Part shown: one piece after another, positions 1 through 64,000 of the stretch
How the letters are laid out: every line of letters starts with the position of its first letter
Numbering within the stretch: position 1 is the stretch's first letter
NCBI RefSeq assembly: GCF_026210795.1
Contig: NC_089432.1
Span: 5,270,001 to 5,334,000, forward strand
Reading direction: 5' to 3'
DNA from: Rhizophagus irregularis
Taxonomy: Eukaryota > Glomeromycota > Glomeromycetes > Glomerales > Glomeraceae
DNA: 64,000 nt
Notes under the pieces: generated by a model
The model's input: only the letters and a program-made list of their open reading frames with translations
What the model was told of the DNA's origin: nothing
The model's database searches: none
Position numbers and translations under genes: made by a program

Positions 1-3000
1 ATTATAAATACATTTTCTAATATCAATACGGATGTTAAGTCTTGCTTACAAGAACTTGCAAGTTGTCAAGTAGATAAATTGTCGATTTTCAAAACTGAAG
101 CTCAACTTTCAAATCGGGTAAGTTAAAGCAATGATTTAATAAGTTAATACATGCTTTCTTAGGTAACTTATTATAACTCCATATTTATAGGTAAAACACT
201 TCTGGTCAGAATCAACCGATCAAATGTTAATTCTTCAATGTGATTTAACTACCGTTAATACTGGATGTATTAAACTAGCCAAATTCATTATTGAACAATT
301 TCGAAATGAATATATATCAAAGAGAGATCAAATGGAACGGGAAATGCCTACGAAACATGCATGTATCATTCTTCATATTCATCGAGATCAAGAATCCACT
401 TTTACATCTTTTAATTTCATGTGCGGTTGGAAACAAATGACTATTGAAACATTATCAGGAAGTGACGTTCCTACATCAGGTCTCCTAGATGAATCGTTAA
501 CTCGTATTGTTAATTCAACTTATCCATTCGAAAAAATTTTACAACAAGAACTCTTATGGTGTTTATCGTGTATGAAATATCCATCGAACGACGAGTCAAT
601 CAATTATATAAAGTAAGCGATATTATTTATTTGTATGATATTTAATAATTATATTTATTAAGAATTTTTTTGCATTAAATTATTTTTTAGGACATTAAAC
701 GAAAAAATTCTAAAACATCCAAATTTTATTGAATGTTTGAAAAAAAGAGTCCTTGTATGGGTTGAAGAGAATTCTACAAGTGACTGGCAATATAAGATAG
801 CATCAAATAAACAAAATTTATATCCATACCCTTCATTTTCTGCAGCATTACAAGCTCACGTTAGAACACTTTTTAGAGAACCGATAGCGCGGATTTTATA
901 CGCTTTAGAAAGATTATCGGCGATAAAAACATTTTTCTATGTTTCTGATCAAACAAAGTCAAAAAAAGGAAACTATGAGAAATTACTTAAATTTTGGGAA
1001 CAAATTTTTATGGATAACAAAATTGTCAAAATTGATGATATACCAAATCCAAAACCTGATGGATATAATATGCCGGCGGAAAGTTTACTCGATCTTGAAT
1101 TTCCTTTTTCATTTTATTATATGAAACAAATTGATAGTTTTAAAAGACATTATGAAGAAGAAATATTGATATTACAAAGGGATGATGACAAAATTGACGA
1201 CGAAACTAATGAACTTTACGATTATGTGATTGAAGATCATTTAAAAGAGTTTAAAAATAATCTTCTTACGTCGATTCCGCAATTAAAAAATTCACCTCTT
1301 GAATGGGAATGGGCTTCCGAATTATATTTTAAAGATTTTGTAACCGTTATTGTGTCAAAAGATGGAGAGACAAAGAATAAAAAAATGTTAACAATAATTT
1401 TAAGATTACTCATCGGTACCGATAAAGTGCGTCAACCAATTTTCCTTCACTCATATTGGTGGAGGAATGCTAACGAAGTTTTAGCTCTATTACAATTAGC
1501 TCAAATGTCTCCCATAATAATTAAAAATATTGAAATTCAAGGAAATGCTATTATTAGAGGAAGTTTGGAAAAATATCTAGTTAAAGAAGTGACAAAACTA
1601 ATGTTACAGCGAATTTGTGGAAATTTTGAAGTCGCAGAAAATGCTCATTTGATCGATAAATGGCAGCATGATGTTACAAAAGTATTATCTCTCGTTAATA
1701 AAATAACTAGAGCAAAGAATTTACCAGATCTTCAATTGTTACGTATTGTAAACGATCTAGTTGCAGCAAAGACCATTCCTTTAGATAGCATTAAAGAAAT
1801 TGTTCAACTTGGATTAAGTTTAGACGAGCAAGAAGTTCTTTCCGAAGAATTTATCAACACCGTATTTGATAAGCTGGATAAACTAGAACAAAATGAGAAA
1901 AATATAATTCCAAAAAGAACATTTATCATGAGATGCCTTGCATTGATTCCTATCAAATCAGATACTCTACTAAGTTTTTATAAAAAATTATTCTCGAATG
2001 AACCTTTTCCATTAATGGGTGCAATCATTGAAAGGATATTTATTAAAGAAGACGTAGAAAATGAGGGCATTTTCTTTACGATACTTACAGATTTCGAAGA
2101 AGCTGTAAGACAATCTGCTCGGTTAAATCTTATTAATAAATGTTTAGGAGATTTGGATACAAACATGGCTACTTTATGTTGTGATACCATTGAACAAAGC
2201 TTCTTCATGAATGAGAAATTGGAAAATTTCGCGGCTTTTTTTGGACCGGCTCTTGAAGCTTTATATAAACAAGGAAGACCACCGTTACAAAAAATAGTTT
2301 CTATTGCATTCCTTAAAGAATTCGTTCGTCGATTCTGGGATAGTTTTCTTCCGAAAGATAAAAATAATCCCCTTGTATTTGACAGAGCAGATGAAAACAA
2401 TTTTAATAATGAAATAATTAATCAAATCAATAATATTTTGACTTTTTCTCATCCTTTGATTCATTCACTTAAAATTTATTTTTTAAGAGATTTATGTCGG
2501 AGAGGTTTTTCAATTGATGACATTAAAAGATTTTGTGAAGCTCAAAAAAATTTTTTACCGTGGCTTAGGACTTTCAACTGGGAAGATATTAATGAAAATC
2601 GGTTATCTTTTAATCCATATTGTAATATGCCCGAATATAATGAAACAGAAAACAGCTTTATGGCCTTCTATAGTGTAGGAAATAAGGCACCTTTCCAAAC
2701 ATATATCCAAGGAGTAAAGCAGAATATGACTATAACAGCAAAATTATCTTTCATGGGACTCTTATTTGTACGTCTTCATGCTTTAAGAGCTTCAAGAGAA
2801 TGGCGACATTCAGAAGTGCAATCGGCTGATTTCTTGACTAAAGAACTTACCGGAATAAACTTATCGAATTCATTTAAAACAATTGCAACAAATATCTTAT
2901 CGAATAAGCAACCTTTACTTCAAATTGTCAATCCAGAGATTAATAATACCGATTTGTTTATAAAATCTGTTATCTCACATATTTTCGCATTCCATGCATT

Positions 3001-5468
3001 GGTTGAACCGAATTCATCTCAACTTGCAATGTATCTACACAATCTACAAAATTGTCAGAATATGTTTATTTTAACGTGTATGTCCGACGTGGTATCAATG
3101 GTGTTAAATGCAATTCCTGAAGTCAAGACGAGATATGCCTGCAAATGCGGATGTATATATATAGTTGGAGAATGTGGCAATGTTGTTCAAACTGGTAAAT
3201 GTCCAAATTGTGGAAGTACAATTGGTGGAGCGAATTATAATAAACCAGAAGCTGGGAATACTAGACTTGATGCTGGTCCGGTTCACCAAATAGCAGTAAA
3301 TGATCAATCAGGGTATATTGGAGAAACAGTTAATCAAGATCTGTATCATTCCGTCAGATCTCTTCCTCCTACATCGTATCGTATGCTACATTTAATTATT
3401 CATGTTCTTATTGGAGCGTCTGCACCTCAACCTGCCCTTGCCTTTCTTCAAAAAAATAATAAAGTCGCTTTAGATTCTGAAAAATATTGTATGGATCATA
3501 TTCAAAATGACTGGGACATTCTCAAGAAACTTCTTAATTGTTCAGATGCGGTATGTTTAAAATTTTTTTTTTTTTCTGTTGTTATACCTGTCCAATTAGT
3601 AAAATGAATAAAATTATTAACCAAAAAAATATCTATGATTTAACTAGAATTTGGCGTTAGCGTTCCATTCACTAATTTCTTTAATGATGGAAAAACCTTT
3701 GCCGAATCAGCAAATAAATACATCTGCTGAACGCACGAATTGGGAAACAATGTTCCATAATAATTATATTGCACCACTAACTAAAAATATAAACGAGACA
3801 GCAACCAATTATCGTATGAAATTAGACGAAGCTCTAACTAAAAATAAAAAAGGTAACTTAATTGAATGTGAAATTAATCAGACTTTGGTTATGGATAAAC
3901 AATATCGAAGTGAGAATTTACCAAATTTATGGAGAACGATTGGAATAATTAATTTCGATAGTTTTCGTGCTTATTATATGAGTGATTTGACAAGGAGAAA
4001 CGACGACCATCCATTTCTCTCTGTATTTTTCAAACATTCTAAACAAATAGAATTACTCAAACATCTTTTACCTATCGTAAAATTTGTTCAAATTTTGAAT
4101 GCCAAACTTGGATATCAATTAACAAGGCAAACGGCAAAAGATATGAATTTCAGACAATTTATAGAAAAGGAATCCAATGATGGTAGAAATGAAGAAATTT
4201 TCAATAATTTGAATACCGCTTTTAATGATTTTAAACTTGGTTGGAATACAGTAATACCTTTCGTAAATCGATATCAATGTCATGAACTTCCCAATGAAAA
4301 ACCAGTCATGGGTTATAGTCTTCCAGTTATTTTTGGTTTAGTGGAACCGAAAGATGCAGGAATTTTCTTATGCGCTATTTTAGATTATTTGGTTGACTTG
4401 CAAAACCAGTTCTTACAAGAAGTTATAGTAATTCCACCTGGAACTTGTAAATCTCTCAAGTTTTTAGATGAAATCACATTTGATATCGAACTAGCAATTT
4501 CGAAAACAGAACCAGTTATACCCAATGGATATTGCTTTCAATCTCTACGTCTTGATCATGTTCGTTCTGGAAATATTATAAATTTTGTTTGGGATGATGA
4601 GATTCTTGCATATAGTCAAAGAAATTTAGCAATTGCAAGAGGAGAAGATATTGTGTATGATTTGACAAAAATTGAAGCGGAATTGGCAAATATTCTAGTT
4701 TTCGAGAAAGTTTATATAGAAACTCTACCAGATTCCCAATTATATCTTGAAACTTTCCCGTATCACATGGAGCTATTTCAAGGATGTATGAGAAGAATTC
4801 TTAGTGATATTAAGAATCAAATAACCCAAGAGCCAATCCCGATCGAAAAAATGAATCCATTAGGTTTTTCTATAAATTCCCGTTTAGAATACGCTTCAAA
4901 ATCGACTATAGATAACTCGTCAGAAATTTTGTCATCATTGGAAATACTTCTATGTTTCGTCAAGCGTACAGCAGTTGGAGATGGAGACAGACCCATTAAG
5001 GATTTTGTCTTACAATGGATGAAACTATCATCATTGTATGAACATAGAGAATTCTCTAAAATTTTAGATATTGATTTAAGACTTAAACACTTGGTGTCCT
5101 TATATGAGCTCGTCGAAGAACAAGTTGCCGATGTTAAAATTAAATATATTCACGAAAAATATCAGGAAAAACTTTCAACGGATATGGAGGCGGCAATAAT
5201 GGAATCTTTAGGTTTTAAGCAGCAAACTACAACGAAAAAAGTTATACCAGCAGAGGCATTCGCTTTAGCTTTAAAACGATTCATGCTACGATTCTTAACT
5301 TTAGAAAGTCAAAAGGAAACGGATTCATTAAGCATTTATTTACAAGATGGTTCATTAAATTTTTGGCCTTCAACAGTTCCAGAGGAACTTATTGATGAAT
5401 TGTTTCCAGAAAATTTATTTGTAGCTAATACATATGATGCTTATAAATTCACAGTGAAAAAGATTGAG
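1..5468 (+). CDS. RNF213-like: RNF213-like giant AAA+/RZ-finger protein, copy A (5' part outside window)
   Basis: Exons, by comparison with the complete copy at 26601-42657: 1-117 (end of exon 10), 191-612, 691-3550 and 3648-5468. Introns 118-190, 613-690 and 3551-3647 are GT..AG and all phases join. The segment encodes the region after the AAA core: the second-AAA-to-E3 linker, the long helical E3 region and an RZ-type zinc finger near 3134-3245, then an alpha-helical tail. In animals RNF213 is a cytosolic dynein-like AAA ATPase and ubiquitin ligase; this function is transferred by homology only. No C3HC4 RING is visible where the human protein has one. The RZ finger differs from the other two copies. 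The frame is open throughout, so this part could be functional, but the terminal exon looks degraded (see 5469-5722). The start lies outside the window. Family assignment is firm; activity is unknown. Confidence 0.88.
3134..3245 (+). other. RZ-type zinc finger of copy A, with altered ligands
   Basis: Coding segment with cysteines spaced like the RNF213/ZNFX1 RZ finger: C-x-C-G-C, then VGEC, then C-P-N-C, then IGG. The position that is His in the animal finger (C-x3-H) is Cys here (TGT), so C-x3-C remains a possible zinc ligand pair. The His that normally follows IGG is replaced: the stretch reads IGGANYNKP. In the other two copies that His is kept, but the first position is Tyr. Zinc binding is inferred from the pattern only. 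Confidence 0.75.
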
Positions 5469-5722
5469 GTAAGAAAATTTATAATATATATTTTTATATA
5501 TTTAAATAATATTAATCTAAAAAAAAATTTCTAATTACTTAAATGAAAAAACATGTATATGTCGCTAAAAATAGAATCAATGATTTAACAAATCTAAATC
5601 AAACGGAACCTACCGCCAGTAGAATGCTTCAAGAAAATCAAGAAAGGGCCGACAAAAATTTGATATGTAGAAACTCTTTTTCTTGTTATTCGATTTTTTA
5701 AATTTATAGTATATATTAGTGT
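5469..5722 (+). other. Degenerate last intron and terminal exon of copy A
   Basis: In copy B the last intron ends in TTAAG and a 46-codon terminal exon follows. In copy A the corresponding stretch (around 5535-5545) reads TACTTAAATG: the AG and a few following bases are missing. The homologous exon text is otherwise recognisable up to about 5665, and the similarity to the 3' flank of copy B continues to about 5720. Without splicing, the protein would end with 22 intron-encoded residues at a stop at 5532-5534. With the next AG (5573-5574) it would end after two residues. The C-terminal tail of copy A is therefore changed or lost. Confidence 0.6.
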
Positions 5723-6095
5723 TGCGTGCCGTAATAGTTATGAAAGAGTTGGAAGGTTGTGACAACGTTTTGCCGTAATTTTCCAACCAGTTGTAATTGT
5801 AATTGGTGCAAGATTTAATCCTAGTTTTATTTATTAATATTGATTTAGATATTTTAATAATTTTTTTGTATCACACGAACATTTTTAATAAAAATTCTTA
5901 GGTAAAAGTATTAAATATTAAAATTATAGTTTACTATTTACCATTTAATACTGAAAAATTTATTCATAAATAATTATATACAAATGTGTATATCTAGATT
6001 CATCACCATATTCCTCTCTTTCATTATTATTAAAATGAGCATTAGGGTGAAAAATTGGAGATGGGAAATCAAAAATATTCAACTCGTCGGTGCTC
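5723..6095. other. Intergenic, no feature seen
   Basis: AT-rich sequence in which homology to the 3' flank of copy B has ended. I see no gene, repeat or splice-linked coding segment. Confidence 0.5.
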
Positions 6096-6245
6096 GGGCG
6101 TCCTTATCTTACGGGGGGGGTACAATCTTAACGTACTCCTGGCGGCCCGAGCTTAGAAGCACGTGCGTTAATTCCGGCCAGTTCCGTACGTTAACATCGT
6201 ACGCCCCAGTGTACGTTAAGGAACCCCGGGTCTTTTTCCGTTAAA
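6096..6245. repeat. GC-rich islet with inverted arms
   Basis: About 150 bp of strikingly GC-rich, CpG-rich sequence inside AT-rich DNA. It includes an eight-G run, and arms CTTAACGTAC (near 6128) and GTACGTTAAG (near 6212) in inverted orientation. It ends near a CACGTG motif. It looks like a fragment of a transposable element, but I cannot name the family. The open frame across it (5984-6244) has no protein-like composition that I recognise. Confidence 0.4.
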
Positions 6246-6360
6246 TCACGTGACTTATTTAATTCTGGTCAGAATTAAATGATCGGCATATAAAATATCC
6301 TTTTTTGGAATAAAGCGAGATTTAAACATCACAGGTCTAAATTTACCCAAAAAATCAAAT

Positions 6361-6494
6361 CATATCGGCTGATTAGAAAAGCCTCCCATAATTTTATACG
6401 CTAATGACAATAAGTAACCCATCAGTTATATAATGAACCCATCAATTGAGCTTAAATATTAATTGGCTTGATTTTTCCAATCAGCCGATATGTA
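6361..6494. repeat. Short inverted repeat, hairpin-like or miniature element
   Basis: The sequence CATATCGGCTGATTAGAAAA at the left is repeated in inverted orientation near 6475-6492 with one mismatch (CCAATCAGCCGATATG), about 90 bp apart. The arms could be the ends of a miniature inverted-repeat element. No clear target duplication is seen. Confidence 0.4.
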
Positions 6495-6659
6495 ACAAAA
6501 AAAAAAGTTATAACGAGAAAAAGTTCTTATATAAAAAAAAATTACGTAAAAAAAATGGGTTAGTCTATAAAAAAAAATACAACCGACCCGAGTCACCCGA
6601 CCTTCTCAGGATCGATAATCTAACCAAAAAGGATATGTATAATTCTCTAATTATATAAT

Positions 6660-8080
6660 TAATAACAAATCTAATTTCGGTAATAATAGCGATGATCTGC
6701 AATTCGGAATTCATACCTGAACTTACTTTAATAATTTAGAAAATAAAGAGCGAAAAAAATCTTACGCTAACATGGAATAGATTAGGCACAAGCGGAAAAT
6801 ACATTACACAATTCAAAACTATTTATACATGCTAAACTAAACGTTACGGTTACACGTTGTATTTTTTTAGTTATATAGATTTTGCTTTGGGTTTTTTTCA
6901 TATATCATATGATTTTTATTATATAATTCCCTTCTCTAGTATTATGTAGTTTCTCACAATTGTGCGATTTTTGCCATTAATTAACCTGACGATTGGTAAT
7001 TAAATTAATAAAAATATGTACAATAGAGTAATGAATGGAATCACAAAATTATTTTTTACCAACAATTGTTTACTAGTAAAAGAATCTTTTTGTTCTAACT
7101 ATAAGAAATAGCAATTGAGAGTATGAAGCTTTCATCTATAATGTTGTTTCAATCAATAACAAATTTTTTTAAATAATATGCTTGTTCAGTCAAAATAAAT
7201 TTATTTTTATATTCCTTCAATCAAACTCTGTAGTCTTTAAGGAATAATCGTTAATTAGATTACTAAAAATATATTTATGAATTAACCGTTTACTTGAGGA
7301 GTATTCGAATTGGTATTTAGTCTTTTTTCGTGTTTCTTTTCTTTTCAGGATTGTTGAGAAAATATTGTATTGTACAACTGAAGAAATATAATCCCAAGTT
7401 ACCATTTATTTTATTTTATTTCATTTTTTTTTTACATTTTTCTTTTATTTAGTCAAATATGGCTGGAAAAAACAAAAATAAAATTAATCTAGTATTTATT
7501 AAAAAGACGAATACGTTATCGTTTCCCTATAAAAAAAGTTGTCCAAACACTGTTCAGTTTTTTGTTCGGAAAATTAACTCCGTTTACTTGACATTTATTG
7601 GACATTTATCATGATATTGTACGTTTTTTATGTAGTCGAAATTTCTCAATCTCTGCATCTTGTATTAAATTGTAACAAATATTGTATAATAACGTGCATG
7701 TGTTCGGAAAATTGAATATTTATAAGACAAACATTTTTATAGGGATATGTATTAGTTTTTCGTTCGTAATGTATTTACCGTATGTTACAATAAACTCCCG
7801 AATTTATCCGGAAGCAACTACTGCGCCAACGTTGCACTATACTATTAATTCTAAATTTTATATACTCTCATCAAATAATTCGATAGATTTTTTTGTACCG
7901 AAATGTTGATCATATCCTGGAATGCATTAGATCATTGACAATCATTTGTTAAAATGGAAAATTTGTGAAAATTTGTGCATTTTTATGGATTAGATTTTTG
8001 CATTAAGTCCAAATTTGGTCTCAACTAATTGATTGAAAAGGAAATAACTTCCCATTTTTGTTTTACCTTTTCTCTTTTCG
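6660..8080. other. Intergenic, no gene supported
   Basis: AT-rich DNA with only short open frames (for example 7217-7405 on the minus strand and 7682-7909 on the plus strand). None shows a family signature, a consistent intron structure or protein-like composition. A short phrase near 6838 (AAACGTTACGGTTAC) recurs near 46095 in the spacer before copy C, so at least one dispersed repeat fragment lies here. Confidence 0.5.
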
Positions 8081-9260
8081 TAAAAAAAGACTCTTTTTTT
8101 TGTCAAAAAAAAATTTTATAAAAATAAAAATGGAAAGACACTTTCCATTTTTGATTTATCTTCTCTTTTTCATAAAAACATTTTTTTTTGTTAAAAAAAA
8201 TCCAAAAAAAAAATTTACAAAAATAATATAATTAATATAAATTAATTTGAATTGGGTTTTTTATAGTTAAGACCCGATTGATTGGCAAGTCATGTTGTAC
8301 ATCATCTAACTAATCGGAATTTTTTTTTTTTTGGTTTTTTTCTTTTTTTTAAAAATTTTTCATTTTTTTTCCTCTTTCTTTTTTTTTCATTTTTTCTCCA
8401 TTTAGATTTGGTTTTTTTTCCAAAACTGATAATTATTATTATTTTTTTTTTATTTTTTGATCTTTTTTTTTAGACCGATTTCTTTCTTTTATTTTTCCCC
8501 AATTTTTTTTCTTTTTCTTTTCAAGTTTTTTTTATTTTTTCTTTCCTTTTCCTTTTCGGTTCTCTATTTTTCTTTTGTCCCTCCTCGCAAATTTTTTTTT
8601 TAGTTTTTTTCGAACCTTTTCTTTTTTCAGGTTGGCTTTGGCTTTTTTTCCAATCTGAAAAAATTTTTTCATCTCTTCTTTTTTCGGGTTGGCTTTTTTT
8701 TAAACCGAATTTTTCACCATTAGGTTTGGATCGGGTGATCAGATCGGTGCCGCAGGCAACGGTAGCACCTTTTTTTGTTTCTTTTTTTCTTATTGTAAAT
8801 TTAGGATTTTTTTTTTACTAATACTTTTTACCCTTAATTTTTTTTTTTTTAACACAGACTTTATTAGTATTGAACCAATTACATTGTAATCAAACCCATA
8901 TTCACCATATATACATATAGTTTGTCAACAAAGTATCTATTTTCTATTAAATTTATACTAAATAAGATCTAGCTAATATGAAACTTGTAATTACTAAAAT
9001 TATTTTATATAAATTTCATTTCCAGTCCTATTCCGAACTTTAAAAAAATAATTTTTTCAACCCATTTTTTTTTTATTTGTTTTTTTTTCAATCCATTTTT
9101 TTTACCAATTTTCAGTTTTTTTTTAAACTGATTTTTTAAATTTTTTCATTTTTTCTTTTAAAAAACAAAATTTTTCAGGTTTTCTGACTTACCCTTTCCT
9201 TTTTGGGGTTGTTTTTTCTAAAACCAAAATTATTTTTCAAATATTTTTAATTTTCCTTTA
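8080..9260. repeat. T-rich low-complexity tract
   Basis: More than 1 kb dominated by poly-T runs broken by C, G and short words (TTTTTTC, GGTTTT). It is densest at 8310-8830 and 9050-9260. A short normal-composition island at about 8710-8770 and another at 8880-9040 interrupt it. Strand asymmetry is extreme and is the reverse of the A-rich tract at 9955-10760. No gene is present; short frames here are artefacts of the composition. Confidence 0.7.
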
Positions 9261-9349
9261 TAACATATCAGAATTATCATCCAACACTTCATTATAACTA
9301 AATATTGTTATTACAAATTTCTTGCAGGACATCTATAAATTAAAAAGGA

Positions 9350-9935
9350 TGATTAGCTTTCGCTAAGTACTCTATTTAAGAATTTCATCCCGCCATCTGG
9401 TAGTGACGTGAGGCAGTATCCTTCTAAAGTATCAAGTAACATAACGAAGCAGTTCGGATCTTCTTCCTATATATTAGTGTCGATATTTTCACCGTCCGTT
9501 CCTGAAAACTGCACAATAAAAGGTATAGCTACAAGTATCTGTTTGAAAGAACTTACAAAAACACAGCTTTAGGTTATTGTATCCTTTCACTGACATCTCT
9601 CCTGGACACACAAAAGATTTGTTATCATCCAGAAATTCTGAAAACAGAGAAGGACGTTCACAGTAAAACTGTGGCCACGAAGCGCTTCCAGTTCTCTGAA
9701 TCCAAAAGTCCTCAATGAGAACAAATCAATTGCATGAGTCAAAGTTGAGGAAGAAACATAACTATTCCTCATTGCGGAATAGTAGACCTCAACACTGAGA
9801 AGATCTTATTCGTATCTCAGCCAGGTCCGTCAGTTAACAGAGTTATCATAGTTAAACCTGCCAGCTCACAAGGTTGCCATAACTTCCTTGATCATTGCAT
9901 CCACTTGTTCACCTTCACCAGATAGCTTTACAAAA
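9350..9935 (-). other. Coding-like degraded block on the minus strand, unidentified
   Basis: This block has balanced base composition unlike its simple-sequence neighbours. Read on the minus strand it gives several protein-like stretches interrupted by stops, for example a 61-residue frame at 9587-9772 and, near 9365-9530, a stretch containing the words FVMLLDTLEGY and SLPDGGMKF. The stretches lie in broken frames, so this is probably a gene or transposon relic. I do not recognise the family. Confidence 0.25.
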
Positions 9936-9954
9936 ACAGTTCAACATACCTTTG

Positions 9955-10760
9955 GCCAAAAGAAGACCTAATAAAGAGAAGAGAGAAGATAGACCTAAAA
10001 AAAAAGATGAAAAATCTAAAGCAAAAAAAAAGATGACAAAACAAAAGAAAAAAGATAATGAAGTGAAAAAAAGACGATGAAACAAAAAAAAGGATGACGA
10101 AATGAAAGAAAAAAGATAATGAAGCAAAAAAAAGATGACAAAATGAAAAAAAAGATGACAAAATGAAAAAAAGAGATGACAAAATGAAAAAAAGGATGAC
10201 AAATGAAAAAAAATGATGACAAAATGGAAAAAAAGGATGACAAAACGAAAAAAGGATGACGATATGAAAAAAAGGACGACGAAACGAAAAAAAAGGAAAA
10301 AAAAGAACAACGAAACAAAAAAAAAGGACAACAAAAATGAAAAAAAAGGACAACAAAATGAAAAAAAGGACAAAAAAATGAAAAAAGGACAACAAAACGA
10401 AAAAAAAGGACAACGAAATGAAAAAAAGGACAACGAAACGAAAAAAAAGGACAACGAAATGAAAAAGAAGGACAACAAAATGAAAAAAAGGGGTCTAAAA
10501 GAAGACCTAATAAGAGAAAACCTAGACAGAGAAAAGATAGTCCTAAAAAAAAGATGAAAAAAAAATATGATAAAACCACACAAAAACCCAACCCATACTC
10601 TCTAAAGGAAGACGTAAAGAAAAGGGCCTAAGAGATAGAAGACCTAATAAAGAAAAGCCTAGGCAGAGAGTTGAAAAAAAAGACGACAAAAGTGTATATT
10701 GTGTATATATAATATTGTTAGCTGACGAAAAAAGATGATGAAAAAAAAAAGGATATTGAG
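9955..10760. repeat. A-rich tandem simple repeat, unit about 19-20 bp
   Basis: Dozens of imperfect units of the type GATGACAAAATGAAAAAAA, grading into GGACAACAAAATGAAAAA. Longer words AGAAGACCTAATAA recur near 9963, 10498 and 10640, so the array also has a higher-order period. The long frames it generates (Lys/Asp/Asn-rich on plus, Phe/Ser-rich on minus) reflect the repeat and are not called as genes. Confidence 0.8.
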
Positions 10761-11189
10761 GGTATATAAATACTTTTTCGAATACACAGTGACTAATAAT
10801 AAGATAGTTAGGAAGTATAGTATCTTGCATAATACAATTGTTTGACAATACAATTGTTTTGACTATACAGTTATCTGGGTTTGAAAAAAAAACTGGAAAT
10901 AAAAAAAATAATAATAAAAAGCCTCGGCAAACACGATATACTGCGGCTGATCACATCATCCAATTTGTCATCAGTATAACGTGATAATAGTCTCGTATGT
11001 TACACGTTGATTATCAATTGATATCTTCTTGATATTCTCACGGGTGGTGTTTATTTAAAAAGATAGGTAAAAAGTCTATCAATATTGGAATAAAAAGTCT
11101 ATCATCATTAGTCAAATAAGTATATTAAAGGCTTTATGGTATGGATACCGTGAAATGAATCAGTTATTTCACGGAGTCACTGGAATATC
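10761..11189. other. Intergenic, no gene seen
   Basis: AT-rich DNA. A small direct duplication GACAATACAATTGTTT lies at about 10842-10862. No coding or RNA gene is supported. Confidence 0.45.
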
Positions 11190-11640
11190 ATGATTTTCAC
11201 GGATTTAAGAGGAACAACAAAAGAAACAAATGAAAAAAGAGGAACTACTATCATTTATCCCATTAAACTGTTAAAAGATGAAAAAGAAAATTATACTTTT
11301 GTTCATAATCCTGAAACCAGTCATTATCGTACTCGTGGAATTGGAATTGGAATTTCAGGTATATGTAGATTTGTAGAATATTCTGATGATAGTGAAAGTT
11401 CCGATCCAAGAATTTATGTGACTGATAACAAATGTTTTGTTTTAAAGAAATTCGTAAGATTGAATTTTCATGGTATACATAATTTTAATTGTAATGACGG
11501 TTTTCAATTAAGTAGGAAATTTAATTATCCAAATGTATCAGACGTAAATTAGATTCATTAGGTTCTTCAGAAATATCTGAAAATACTTTCTGGTTGAGCA
11601 ATATAAAAATAATGTACAATTGCTTGAAGGTAATAATCAA
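11190..11640 (+). pseudogene. Unidentified ORF with a probable frameshift
   Basis: An open frame of 120 codons starts at an ATG at 11190 and has ordinary protein composition, with phrases such as GIGIGISGICRFVEYSDD and KCFVLKKFVRL. It stops at 11552, but protein-like reading continues in another frame from about 11548 (SSEISENTFWLSNIK) to a possible GT donor near 11630. A matching AG lies near 11701 and could lead into one further short exon. I do not recognise the family. The break suggests a decayed gene; an unannotated small intron is the alternative. Confidence 0.35.
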
Positions 11641-12600
11641 ATTTTTTTTCAAGAGTTTATCGTCACATTATAATCATTAATTTTTTTTTTTTGATCTTTT
11701 AGTTTACGGTCTAGCAAAAATGAAATTGGAAACTATCACAAAAAGAGTCGAAAATAGTCAAAATAAACTTACAAGAAAATATAATAGAAATATTTTCTCA
11801 ATTAGTAAGAACAAATTATACCTTTGCTTTACATGAGGAATTCAATCTGTCAAGTGAGTAGCAAATTCACGTTTCACGTATTCAATAAATAAAAAATTAT
11901 TATGGTTTACTTTCTTTTAAAGGACACTTTTCTTTTATTAAACAGCTTCTTCAGTACTTTTTGGCACTGATTTTATAAAATTTATTTATTTTATTTATTT
12001 TTTTTTCTAAATTACTTTTAACATAATTGAACACTAACATTCATGATTTTTTTCTTAAGAATTTATCTTTACAGCGCTTATCTACAACTGAATTAGAAGA
12101 AATATGAAAAAAGAATGAACAACTAATATATAATTATTTCTGTTGTTATAGGATTACAATGAGAAAGAAATCTATACCATTACCAATTGATACTTAATAA
12201 ATTTATTTTATACAAGAATAATTTTTTAATTTAGAACATTATTACAAAACAAGATCATTATTAATATATTATTAAACGATATTAAATTTTAAGTGATTTA
12301 TTCATAAATTTTCATCCACAATTTATTTGGTTTTCCATTAACATAAACTCTCTCGACCTATTCTTAACAAACATATCATAAACATCTATTTAATTAAAAA
12401 TAACAAAAAAAATTAAAAACTAAAAAATATCTTTTATAAATTACACCTGATTTGTCTTTACCAGGGTTAGATTATAAGGGATACGATAGAAAATTTGAAT
12501 CTCCAAAAGTGTAAATGATGAGTATTCAATATTTTAAGTACATCTTTCTGAGATGAATTTTTTTAATCCTCAAAAATTAAAATAAGATGAATTAAATTCT
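11641..12600. other. Intergenic, left flank of the P-type transposon
   Basis: AT-rich DNA with a possible short exon (about 11702-11800) of the preceding unidentified gene. Beyond that I see nothing that supports a gene. The base just before 12601 is where host sequence meets the target-site duplication. Confidence 0.4.
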
Positions 12601-12608
12601 ATCCATAT
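12601..12608 (+). repeat. 8-bp target-site duplication, left copy
   Basis: ATCCATAT directly precedes the left terminal repeat and is repeated exactly at 18859-18866 directly after the right terminal repeat. An 8-bp duplication is the hallmark of P and hAT superfamily insertions. Confidence 0.92.
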
Positions 12609-12716
12609 TAAGGATGCCAATGGTCGGTTTCGGTTTACAGCTGTTTTCATAAGACCTGAATCCGATCTGCCGATCTGGTATTTTTAGCCGGGCACGTGAT
12701 CCTGATTTGATAGTTT

Positions 12717-12794
12717 CTAGGGGTTAGATAAATAAACGGGGGGCCAACTCATAGGTTACACAGACTGATCAATAATAACCAGAACTGTCGCCAT
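12717..12794 (+). repeat. Subterminal inverted arm, left
   Basis: This 78-bp arm is complementary to 18208-18285. It includes a six-G run that is seven C long in the other arm. Subterminal inverted repeats in P elements are transposase or host-factor binding sites; that role is inferred here. Confidence 0.85.
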
Positions 12795-13119
12795 ATGTAA
12801 TTTTATAAGTAACCTTATTAAAATATGATCGTACCCCATGTTTAAGATGAAAAATCAATTGATAATCATTATAATCCATGAAAAAATAATAATTGATCGG
12901 TAATAAAGAAACGCGAAACTATCTGAAAATATAATTTTTTGTCAAAGTTTCATGTTTATTTACTTTAAAAAACTTGATCGGCGGTTTAATACATCTAAAA
13001 TACATAGAAAATTTCGCTACAACTTGAAAATGGTAGGCATTAAAGGTTAGAAAAGCACAACTTTTATATTTTTTAAATAATATTAACATTTTTTATTAAA
13101 AAGTTTCAAAAAAAACGCG

Positions 13120-16100
13120 CAATTAATATAAACGAGAATAGTATTGATTTGCCAATACCAAAGCAGCAAAAAAAAGCAGAAGCATTACAAGAACTTGTAC
13201 ATACTAAGCCTAACCTTAAAGGAAAAATGGTATATTTTTTTCCAACATTAGATAAATATTTTGAAGGTGTGCTTATGTATGAAATAAAGGATAAGAAAGC
13301 ATATGTATATAGCGTCAAAGATAATCGCAAATTTGACACATTTTCCAAATGGATAGATTATTTGGGAAACCGAGGATATTTTAAAGGACGTAGGTCTGCT
13401 ACAGCAACCATTTTTTTGGAAGCAAATCCTACAAGTCCGTCAATTGCATCTATTTTATCTACATCAAATTCATTATATTGGAAAACATCATTGTTAATAA
13501 ACACTACAGATATTCTTTCATCAATTCAAGAAAAAGTTAAACCGGGAGGAGAGTTTTCTGGAACTGCAATACGAAAAATTAGTGAAGGTCTTGAACTTCA
13601 TTTTTTCAAAGAAGAAAAATCAGAAAAAAAGCTATTGATTCTAACTAAGAGTGGTTTATATAGATATGAAGTTTATATATTTGATCAAATAGTAAAAGAA
13701 AAATATCTTCCTTTTCCAACCAAAGAAATGAAAAGAACTCTTGATGAAATAATTAATTTTATTAGATATGTTTTTTCTGTTAGTATTTGTTATGGACAAA
13801 GTACTGCTGGTAATTAATTATTATTTTTTATTTTTTATTTATTTATATACGTAAATTTTATTTGATAATTTTTATTCAAAGGTTTTGAACAAGTAACACA
13901 TATTCGGGGTACTCAACTAGTTAGCAATAATAAAGATCATACTCCTTTTGCTTTAATGGAACGGATTGGTCAACCTGATGAGGTATATAGAAGAATAGAT
14001 TGTATACTTGTAATAACAGAAAAAAATATATGCAAAAATTGTGCAAAATTACGAAAAACTTTACAAAGAATTCAACAAAGAATTTTGTCTGGAACAAACT
14101 CAATAAAAGTAACACATGCATCAAAAGAAACTCTTATAAAAAAGGTTAGCCAACAGAGAAAGATTATTAAAGAACAAAATAATATAATTATTGATTTAAA
14201 AGATCATTTAAAAGAAAAAATTGAAAGGGAAGAAGAAGAAGCATCAGGTGAAATTGCAAATATTGTTCATACTGTTACTAAAGGTATTATTAACAAAGAT
14301 ATAGATATTTCTGCTTTTCATCCTATTTTTCAAGAACTTATTCGTATTCAAACTGAAAAACCAAATGGAACAAGATATCATCCAATGTAAGGTTAATTAA
14401 GATGATATTAAATATATATCTTATATTTTTAATTTTTTAGGTTTTTACGTTGGGCTATATCTGTATATAGTAGATCAGGTCATGCAGCTTATAATGCAAT
14501 GAAAACAATTATGCGTTTACCATCAATTTCAACACTTAAAAGTTATATTAACGAAAGTGAACAAAAATCAGGCTGGCAAGATAAAATTGCTAATCAAATA
14601 TTGGCTAATTTGACAATAAATAAAATTTGGGGATATGGAAGAGTGGGATTTTTTTCTCATGATTCTTTTAAAATTCAAAAAGGTAAAAATTATTATTATT
14701 TTTAAATTTTTTCAATAATTTATATTTAATTATTTAATTTGATTGTAAAACATCTAAAAATAGGTCTTCTTTGGAGTCAACGTAAAAATTGTTATGTTGG
14801 TTATTTGGATTTTGAAAATGAAATGCAAGAGTATGAGATGTTTGCTATGCAATGTAAACAAGAAATAGAATCAATATCAATAGAAGATAATTCTACATCA
14901 AGTAATAAACAAAAATTTGGACTTGCAACCCAAGTTCATCAAATTGTTTGGCATTCAATAACACATAATTTTGCATTTCCCATATCTTATTATGGTATTA
15001 ATAATATATCAGTACATAGTTTAAATACATTACTTTTTAATCTTGCAGCAAAATTAGAGTGTATAGGTATATATACATGTGGATCAATTTGTGATGGAGC
15101 AGGAGAAAATAGAATTCATATTAAAAGTTTTGATTGGTATGCATCAAAATGGACTTGTGGTGATATTGTAGAAGTTAATTTTAATAAAGATAAAACATCT
15201 TTTTATGCAGCAAAAATTATAAATAGTAATTTTGAAAAAACAAAATTTACTGTATGTCAACTTGATTGTAATAATCCTAAAAATATTGAAATTGAACGAA
15301 ATTTTATTCGTCCACCAATGCCTTCAAAATTGAAATGGAATGTCAATGAAATATGCGAATTTAGAAATCCAGATGATAATAAATGGTACTTAGGAAAAAT
15401 TATTGAGTTTGATCCAGTTGAAACAACATTATCTGTAGAAATTATAGAAGGAATATATGCAAAAAAGGGATGGAAAGTTTTTAGTTATCATATTAGTAAG
15501 TTTCTTAGACCTGTTTATAATAATCAAGAAATTTTATTAAATTATAAAACAATCAATCCTATTACAAGAGAAGAGTGGTTTTTTATTAGTGATCCAACAC
15601 ATGTTTTTAAAAAACTTAGAAACAACATATCAAAAAGTCATACAGGTGAAAAAAATGCAAGAGAAATAATGTTTAATAAAAAGGAAATTAGTTGGAAACA
15701 TATAAAAGGTGTATATGAATATACAAATAAACATGCAACTGCTAAAGCTACCAAACTTACAAAATGACATATATGGCTTACTTCATGGAGTAAGATGCGT
15801 GTTGATCTTGCTGAGCATACATTATCAAAAGAAGTTGAAGATGCACTAGCAACTATTAAAGAACTTAAAAATATATCAGAAGGAACAAGAGTAAGTAATT
15901 ATTAATTTATAATAATTAATTTCTTTAAAAAAAACTAATAATAATAATTTATTTTAAGGATTATATCAAATATTCACGAAAGTATCGTGAAATAATGCAT
16001 AGTAAAATTAATTTTCAATCTTTAGAAGATCCACGTATCAATACTTTAAAACAAATTCGTGATTGGTTTATATGTGGTGATAAACAAAAGACAGAATCTA

Positions 16101-17898
16101 AAGAGTGGATTTCATCACAATGCCAATTTGATTTGGTTTTATCTATCAATGGTTTTATTGGAATGCTTACATATATTTTAAATAAATATCCAAGTGCAAT
16201 GATTCAAGCAAAAAGGATTTCACAAGATATGCTTGAGGGACTTTTTGGTACAATCCGAGAACTTGGTGGAGACTCTTCCACCCAAACACTTAAATCTTAT
16301 GGACATGCCTTAAACAAATATCAAATTACAATGTTAGTTTCGTCAGAAATAAAGAGTGTTAATTATGGCAAAACAGATAGTACTGGAACTGGTATTACTA
16401 CTTTAGTAAGAAGCAAGGTATGCATATGTTATAAATTATATTATTATTACATCTTTATAAATTAAAATATTTTATTTACAATTAGAGATTATCGAAAAGA
16501 TAAACAAAAAACAACAAATAATGAAGAAAATAATTACATTTATCAAAAACATTTGGTTCGTTTGGCACAAATATCATCTCTTTCTCACAATGTGTTTAAA
16601 AATCTTCTTACAGATGATTTAATTATGGGGAAAATCAAGTTTCCATTAGGACCATACCATAAAAATGTTGATCAGGAAAATATTAGAATTTTTCGCCTAC
16701 AGAGTGAACGCCACCAACTTATAGAAACCATCCTTTATCAGGATTCTATTGATAAATTACTACAAAAGTGGCAAGATATTATTAAAAATATCGCTTGTAA
16801 AGCAATTCTTAAAAAAACAGGAATTCAATGGTTAGCTACTTGGAGCTCTTACCTTGAAAATTGTCTAAATAATTTTAAATGCTCAGGAGTCTGGTATCAA
16901 GATTTTCTTATTGCGTCCAATTTAAATGATTCTTCAACTAAAAGGCTCATTGCATACTTGCTTTTACAAGAGGTTATTAAAATTACCTTTAGTGAAAAAA
17001 CAGTATCAAATATCTCACAAACTCATTTAGCAGCAGACAATAATTTAAAACCAGAAAAAATTATTGTCTTGGAATCATCTGAGGCATCAAAATTTTCCTA
17101 CATCATTGGGTGGATTGTTTATAAGTTAACAAAGAATGACAATATAACAAAATCGCGTCCTGAATTTGAAGCAATTAAAACTCACCTTATGACTCTAAAT
17201 TCAGAACAAGTTGTTTATGAACAGGATGTTCGATCTCAAACAACAAATGTGATTCCCGGTCTGAAGTTTTTAGAATTTATGTATAAAATAGAATCATTAG
17301 TGTTATTATTATTTGAAAAGCATACGGAATTTGGACCCAATATTCTTCAATATATACACAATAGCTTATTATGTAACTTACCATTGTTAGAAAATTTTAA
17401 CACACTCATCAATATCTCTACTCAGATGCTTTCCACGTGTGACTCTATAAATATAACAAAATACGAGTTAAAAGATGATGCTAGAGAATTTCTTTATGAA
17501 AGAATTATTATTATTTATATGAAGAGTAGACAAAAATCCTGGCGAAAATTCAATGATCTCATCCCGAAAAAGGAACCTCAAGCCTTAGGGAAAATCTTAA
17601 AGCTATGCGTAATGATACTGAAAATAACATACCTACTTTAATAAAAAAGTCCAACTTACCAAAAGATCCTATGCTTGGTTTGGTGCAACTTCAAATCTGG
17701 GCACAGTTGGATGGTGCTGAAGGATTATTCTCAAAATTGTTTCTAGTGAGTGAGTTACAATGGTTACTTTGGGCATTTGGAGATAATATAAATAACAAAA
17801 GAAAAAAGAGTTTAATACCTTTAATTTTAGAACACCTGAAAAAGGGTACTTCTTTTTCCAAAGAAGCTATATCAAAGGGTCAAATATTTACAGTTTGA
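13120..17898 (+). pseudogene. P-element-type transposase with Tudor-like inserts, broken
   Basis: Exons inferred: about 13120-13809, 13882-14386, 14441-14682, 14764-15890, 15959 to about 16416, and about 16493-17898. The introns 13810-13881, 14387-14440, 14683-14763 and 15891-15958 join in frame. Order of parts: an unknown N-terminal domain with no THAP finger; a Lys/Glu-rich coiled coil (about 14140-14250); the P-type block ending LPSISTLKSY; RNase H motifs with candidate Asp at 14661 (SHDSF), Asp at 15092 (CDGAG) and Glu at 16235 (DMLEGLF); the insertion-domain motif DPTHVFKKLRNN near 15591. Breaks: an in-frame TGA at 15765-15767, exons that do not join in frame near 16416-16493, and a frameshift near 17560-17600. 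No initiating ATG is evident. The family is P/THAP9-like by motif; the copy is inactive as read. Confidence 0.75.
15141..15530 (+). other. Two Tudor/Agenet-like modules inside the transposase
   Basis: Between the second catalytic Asp and the DPTH motif, the transposase contains two consecutive beta-barrel-like segments. The first begins WTCGDIVEVNF and continues YAAKIINSNF. The second begins KWNVNEICEFRNPDDNKWY and continues LGKIIEFD. Both have the aromatic-V/D-x-V-E and W/F-Y-x-A/G-K-I-I signature of Tudor, Agenet or chromo-barrel folds, which read methylated histone tails or bind nucleic acid. This assignment is from pattern only. Confidence 0.5.
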
Positions 17899-18207
17899 AT
17901 TATAGAATAGTTGTTAATGAAGTCTATTATCCAAATATTTGGTATATAAATAAAAAATAACATTAAAACGGTGCTTAAAGTAAATTGCTACAGTAAATTA
18001 GCTTATTCCAAGGAAAAAAATAACAATTTACAAAAGCTATAGTGACTCAATTGAAATAAAACAACTTTTCCTATATAGACCTAACTTGAGTAATCTTAGT
18101 TTTTAAGATCGGCTGCTTTTCTATGAATGCGCGTCGAAAAAAAATTAAAAAAAAGTAAAAATTTGCGCAATTTTATAGTAGATTTCGATTGTGTAACCAA
18201 TTTATGG

Positions 18208-18285
18208 TGGCGACAGTTCTGGTTATTATTGATCAGTCTGTGTAACCTATGAGTTGGCCCCCCCGTTTATTTATCTAACCCCTAG
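18208..18285 (-). repeat. Subterminal inverted arm, right
   Basis: Inverted partner of 12717-12794. Outside it, 18286-18846 continues with degenerate repeats of short words such as AAACCGA and CGGTTTT, which resemble the inner side of the left terminus and form a clustered subterminal region. Confidence 0.85.
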
Positions 18286-18858
18286 ATAGTTTGATTTGTA
18301 AAATAAATAACTGAACCGGATCGGTGGGTCAGCGGTCGGGTTCAAAAATTTATTTTGTCCCAGGTCTTATGAAAACAGCTGTAAAACTGCAGTTTTCAAC
18401 CAAAACCAAACCGACCACAAAACCGACCGATAAAACTGAACTACAAAACCGATTGCAAAACGACTGTAAAACCGAATAAAATAATGACATAAAGTATTAA
18501 CTATAATTTTTTGTAATAATATTCGCAATTTTTTTACAACAATAACGCCGATGTTGTGATTTTTCAGAGAAACGAAAAATCACGCAATCAACGAGTAAAT
18601 TTGGATAATTTCAAAAATGAGAATACTATACACAAAAACACTAAAATCATAGTTTTTAATGATATTCTCAATAAACAATGAAATCATTTTTTTTTTCGGA
18701 ATATATTAAAAATTTACAATTAACCTATCGGTTTTTTGATCGGTTTTTTATATATAAAACCAACGGTTAACCGGTCGGTCTTGGACTGAAACCGAACTGA
18801 TAACCGAACTGGTAAAAACTGGTTATGATCGGTTATAACCAAACTTTTGGCATCCTTA

Positions 18859-18866
18859 ATCCATAT
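18859..18866 (+). repeat. 8-bp target-site duplication, right copy
   Basis: ATCCATAT follows the right terminal repeat immediately and matches 12601-12608 exactly. Confidence 0.92.
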
Positions 18867-18961
18867 TGCCTTGGATCTCAAATTATTTTAAAAAATTTAC
18901 TCTAAAATAAATGATCAATTCCTTGTTGCAGATCATTAAAACAATCCCTTCCCACTTAACA

Positions 18962-20407
18962 ATGTCTTGGCAAGAAAATGTTAATGATGATTATGAAAAA
19001 TTATTTGAAGCTGACGAAGGATATGACGTTATTATTTATGCCGGTGAAAATGAAAATGTTAAAGAACTACATGCGTATTCAAATATTTTACGTATCAGGT
19101 CTCAATATTTTCATACAGCACTTTCTGATAAATGTGCAAAGAAAAAGGATGGAAATTTTATTTTAGAAAAACCAAACATTTCTCCAATTATTTTTAAAAT
19201 TATTTTAAGGTAATAAATATATCGTATCTATAAATGTGCTGTATATACTACTGCCTATATACTGTTAAACACTTAATTAATATCTTTCAAAAAATTCTTA
19301 AGATTTTATTTATTGTGGAAAAATTGATTTCACAAAAATTAGAGGTACCCGAATTATTGAAGTTGTTAATAGCAGTTGATGAACTTAGTATTCAATCTCT
19401 AATCCTCATATCGAGGAATATTTAATTAAACATCAATACGAGTTTTTACAACAAAATCCTATAGGAATCCTTGAAACAATTTATCAATATGAAACTTTTA
19501 CAAGTTTATTGGATTATTGTCTTAATAAAATTTGTGAAGAACCTGAAATATTATTTAATACTGACAAGTTTATCAACTTAAAAACACCTATAATTGAATT
19601 GCTTATAAAACAGGATGATTTATGGTTAAAAGAAATTGAAATATGGGATAACTTATTGAAATGGACTTTTGCACAAACTCCTAATATTTCAAAAGATGTC
19701 ACTAAATGGAACAAAGAGGAAGTTACAATTATGGAAAGAACTCTTCATAGATCAGAAGATTTTCATGATAAAGTATTTCCTTATAAAGAAATATTGCCAA
19801 AAGATTTAATTAATAACCTTTTTACAATTTATTTAGTACCAAATAGAAAAACAAATATTAAAATGATTCAGTTATTGTTGATTTTCAACATTTTGCATTA
19901 TTTGCCAGTTGGATTGATAAGAAAAATGGCAATTATTTAAGAAATACTCACTATAATTTCTATCGTTCTAGTAGCGATGGTAATACTATTGCAAAATTTC
20001 ATGAAAAAACTGATAATAAAGGAGCTAATATCGTCGTTGCAAAAATTAAAAATACAAATCAAATAATTGGAGGATATAATCCATTGGATTGGAGTATGTT
20101 TAATAATCGTATGAGTTTTAGAATTACAGCTGATAGTTTTATATTTTCATTTAAAGATTACAAAAATACTGATACAGGGAAGATTGGAAGAGTGATTAAA
20201 AAGGAATATGCTATATCTAGTTCTTATGGTCCAATTTTTGGTTCAAGTCATATAATAGCCAGTTGTTGCGATATAGAGCTGCGTTCAAATGGTAGCAAAT
20301 GGAGTTCATATCCAAATTGTTATCCTGATATTGATATCCCAATAAATTATGAGACTGAAGATTATAAAGTATTTCAAGTTGTTAAAAGAATTAAAAAACA
20401 ATTATAA
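18962..20407 (+). pseudogene. BTB-BACK-TLDc protein, frameshifted
   Basis: The start at 18962 (MSWQENVNDDYEKLF) matches the usual beginning of fungal BTB/TLDc proteins. Exon 1 carries the BTB core (DVIIYAGE, ILRIRSQYF, LEKPNISP) and ends at a GT donor after ILR at 19210. Exon 2 gives FIYCGKIDFTK, then LEVPELLKLL in another frame, then PHIEEYLIKHQYEF in a third. The BACK region follows. A further break occurs near 19855, before the TLDc domain (FALFASWIDKKNG, IIGGYNPLDW, ending at 20407). Most breaks sit at A-runs, so real decay and read errors cannot be told apart from one sequence. BTB proteins are typically cullin-3 substrate adaptors. The start codon is 96 bp downstream of the transposon's right target duplication. 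Confidence 0.7.
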
Positions 20408-21097
20408 ATTTACGTGTTGTAAATTAATATTCTAAGAAACCATTTTTCTAAATAAAAATATGTATTTTTTAGATTAAATTGCCGTGGGTAAGCCACATGA
20501 AAATAATATTACTCACTTATAAATAAATTTGTTGTTCACTTATTATACTGTAATTACATTTTGATATTCTAAACCTATATTTACTACTAAATATACTGAA
20601 TATTTAATAATTAAATGATCATAAAATTATTTTAGCGACTAGGTTTGAGATTGAACTTAGTTCAAAGATCCCAGCTTTATACAATGATGTTTTCAATTAT
20701 AATATTTCTGAATACTTGAACTTTCAAGAATTATTGCGATATTTCAATTTCTCCAAACATTTTAAAAATGTTTCAAGGTAATAAATATAGTTCTCGATTG
20801 TAATTATGTAAATAGATTACTTGGGTTATAATACTTTATTCAATCTTTAACCTTGTTAAAAGAGACTCATTTAATTTTAGATATATTGTTCAAAATTTTA
20901 AATTTGCAAAATTTGCAATAAAATTTATAATATTTCGCTAATTTTGACAATATGAGGTTTTAGATGATGATGTATGTTACATTATTATATGCAAGGACGG
21001 ATGCTTGTTGATAACTGCTATTTTTAAAATATCCTTGATTTTATGTATTAAACAAACAACTAAAGTTTAGAGAATTTAGAGTAAAATTCAATTTAAG
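20408..21097. other. Intergenic, with a possible eroded BTB-like fragment
   Basis: At 20636-20780 a plus-strand stretch reads as protein (containing NYNISEYLNFQELLRYF) and ends in AAGGTAATA, like the exon 1 end of the BTB gene just upstream. It is too diverged to call. The rest is AT-rich without signal. Confidence 0.25.
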
Positions 21098-21436
21098 CTA
21101 TTTAAAAATCAATTTGGTCATGTCTTCCAAAACATTTTGTACAACATCTACTAGTATAAGAAATACGAGTAACGATATTAATCTTGTACCAAACACCCGG
21201 TAAATAAGATAAAATAAACCCAAGTAAATAAAAATCAATAAAATTATAATTAAACCATAAATTGTAGCTCGGTAGGGATTAAGGTAAAATTGCCGAAAGA
21301 AATAGTATAAAAAAGGTAACAAAATTGACGTTATGCCAATATTATTAACCACCATAAAAAAAAACCCGAGTAAACTTGTGATGAGCGCACTAAATAACAA
21401 CAACCAGGAGCCCTTTTTTTCACGTTTACATGAAAA
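21098..21436 (-). CDS. Possible small multi-pass membrane protein
   Basis: The minus-strand frame stays open upstream of 21403 into a Lys-rich stretch and encodes about 110 residues. It shows three to four hydrophobic segments (beginning LLLFSALITSLLGFFFMVV, then TIYGLIIILLIFIYLGLFYL, then LISLLVFLILVDVV) and a charged C-terminus. No ATG starts it in this frame, so an upstream exon would be needed. Alternating hydrophobic blocks with basic loops look like a real membrane protein, but there is no family match that I recognise and AT-rich DNA can produce such frames by chance. Confidence 0.25.
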   Translation of the reverse strand, partial: FSCKREKKGSWLLLFSALITSLLGFFFMVVNNIGITSILLPFLYYFFRQFYLNPYRATIYGLIIILLIFIYLGLFYLIYRVFGTRLISLLVFLILVDVVQNVLEDMTKLIFK

Positions 21437-21440
21437 TTGA

Positions 21441-22241
21441 AATTGTTCTTACAAACAATAGAAATCTTTTCATCAGAGTCCACATGAACTTTTCAAAATT
21501 AAAATTTAAAACAAGAGTAAAATGTACCTACATTTCAATCCCGATCGAAGAATTAAATTAGAAAATATTTCCGTATTCAGAACGCTCTCTAAAAAAATAA
21601 AGGTACATTTTCCTGGGCGCTTTCTGGACAAAAAAAAAAAAATTCTTTTGTGTGTGTATTTTGACTATTTTCTGCTCAAAAACGCCTAAAAGATGATCTT
21701 TTATGTTTGTAATAATCAATATGGCAATTACACGGAAAGACCAAGTAGCTCAAGAAATTCAGTGATTGTTTCTATATTATTTTTTTCTTTTCATATAATA
21801 ATAATAATATTGCATAAATGAAAATTTGAATTATCTATTTATAGGATAATAGTTATTATTAAAAATATATTTACAGTATATCCTAATGTTTAAATTTGCC
21901 TGAGAAATCTTTAACGTTATTATTAATATAGTCAAACTTTTCAGCTTACTTACATTTGCCGGTGGATATCTGAATTTCATCCGACTTTCATTTTCTCTAT
22001 TGGACATTTTTACAGATCTCAGGTTGGTGTAATCAAATCAAAATAAAAATGTGATGGGTTTGAAGTAAAGTTCGCGCAAAAAAAAAAGCTTTTGGTTGAA
22101 GCTTTTGTCGCGTCGATGATTGTAATTCTATACATTCTGTTAAAATTCTTTTTCTATTTATGTAATAAAAGTGTAAAGTAAATTTTGTTTATTCCTATTT
22201 ATCATTTACATGTGATGTATGTATAGTAAAACACTTTAATA
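21441..22241. other. Intergenic; short inverted repeat and a shared 43-bp word
   Basis: Arms AAAATGTACCT (21519-21529) and AGGTACATTTT (21601-21611) are inverted around about 70 bp. At 21887-21929 a word starting ATGTTTAAATTTGCCTGAG recurs at 42761-42803, just after the 3' end of copy B. No gene is seen. Confidence 0.45.
21887..21929 (+). repeat. 43-bp word shared with the 3' flank of copy B
   Basis: Matches 42761-42803 almost perfectly, while the sequence on both sides differs. Together with the loss of homology at 5720 it brackets the roughly 16 kb that is present between A and B but not between B and C. Confidence 0.7.
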
Positions 22242-22329
22242 CAGTTAATTCTCTCTAAGTGCACATTAAATGCGCATTTTTCAAATTTTCATCATGGTCC
22301 TAAGGAGGGTGCACTTAGAGAGTTGACTG
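22242..22329. mobile_element. 88-bp miniature element with TA target site (Tc1/mariner-pogo type)
   Basis: The left end CAGTTAATTCTCTCTAAGTG and the right end, complement of CAGTCAACTCTCTAAGTG, form about 22-bp imperfect inverted repeats. A TA dinucleotide flanks each side (22240-22241 and 22330-22331). CAGT termini plus a TA target are typical of pogo/Tc1-mariner miniature elements. No coding capacity. Confidence 0.8.
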
Positions 22330-22331
22330 TA

Positions 22332-23170
22332 TAATTATTAATTATTTAGGACCGTTGTAGATGTTATACAAAGATACCTTTTTTTCAAAAATAAAAATAA
22401 TTTATAATAATAATAAACCAGTTGATTTCTTTTCCTTTTATTTATTTTTTTTTTATTTTAGTAACGCATTTCTTTATTAATATAAAAAATATATAAAAAA
22501 TAATATAGATTACATATTATCGCCGTTTTCAAAATGGTGCGATCTTCAACCATGTGGACCCGAAGATACCTTTAGCTAAACATTCTATCTAAGAACTAAA
22601 TCTATATTACAACTAAGGTCCAAATGCGCTCTAACTATTTCACCAAATCTACTTAAACTCCCAAAGAAAAAATAATAAAATAAAATCCTATATAAAATAA
22701 TAGAAGCAAATAAAAAAATTATAAATTAGACGGAACAAGATTTATATCTATCCAAACATATATAAAAATTTTGTTCTAAACTATGTCTAAGCTATTTATG
22801 ATCCTCAGTTTATGAATCGTTTCGTTGTAATGTAATTCTACCAATCAATTCACGTCACTTTCAGAATCTCAACTATTAATAGTATCCATCCTAACGTATT
22901 ACAAAACAAAAATCAATATATCCAATCTCATATATGAAATCCCAAATTCACTTTCACTACGTCGAAATACGCTTGCATCTTGCAACGCTTCTACAGTATA
23001 AAAGAAGAAACATCGAACTCTGAGTGAAAAAATATATTTTTAAATCATGAATGGATTCTATTATTCTATTACCAGACTCATACTTGAATAATTAATTAGT
23101 AATTCTTTTGATTGAAATATCGAACAAACTAGTTTATATGATTATATTCTAAAATATTTTGATATTAAGA
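22332..23170. other. Intergenic, no gene seen
   Basis: AT-rich spacer before the region that is duplicated upstream of copy C. No coding, RNA or repeat feature is supported. Confidence 0.45.
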
Positions 23171-23290
23171 CAGAGCCTCGAAATGTATACCGATACAAAA
23201 AGATCAGAAAAAATCTTACATTATCTATATGTGTCGGAATTATGATAATTTCAGTTAGCGTTTAAGAAAGGTAATAGCGGCATTATCTAA
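23170..23290 (+). repeat. Segment inverted relative to the copy C spacer
   Basis: About 110 bp, including CGAAATGTATAC, AATTATGATAATTTCAGT and GCGTTTAAGAA, is found in reverse orientation at about 43505-43612. Downstream of both the spacers become collinear in direct orientation, so this is a small inversion at the edge of the duplicated spacer. Confidence 0.7.
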
Positions 23291-24062
23291 AAAAAGAGAA
23301 TTTTATATGATTTTTTGGCTGTTGTATGTATAAACTTCTTACGCACATGTAAGGTTAGACTTAACTTACCATGATTATTTAAAGAAAGGAAGTCGACAAA
23401 GAAATTTATTTTTGCTACAAATATAATAAAATTTCAAAACCAGCTTATTTACACTCATCCCTTACTATATTGTGGTGTGGGGTGTAGTTTTAGATTAAAT
23501 ATTCGAATACCATTAATATTCACCTGATTTATGTCCTGATATTTCTTTCTTCTTCATCAAATATACCATTGTGAAAGCGGAGATAATTCATTATTAATTA
23601 TTAAAGTAAATATTGGAGAAATAGTTTCATGCACGATAAATTATAATTCAACAGATGGAAACTGAGTTACTTTTGTGAAAAGGAAGTACAATACTGTATT
23701 CGATTTAAATTTAAAAATTTTAAAGTTCTCTAAATGATTACTTGAAGACTTGAATAAATTAATAAAATTAATAAATCATTTCATTTTACTTGTATACACA
23801 AATTCAGAATTATTATTTCGTGGGATCTACTATCTTGGAGTAATATAATAATACATTTATGATACGCGTTTAAAAAATTAATATATAACTCAAACATGTT
23901 TGCTATTTACTCTTTAATTATTATAAATCTTGGAGAATTAATCTAGTTTTTTTGTAAACTGATGTCATATATAAATAAATAATTTGACGCACCAGTGACT
24001 CAATCTTCTTCTTTACTACTTCTCACCCTTTTTGCACTCTATTATTCCTGAAAAAAAAAAGA

Positions 24063-24215
24063 ATGACAAAATTAAATAATGATATTCTTTATAAAATTTT
24101 TTCAAATAATTTATAAAAAATCTCTACATTCTTGTTTGTTAGTAGTTAACAAGCTTTGGTATGAAGTCATAACTCCAATTTCATGGAATTATAAAAAATA
24201 TGTTTGAGAATTCAT
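24063..24215 (+). pseudogene. F-box gene relic
   Basis: An ATG opens a fungal-F-box-like start, MTKLNNDILYKIFSNN. After a stop and frame change at about 24112 the text continues with SLHSCLLVVNKLWYEV and ends in PISW. This order (short start, KIF, then SC-LV-N-LW) is the F-box pattern that recruits SKP1. The related relic at 44362 in the other spacer carries different breaks, so the gene was probably already in the ancestral duplicated unit. Confidence 0.6.
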
Positions 24216-24535
24216 AATTCAATTAATTTTTAAAAGATGAAAATAACTTCATCTATAAAAATTTTTAGTTTAGACTAACTGCGTTAATTTTATGAAATTT
24301 CAGAAAAAATTCTAGTGTATAAAAAAGGAAAAAAAGGTACTTAAAAAAAAAATTTCGGTTTATAAGAATAAATTTCCCAGTTTATAAAGAATCGAAAAAA
24401 AATAAAACCCGAAAAAACATTTAAAAAAAAAATAATTAAAAGTAAAAAAAGTCCGACCTTTTGCGATGCAATCTGCTGCGTCCATTTGCATCGCCAAAAG
24501 AAAATCTATCAGAATGTACACATGATTTCGATACA

Positions 24536-24844
24536 TCACGGCGGATTTATGAAATACCCTAAATTTGTCCGTCATGTCAAATTAAATAAATATTTGACAG
24601 TCTTTTAGTCACCAAATTTCCCAAATTTATTAGTGAACAGTCAAAAATGAGCCCTAAAAAATTTTTTTGTACCCCAAATCTTGCGTCTAACCAATTTTTC
24701 CGTTACCTAACCAATTTTTCCAGTGTTAAAGGTGCGTCATATTTGACATTTTTTAGGAAAAAAGCTTAATGTTTCTATAAGTCAATTTTAATTCCCGAGG
24801 GCGCAGCAGGGTTTTTGCCAAATTTCATAAATCCGCCGCAATGA
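24536..24844. mobile_element. 309-bp miniature inverted-repeat element, only in the copy B spacer
   Basis: The arms CGGCGGATTTATGAAAT (24539-24555) and their complement (24822-24838) bound an AT-rich interior with no coding capacity. The C spacer at about 44980-44990 has the uninterrupted site (CGACAACCAATC), showing an insertion here or a clean loss there. Superfamily unknown; the duplication at the ends is short or unclear. Confidence 0.7.
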
Positions 24845-26356
24845 ACCAATCAATTTATTCAAAAGCATTTTTTATCTATTTGCTATTATTTAATGACACT
24901 TAGTATCTACATAAAATTATCAATATATTATGAAAATAGGCCTAAATAATCCAAAAATACATGATAATTGACCATATTATTTTAGAATATTTTTGCTATG
25001 TAGTTTTTTTTACTATGAAACATTCATTGTTGTATAAAATTATTTAATATTCTGCTTTTTATTAGTTACATTTAACCCTGATAACAATCTATATTTATTT
25101 TTTTCATCTGTTACGCTTATACGCAGTAATAAATATAGCGATGATAAAGCGCCTATCCCATTTTCAATTGGTATGGGCGTTTATGCGATTACTTTTTTTG
25201 AACCTTCTAAAAGGAAAGGAAATTAATACTCCAAGTTTTCTTTTAAGTGAGGATACGGTAAAATTGAATATAATACTCCGATTCGTAGAAATAAAATTAC
25301 GATAATATTTTTTTAAAAGAATTCCTATAATATATGTGATACGGTAAGTAAGCAATTTATTTTGTAATATCAGAATAAAACCGTTGTTTGATAAAAAAGG
25401 AAGTAAATGAATAAAATAATCTGTGAAAAACTAATAACCAAATATATAAATTTTTTCTTCATTTAGATGGATAAGATACTCCATTCTCATCAGTATGGGT
25501 GTAGCAAGCATATTTAGAGGGAATGACATGATATTTTTTTTTTCTACTTAAATTCATATTTTGAAAATTTAGTAATATCTAGTAGAAAGTCTTGAATTTA
25601 AAGTCACATGATCAATTTTAGTTACATGTTCAGCGACTAAACCATAACGAGCCTATAATGAACGCTGGAAGATCTGATTTTAATCCAAATTTATTGAATG
25701 GATTACGTAGTGAATTTGTTATATTTTAAAGTTACCGTATTTATTATCAATTGATAATTTAGTTAATTAATAAGTTTGTTAAAATAGAAATAATGAATAA
25801 TCCAACTAATATTAAATATTAAATCATACATTCCGTACTGTAAATAGTAAACCGTGTCATACACTCTTGATTTTGGTTATAAATAATCGTTCACAATATA
25901 AAATACTAAAAGGATTTCCTATAGTCGCTAATCTATAGTAATGGCGATAATTTAGTATAATAATAAGATTGATTAAAATCCGATTATTTTAGTCGAATCC
26001 AAAGATAAATTCGTTTCGATGTCAAAGGAGAACTTAAAGAAAACGTCATCTATTTTAAGATTAATTAATTGTTTTGATAGTTTTTTTCTGTTTCATAACT
26101 CCATTGATTTTGGTAAATCAAAATGTCGATGGTGATAATCAAAATCTATTTTTTATTTATTTTTTTTATAAGTAATTATTTTTAACTTTTAACAATTAAA
26201 ATTTTCTTTAATTCTTTAATGGATATATTTAGATTGATTTAACCGATTAACCAAAAATGTGAATGTACCACATGGTGATTCAACAATTCAGTTTTTTTTT
26301 TTTGAACTATTGATCCTTTTTTTTCTTTTATTCTTGAACCAAAAAGTATTTCATTC

Positions 26357-26364
26357 TATAAAAT
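26357..26364 (+). promoter_or_regulatory. TATA-like box upstream of copy B
   Basis: TATAAAAT lies 244 bp before the start codon and sits in a block (about 26350-26420) conserved at 47162 before copy C, while surrounding sequence varies. A short upstream frame begins at the ATG at about 26394 in both spacers (MDNHSFL) and then diverges. It could be an upstream ORF if transcription starts at this box. Function is inferred. Confidence 0.35.
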
Positions 26365-26600
26365 TGGTATGAATGAAAAGTTTAATTGTTAAAATGGATA
26401 ACCATTCTTTCTTAGAACATTCAATCGGTATAATAAAAAGCGATCGTCGATTTTTCATTTTCATTTTTTTTTTATTATTTCAAAAAAAAATATATATAAA
26501 TATTATCAATTATTTAGAAATTTTTTTTTTTTTCCTTATGACTGAGACTAAAATTTTATTTGCTTTATCAACGATTTTTTAACGAATTAATTTGTTTAGT

Positions 26601-29600
26601 ATGGAACACGATGACACCAGCGACTCCCAGGACAAGTTTGATAATCATAAAGATGATAACTTTTCATCTTCAGTAGGATACAAGAGAAAGTCATATTATA
26701 GAGTACAAAGAGATGAAATAACTCGTTATTCAAAAAATCAAGTCAGTAATGTCTCAAACTCTATTTATACCGTGAGAAACCGAAGAAAATTTGAAATTAC
26801 AGATGATAAAAATGACAATATCAGCAACACCCAGATAAAGGATAATTATGAAAAAAGTGACTTTTCTTCTTCTGGGTGTGTTAATAAGAAGAAAGAGCCC
26901 AAGTTTTATGGGGGACAAATAGACGAAATCACTCGATATCCGAAAAATAAAAATAGTCAAAATCTACCTATGTACGAAGGCAACCGAAAGAAATTAGACA
27001 ATATGGGAGACTCCTCCATGGATGAGAATGATGATTATGAAGAACAAATAGATGAAACCACTCGATATCTGAAAAATAAAGATCGTCAAAATCTACCTAT
27101 GTACGGAGGTAACCGAAGGAAATTAGGCAATATGAACGACTCCTCCCAGGATGAGAATGATGATTATGAAGAACAAATAGATGAAACCTCCCGATATCAG
27201 AAAAATAATAATAGTCAAAATCTACCTATGCATAACGGTAACAAAAAGAATTTGGATAACACAAGTGATTCCTCCCAGGATGATTATGATGAACAAGCAG
27301 ATGAAACTACTAGATATCCAATTAATCAAAATAACAAAAATAAGTCTATGCATGGAGGTAACCGAAAAAAACTAGGCAATATGAACGACTCCTCCCAGGA
27401 TGAGAATGATGACCATGAAGAACAAATAGATGAAACCACTCGATATCCGAAAAATAGAAATAGTCAAAATCTACCTATGCACGGAGGTAACCGAAAAAAA
27501 TTAGGCAATATGAACGACTCCTCCCAGGATGGGAATGATGATTATGAAGAACAAATAGATGAAACAGCTAGATATCCAAAAAATAAAAATAACCAAAATC
27601 AGTCTAAGCATAGAGATTACCGCAGGAAATTAGACAATATGGGTGGTTCTTCCCAGGATGAGAATGATGATTATGAAGTACAAATAGATGAAATCACTCG
27701 ATATCTGAAAAATAAAAATAGTCAAAATCTACCTATGTACGCAGGTAACCAAAGGAAATTAGACAATATGAACGACTCCTCCCAGGATGAGAATGATGAT
27801 TATGAAGAACAAATTGATGAAACTACTAGATATCCAAAAGATAAAAACAATCAAAATCTGTCTATGCATGGAGGTAACCAAAAGAAGTTAGATAACAATA
27901 GTGACTCCTCCCAAGATGAGAATGATGAATATAAAGAGAGTGACTTTTTATCTTCAGGTCATGCTAATAAGAAAAAAGAACGGGAGCTTTATTATGAAGA
28001 ACAAATAGATGAGACCACTAGATATTCAAAAAATAAAAATAATCAAAATCTATTTATACAAAGCGATAATCGAAGGAAATTAGATGATAACAATGTTTGC
28101 GATTCCCAAAATAGTCAAAATTTAACTAGAGATAATAGAGATAATTATAGCGGTAATAGTCAAGGAAAAAATCGGAAACCAAATAATAGTAGTTCCATAT
28201 GGCCTAACTTGACTACCATGCCTGGCATGATTAATAGATGGATGCCTGGTAGTAGCAAAGACGAAGATGAGATCAAAGTTATTTTCCATGTTCATTTTCC
28301 GGAAGGTATTGATAAAGTTGGAAACCCTGTAGTTCTTGGTAATGTAAAAGAATTAGGATCTTGGAAAAGTCCTATTGTAAAACTTAGTCCACAAAATCGA
28401 ACATATTGGCGATCCAGTCCAGTTATTATATCATTATCTTCTGTAAGAGGCGAAATTCAATATAAATATGCTATTCACACACCAAAACCTGTTTTTCGCG
28501 GAAAAGAAAAAATTGAATTTGAAGGGGTTAATTACGGAGACAATCGCATATTAAATATTAAGAGAAATGACCAATTTGATATTTTCAAAAGCAATCATCA
28601 ATTACCTCGTTTATCTTATATACACGACTTTGCATTTGTGGATTACATTTATAATTCTATAAATGCTGACAACCTTAAAGCTAAAGTTATGGAATACCAA
28701 CACTTATTAACTCTTCACAATGATTATACAAACCGTGCGTCAAATCTCGATTTCATTGCCGATCGCATTGATGTAGAAAACAAAGATAAACGACTTTTCT
28801 TATGTTTTCTCTTAGGACATTATACTTCAAGAAGACGAGGTTCACTTTATGAATTACAGAATAAATTTCAATCTGGTTTGTTGCTTGATGCACTTGAAGA
28901 CTATAAACAAGATACTTTACCTTCAAACATCAAAAATCAGATGTCTAGTGCCATTATAATTTTAATTCAGCATAATGCTTTTCAGATGCAATTTGATTGG
29001 CTCATTATTTTTACAATTGCATCTGAAGTTGACCCTAATTTTTCTTTCATTGACCATTTAAAATCTTTAAAATATTCTAATGACAAATTAGTAAAATTTA
29101 TTCAAGGAATTGAAATTATCAAATCTTATATTGATGGCATTGAACCTGAATTCTATATTAAGGTTGCGAAGGTAAATTTTAATATAATTATTGTGTCAAT
29201 TTTACTTACAATATATCTTTTTTAAAAAAAAATTATTTCTTTACAGTGGTTAATTCAATTGTGTCACAATTTGGATCATCTTTTTGTACTTTGGAATGAT
29301 ATTCTCTTACATAGCAGCGAACTTGACAAAAGTATTTTTAAGTACTTTATTGAACAAATTCGAGAAAGTATCTCTTGTGATGATGCTGTTGCTTTAGAAA
29401 ATAATTTTAAAAGACTCAAAAGAGATTATCGTCAAGATGTATCTGAAGTTTTCCGGTCTCGTACATTATTTTTACTTGAAGGTTCAAACAGAGATTGGAC
29501 AAATGAAAATATCACTGCTATTAACAACCTTCTTCATGAGGATAACCTAAACTGGGGCAGAGAGGAAGTTATTCGATCATTAGATTTAACATCTCAGTCA

Positions 29601-32600
29601 AATACCTTGGAATTATTAAATATATTTCCTGTAATTTTAGATAATTGGTTTCGTAATAATTTTTCCGACACTAAAGAAAAAAAGATACCAAAAATATGCA
29701 TGACTTGGTTTAAAAATCTTTTAAACAAACTTGACACGGGTACAAGCACAAGAAATAGAAAAGAAAACAACATTGTGTTTTCAGTATTTTTACATTTAGA
29801 ACGCTTATACCCATTGCTTGGTAATCGAAAAAATGTTTGGCAAAGTTTAACAACTACTGCTATTGATAGAGTTAGAGTATGCTCGGAATCTCAAATATTT
29901 GGCGCGACAAAGTTTATAGTACAGATAAAAGAACAAGATATTAGAACGTTATTTTTAGATTTGATAAACGAAATGCTGAATAAGGCCGTACAACAAATTG
30001 ATGATCAACTAATAAATAAAATTTATACAATATGCAATTGCAAAGGAAAGACTTTGGAAGTCCCAAACACGTAAGTTCTTTAAAAAATTTGATCTTTTTG
30101 TTAAATACAATTTACTTATATATAAATATATATTTATTTATTTATTAATTTATAATTATTAGAGTGAGCGAAGAAATTTTGTATCATATCATTACTAGAT
30201 TACAAAACCAATCATCCGCATCTGATCCTTCGGAACATCATTTAAATATTCTAAGAGCAAGTCAATTTTGGAGCATTATATTACGTTCTACTGGAAATGT
30301 TACAAAACTTCATTCAAATCCATTTGTTCAACGTGTTAAAAAGTCTATCAATGACCTTGGCGGATTACTCCGTGAAAAGAAGATTGATATACAATTGTTA
30401 CAACAACTCTTAGAGTTTTCTGATGAAATATTATTTCGACACTTCGATGCAGCTGTTTCTAAAAAGAAAGCCATAGTTGATGTGATTGTATCTCGAGATG
30501 AAATTGCAGAACTTAGAAAGCTTTGTGGCAACTTTCAACTTCAACTTGATATACTTTTCAAGTTTTATAACGAATTTTGTCCAATTTCTCAAGTAACAGA
30601 TGTGGATGATTACATTCAAGACGTAAAGAAACATATGGCCAGTTCAAATAAAGTGACGTTGAGAGAAGTGTTATCACCAGATTATTGGGCGTTCCATGAA
30701 AAAACTTTGATCATTTCAAGACGTTGCTACAAATATATTCAATCTCGATCTTTTCGAAATATTTTTGAAGATTGTATCAAGAAAGACACTGCCGCAACAA
30801 ATGTAGACTACATAGCGCAAAAATTAATACCAGCTGTTTTTAAAGAATACGATACTTACTGTGAACAATTTAAGAAATGGGAAAAACTCGAAGTTTCATA
30901 TGCATCTTTGTTCTGGCATAATGTTACAGATATTAATATGGAACTTGATTTAATGGGTTATAAAGGCTATAAGAACCAAGAGTTTCTACAAACCATTAAC
31001 CATCTTTCAAAAATTCCTCATTGGATTAACCGACTTGAGGAGTTAGACACAGTTGTAAAGCTTTTTAAAATAGCACAAGATGATTGGTTAATTAAATCAC
31101 TTAAATTTTTAAGTGACGGACATTTGAAACTCAATCAAATAAATGGGTTTTTCAATTATCTTAATGAAAATATTTCCAATGTTGATCAAGAATGTTGGAA
31201 GTTGATAAAAGAGCTATCAAATGCTGATGGTTTTATAAGTTTTTTAGAAGAAATTGCCGAACACGATATTAAAGATTTGATAAATGATGAGGATGACCAT
31301 TCGGATGAAAGATTGGTTCAAGAGGATACAGTTTCATCACTTATTCAAGTCAAGCAAATTTTATTGCCATTTATGAATAAGAATAAAAAAGATGATATCG
31401 CTAGTTTTTTAGCTTCACTATCAAATATTATAAAAAAGAATCCTACTTTAGAGGAGAAGATTGCATTATGTAACGGTTGTCATATAGCGTTACGAAATAT
31501 ATATAAGAACATTCCAGATCGTGGCGAAGTAACTAAGGAAAAAATCAAAAATGCCGTACTTAATGGGAGTTATACTTTTGGAAGTGATGAAAAAGATGAC
31601 AAGTGTTTTGTTTTATTAAATTATACCTCTAGAACTTCTAAATCAAAGGTGTTGATGACATATAATATGAATGAAATTTTGGATTTACGTGAACGAGCCA
31701 GCCTTTTAATTGCAAAACGGCCAAAACCTAAGATAAGCGTCAACAATAAAGATGAGGAAATTTCTAAAAAAAATATTTTGGATGAATTTACTGTCCAAGT
31801 CGATATTGCGCAAGAAATTATCAAAGTAGTATCCGTGTTAATGCAATTGGGACATTTTGATTACAAAATGTTCGAATATGAATTAATGGGAACAGATAAA
31901 ATGAAAGATTATTTAAAATTCTTAAAGAATGAGCTCAAAAACTGGTAAATATATTATTTTCCCTTCCTTCAGAGCATAATATATAAATGAAAGATTATAA
32001 CAAACTTCATTTCTTACCAATTGCAGGCAAACAATAGTTGATCACGCACAAGAACAGTGTTATTATTTAACATTCTTCCCTGCTCGTCATATTTTAGCAT
32101 TCTATGATTATTTCACATCGGAAAAACCAGATAAAGAAAATGAAGAAGAATGTAAAACATTGGTTAGATTTGTGAACAACAAAGCTAAATTACCATCTCG
32201 TAAGGATATTCAAGGAATTTCACGTGGATCTAAAGATTATCGCAAGATTCTATGCGAGATTGGAAATGAATTAGAAAAAATTTTTAAAAGTATTCCAAAA
32301 CAATCACGCGGCGGACTTAAAGCTGCTGAGGTTTCCGGACAACGCACAACGCTGAATATTATTAAAAAGGGTAAATTATTTATTGCTGCTTGTGCTGACA
32401 AAACAAGAGTTCCAAACATTATTATGTCATTATATGTCAATAATGGGAATTATCCAGAACCGTGGCAACTCTTAATATGTACTACTTCAACTACTATGGA
32501 GGAATTGACTATCTTCATAAAAAGAAGTTTCTTTGCATCAAACAATGGATATGAAAATCACTTATTTTGTATTGCAAATTTAGAATTATTAGACTTTGAA

Positions 32601-35600
32601 CTACAATATTATTTAGTTAATCAAATTAGATCAATGCGAGATCAAAAAGATTTTCTTCTAGCGCTTATTTGTTACAGAGAAAATGGAATTCAACATTACA
32701 TTTTGGATCAATTTTCTTCAGATGTCGTTGAAACCAACGGATTAAATAATGAATCTATGAGAGGAATTTATAAGGAATTGTGTAAGAATGTTATATGTAT
32801 TTCTTCCGACTTATCGGGACAAGGCAAAACTGAATGGATTAAAGAAGTTAGTTTCAATAAAAAGAGATTCCCACGTAGCTTTTTAATAAGCGATGATATG
32901 GAATTTGGCAGACTTGTACGTCAATTTAAAGAATGTAAACTCCAACCAATAGAAAGTTTACATATCAATATAGTATCATCTAACTTTCCTAGAGACGTCA
33001 ATATGTTTTTATTTGAATTATTAACTTTGGGTATAGTCTCTACTAATGTTAATATAGCTTACCTACCTCTTTCAGAAACACCTATATATATATTTATCGA
33101 AATAGCTTCAACTACTGAACAATATTTACTTAATTCTCTTCCTATGGCAGGATATTTATTGTCCAAACATTTAACTTGGGATATTGAAAGTTTGAAGATC
33201 TCTCAAGAAATTACTAGTCCAATTCAGATTACTTGTAATTATTTGAATTTATTAGATTTTGATGAGATAGATGCAAAAGAAATCCTTTTCCGGACAGATA
33301 ATGCAATTAAAGAACCGTTACCAGTGGAACGTTGTCAAAACCTTATTAAGAAATATTTTTTTAACGAAAACAACAAAGATATTTCCTCATTTAGATTTGT
33401 TGAAATATTTGTTAATGTTCTAGCAGATCAATTAGTTCGATTTTCATCAAGTTTATTCTTTACAGTAGATAATCTGAGATTAATGGTAAAAGAAACTACT
33501 AATATTAGAAAACTCATATTAAAAACATTAGTGGATGGTTCAAAAGATTTTGCAACTAGATCTATTAAAACAAAAGAGGCACAGTTGGAATCTACAAATG
33601 CTGAAGATGAAAACATTCGTCTTGGTACAATTGTTCAATGGGACGACTCAAATCATCTTATAGTATTTTTCAATTCTCAAACTCCTGATACAATAACTAC
33701 CTTATATCGTGACAGAACTAAAATTCACGAAAATGTTAAGACTTTATTAAAAAGTCAAGTAATTGGAGATAAAACAAAATGGGAGTTAGATGATTATAAT
33801 TCGATGTCTACATATGCTCTATTTATGAAATTGGAATATTTAGCGCGAAAATCGACGGAAAAATTAAATATTCCTGAATACGCTTTATCTAGTGATAACC
33901 TAATAAAAATGGCCTTAATTCTTTTAAGAGCACGTGCGAATATTCCAGTTATAGTTTGTGGTGAAGCAGGCTGTGGCAAGGTGATTATGTTTTGTTGTTA
34001 TTTATTTTCATTATCACTTTTTTTAAATATTCTACTTGAATTTTATATCTTTTATAGACAAGTTTGATTACCTATTTAGCTATGATGGTTGAAGTTCAAT
34101 TCCAGGCTCTTAATCTTCATGCCGGAATTGATGAAAAAACTATTATGATGTTTATGGATAATTCTTTGGAAAAAGCAGAAAAAGGCGAGATTTGGCTATT
34201 CTTTGATGAGATCAATACTTGCAATTATATAGGTCTACTTGCTGATTTAATATCTCATCGAATGTTCAATGGAAAATTAATACACCCAAATATTCGTTTA
34301 TTCTCTGCCTGCAATCCCTACCGCCTTCGTACAAAATCCCAAAGTGTGGCTGGTTTAACAAATAGGGTTAAAAAATTTGAAGAACGAAGTAATCTTGTTT
34401 ATCAAGTCAAACCACTTCCTGATCAAATTTTAGATTATGTTTGGGACTATGGTATTCTAAAACCAAAAGATGAATATAGATATATTCAAATTATGGTAGA
34501 AAAAGAACTGAAAAATTTAGCACATCCCGTATTTGCGGAACTTTTATTTGCTTCTCAAAATTTTATTCGAAAAGTTGAAGAACCATATAATGTGAGTCTA
34601 CGTGATGTCAAGCGAGCTATAAGATTGGTGGTATTCTTTTATAAATCTCTTCAAAATCGTCCTGCTTACAGAAATGGACATGTATATCCACCACCTGGAA
34701 ATCCAACCATATTGACTAGATCTTATGTTCTAGCACTTAGTATTTGTTATCATTCTCGATTATATGAACAAGATTTACGTAGACAATATCGTTATGAAAT
34801 GGGACAAATATTACACAATCACAAAGCATTTGTAGGAGAAAATATGATTGCTAAAATTATTCGTGAAGAACAGGAGGATTATATTAAGAGGATGCGATGT
34901 CCACCTAATACAGCATATAACGAAGCTTTATTAGAAAATGTTTTAGTTATGATCGTATGCATCTTGACAAGAATCCCTCTGTTCCTTATAGGAGCACCAG
35001 GCTCTTCAAAATCTTTATCAATTCGTCTTATAAGCTCAAATTTACGTGGAACCGATTCATATGATAAATATTTTAGGGAATTACCACAGATTAATTTAAT
35101 TCCACATCAAGGTTCTTCATCTTCAACTTCTGATGGTATTATCAAAGTTTTTGATAAAGCGAATAGGTTTCAGGAAACAACTTCCACTCAATTTCCTGTT
35201 ATTAGTGTTGTTTTACTTGATGAAGGTAGTTTCGTTTATATTTAATATATTACTAAGTTTTTCGCATTATTTATTATTTATAATATTTTCTGTTTGTCAT
35301 AATTTTCTTTTTTCATGTGTCATTCTATAGTTGGTTTGGCTGAAACAAGTCCTTACAATCCATTAAATGTGCTTCACTCTTTGCTTGAACCAAGTTATCC
35401 AGCCACAGGGCCAACTGTTTCAGTGATAGGAATATCTAATTGGCGCTTAGATAACAGTAAAAGTAGTCGTGCACTGCTTGTTCAGAGGTACATTTTAAAT
35501 AACAATCGTTGTATTATTTACAATTTTATTATATACACTTATAATTTTTCTTACGTTTTTTTGCAGACCACAATTTGATTTGGATGATTTAGTTGATACA

Positions 35601-38600
35601 GCTGAACATTTATTAAAAAAAAGAGTTATGAGATCTCAAAGGGTGGCTTTAAGACCTTTTGCTAAAGCATATTTGAATTATGAAAAACATGGACAATCTT
35701 TGCCTAATTTCCACGGTCTTCGTGATTATTATGCGTTGATTAAGCGACTTTCATTATGTGAAATGACTCCAGAGAATATTCAAATAGCATTAGCTCATAA
35801 TTTTGGAGGAACAGAGAATCATGTCAAATTATGTGAAAAGTATTTTGGATATGTTCTAAAGATATTTAATAATTATAGGCCATGGTTATATAAACAAATT
35901 CCAATTGAACAATTAATCGCCTCAAATTTAGATGATTCTGATGCACGTCATTTAATGGTTATCGGTAAAAGTGATTCAATTGTAAATTTATTGACTTATC
36001 AGTTAAGAATGAGAGACTTGGATCCTGTTGTTATTTTAGGATCTCAATTTCCCGATGATCGTGATGATTATTATTATAATGTTTTGAGGAGAATCATGGT
36101 AATAATTTATAAGAAATATTCTTTCTTTATCCATATTATGTATAAACATAATTTTATGATTTTAGATGTGCGTTGAAACTGGTAGACCATTGATTCTAAC
36201 AGACTTGGAAATAATTTATGGTAATTCTTTTTTTATCTGTCAACTTAAGTGTAATACTTATTTATATTAAATGATTTTTTATATTTCAATAGGGAGTCTT
36301 TATAATTTATGGAATCAAAATTATATCGCTGTGGGAAGTGAAGATAATGTCAAATACTTTACAAGAGTTGCACTTGGAGCATATGCTAATCCTATGCTGT
36401 AAGTAAATTTATTAAATATATCGTATATATTTATTATTTTATTTTAAGTATTTTAAATAATAATGAATTTTAGTTACGTTTCTCCGAATTTTAAATGTAT
36501 TCTTGCCATGGATGAGAAGAATATGGCTTCAGCTGATCCTTCACTTCTTAATAGGTTTGAAAAGCAAAAACTGTCAATAAATGACACTCTTAATGATAAA
36601 CAAAAATTACTTGTTGAAAATTTAGGTGATTGGGCAAGAAAAATGTCAACTTTGATTGGAGTTAATCCAATAACTCAATTACGTAATAAATTCACCCAGA
36701 AGAATCTATTCATTGGATTTGATGATGAAACCTTACAAAGTTTAATTATTGACATCACAAAGAATAATCCAGAAGCAGATAATGATGAAATTTTAGAAAA
36801 ATGCAAGGAATGTTTAATTGCAACAGCATCCTTTGACGGAGTTGTAAGAGCCGAACAATCAGCTTTAGAAAGAGACGAAGTTGATCGATGGAAGCAGGTT
36901 TATTTCCGAAAACAGCATCACAATAGTCTTTATGATTATTTTGCTAATCAAAAAGATGCGTTATCAGATCCTAATGGACATTTAGTGATTATAAATACAT
37001 TTTCTAATATCAATACGGATGTTAAATCTTGTTTACAAGAACTTGCAAGTTGTCAAGTAGATAAATTGTCGATTTTCAAAACTGAAGCTCAGCTTTCAAA
37101 TCGGGTTAGTCAAAGCAATAATTTAATAAGTTAATACATGCTTTCTTAGGTAACTTATTACAACTCCATACTTATAGGTAAAACACTTCTGGTCAGAATC
37201 AACCGATCAAATGTTAATTCTTCAATGTGATTTAACTACCGTTAATACTGGATGTATTAAACTAGCCAAATTCATTATTGAACAATTTCGAAATGAATAT
37301 ATATCAAAGAGAGATCAAATGGAGCGGGAAATGCCTACGAAGCATGCATGTATCATTCTTCATATTCATCGAGATCAGGAATCCACTTTTACATCTTTTA
37401 ATTTCATGTGCGGTTGGAAACAAATGACTATTGAAACATTATCAGGAAATGACGTTCCTACATCAGGTCTCCTAAATGGATCGTTAACTCGTATTGTTAA
37501 TTCTATTTATCCATTCGAAAAAATTTTACAACAAGAACTCTTATGGTGTTTATCGTGTATGAAATATCCATCGAACGACAAGTCAATCAATCATAGAAAG
37601 TAAGTGACATTGTTTATTTTTATGATATTTAATAATTACATTTATTAAGAATTTTTTTTTTTGCGTAAAATTATTTTTTAGGACATTAAACGAAAATATT
37701 CTAAAATATCCATATTTTATTGAATGTTTGAAAAAAAGAGTTCTTGAATGGGTTGAAGAAAATTCTACAAGTGACTGGCAATATAAGATAGCATCAAATA
37801 AACAAAATTTATATCCATACCCTTCATTTTCTGCAGCACAAGAAGCTCACGTTAGAACACTTTTTAGAAAACCGATAGCGCGGATTTTATGCGCTTTAGA
37901 AAGGTTATCGGCGATAAAAACATTTTTCTATGTTTCTGATCAAACAAAGTCAAACAAAGTAAACTATGAGAAATTACTTAAATTTTGGGAACAAATTTTT
38001 ATGGATAACAAAATTGTCAAAATTGATGATATACCAAATCCAAAACCTGATGGATATAATATGCCGGCGGAAAGTTTACTCGATCTTGAATTTCCTTTTT
38101 CATTTTATTATATGAAACAAATTGATAGTTTTAAAAGACATTATGAAGAAGAAATATTGATATTACAAAGGGATGATGACAAAATTGACGACGAAACCAA
38201 TGAACTTTACGATTATGTGATTGAAGATCATTTGAAAGGTTTCAAAAATAACCTTTTTACGTCAATTACGCAATTAAAAGATTCCCCTCTTGAATGGGAA
38301 TGGGCTTCAGAACTATATTTTAATGACTTTGTTACTGTTATTGCATCAAAAGATGCAAAAGATGGTGAGAAAAAAAATAAAAAAATGTTAGCATATATCT
38401 TAAAGTTACTTATTGGTGCTGATAAAATACGACAACCAATTTCCGTCCACGCATATTGGTGGAAAAATGCTAACGAAGTTTTGGCTCAATTACAATTAGT
38501 TCAAATGTCTCCAATAATTATTAAAAATATTGAAATTCAAGGAAATTCTATTGTAAGAGGAAGTCTAGAAAAATATCTAGTTAAAGAAGTGACTAAACTA

Positions 38601-41600
38601 ATGTTACAGCGAATTTGTGGAAATTTTGAAGGCGCAGAAAATGCTCATTTGATCGATAAATGGCAACATGATGTTACAAAAGTATTATCTCTTGTTAATA
38701 AGATAACACGAGCAAAGAATTTACCGGATTTTCAGTTGTTACGTATTGTAAACGATCTAGTTGCGACGAAAACAATTCCTTTAGAAAGTATTAGAGAAAT
38801 TGTTCAACTTGGATTAAGTTTAGACGAGCAAGAAGTTCTCTCTGAGAAATTTATCAACGCTGTATTTGGTAAGCTAGATAAACTAGAACAAAATGAGAAA
38901 AATATAATTCCAAAAAGAACATTTATCATGAGATGCCTTGCGTTGATTCCTATCGAATCAGATGTTCTACTAAGTTTTTATAAAAAATTATTCTCAAATG
39001 AACCTTTTCCATTAATGGGTGCAATCATTGAAAGGATATTTATTAAAGAGAACGTAGAAAATGAGGGCATATTCTTTACAATACTTACAGATTTCGAAGA
39101 AGCTGTAAGACAATCTGCTCGGTTAAATCTTATTAATAAATGTTTAGGAGATTTGGATACAAACATGGCTACTTTATGTTGTGATACCATTGAACAAAGT
39201 TTCTTTATGAATAAGAAATTGGAAAATTTAGCAGCTTTTTTTGGACTGGCTCTTGAAGCTTTACATAAACAAGGAAGACCATCATTACAAAAAATAACTT
39301 CAGTTGCGTTGCTTAAAGAATTCGTTCGCCGATTCTGGGATAGTTTTCTTCCGAAAGATCCTCTTGTATTTGACAAAGCAGATCAAAACAATTTTGATAA
39401 TGAAATAATTAATCAAATCAATAATATTTTGACTTTTTCTCATCCTTTGATTCATTCTCTTAAAATTTATTTTTTAAGAGATTTATGTCGGAGAGGTTTT
39501 TCAATTGATGACATTAAAAGATTTTGTGAAGCTCAAAAAAATTTTTTACCGTGGCTTAAGACTTTCAACTGGGAAGATATTAATGAAAATCGGTTATCTT
39601 TTAATCCATATTGTAATATGCCTGAATATAATGAAACAGAAGACAGTTTTATAACCTTCTATAGTATAGGAAATAAAGCACCTTTCCAAACATTTGTACA
39701 AAAAATGAAGCAAAATATGACTACAACAGCAAAATTATCTTTCATGGGACTCTTATTTGTACGGCTTCATGCTTTAAGAGCTTCAAGAGAATGGCGACAT
39801 TCAGAAGTGCAATCAGCTGATTTATTAACCAAAGAACTTGCTGGAATGAACATATCGAATGTATTTAAAAGAATTGCAACAAATATCTTGTCGAATAACC
39901 AACCTTTACTTCGAATTTACAATTCAGGAATTGATAATACCGAGTTGATTTTAAAATCTGTTATTGCACATATTATCGCTTATCATGCGTCTCTTGAACC
40001 GAATTCATCTCCACTTGCAACGTATTTACACAATCTACAAAATTGTCAGAACTCGTTTATATTAACATGTGTTTGTGACCAACAATCTGCAGATTTTAAT
40101 TTAATTTTGAACGCCATGGGCACAAGTTTTTATTCCTGTATTTGCGGTTATAGATACTTCATTGGAGAATGTGGCAAACCTGTGGCTACTGGTAGTTGCC
40201 CGGATTGTGGAAAAATGATCGGTGGATCTGATCATGTACCAGTAGCTGGAAACAATAGCATTCAAATTCAACCTCTTGCTATAAATTTTAAAGCAGGATA
40301 CATTGGTGAACTAGTCAATCAAAATATGAATGTTATCGTCAGAAGTCTACGACCTGTAGCATATCGTATTTTGCATTTAATTGTTCATGCTCTTATTGGA
40401 GCATCTGAACCTCCAACTGCCCTTGCTTTCCTTCGAAAAAATAATCAAACTGCTACTGATTCTGAAACATATTGTATGAACCATATTCGAAATGATTGGG
40501 AAATTCTGAAGAGACTCCTTTATTGCTCAGATGATGTATATATCTTTTTATTATTATTATTATTTTCTTTATAATCTATTTAATAAAATAGCTAACTAAA
40601 ACAAAATTTTATTATCTTAATCAGAATTTGGCGTTGATATTCCATTCTCTAATTTCCTTAATGATGGAAAGACCTCCCATTCCGAATCAAACGACATATC
40701 CTGAACGCATAAACTGGGAGACATCATTTCAAGATAAATATGTTACACCTCTAACTACGAATATAACGGCGACGGCAACTAATTATCGTATGAAGTTAAA
40801 CGAAGCTCTAACAAAAAATAAAAAAAATAACATAATTGAATGTGAAATTAATCAGACTTTAGTTATGGATAAACAATATCGAAGTGAGAATTTACCAAAT
40901 TTATGGAGAACGATTGGAATAATTAATTTCGATAGTTTTCGTGCTTATTATATGAGCGATTTGACAAGGATCAACGACTATCCATTTCTCTCTGTATTTT
41001 TCAAACATTCTAAACAAATAGAATTACTCAAATATCTTTTACCTATCATAAAATTTGTTCAAATTTTGAATGCCAAACTTGGATATCAATTATTAAGACA
41101 AACGGCAAAAAATATGAATTTTAGACAATTTATAGAAAAGGAATCCAATGATGGTAGAAATGAAGAAATTTTCAATAATTTGAATACCGCTTTTAATGAT
41201 TTTAAACTTGGTTGGAATACAGTAATACCTTTTGTAAATCGATATCAATGTCATGAACTTCCCAATGAAAAACCAGTCATGGGTTATAATCTTCCAGTTA
41301 TTTTTGGTTTAGTGGAACCGAGAGATGCAGGAATTTTCTTATGCGCTATTTTAGATTATTTGGTTGACTTGCAAAACCAGTTCCTACAAGAAGTTATATT
41401 AATTCCACCTGGAACTTGTAAATCTCTCAAGTTTTTAGATGAAATTACATTTGATATCGAACTAGCAATTTTGAAAACAGAACCAGTTATACCCAATGGA
41501 TATTGCCTTCAATCTCTACGCCTTGATCATGTTCGTTCTGGAAATATTATAAATTTTGCTTGGAATGATGAGATTCTTGCATATAGTCAAAGAAATTTAG

Positions 41601-42657
41601 CAATTGCAAGAGGAGAAGATATTATATATGATCTGACAAAGATTGAAACGGAATTGGCAAATATTCTAGTTTTCGAGAAAGTTTATATAGAAACTCTACC
41701 AGATTCACAATTATATCTTGAAACTTTCCCGTATCACATGGAGCTATTTCAAGGATGTATGAGAATTCTTAGTGATATTAAGAACTTAATAACCCAAGAG
41801 CCTATCCCAATCGAAAAAATGAATTCATTAGGCTTTTCTAAAAATTCCCGTTTAGAATACGCTTCAAAATCAACTATAGGTAACTCGTCAGAAATTTTGT
41901 CATCATTGGAAATACTTCTATGTTTCGTCAAGCGTACAGCAGTTGGAAATGGCGACAGATCCATTAAGGAATTTGTTTTACAATGGATGAAACTATCATC
42001 ATTATATGAACATAGAGAATTCTCTAAAATTTTAGACATTGATTTAAGACTTAAACATTTGGTGTCCTTATATGAGCTCGTCGAAGAACAAGTTGCCGAT
42101 GTTAAAATTAAATATATTCATGAAAAATATCAGGAAAAACTTTCAACGGATATGGAGGTTGCAATAACGGAATCTATAGGTTTTGAGCAGAAAACTACAA
42201 CGAAAAAAGTTATACAAGCAGAAACATTCGCATTAGCTTTAAAACGATTCATGTTACGATTTTTAACTTTAGAGAATCAAAAAGAAACGGATCCATTAAA
42301 AATTTATTTACAAGATGGTTCATTAAATTTTTGGCCTTCAACAGTTCCAGAGGAACTTGTTGATGAATTGTTTCCAGAAAATTTATTGGTAGCTAATACA
42401 TATAATGCTTATACATTCACAATGAAAAAGATTGAGGTAAGAAAATTTATAAACATATATTTAAATTTTAATTATTTTTAAATTAAAATAATAATTTTGT
42501 ATATTAATAATTTCTTAAGCAAACGATGAAAAAACAAGTATATGTCGCTAAAAATAGAATCAATGATCTAACAAACCTAAACCAAACGGAACCTACAGAT
42601 AGTATAAATACGTCAAGAAGACCAAGAAATGGCCGACTTAAATTTGATGCGATGTAG
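26601..42657 (+). CDS. RNF213-like: RNF213-like giant AAA+/RZ-finger protein, copy B (complete, 14 exons)
   Basis: Exons: 26601-29171, 29247-30070, 30163-31944, 32027-33980, 34058-35225, 35331-35487, 35567-36098, 36166-36220, 36293-36398, 36474-37104, 37178-37599, 37682-40535, 40625-42436, 42520-42657. All introns are GT..AG, phases agree, and the sum is 15006 nt (5001 aa, close to the about 5200 aa of human RNF213). The start is the first ATG of the frame, in a context shared with copy C. Order: acidic repeats (aa about 104-505), CBM20-like domain (about 554-660), helical stalk, first canonical AAA (Walker A Lys2377, Walker B DE2428), second AAA (Lys2695, DE2766), E3 region with RZ finger (Cys4220 to His4252), helical tail. 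Animal RNF213 is a cytosolic ATPase/ubiquitin ligase linked to lipid droplets and pathogen coating; equivalent activity here is inferred. No RING is visible. The donor of intron 10 is GTTAGT rather than GTAAGT. Confidence 0.92.
26910..28110 (+). repeat. Coding tandem repeat of about 43 aa in copy B N-terminus
   Basis: About nine units of roughly 129 bp. Each reads like EEQIDETTRYPKNKNSQNL followed by a G-N-R/Q-K-K-L segment and SSQDENDDY. The units are acidic and Asn/Gln-rich, hence probably disordered. One more diverged, longer unit precedes the array (about 26640-26905). Copy C has a similar short-unit array plus three long units. Confidence 0.9.
28260..28586 (+). other. CBM20-like domain coding segment, copy B
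   Basis: Residues about 554-660. The pattern IKVIFHVHFP, then VVLGNVKELGSWK, a Leu-Ser stretch, YWRSSPVII and IQYKYAI matches the family 20 starch/glycogen-binding fold (G..ELG.W and YKY hallmarks). Animal RNF213 carries a domain of this family in the same relative place. Binding to glycogen is inferred. Confidence 0.8.
33900..35487 (+). other. AAA core of copy B with both Walker sets intact
   Basis: The first module shows GEAGCGK at 33960-33980 and T supplied by the next exon, then IWLFFDEINT (Walker B) near 34190 and the sensor phrase LFSACNPYR near 34300. The second shows GAPGSSKS at 34991-35014, VVLLDE ending at 35224, then VGLAETSP after the intron, and a sensor phrase ISNWRLD near 35433. 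This mirrors the two ATP-handling modules of RNF213. Introns cut directly after the first Walker A lysine and directly after the second Walker B glutamate. Confidence 0.85.
40131..40250 (+). other. RZ-type zinc finger of copy B
   Basis: Cys4220-x-Cys4222-G-Tyr4224, then IGEC (Cys4231), Cys4240-P-D-Cys4243, IGG and His4252. The animal RZ finger has C-x3-H in place of the first pair; here that His is Tyr, with a Cys two residues after the first Cys as a possible substitute ligand. Ligand assignment is by spacing. Confidence 0.75.
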
Positions 42658-43504
42658 AAACTCTTTTTCTTGTTATCCGACTATTTAAATTCGTAGTATA
42701 TATATATAGTATCTTTATTGTTATTTTATATAAATCATCAAATTATCAGAAATATATTAGATGTTTAAATTTGCCTGAGAAATCTTTAACGTTATTATTA
42801 ATAAAATTTATTATTACGACAAATGTCCGGATGGTCGTCCGGCAAAAATGTCATTCTTGATATCTATCTAATTAAAAAAATTGTCATATTTATAAATAAT
42901 TTGAATTGTGTAACATTGAAAAGTGTGATATTCTTGCGCCCGATCTATTTCGTATTTATCATATCATAATTAAGAAAATCTTTAAACTGATACATTTCCG
43001 GTTAATTAAAATTTTAACTGGATTTTTTTTTATTCTAATAAATTAATACTAACAAAAAAAAGTATATTAATTGCGCTCTCTTAGTTACCACAACAACTAA
43101 CCATTTCTATTAGATAGACAATAATAATTTTTTTTTTATTTTCGGATTTTACCGTAAAAACTGAAACTACCTTTTAATCTTTTTTATTAATTTTTTTTAT
43201 CCCTTCGGTTAACTTTAACCAAAATTTTTACTTATTCTTTTTTTATTATATTTTTATTGGATCGGAATTTATCAAAGTTTTTGGTTAACCCAAAAGAATA
43301 TTAATTATATAGATACATAACAATATTTACCTGCATATTAATTTATTTAAAAATTTATATTTTATTACTCTCATAATCTAATTATTAATCAAAGTGAGCT
43401 TCTAATTGTGACTAAAAATTTAATATTATATAGTAATACTACTACTCCCGGGGACAACTGCTAGTATGAAAATAAAATAAATATATGCATATTTTTAAAT
43501 AATG
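42658..43504. other. Spacer after copy B, no gene
   Basis: Homology to the copy A 3' flank ends near 42712. The 43-bp word shared with 21887-21929 is at 42761-42803. The remainder is AT-rich with T-runs and no supported feature. Confidence 0.5.
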
Positions 43505-43612
43505 TCGGGGCGGAAAGCTATTACAATTCTTAAACGCTAACTGAAGTTATCATAATTCTGGCACGTATAGATAATAGTAAATCTTTTTGTATACATTTCG
43601 GGACTAGACTAG
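43505..43612 (-). repeat. Segment inverted relative to the copy B spacer
   Basis: Reverse-orientation counterpart of about 23170-23290, sharing TTCTTAAACGC and TAACTGAAGTTATCATAATT. The direct-orientation homology of the two spacers starts just downstream. Confidence 0.7.
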
Positions 43613-44361
43613 TATGTTTCCATTCCCATTTTTCACAAAATAATTTATTTTGCTACAGAATTATAATAAAATTTCAAAAACAGTTTAAGCTTATTTACAC
43701 TCATTCCTTACTAGATTGTGGTGGTGGCGGTCTGGCGGAGTGTATTTTAATTTTCAATTAAATATTTGAATACCATCTAATTTATACCTAATTTTGACCT
43801 GATATTTCTTTCTTTTTCATCAGATATACTATTGTGCAAGCGAAGATAATTAATTAATTATTATTTTCATTCTATTATTAAATATAAGATCTGAATTATC
43901 ATAGATTTGGCTGATATTATAAGTAAATATTGAGAAAATAGTTTCATGCACGATAAATTATAAATAAATGCAAGTACATTTTTGTTTCATCAGATGGAAA
44001 CTGAATTACTTTTGTGAAAAAGGAAGTACAATACTGTAAATTTAAATTTTGAAGATAAAAAGTTGTCTAAAAAACCGAAAGCTTGAATAAATCAATAAAT
44101 CATTTCATTTTACTTCCGTACACAAATTCAGAATATTATTTCGTGGATCTATCTCAAAATTCTTTATAGATACGCGTTTAAAAATTAGTATATATAACTC
44201 AAACATATATGGTTGCGATAAATTCAGTATAATTCGGCATTTACTCTTTAATTTTAACTGATGTCATATAAATAATTTGACGCAATAGATAAATTAATGA
44301 CAATCTTCTTCAGTGACACTCTTCTTCTTTACAACTTCTCATTTATTCCTGAAAATAAAAA

Positions 44362-44510
44362 ATGTAAAAATTAAATAATGATCTTTATAAAATTTTTCAA
44401 AATTTACGTGACTTAATCAAATAATGTAAGAAATTATAAAAATCTCTACATTTTTGTTTGTTAGTTGGTATGAAGTCATGATGATTTCAATTTTAAGGAG
44501 TTATCCTTAT
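44362..44510 (+). pseudogene. F-box gene relic, copy C spacer
   Basis: Counterpart of the relic at 24063. The start (ATG then KLNND, KIF) and the CLLV..WYEV words remain, but different indels and an early stop break it. It is not expressed as a protein as read. Confidence 0.5.
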
Positions 44511-45198
44511 AAATATGCTTATAAAGTGTAACTGATAATTCAATTAAATATTTGAAAGATGAAAATATCATAAAAGCAAATATCTATGAAGAAATTTATA
44601 AGTGAATGTTCATCTATAAAAAGTTTTCGTTTAGACTAGCTGTAACCTGTTGCGTTGCAGAAGGATTAATTTACGAATTTCAGAAAAAATTTCAGTCTAA
44701 GAAATGGAAAAAAAGTACTTTAAAAAAAAAAAGTTCGGTCTATAAGAAGCATATTTTTTTCAATTTCCGAGTTTATAAGAATTGAGATATATATATTAAA
44801 AGTAACCGGATAGCTTTAACGATGCAATCTGCTGCGTCCAATTGCATCGTTCTGAATAGCCAAAAGTGAAATATGATGACTAATAAGTAATAAGACAAAT
44901 TAAACCTTTTCGTTAATTAAAAATATCAACAACGGAACAATGAAAATCTCAGATTGGCTATCAAAATGTACACATGACTCCGACAACCAATCGAATTATT
45001 TAAAAGCAAATTTACAACACATAAGCTATATTATTTAATGACACTTGTCTACATAAAATTATCACATAATTTACAGGATTTTATGAAAACAAGAAAAAAA
45101 ATAAAAAAAAGGGGAACCGAAAAAAATCAGATCGGTTCGAAAGAAAAAAAAAAAAAAATTTCCGATTATTAACCGGAATTGGATTAGAAATACGTGCC

Positions 45199-45976
45199 TT
45201 ACAGCTGTTCGGGACAAAGTAAAATTTTGAACCCGACATCCGGTCTGGCATGTCGGATGTCGGATTGTCACGTAATATACGATAATAGTTAAAATAGTTA
45301 AACGATATAATTCATTGATTCATAATTTCATATCATATTTATATTTATTTTTCCAAATATAAATATAAATATATATATATATATATGTCTCAGACTAAAT
45401 CTTTAACTTATAGTCCTAATATTTGCTCGATATGTTTAGTTTGTATAACTTGCTTGTGCAAGAAGTGGAAATAATTGTATTTGTGCACCCCAAGACTATT
45501 ATAAAAAATCAAGAGGATCTCTTCGCAAACCAATTACAAAAATAATGGATATATAAAATATAAGAAAGCAATAGATTATGCCTTTCTTACATGGTTTAAA
45601 GCTAATGTACCTATTATTACCTATTATACTTAAAGTTCCTGAGAGTTTAGATTTTGTTAACATATGCAAAAGCTGCATCAACAAATATGAAATCAAAACA
45701 ACAAAAACAAATATAAATATTTAATATCTTTGAAACCGCGAAGGTTAGTCCGATAGTTATATCAGAAGATAAAATCAATGTAGATTAGATGATCAAGAAA
45801 TGAATAATCTTATTCCAAAACTCATATCTAAGGACGAAAATCCAAAGAAAGGTTAGTTGTTCAAAGTAAAATCTTGATTCACGTGACAATCCGACATCCG
45901 AGTGATCCGACATACTAGACCGGATGTCGGGTTCAAAATTTTACTTTTGTCCCGAATAATACGAAAACAGCTATAA
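45199..45976. mobile_element. 778-bp element with about 80-100-bp inverted termini
   Basis: The left arm (about 45199-45276) runs TTACAGCTGTT, CGGGACAAAGTAAAATTTTG, then AACCCGACATCCGGTCT. It is complementary to 45876-45976, apart from about 10 bp and a few substitutions missing on the left. The spacer upstream of copy B has no counterpart. The same outer phrase (CAGCTGTTTTC..GGGACAAA..TTTTGAACCCGAC) occurs inside the termini of the P-type element (12638 and 18340-18385), so the two may be related. A clear target duplication is not visible. Confidence 0.75.
45388..45727 (+). pseudogene. Relic ORF with CxxC pairs inside the 45.2-kb element
   Basis: From ATG at 45388 the text begins MSQTKSLTYSPNICSICLV and, in changing frames, continues with ICAPQDYYKKSRGSLRKPIT, YKKAIDYAFLTWFKANVPII and, near 45660, NICKSCINKYEIKTT. 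Paired cysteines (CSIC, CKSC) at both ends look like a split zinc ribbon. Frames are broken by stops and indels. I do not recognise the family; it may be element cargo or part of a former transposase gene. Confidence 0.35.
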
Positions 45977-47161
45977 CTCCACCCCTGCCTGAGAACGAGG
46001 GCTCTTCAGTCAAAGACCAAAGGTTTAGATGGACAATCAGCAGGAAACTGTATAAGTGAATTATATAGGATCCTCAGAGGCCATACGCTGACAAACGTTA
46101 CGGTTACTTAGTTTATATAGATAGATAATAGAATGTCTTGAATATAAAGCCACATGATCAATTTTAGTTACATAATTGATCAGCGACTAAACCATAACGA
46201 GCCTATAATGAACGCTGGAAGATCTGATTTTAATTGAATGGATTACGTAGTGAATTTGTTATATTTTAAAGTTACCGTATTTATATCAATTGATAATTTA
46301 GTTAATTAATAAGTTTGTTAAAATAGAAATAATGAATAATCCATACTAATATTAAATATTAAACCATACATTCCGTACTGTGCGCCATACACTCTTGATT
46401 TTGGTTATAAATAAAATTATTATTAATTGACCTAATGGTCAGATAAATAACAACTACATTAAATTGTACTTTAATTTGGAGTGCCTCAACTTTATGTGTA
46501 ATAATACTTTTTTATGTGTAATAATCCATCACTTCCTAATTAATTCAACTTTTGGGTCGGTTTGTTTACACTCATGCTTATGCTTATCATTATACTTGTT
46601 GTGATGCTTATTGATAAATTCTTTAACAGTACATAATCGTTCACAATATATATACTGTATATATATACTATGTAATAGCTAGTAATCTATTAGCAATGGC
46701 GATATTATAGTAAACTATAGTTCGCCTTTTGACATCAAAACGAATTCACCTTGGACTGATTCTAATTAACCTTTTTTGTTTTAGATTAGTTTTCCTAACT
46801 CATTGATTTGGTTTAATTTCATATCGATGGTGATAATCAGAATCTGTATTTTATAAATAATCATTTTTAACGTTTAATGATTATATAAAAAAATAAAATT
46901 TTCTTTGAAGATTGTTTTTGATTGCCTTTAACGATTAACCAAAAATGTGAATGTACAACGTGTTGATTCAACGATTTAGTCGATTCATCCTAATTTGCAC
47001 GTAAATCAATTTTGCACTTTATTTTATTTTATTTTATTTTTTTTTGCTTTTTCGATTTCATAAAAATTAATAATAAAAAAAAACCTTATTTTTACTCCAG
47101 TTAAATTTTTTTTTTTATTATTTTCAAACTAAAAAGTATGAATTTAATTTAAGTTACATTC

Positions 47162-47169
47162 TATAAAAT
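47162..47169 (+). promoter_or_regulatory. TATA-like box upstream of copy C
   Basis: TATAAAAT lies 256 bp before the start codon, within the block conserved with 26357 upstream of copy B and followed by the same MDNHSFL upstream ATG. Role inferred. Confidence 0.35.
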
Positions 47170-47417
47170 TGGTATGAATGAAGAGTTTATTTGTTAAAAT
47201 GGATAACCATTCTTTCTTAAAAAAATTCAATCAGTATAATAAAAAGCAATTGTCGATTTTTCATTTTCTTTTTTATTTCAAAAAAAAAAAAAAATTATCA
47301 ATTATTTGAATTATTTGAAAATTTTTTCTTTTTCCTTGCTTGTGACTGAAATTAAAATTTTATTTTATTTTATTTTCTTTTATATCCCCGATTTTTTAAC
47401 GAATTAATTTATTTAAT

Positions 47418-50400
47418 ATGGAACAAGAAGTAAATATAAGAAATGAGGATGATACCGTATCCAATAATGATGAAGAAGAGTCATTAATAGATTCTTCTTT
47501 ACAAGTTCCACGTTCCGGTGTAGAAAAAAATTTATTTGCAAATAAAGTAAGAGATATGATGAACAATGGATATTCCTTTGGTAATGATAAAATAGAAATA
47601 GTAGATGAGTCGATTGACACAATTCATAATAATAATGTACGTAATTCTGATATCGATGAACATAATGATACCTCTAATTCCGAAGATGATGATACCAGCA
47701 ACTCTCAGGTCAAGAATTATGATTATCATGAAGATATCATTCCATCTACATCAGGTCACAATCGTATTGATAAGGAAAAGGAATTTGAATCTAATTATAG
47801 AGAACAAAAGGATGAATTTACTCGTCGTCCAAAAAATAAAGATAGTGATGATGATTCAGCAAATGAAGAGATCAAGATGCCAATTTCAAAATCTCGCTAC
47901 GCTGTGAGAAATCGACGAGAGACGTCAGATGATGCCAATGGCAATGACGATAACGATTATGATGACAATATTAGCGACTCTCAGGTCAAGAATTATGATT
48001 ATCGTGAAGATGTCATTCCATCTACATCAGGACACAATCGTATTGATAAGAAAAAGAAATTTGAATCTAATTATAGAGAACAAAAGAATGAATTTACTCG
48101 TCGTCCAAATTATCAAGATAGTCGTGATGATTCAAATCCTCGTTATGTTGTGAAAAATAGAAAGAAATTTGAAATGTCAGATGATGTCAATGACAATGTC
48201 GATAACGATTATGATGACAATATCGGCGATAATCGGGTCAAGGGCGATGATTATTATGAAGATGTCATTCCATCTTCATCAGGACATAATCGTATTGATA
48301 AGAAAAAGGAATTTGAATCTAATTATAGAAAACAAAAGGATGAATTTACTCGCCGTCAAAAAAATCAAGACGGTAGTGATGATTCAACAGATGAAAAGAT
48401 TAAGAAGCAAATTTCAAAATCTCGTTACGCTGTGGAAAACCGAGAGATGTCAGATGATGAAAATGAAAACGATAATGATGATGAAGAGCCTGAGTTTTAT
48501 GGAGAACAAATGGATGAAACCACTCGATATCCAAAACATAAAAATGGCCAAAATTTATCTATACATGCCGGTAATCAAAAGAAATTAGACAATACAAGTG
48601 ACTCCTCTCAAGATGAAAATGATAATTATGAAGAACAAATAGATGAAACTACTCGATATCCAAAAAATAAAAACAATCAAAGTCTATCTATACATGGCGG
48701 TAACCAAAAAAAATTAGATAACACGAGTGACTCCCAGGACGAGAATGATGATTATGAAGAACAAGCGGATGAAACTAATAGTTATCCATATAATAAAAAT
48801 GGCCAAAAACTATCTACGCATGACAGTAACCGAAAGAAATTAGACAACATAAGCGATTCATCACAGGATGAGAATGATGATTATGAAGAACAAATGGATG
48901 AAACTACTGAATATCCAAATAATAAAAATAGTCAAAATTTGCCTATACACGGAGGTAACCGAAGAAAATTAGGCAATATAAGTGACTCCTCGCAGGATGA
49001 GAATGATGATTATGAAGAACAAATGGATGAAACTACTGAATATCCAAAAGATAAAAACAATCAAAATCTGTCTATGCATAGACACGGAGGTAACCGAAGA
49101 AAATTAGGCAATATAAGTGACTCCTCGCAGGATGAGAATGATGATTATGAAGAACAAATAGATGAAACTACTAGATATCCAAAAGATAAAAACAATCAAA
49201 ATCTGTCTATGCATAGAGGTATCCAAAAGAAATTAGATAACACGAGCGACCCCTCCCAGGGCGAGAATGATGATTATGAAGAACAAGTGGATGAAACTAA
49301 TAAATATCCGTATAATAAAAATGGTCAAAATCTATCTACGCATGACAGTAACCGAAAGAAATTAGATAACATGAACGATTCCTCACAGGATGAGAATGAT
49401 GATTATGAAGGTGATTATGAAGAACAAACGGATGAAACTACTGAATATCCAAATAATAAAAATAGCCAAAATTTGCCTATACATGGAGGTGACCGAAGAA
49501 AATTAGGCAATATAATCAATATAAGTGACTCGCAGGATGAGAATGATGATTATGAAGAACAAATAGATGAAACTGCTAGATATCCAAAAGATAAAAACAA
49601 TCAAACTCTGTCTATGCATGGAGGTAACCAAAAGAAGTTAGATAACATGAGTTACTCCTCCAAAGATGAGAATGATGAATATAAAGATAGTGACTTTTTA
49701 CCTTCAGGTCATGTTAATAAAAATAATCAAAATCTATTTATTCAAGGCGATAATCGAAGGAAATTAGATGATAACAATGTTAACGATTCCCAAAATAGTC
49801 AAAATTTAACTAGAGATAATGAAGATAATTATAGCGGCAATAGTCAAGAAAAAAATCGGAAACCAAATAATAGTAGTTCCATATGGCCTAACTTGACTAC
49901 CATGCCTGGCATTATTAATAGATTGATGCCTGGTAGTAGCAAAGACGAGGATGAGATCAAAGTTATTTTCCATGTTCATTTTCCGGAAGGTATTGATAAA
50001 GTTGGAAACCCCGTAGTTCTTGGCAATGTAAAAGAATTAGGATCTTGGAAAAGTCCTATTATAAAGCTTAGTCCGCAAAAAAATCGAACATATTGGCGAT
50101 CCAGTCCAGTTATTATATCATCATCTTCTGTAAGAGGCGAAATTCAATATAAATATGCTATTCATGTACCCGCCAAAACTTTATACGGTCTTGGAAGATT
50201 TGGGAGAGAAGAAATTATATTTGAAGGAAATGGTGATAGAGATAATCGCATGTTGAATATTGAGAGAAATAATCAATTTGATATTTTCATAAACAATAAT
50301 CAATTACCTCGTTTATATCCTAATACTATACGTGATTTTGCTTTTGTGGATTACATTTATAATTCTATAAATGCTGACAACCTTAAAGCTAAAGTTATGG

Positions 50401-53400
50401 AATACCAACACTTATTAATTCTTCACAATGATTATACAATCCGTGCGTCAAATCTCGATTTCATTGCCGATCGCATTGATGTAAAAAACAAAGACAAACG
50501 ACTTTTCTTATGTTTTCTCTTAGGACATTATAATACTTCAAGAAGACGAGGTTCATTTTATGAATTACAGAATAAATTTCAATCTGGTTTGTTGCTTGAT
50601 GCACTTGAAGGCTATAAACAAGATACTTTACCTTCAAACACTAAAAACCAGATGTCTAGTGCCATCATAACTTTAGTTCAGCATAATGCTTTTCAGATGC
50701 AATTTAATTGGCTCATTATTTTTACAATTGCATCTGAAGTTGACCCTAATTTTTCTTTCATTGACCATTTAAAATCTTTAAAATATTCTAATGACAAATT
50801 AGTAAAATTCATTCAAGGAATTGAAATTATCAAATCTTATATTGATGGCACTGAACCTGAATTCTATATTAAGATTGCGAAGGTAAATTTTAATATAATT
50901 ATTGTGTCAATTTTACTTACAATAAATCTTTTTTTTTAAAAAAAAATATTTCTTTTATAGTGGTTAATTCAATTATGTCATAATATGGATCACCTTTTTG
51001 TACTTTGGAATGATATTCTCTCACATAGCAGCGAACTTGACAAAAGTATTTTTAAGCACTTTATTGAACAAATTCGAGAAAGTAGCTCTCATGATGATGC
51101 TGCTGCTTTAGAAAATCATTTTAAAAGACTCCCAAGAGATTATCGACAAGATGTATCTGAAGTTTTCCGGTCTCGTACATTATTTTTACTTGAAGTTTCG
51201 AACAGAGATTGGACAAAGGAAAATATCACTGCTATTAAAAACCTTCTTCATGAGGATAACCTAAACTGGGGCAGAGAGGAAGTTATTCGATTATTAGATT
51301 TAACATCTCGATCAAATACCTTGGAATTATTAAATATATTTCCTGAAATTTTAGATAATTGGTTTCGTAATAATTTTTCCGACACTAAAGAGAACAAGAT
51401 ACCGACAACCTGTGTGGCTTGGTTTAAAAATCTTTTAATCAAACTTGACACGGGTACGAGCACAAAAAATAGAAAAGAAAATAACATTGTGTTTTCGGTA
51501 TTTTTACATTTAGAACACATATACCCTTTGCTTGGTCATCGAAAAAATGTTTGGCAAAGCTTGACAACCAGTGCTATCGAAAGAGTTAGAGTATGTTCGG
51601 AATCTCAAATATTTGGCGCTACAAAATTTATAGTACAGATAAAAGAACAAGATATTAGAACGTTATTTTTAGATATGATAAAAGAAATGCTGAATAAGGC
51701 CGTACGACAAATTGATGATCAACTAATAAATAAAATTTATACAATATGCAATTGCAAAGGAAAGAATTTGGAAGTCCCAAACAAGTAAGTTCTTTAAAAA
51801 ATTTGATCTTTTTGTTAAATACAATTACTTATATATAATATATATTTATTTATTTTTTTATCAATTTATAATTATCAGGGTGAGCGAAGAAATTTTGTAT
51901 CATATCATTACTAGGTTACAAAACCAATCATCCGCATCTGATCCTTCGGAATATCATTTAAATATTCTAAGAGCAAGTCAATTTTGGAGTATTATATTAC
52001 GTTCTACTGGAAATGTTACGAAACTTCATTCAAATCCATTTGTTCAGCGTGTTAAAATGTCAATCAATAAACTTGGTGAATTACTACGTGAAAAGACAAT
52101 TGATATGCAATTGTTACAACAACTCTTAGACTTTTCTGATGAAAGATTATTTCAACATTTTGATGCAGCTGTTTCTGAAAAGAAAGCCATAGTTGATGTG
52201 ATTGTATCTCAAGATGAAATTGAAGAAATTAGAAAACTTTGTGGCAACTTTCAACTTCAGCTTGATATACTTTTCAAGTTTTATAACGAATTTTGTCCAA
52301 TTTCTCAAGTAACAGATGTGGATGATTACATTCAAGACGTAAAGAAACATATGGCAAGCTCAAATAAAGTGATGTTGAGAGAAGTGTTATCGCAAGATTA
52401 TTGGGCGTTCCATGAAAAAACTTTGTTCATTTCAAGACGTTGCTACAAATATATTCAATCTCGATTTTTTCGAAATATCTTTGAACGTTATGTCCAGGAA
52501 GATACTGCTGCAACAAAAGTAGAGTACATAGCGCAAAGATTAATGCCAGAAGTTTTTAAAAAATATGATACATACTGTGAACAATTTAAAGAATGGGAAA
52601 AGCTCAAATGTTCAGATGCATCTTTATTCTGGAACAATGTTACAGATGTAAATGCGGAGCTTGATTTAATGGAGGTTTATAAAGAACATAAAAATCAAAA
52701 ATTAATACAAACCCTTGACCATCTTTCAAAAATTTCTCTCTGGACTAAACGACTTGTGGAATTAGAGAAAGTTGTAAACCTTTTTAAAATACTACGTAGT
52801 GAGAATGATTGGCTAAATAAATCACTTGAATTTTTAAAAGACAATTCTAAGAAACTTAGCCAAGTTAATAGTTTTTTTAATTGTCTTAATAATAATATTT
52901 CCAATGCTAATCAAGAATGTTGGAAGTTGATAAAAGAGCTATCAAATGCTGATGGTTTTATAAGTTTTTTAGAAGAAATTGTCGAACACGATATTAAAAA
53001 TTTGATAAATGGTGTGGATGACCATTCAGATGAAAGATTGGTTCAAGAAGATACAGTTTCATCACTTATTCAAGTCAAGCAAATTTTATTGCCATTTATG
53101 AATAAGAATAAAAGAGATGATATTGCTAGTTTTTTAGCTTCACTATCAAATATTATAAAAAAGAATCCTACTTTAGGGGAGAAGATTGCATTATGTAACA
53201 GTTGTCATATGGCGTTACGAAATATATATAAGAACATTTCAGATCGTGGCGAAGTAACTAAGGAAAAAATCAAAAATGCCGTACTTAATGGGAGTTATAC
53301 TTTTGGACGTGATGAAAAAGAAGACAAGTGTTTAGTTTTGTTAAAATATACTTCTAGAACTTCTAAATCAGAGATGTTAATGACATATAATATGAATGAA

Positions 53401-56400
53401 ATCTTGGATTTACGTGGACGAGCCCTTTTAATTGCAAAACCTAAGATAAGCGTAAACGATAAAGATGAGGAAATTTCAAAAAATATTTTGAATGAATTTA
53501 CTGTCCAAGTCGATATTGCGCAAGAAATAATCAAAGTAGTATCCGTATTAATGCAATTGGGACATTTTGATTACAGAAAGTTTGAATATGAATTAATGGG
53601 AACAGATAGAATGAAAGATTATTTAAAATTTTTAAAGAATGAGCTCAAAAACTGGTAAGTAATTATTTATACTCCCTTCATTCATTTTTCACAAGAAAGA
53701 TTTTAACGAACTACGTTTCTACCAATTCTAGGCAAAATATAATAGATCGCGCACAAGAACAGTGTTATTATTTAACATTCTTCCCTGCTCGTCATATTTT
53801 GGCATTCCATGATTATTTCACATCAGAAAAATTAGATGAAGAAAATGAAGAAGAATGTAAAACATTGGTTAGATTTGTGAACAACAAAGCTAAATTACCA
53901 TCTCGTAAAGATATCCAAGGAATTTCACGTGGATCTAAAGATTATCGTAAGATTCTATGCGAGATTGGAAATGAATTAGAAAAAATTTTTAAAAAAATTC
54001 CAAAACAATCACGCGGTGGACTTAAAGCTGTTGGAGCTACCGGACAACGCGCAACGTTGGATATAGTTAAAAAGGGTAAATTATTTATTGCAGCTTGCGT
54101 TGACAAAACAAGAGTTCCAAACATTATTATGTCATTATATGTCAATAATGGAAATTATCCAGAACCGTGGCAACTCTTAATATGTACTACTTCAACTACG
54201 ATGGAGGAATTAACTATCTTCATAAAAAGAAGTTTCTTTGCATCAAAAAATGGATATGAAAATCACTTATTTTGTATTGCAAATTTAGAATTATTAGACT
54301 TTGAATTACAATATGATTTAGTTAATCAAATTAGATCAATGCGAGATCAAAAAGATTTTCTTCTAGCGCTTATTTGTTACAGAGAAAATGGAATTCATCA
54401 TCACATTTTAGATCAATTTTCTTCAGATGTCGTGACTGATGGATTAAACAATGAAGCTATGAGGGAAATTTATAGGGAATTGTGTCAGAATGTTATTCGT
54501 GTTACTTCCGACTTATCGGGACAAGGCAAAACTGAATGGATTAAAGAGGATAGTTTCAATAAAAAGAGATTCCCACGTAGCTTTTTAATAAGCGATGATA
54601 TGGAATTTGGCAGACTTGTACGTCAATTTAAAGAATATAAACTCCGAACTGCAGAAAGTTTACATATCAATATAGTATCATCTAACTACCCCGGAGACGT
54701 CAATATGTTTTTATTTGAATTATTAACTTTGGGTATAGTCTCTACTAATGTGGATATAGCTTGCCTACCTCTTTCAGAAACGCCCACGTATATATTTATT
54801 GAAATAGCTTCAACTACTGAACAGTATTTACTTAATTCTCTTCCTATGACAGGATATTTATTGTCCAAACATTTAACTTGGGATATTAAAAGTTTGAAGG
54901 CCTCTCAAGATATTACAAGTCAAATTCAGATTACTTGTAATTATTTGAATTTATTAGATCTTAATAAGATAGATACAAAAGAAATCCTTTTCCGGACGGA
55001 TGATGCAATTAAACCGTTACCAGTGGAACGTTGTCAAAATCTTATTGAGAAATATTTCTTTAACGAAAACAACAAAGACATTTCCTCATTTAGATTTGTT
55101 GAAATATTTGTTAATGTTCTAGCAGATCAATTAGTTCGATTTTCATCAAGTTTATTCTTTACAGTAGATAATCTGAGATTAATGGTAAAAGAAACTACTA
55201 ATATTAGAAAACTTATATTAAAAACATTAATGGATGGTTCAAAAGATTTTGCAACTAGATCTATCAAAACAAGAGAGGCACAGTTGGAATCTACAAATGC
55301 TGAAGATGAAAACGCTCGTCTTGGTACAATTGTTCAATGGGACGACTCAAATCATCTTTTAGTATTTTTCAATTCTCAAACTCCCGATACAATATCTGCC
55401 TTATATCGTGACAGAACTAAAGTTCACGAAAATGTTAAGACTTTATTAAAAAGTCAAGTAATTGGAGATATAACAAAATGGGAGTTAGATGATTATAATT
55501 CGATGTCTACAGATGCTCTATTTATGAAATTGGAATATTTAGCGCGAAAATCGACGGAAAAATTAAATATTCCTGAATACGCTTTATCTGGTGATAACCT
55601 AATAAAGATGGCCTTAATTCTTTTAAGAGCACGTGCGAATATCCCAGTTATAGTTTGTGGTGAAGCAGGCTGTGGCAAGGTGATTATATTTCGTTGTTAT
55701 TTATTTTCGTTATCACTTTTTTTTAAATATTTTACTTCAATATTATATCTCTTATAGACAAGTTTAATTGCCTACTTGGCTTTGATGGTTGAAGTTCAAT
55801 TCCAGTCTCTTAACCTTCATGCCGGAATTGATGAAAAAACTATTATGATGTTTATGAACGATTCTTTAGAGAAAGCAGAAAAAGGCGAGATTTGGCTATT
55901 CTTTGATGAGATCAATACTTGCAATTATATAGGTTTACTAGCTGATTTAATATCTCATCGAGTGCTTAATGGAAAACTAATACACCCAAATATTCGTTTG
56001 TTCTCCGCCTGTAATCCATACCGCCTTCGTATAAAATCCCAAAGTGAGGCTGGTTTAACAAATAGGGTTAAAAAATTTGAAGAACGAAGCAACCTTGTTT
56101 ATCAAGTCAAACCACTTCCTGATCAAATTTTAGATTATGTTTGGGACTATGGTATTTTAAAATCAAAAGATGAACGTAGATATATTCAAATTATGGTAGA
56201 AAAAGAACTGAAAAATTTAGCACATCCCGTATTTGCGGAACTTTTATTTGCTTCTCAAAATTTTATTCGAAAAGTTGAAGAACCATATAGTGTGAGTCTA
56301 CGTGATGTCAAGCGAGCTATAAGATTGGTGATATTTTTTTATAAATCTCTTCATAATCGTCCTGCTTACAGATATGGACATGTATATCCACCGCCTGGAA

Positions 56401-59400
56401 ATCCAACCATATTGACTAGGTCTTATGTTCTAGCACTTAGTCTTTGTTATCATTCTCGGTTATATGAACAAGATTTACGTAGACAATATCGCTTTGAAAT
56501 GGGACAAATATTACGCAATCATAATGCATTTGTAGGAGAAAATATGTTTTCTAAAATTATTCGTGAAGAACAAGAAGATTATATTAAGAGGATGCAATGT
56601 CCACCTAATACAGCATATAACGAAGCTTTATTAGAAAATGTTTTAGTTATGATCGTATGCATTTTGACAAAAATCCCTCTGTTCCTTATAGGAGCACCAG
56701 GCTCTTCAAAATCTTTAGCAATTCGTCTTATAAGCTCAAATTTACGTGGAGCCGATTCATATGATGAATATTTCAGAAATTTACCACAGATTTATTTAAT
56801 TCCACATCAAGGTTCTTCGTCTTCAACTTCTGATGGTATTATCAAAGTTTTTGATAAGGCGAATAGGTTTCAGGAAACAACTTCCACTCAATTTCCTGTT
56901 ATTAGTGTTGTTTTACTTGATGAAGGTAGTTTCATTTATATTTATTAAACTATCATGTTTTTATTTATTATTTATAATATTTTCTGTCTGTCATAATTTT
57001 TCTTTTTTTTGTGTCATCTTATACTAGTTGGCTTGGCTGAAACAAGTCCTTGCAATCCATTAAAAGTACTTCATTCTTTGCTTGAGCCAAGTTATCCAGC
57101 TACAGTGCCAACTGTTTCAGTGATAGGAATATCTAATTGGCGCTTAGATAACAGTAAAAGTAGTCGTGCACTACTTGTTCAGAGGTACATCTAAATAACA
57201 ATCATTGTATAATTTACAATTTTACGTACACTTATAATAATTTTCTTACGTTTTTTGCAGACCACAATTTGATTTAGATGATTTAGTTGATACAGCTGAG
57301 CGTTTATTAAATAAAAGAGTCATGGTTTTTCAAAGAGGGGCTTTAAAACCTTTAGCTGAAGCATATTCCAATTATGAAAAATATGGACAATCTTTGCCTA
57401 ATTTCCACGGTCTTCGTGATTATTATGCGCTGGTTAAGCGACTTTCATTATATGAAATGACTCCAAAGAATATTCAAATGGCACTAGCCCGTAATTTTGG
57501 GGGGACAGAAAACCACGTTAAATTATGTAAAAAGTATTTTGGAAATGTTCTAAAGATGTTTAATAATCATAAGTCATGGTTATATAAACAAATACCAATT
57601 GAACAATTAATCGCTTCAAATTTAGATGATTCTGATGCACGTCACTTAATGGTTATCGGTAAAAGTGATTCAATTGTGAATTTGTTGACTTATCAGTTAA
57701 GAATGAGAGACTTGGATCCTGTTGTTATTTTAGGATCTCAATTTCCCGATGATCGTGATGATTATTATTATAGCGTTTTGAGGAGAATTATGGTAATAAT
57801 CTATAAGAAATATTCTTTCTTTATCCATATATATATAAAAACATAATTTTATAATTTTAGATGTGCGTTGAAGCAGGCAGACCATTGATTCTAACAGATT
57901 TGGAAATGATTTATGGTAATTCTTTTATTTGTTATCTTAAGTATAATAATTATATTAAATAATTTTTTATAATTTAATAGGGAGTCTTTATGATTTATGG
58001 AATCAAAATTATATCGTTGTGGGAAGTAAAGAAAATGTCAAATACTTTACGAGGGTTGCACTTGGAGCATATGCAAATCCTATGCTGTAAGTAAACCTAT
58101 TAAATTTATTGTATATATATTTTTTATTTTATTTTGAAGTATTTTAAATAATAATGAATTTTAGTTACGTTTCGCCGAATTTTAAATGTATTCTTGTCAT
58201 GGATGAGAAAAATGTGGCTTCAGCTGATCCTCCACTTCTTAATCGGTTTGAAAAGCAAAAAATGTCAATTAATGACACTCTTAATAATAAACAAAAGTTA
58301 CTTGTTGAAAATTTAGGTGATTGGACAAGAAAAATGTCGACTCTGATTGGAGTTACTCAATTACGTAATAAATTCACCCAGAAAAATCTATTCATTGGAT
58401 TTGATAAAGATGAAACCTTACAAAGTCTAATTATTGACATCACAAAGAATAATCCAGAAGCAGATAATGATGAAATTTTAGAAAAATGCAAGGAATGTTT
58501 AATCGCAACAGCATCTTCTGACGGAGTTGTAAGAGCCGAACAATCAGCTTTAGAAAAAGATGAAGTTGATCGATGGAAACAGGTTTATTTCCGCAAACAG
58601 CATCACAATAGTCTTTATGATTATTTTTCTAATCAAGAAGATGCGTTATCAGATCCTAATGGACATTTAGTGATTATAAATACATTTTCTAATATCAATA
58701 CGGATGTTAAGTCTTGTTTACAAGAACTTGCAAGTTGTCAAGTAGATAAATTGTCGATTTTCAAAACTGAAGCTCAACTTTCAAATCGGGTAAGTTAAAG
58801 CAACGATTTAATAAGTTAATACATGCTTTCTTAGGTAACTTATTATAACTCCATACTTATAGGTAAAACATTTCTGGTCAGAATCAACCGATCAAATGTT
58901 AATTATCCAATGTGATTTAACTACCGTTAATACTGGATGTATTAAACTAGCCAAATTCATTATTGAACAATTTCGAAATGAATATATATCAAAGAGAGAT
59001 CAAATGGAGCGGGATATGCCTACGAAGCATGCATGTATCATTCTTCATATTCATCGAGATCAGGAATCCACTTTTACATCTTTTAATTTCATGTGCGGTT
59101 GGAAACAAATGACTATTGAAACATTATCAGGAAGTGGCGTTCCTACATCAGGTCTCCTAGATGGATCTTTAACTCGTATTGTTAATTCTACTTATCCATT
59201 CGAGAAAATTTTACAACAAGAACTCTTATGGTGTTTATCATGTATGAAATATCCATCGAACGACAAGTCAATCAATCATATAAAGTAAGTGACGTATAAA
59301 TAGTAATTATACTATATTTTAACATATATGTGTTGTTATGTTGTTATGTTGTTATTTAAATATTTTTTGAATAACCTTTTTTTAGGATATTGAACGAAAA

Positions 59401-62400
59401 AATTCTAAAGTATCCAAGTTTTATTAAATGTTTGAAAAAAAGAACTTTTGAATGGATTGAGGAAAAATCTACAAGTAACTGGCAATATAAAATCGCATCA
59501 AATAAACAAGATTTGTACCCATATCCTTCATTTTCTGCAGCACTACAGGCTCACGTTAGAATACTGCTTAGGAAACCGATAACTCAAATTTTATGTGCCT
59601 TAGAAAGATTATCGGCAATAAAAACATTTTTCTATGTTTCGGATCAAACGAAGTCAAAAAAAGGGAACTATGAAAAGTTACTTAAATTTTGGAAACAAAT
59701 TTATATGGATAACAAAATTATCAAAATTGATGATATACCAAATCCAAAACCTGATGGATATAATATGCTGGCAGGAAGTTTACTCGATCTTGAATTTCCT
59801 TTTTCATTTTATTATATGAAACAAATTGATAGTTTTAAAAGACATTATGAAGAAGAAATAACAATATTACAAAAGGATAATGGCAAAATTGATGCCAAAA
59901 CCAATGAACTTTGCGATTATGTGATTGAGGATCATTTAAAAGATTTCAAAAATAAGCTTTTTATGTCAATTCCGCAATTAAAAAATTCACCTCTTGAATG
60001 GGAATGGGCTTCCGAATTATATTTTAATGATTTTGTAACCGTTATTGTGTCAAAAGATGGTGAGACAAAGAATAAAAAAATGTTAACAATAATTTTAAGA
60101 TTACTCATCGGTACCGATAAAGTGCGTCAACCAATTTTCCTTCACTCATATTGGTGGAGGAATGCTAACGAAGTTTTAGCTCTATTACAATTAGCTCAAA
60201 TGTCTCCCATAATAATTAAAAATATTGAAATTCAAGGAAATGCTATTATTAGAGGAAGTTTAGAAAAATATCTAGTTAAAGAAGTGACAAAACTAATGTT
60301 ACAGCGTATTTGTGGAAATTTTGAAGGCGCAGAAAATGCTCATTTGATCGATAAATGGCAGCATGATGTTACAAAAGTATTATATCTCGTTAATAAAATA
60401 ATTAGAGCAAAGAATTTACCAGATCTTCAGTTGTTACGTATTGTAAACGATCTAGTTGCAGCAAAGACCATTCCTTTAGATAGCATTAAAGAAATTGTTC
60501 AACTTGGATTAAGTTTAGACGAGCAAGAAGTTCTCTCCGAGAAATTTATCAACACTGTATTTGATAAGCTAGATAAACTAGAACAAAATGAAAAAAATAT
60601 AATTCCAAAAAGATCATTTATCATGAGATGCCTTGCATTGATTCCTATCGAATCAGATGTTCTACTAAGTTTTTATAAAAAATTATTCTCGAATGAACCT
60701 TTTCCATTAATGGGCGCAATCATTGAAAGGATATTTATTAAAGAAGACGTAGAAAATGAGGACATATTCTTTACGATACTTACAGATTTCGAAGAAGCTG
60801 TAAGACAATCTTCTCGGTTAAATCTTATTAATAAATGTTTAGGAGATTTAAATACAAACATGGCTACTTTATGCTGTGATACCATTGAACAAAGCTTCTT
60901 CATGAATGAGAAATTGGAAAATTTAGCAGCTTTTTTTGGACCAGCTCTCGAAATTTTATATAAACAAAGAAGGCCATCATTACAAAAAATAACTTCTATT
61001 GCGTTGCTTAAAGAATTCGTTCGCCGATTCTGGGATAGCTTTCTTCAGAAGAATAAAAATAGTCCTATTGTATATAACAAAGCGGGAGGATACAATTTTA
61101 ATAGCAACGAATTAATTAATCAGATTAACAATACTATGACTTTATCTTATCCTTTGATTCATTCTCTTAAAATTTACTTTTTAAGAGATTTACGTCGAAG
61201 AGGGTTTTCGATTGATGATATTAGACGATTTTGCGAGGCTCAAAAGAATATTTTGCCGTGGTTTAGAACTCTCGATTGGGGGGATGTCAAAGGAAATAGA
61301 TTGCCTTTTAATCCATATTGTAATATACCCGAATATAATGAAGCAGAAGACAGTTTTATGACCTTCTATAATTTAGGAAATAAAGCACCTTTCCAAACAT
61401 TTGTACAAAAAATGAAACAAAATATGACCTCAACAGCAAAATTATCTTTAATGGGACTCTTATTTGTACGTCTTCATGCTTTAAGGGCTTCAAGAGAATG
61501 GCGACATTCAGATGTGCATTCAGCTGATTTCTTAACCAAAGAACTTGCTGGAATGAACTTATCGAATTCATTTAAAAGGATTGCAACAAATATCTTGTCG
61601 AATAACCAACCTTTACTTCGAATTTACAATTCAAGAATTGATAATACCGAGTTGATTTTAAAATCTGTTATTGCACATATTATCGCTTATCATGCGTCGC
61701 TTGAACCGAATTCATCTCCACTTGCAATGTATTTACACAATCTACAAAATTGTCAGAACTCGTTTATATTAACATGTTTTTGTGACCAGCAATCTGCGGA
61801 TTTTAATTTAATGTTGAACGCCATGAAGGGTTCAAGTTTTTATTCCTGTATTTGCGGTTACAGATACTTCGTTGGAGAATGTGGCAGACCTACGGCTACT
61901 GGTAGTTGCCCGAATTGTGGAAAAACGATCGGTGGAATTAAACATCAACCAGTAGCTGGAAACAATAGAACTCAAATTCAACCTCTTGCGATAAATTATA
62001 AAGCAGGATACATTGGTGAACTAGTCAATCAAAATATGAATGTTATCGTCAGAAGTCTACGACCTGTAGCATATCGTATTTTGCATTTAATTGTTCATGC
62101 TCTTATTGGAGCATCTGAACCTCCAACTGCCCTTGCTTTCCTTCGAAAAAATAATCAAACTGCTACTGATTCTGAAACATATTGTATTAACCATATTCGA
62201 AATGATTGGGAAATTCTGAAGAAACTTCTTTATTGCTCAGATGATGTATATATCTTTTTTTATTATTATTATTATTTTCTTTATAATCTTATTTAATAAA
62301 ATAGCTAACTAAAACAAAATTTTATTATCTTAATCAGAATTTGGCGTTAATATTCCATTCTCTAATTTCCTTAATGATGGAAAGACCTCCCATTCCGAAT

Positions 62401-64000
62401 CAAACGACATATCCTGAACGCATAAACTGGGAGACATCATTTCAAGATAATTATGTTACACCTCTTACTGAGAATATAACGAAAACGGCAACTAATTATC
62501 GTATGAAGCTAAGCGAAGCTCTAACCAAAAATAAAAAAAATAACTTAATTGAATGTGAAATTAATCAGACTTTAGTTATGGATAAGCAATATCGAAATGA
62601 AACTTTACCAAATTTATGGAGAACAATTGGAACAACCAATTTTGATAGTTTCCACGCTTATTATATGAGTAACTTGACAAGAAACAACGATCATCCATTT
62701 CTCTCTGTCTTTTTCAAATATTCAAAGCAGTTAGAATTACTTAAACATCTTTTACCTATTGTAAAATTTGCTCAACTTCTGAATAACAAACTTGGATATC
62801 AATTAACCAGACAAACGGCAAAAGATATGAAATTCATACAATTTATAAAAGAGGAATCCAATGATGGTAGAAATAAAGAAATTTTCAATAATTTGAATAC
62901 CGCTTTTAATGATTTTAAACTTGGTTGGAATACAGTAATACCTTTCGTAAATCGATATCAATGTCATGAACTTCCCAATGAAAAACCAGTCATAGGTTAT
63001 AATCTTCCAGTTATTTATGGTTTAGTGGAACCGAAAGATGCAGGAATTTTCTTATGCGCTATTTTAGATTATTTAATTGACTTGCAAAACCAGTTCTTAC
63101 AAGAAGTTATAGTAATTTCACCTGGAACTTGTAAATCTCTCAAGTTTTTAGATGAAATTACATTTGATATCGAACTAGCAATTTCGAAAACAGAACCAGT
63201 TATACCCAATGGATATTGCCTTCAATCTCTACGCCTTGATCATGTTCGTTCAGGAAATATTATAAATTTTGTTTGGGATGATGAGATTCTTACATATAGT
63301 CAAAGAAATTTAGCAATTGCAAGAGGAGAAGATATTGTGTATGATTTGACAAAAATTGAAGCGGAATTGGCAAACATTTTAGTTTTCGAGAAAGTTTATA
63401 TAGAAACTCTACCAGATTCACAACTATATCTAGAATGTTACCCGTATCACATGGAATTATTTCAAGGATATATGAGAATTCTTAGTGATATTAAGAATCA
63501 AATAACCCAAGAGCCAATCCCGATCGAAAAAATGAATTCATTAGGCTTTTCTGAAAATTCCGGTTTAGAATATGCTTCAAAATCGACTATAGATAACTCA
63601 TCAGAAATTTTGTCATCATTGGAAATACTTCTATGTTTCGTCAAGCGTACAGCAGTTGGAAATGGCGACAGATCTATTAAAGATTTTGTTTTACAATGGA
63701 TGAAACTATCATCATTGTATGAACATAGAGAATTCTCTAAAATTTTAGATATTGATTTAAGACTTAAACACTTGGTGTCATTATATGAACTCGTCGAAGA
63801 ACAAGTTGCCGATATTAAAATTAAATATATTCATGAAAAATATCAGGAAAAACTTTCAACGGATATGGAGGCGGCAATAATGGAATCTTTAGGTTTTGAG
63901 CAGCAAACGACAACGAAAAAAGTTATACAAGCAGAAACATTCGCATTAGCTTTAAAACGATTTATGTTACGATTTTTAACTTTAGAGGATCAAAAAGAAA
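47418..64000 (+). CDS. RNF213-like: RNF213-like giant AAA+/RZ-finger protein, copy C (3' end outside window)
   Basis: Exons: 47418-50882, 50961-51784, 51879-53654, 53732-55679, 55758-56925, 57028-57184, 57261-57792, 57861-57915, 57981-58086, 58165-58789, 58863-59284, 59386-62245, and 62338 to beyond 64000. Phases match copy B exon by exon; several exons have identical length. At least 5200 residues are encoded here. N-terminal repeats are longer than in B (three long units, then about nine short ones). CBM20-like domain at aa about 843-957, first AAA Lys2671 and DE2722, second AAA Lys2989 and DE3060, RZ finger from Cys4514. The reading frame is open throughout. Exon 12 resembles copy A in one stretch and copy B in another. 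As in the other copies, no RING is visible. Activity is inferred from family only. Confidence 0.92.
47685..48490 (+). repeat. Long coding repeat in copy C, three units of about 250-280 bp
   Basis: Each unit runs from an acidic DDN-I-S-DSQVKNYDY segment through PSTSGHNRIDKKK, FESNYREQK and EFTRR to a basic R-Y-V/A-V-x-N-R segment. Unit starts are near 47685, 47964 and 48214. Copy B keeps only one diverged unit of this type, so array length differs between paralogs. Confidence 0.85.
48501..49800 (+). repeat. Short coding repeat in copy C, about nine units of about 129 bp
   Basis: Units of the EEQIDETTRYPKNKN type as in copy B. Alternating subtypes (TTEYPNNKNSQNLPIHGG and TNKYPYNKNGQNLSTHDS) recur every few units, implying expansion by multi-unit blocks. 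All units keep the frame. Confidence 0.9.
49944..50288 (+). other. CBM20-like domain coding segment, copy C
   Basis: Residues about 843-957, with the same G-N-V-K-E-L-G-S-W and YKYAI hallmarks as copy B. The loop after YKYAI differs in sequence and is longer (around GRFGREEIIFEG), so the domain edge evolves faster than its core. Confidence 0.8.
55600..57184 (+). other. AAA core of copy C with both Walker sets intact
   Basis: GEAGCGK ends at 55679, with the T in the next exon. The Walker B FFDEINT is near 55903. The second GAPGSSKS is near 56691, and its Walker B ends at 56924 with VGLAETSP after the intron. Exons 5 and 6 have the same lengths as in copy B, showing constraint on the ATPase core. 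Confidence 0.85.
59326..59356 (+). repeat. Microsatellite in intron 11 of copy C
   Basis: Units of TGTTGTTA are repeated about four times. Copies A and B have an unrelated, shared intron 11 sequence, so this intron was replaced or diverged in C. Confidence 0.6.
61841..61960 (+). other. RZ-type zinc finger of copy C
   Basis: Starts at Cys4514. The pattern C-I-C-G-Y, VGEC, C-P-N-C, IGG, His equals copy B except for a few non-ligand changes. The codon at the altered position is TAC (Tyr), where copy A has TGT (Cys) and animals have His. Confidence 0.75.

What the first reader, a model, noticed from the sequence alone, without database searches (positions are those of the whole stretch)
37682..40535. 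RNF213-type proteins without a RING finger: RZ-only ubiquitin ligase design
Human RNF213 has a C3HC4 RING between the AAA core and the RZ finger. In all three copies exon 12 has no cysteine/histidine cluster other than the RZ finger; the stretch where the RING should be is plain helical sequence. Biochemical work on the animal protein reports RING-independent ligase activity that needs the RZ finger. These paralogs look like a natural experiment in which the RING is absent.
Basis: partly seen in the sequence, partly recalled or inferred. Interest (0 to 1): 0.75.

Follow-up and report, generated by a model that had tools for sequence, protein, structure and literature searches.

The report
RNF213-type ligases lacking the RING
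A fungal genome carries a large family of relatives of the human giant ubiquitin ligase RNF213; no RING finger was found in any of those examined, and almost half also lack the RZ finger that does the chemistry, so the family is a ready-made set of natural deletion mutants.

Summary
Confirmed and extended. Positions 37682-40535 are one exon of an RNF213-type AAA+ gene. No RING was detected in the three window copies or in any of the 29 E3 modules found in this genome. Three paralogs read as one ORF from AAA6 to the C-terminal domain, and the window introns nearby are 73, 82 and 89 nt, so a missed RING exon is very unlikely.

The 29 modules form two groups split by one fully supported branch. 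Sixteen keep the RZ finger: nucleophile cysteine and three zinc cysteines 16 of 16, zinc-ligand histidine 0 of 16 with a CxC cysteine instead, proposed general-base histidine 10 of 16; window copy 1 lacks it.

The other 13 have neither RING nor RZ: 397-408 residues are missing in frame. Six pairs among nine of them give dN/dS 0.23-0.33; four of five examined keep AAA3 nucleotide motifs.

Best reading: the window proteins are RZ-only, RING-independent transthiolating ligases; the RZ-less group is probably ligase-dead AAA proteins. Activity is inferred. Both structure predictions failed (pLDDT 31 and 40).

The parts
37682..40535 (+). copy 2, exon 12: E3 module up to and past the RZ finger, no RING
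40137..40235 (+). copy 2 RZ finger core: C4451 equivalent to H4483 equivalent (CxC form, nucleophile Cys and base His kept)
59386..62245 (+). copy 3, exon 12
61847..61945 (+). copy 3 RZ finger core (CxC form, base His kept)
691..3550 (+). copy 1, exon 12
3140..3238 (+). copy 1 RZ finger core (Cys at the 4455 position, Tyr at the base His position)
40625..42439 (+). copy 2 exon 13: post-RZ part and C-terminal domain (3' border not proven)
   Evidence: (no Pfam family)
34058..35242 (+). copy 2 AAA3-AAA4 exon ORF: AAA3 Walker B, AAA4 Walker A and start of Walker B; the AAA3 Walker A ends the ORF before it (32001-34067)
36457..37104 (+). copy 2 exon region matching RNF213 AAA6 (3' border at the GT at 37105)

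Best explanation
The window holds three tandem RNF213-type AAA+ genes of a fungus whose E3 module has an RZ finger and no RING. Shown by sequence: the architecture, no detectable RING in the 29 modules of the genome, the RZ nucleophile cysteine kept in 16 of 16 RZ modules, and AAA3 and AAA4 nucleotide motifs in copies 2 and 3. Inferred from mouse RNF213: ATP binding by AAA3/AAA4 switches the protein on, an E2 docks on the C-terminal domain, and ubiquitin passes to the RZ cysteine (C4462 equivalent) and then to substrate, without a RING. The RZ zinc site is probably rebuilt as C4451-x-C4453 plus C4471 and C4474 in place of the animal Cys-His-Cys-Cys set. Copies 2 and 3 keep the proposed base His; copy 1 does not and may be slower or altered. 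A sister group of 13 modules has lost the RZ as well and is probably ligase-dead, yet close pairs in it are still under selection.
For: RNF213 profile matches on both sides of the RING position: AAA6 (50.6 bits) and RZ plus post-RZ (75 bits) against mouse RNF213, the part between unmatched. No RING pattern; at E 1 the only RING-like Pfam family in the 29 modules is the weak zf-RING_4; 5-7 C+H at most in any 70 residues before the RZ. L009-L011 run as one ORF of 2025-2059 aa from AAA6 to the C-terminal domain. Distance from an AAA6 anchor to the first RZ cysteine: 1096 residues in mouse, 1004 in L009, 927 in copy 2. Genome controls: 33, 38 and 28 hits for three Pfam RING families at E 0.001, the nearest 74 kb from any of the 29 modules. 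RZ cysteines 16 of 16. dN/dS 0.28-0.33 for the three window pairs. In mouse, replacing RING 3941-3999 by a linker left activity wild-type-like (PMC7311170, passages); mutation of C4462 or loss of the RZ abolished it (PMC12075652 section 11).
Against: No biochemistry. In mouse, mutation of any of the four zinc ligands, His4455 included, abolished autoubiquitination, and that His is absent here in 16 of 16; the CxC replacement is a sequence argument only. The base His is absent in 6 of 16. Over the RZ alone dN/dS between copies 2 and 3 is 1.60, on 75 codons with 3 synonymous differences; between copies 2 and 1 it is 0.43. The stretch where the RING should sit could not be aligned to mouse, so a diverged, zinc-free RING-like fold is not excluded by structure: both predictions failed. 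The C-terminal domain alone gave no relevant PDB match, so E2-binding residues could not be placed.
Confidence: 0.68

Rival explanations
1. The RZ-class proteins are pseudo-ligases: with the zinc-ligand His gone and the base His often lost, the RZ no longer transfers ubiquitin, and the proteins act as AAA switches or scaffolds like the RZ-less group.
For: His4455 equivalent 0 of 16 and base His 10 of 16; mutating H4455 abolishes and H4483 lowers mouse activity; a sister group does without the RZ; RZ dN/dS 1.60 between copies 2 and 3 (75 codons).
Against: Nucleophile Cys and three zinc cysteines 16 of 16, and a fourth Cys (CxC) also 16 of 16, which is hard to explain for a dead finger; copy 2 against copy 1 RZ dN/dS 0.43.
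Confidence: 0.2
2. A RING or U-box is present but diverged past recognition, with non-standard or no zinc ligands, so these are two-finger ligases like animal RNF213.
For: The E3 N-half is too diverged to align to mouse, and structure prediction failed; a U-box has no zinc ligands (recalled).
Against: No RING or U-box family at E 1 apart from weak zf-RING_4 hits, no C/H cluster, shorter anchor-to-RZ distance than mouse.
Confidence: 0.08
3. The RING lies in a missed exon or is lost by misassembly.
Against: Introns of 73, 82 and 89 nt around the module; one continuous ORF in L009-L011; absence repeated at 29 places.
Confidence: 0.02

Closest known systems
Animal RNF213 (mouse, human)
   Same: AAA core with nucleotide motifs in AAA3/AAA4, AAA6 match, RZ finger with nucleophile Cys, in the same order; a possible CBM20 in copy 3 (20.8 bits, under the curated cut-off of 23.3).
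   Different: No detectable RING; RZ zinc-ligand His replaced and a CxC cysteine added; shorter stretch before the RZ; many copies; 13 modules without RZ.
ZNFX1-type RZ proteins
   Same: RZ finger with the same nucleophile; one ZNFX1-like RZ in this genome (C16, L014; my label from its RZ and neighbouring Cys-rich ORF) keeps the canonical Cys-x3-His and the base His.
   Different: ZNFX1 is an RNA helicase (PMC12075652, passages). PMC13061254 (passages) names it among RING/dRING proteins, so whether it is a RING-free precedent I could not settle; the ZNFX1 split-site paper is not held.
Engineered dRING and dRZ RNF213
   Same: The RZ class resembles dRING, which is active in mouse; the RZ-less class resembles dRZ, which is inactive.
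   Different: Natural and, in the pairs tested, selected; the RZ-less gap is 397-408 residues, far larger than the RZ.

Membership tests
RNF213 | AAA core with nucleotide motifs in AAA3 and AAA4 | tested here: met
   copies 2 and 3; AAA3-AAA4 exon found at 29 places. Copy 1's AAA part lies outside the window and was not read.
RNF213 | sequence homology on both sides of the RING position | tested here: met
RNF213 | C3HC4 RING between AAA core and RZ | tested here: not met
   0 of 29 modules by sequence
RNF213 | RZ finger with Cys-His-Cys-Cys zinc ligands | tested here: not met
   finger present in 16 of 29 modules; His ligand 0 of 16, CxC instead
RNF213 | RZ nucleophile cysteine (mouse C4462) | tested here: met
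   16 of 16 RZ modules
RNF213 | general-base His (mouse H4483) | tested here: inconclusive
   10 of 16; copies 2 and 3 yes, copy 1 no
RNF213 | C-terminal domain residues that bind the E2 | tested here: inconclusive
   domain collinear but not alignable to mouse on its own
RNF213 | CBM20 domain | tested here: inconclusive
   copy 3: 20.8 bits, cut-off 23.3; copy 2 not scanned
RNF213 | RING-independent transthiolating ligase activity | not testable with these tools
   needs purified protein
RING-type E3 ligases | RING fold | tested here: not met
   by sequence only; structure prediction failed

The most novel reading that the evidence does not exclude
One fungal genome holds two selected arms of the RNF213 design: RING-free ligases that work through a rebuilt CxC-type RZ finger, and a group of 13 RNF213-type proteins with no ubiquitin-transfer finger at all, kept by selection as ATP-gated sensors, scaffolds or dominant partners of the ligase copies. 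The AAA machine would then have a function of its own, separable from ubiquitylation.
Probability: 0.5. Interest if true: 0.75.

Novelty: new variant of a known kind. Interest (0 to 1): 0.58.

Why it matters
The role of the RING in RNF213 is open: mouse and human deletion mutants work without it, yet disease variants fall in it (PMC13061254, passages). A family in which no RING is seen in 29 of 29 modules supports the view that it is an accessory. The RZ-less group makes a second question testable: what an RNF213-type AAA core does without a ligase. The CxC form of the RZ finger, and natural His-to-Tyr/Phe changes at the proposed base, are ready-made tests of the RZ mechanism.

Tried and rejected
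AlphaFold2 on the copy 2 exon with the three window copies (951 aa) gave mean pLDDT 31.1, and on the RZ finger alone (66 aa) 39.8. Both are unusable, so no fold search was made.

Relatives in viral contigs and genome contigs: none confirmed. No other eukaryote genome could be searched, so whether animals gained the RING or the fungus lost it is open.

Profile A3, with both groups, matched nothing in the PDB. The C-terminal domain alone (A4) and the whole post-RZ part (A5) gave only unrelated weak hits. In the A1 search the mouse and human chains end the C-terminal match at places that do not agree, so E2-contact residues were not placed.

Rows left out before counts. One search gave 43 rows: 29 modules, 3 second pieces of C18 modules, 7 pieces of a broken copy at C4:2.208 Mb, and 2 fragments each on C1 and C12. 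One search gave 26 RZ rows: 16 modules, 1 ZNFX1-like, 1 in the broken C4 copy, and 8 short pieces on C16 (2), C18 (1) and C26 (5), of which 3 were fetched (L015-L017) and none was resolved. One of the 29 AAA places, C25:3154636, has no E3 module, and L030 has no AAA match. The search tool calls such counts lower bounds. A1 rows for L012 and L013 stop before the RZ because of an intron; their RZ exons were read apart and were not given to Pfam. Of the exon 13 ORFs only copy 2's was given to Pfam; the pattern scans covered the rest. The 29-row tree took RZ-less rows up to residue 640, which reaches past the gap in them. dN/dS for RZ-less modules left off the first 60 and last 20 codons, and L018, L022, L023 and L030 were in no pair.

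Full report
What is there. The window is part of a 146.7 Mb genome in 32 contigs. Size, contig number and 29% G+C fit the arbuscular mycorrhizal fungus Rhizophagus; that name is my recall, not a tool result. Three tandem RNF213-type genes lie on the + strand: copy 1 is cut by the left edge of the window, copy 2 runs from about 26.6 kb to past 42.4 kb, and copy 3 from 47.4 kb past the right edge.

The observation. Positions 37682-40535 form one exon with AG and GT borders, open for 951 codons. Pfam reports the RZ finger in all three copies. phmmer and a 16-member profile match RNF213 on both sides of the place where the RING sits in mouse (AAA6, and the RZ with the part behind it) but not in between. 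A RING pattern scan of all ORFs of 40 aa or more was empty for the window and L001-L017 and for L018-L030. A Pfam scan at E 1 of alignments A1 (16 members) and A3 (23 members), which together hold all 29 modules, showed no RING or U-box family other than weak zf-RING_4 (4 members in each, best E 0.072); it lies on the RZ in the two proteins whose positions I saw. The densest 70 residues before the RZ hold 5 to 7 Cys+His. None of the 13 RZ-less ORFs holds a CxxC pair, apart from one at the first residue of L025, which lies before the exon (that it lies before the exon is my reading).

Could it be missed? The introns on either side of it are 73 and 82 nt, and the one after exon 12 is 89 nt. Paralogs L009, L010 and L011 run from AAA6 through the C-terminal domain in one ORF. 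RING domains are found elsewhere in this genome with the same tool (33, 38 and 28 hits for PF00097, PF13639 and PF13923). The 51 distinct places taken from these lists lie no closer than 74 kb to any of the 29 modules.

Two groups. Searching the genome with the exon gave 43 rows, 29 of them modules. Sixteen have the RZ finger. The other 13 match only the first two thirds of the exon. Aligned with copy 2, all 13 lack 397-408 residues, from shortly before the RZ-bearing part into exon 13, and continue in frame into the C-terminal domain. The intron between exons 12 and 13 lies inside the missing part, so one in-frame deletion explains the state (inference). The split is one branch with 100/100 support. 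Since mouse RNF213 has the RZ, loss in this group is the simpler direction (inference; the tree is not rooted by an outgroup). Six pairs among nine of the RZ-less modules give dN/dS 0.23-0.33; the three window pairs give 0.28-0.33. The AAA3-AAA4 exon is found at 29 places, 28 of them beside one of the 29 modules. Six upstream pieces were fetched, five RZ-less and one RZ-class. Of the five RZ-less, L031, L032, L033 and L036 show AAA3 motifs (L032 with a changed Walker A), L033 and L036 also an AAA4 Walker A; L034, upstream of L030, shows none.

The RZ finger. Mouse residues are from PMC12075652, section 11 (read whole): zinc ligands C4451, H4455, C4471, C4474; nucleophile C4462; base H4483. In the 16 fungal RZ modules C4451, C4462, C4471 and C4474 are present in 16 of 16. 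Position 4455 is Y in 11, F in 3, M in 1 and C in 1, never H. Position 4453 is C in 16 of 16. Position 4483 is H in 10, Y in 5 and F in 1. The base His needs at least 5 changes on a tree built without the RZ (F was scored with Y there). Gene conversion, suggested by mosaic patterns among the window copies, may inflate that number. The one ZNFX1-like RZ of the genome keeps both canonical His.

How it most likely works. In mouse, ATP binding to AAA3 and AAA4 switches on the ligase (PMC12075652, passages), the E2 docks on the C-terminal domain (section 10, read whole), and ubiquitin is carried by C4462 (section 11). [quoted passage not shown] The window proteins keep the parts that matter for this route and lack the part that does not. 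The weak point is the zinc site: mutation of H4455 kills the mouse enzyme, so the fungal finger must hold zinc another way; the invariant CxC is the obvious candidate. What the RZ-less group does is not known; a ligase-dead AAA sensor, scaffold or dominant partner is my reading.

What is known. I found no paper that joins RNF213 with Rhizophagus, or RNF213 and the RZ finger with fungi (searches; also 17, 77, 78, of the held open-access library, listings only). Many subscription papers are not held, among them Otten et al. 2021 and the ZNFX1 split-site paper, so absence there is not proof of novelty.

Verdict. The proteins are a new variant of RNF213: members by AAA core, RZ position and nucleophile, failing two features of the animal form (RING, canonical RZ zinc ligands). 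The most surprising result is the group of 13 with neither finger.

Noticed in passing
L018-L030 (G000 contigs C3, C8, C21, C25, C28): 13 RNF213-type modules with neither RING nor RZ, one group on the tree, tested pairs under purifying selection.
   Followed up: yes
692-3550, 37683-40535, 59387-62245: The three copies are mosaics: third-position differences per 60 codons swing from 1-3 to 24 with changing partner; copies 2 and 3 share the RZ block, copy 1 has a very different one (22-24 of about 55). It looks like gene conversion.
   Followed up: partly
26583-28200 and 47400-49900: Long charged N-terminal repeats (units like DETTRYPKN and SSQDENDDYEEQ) that differ between copies 2 and 3.
   Followed up: no
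13077-17641: ORFs that read like a broken transposase-type element between copies 1 and 2 (impression from the translation only).
   Followed up: no
19389-20407: ORFs that read like a BTB/TLDc protein, a kind I recall as common in this fungus (impression only).
   Followed up: no
G000 C16, C18 and C26 (L015-L017 among them): Eight short RZ-like pieces outside RNF213-type modules, several with stops; nature unresolved.
   Followed up: no
L037 (G000 C25:3147500-3154700): An RNF213-type gene with AAA core and hinge that stops before the E3 module; a gene reading like a kinase with Sel1-like repeats lies beside it on the other strand.
   Followed up: partly
G000 C4:2207869-2210421: A broken RNF213-type module in pieces with stops, RZ remnant included.
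   Followed up: no
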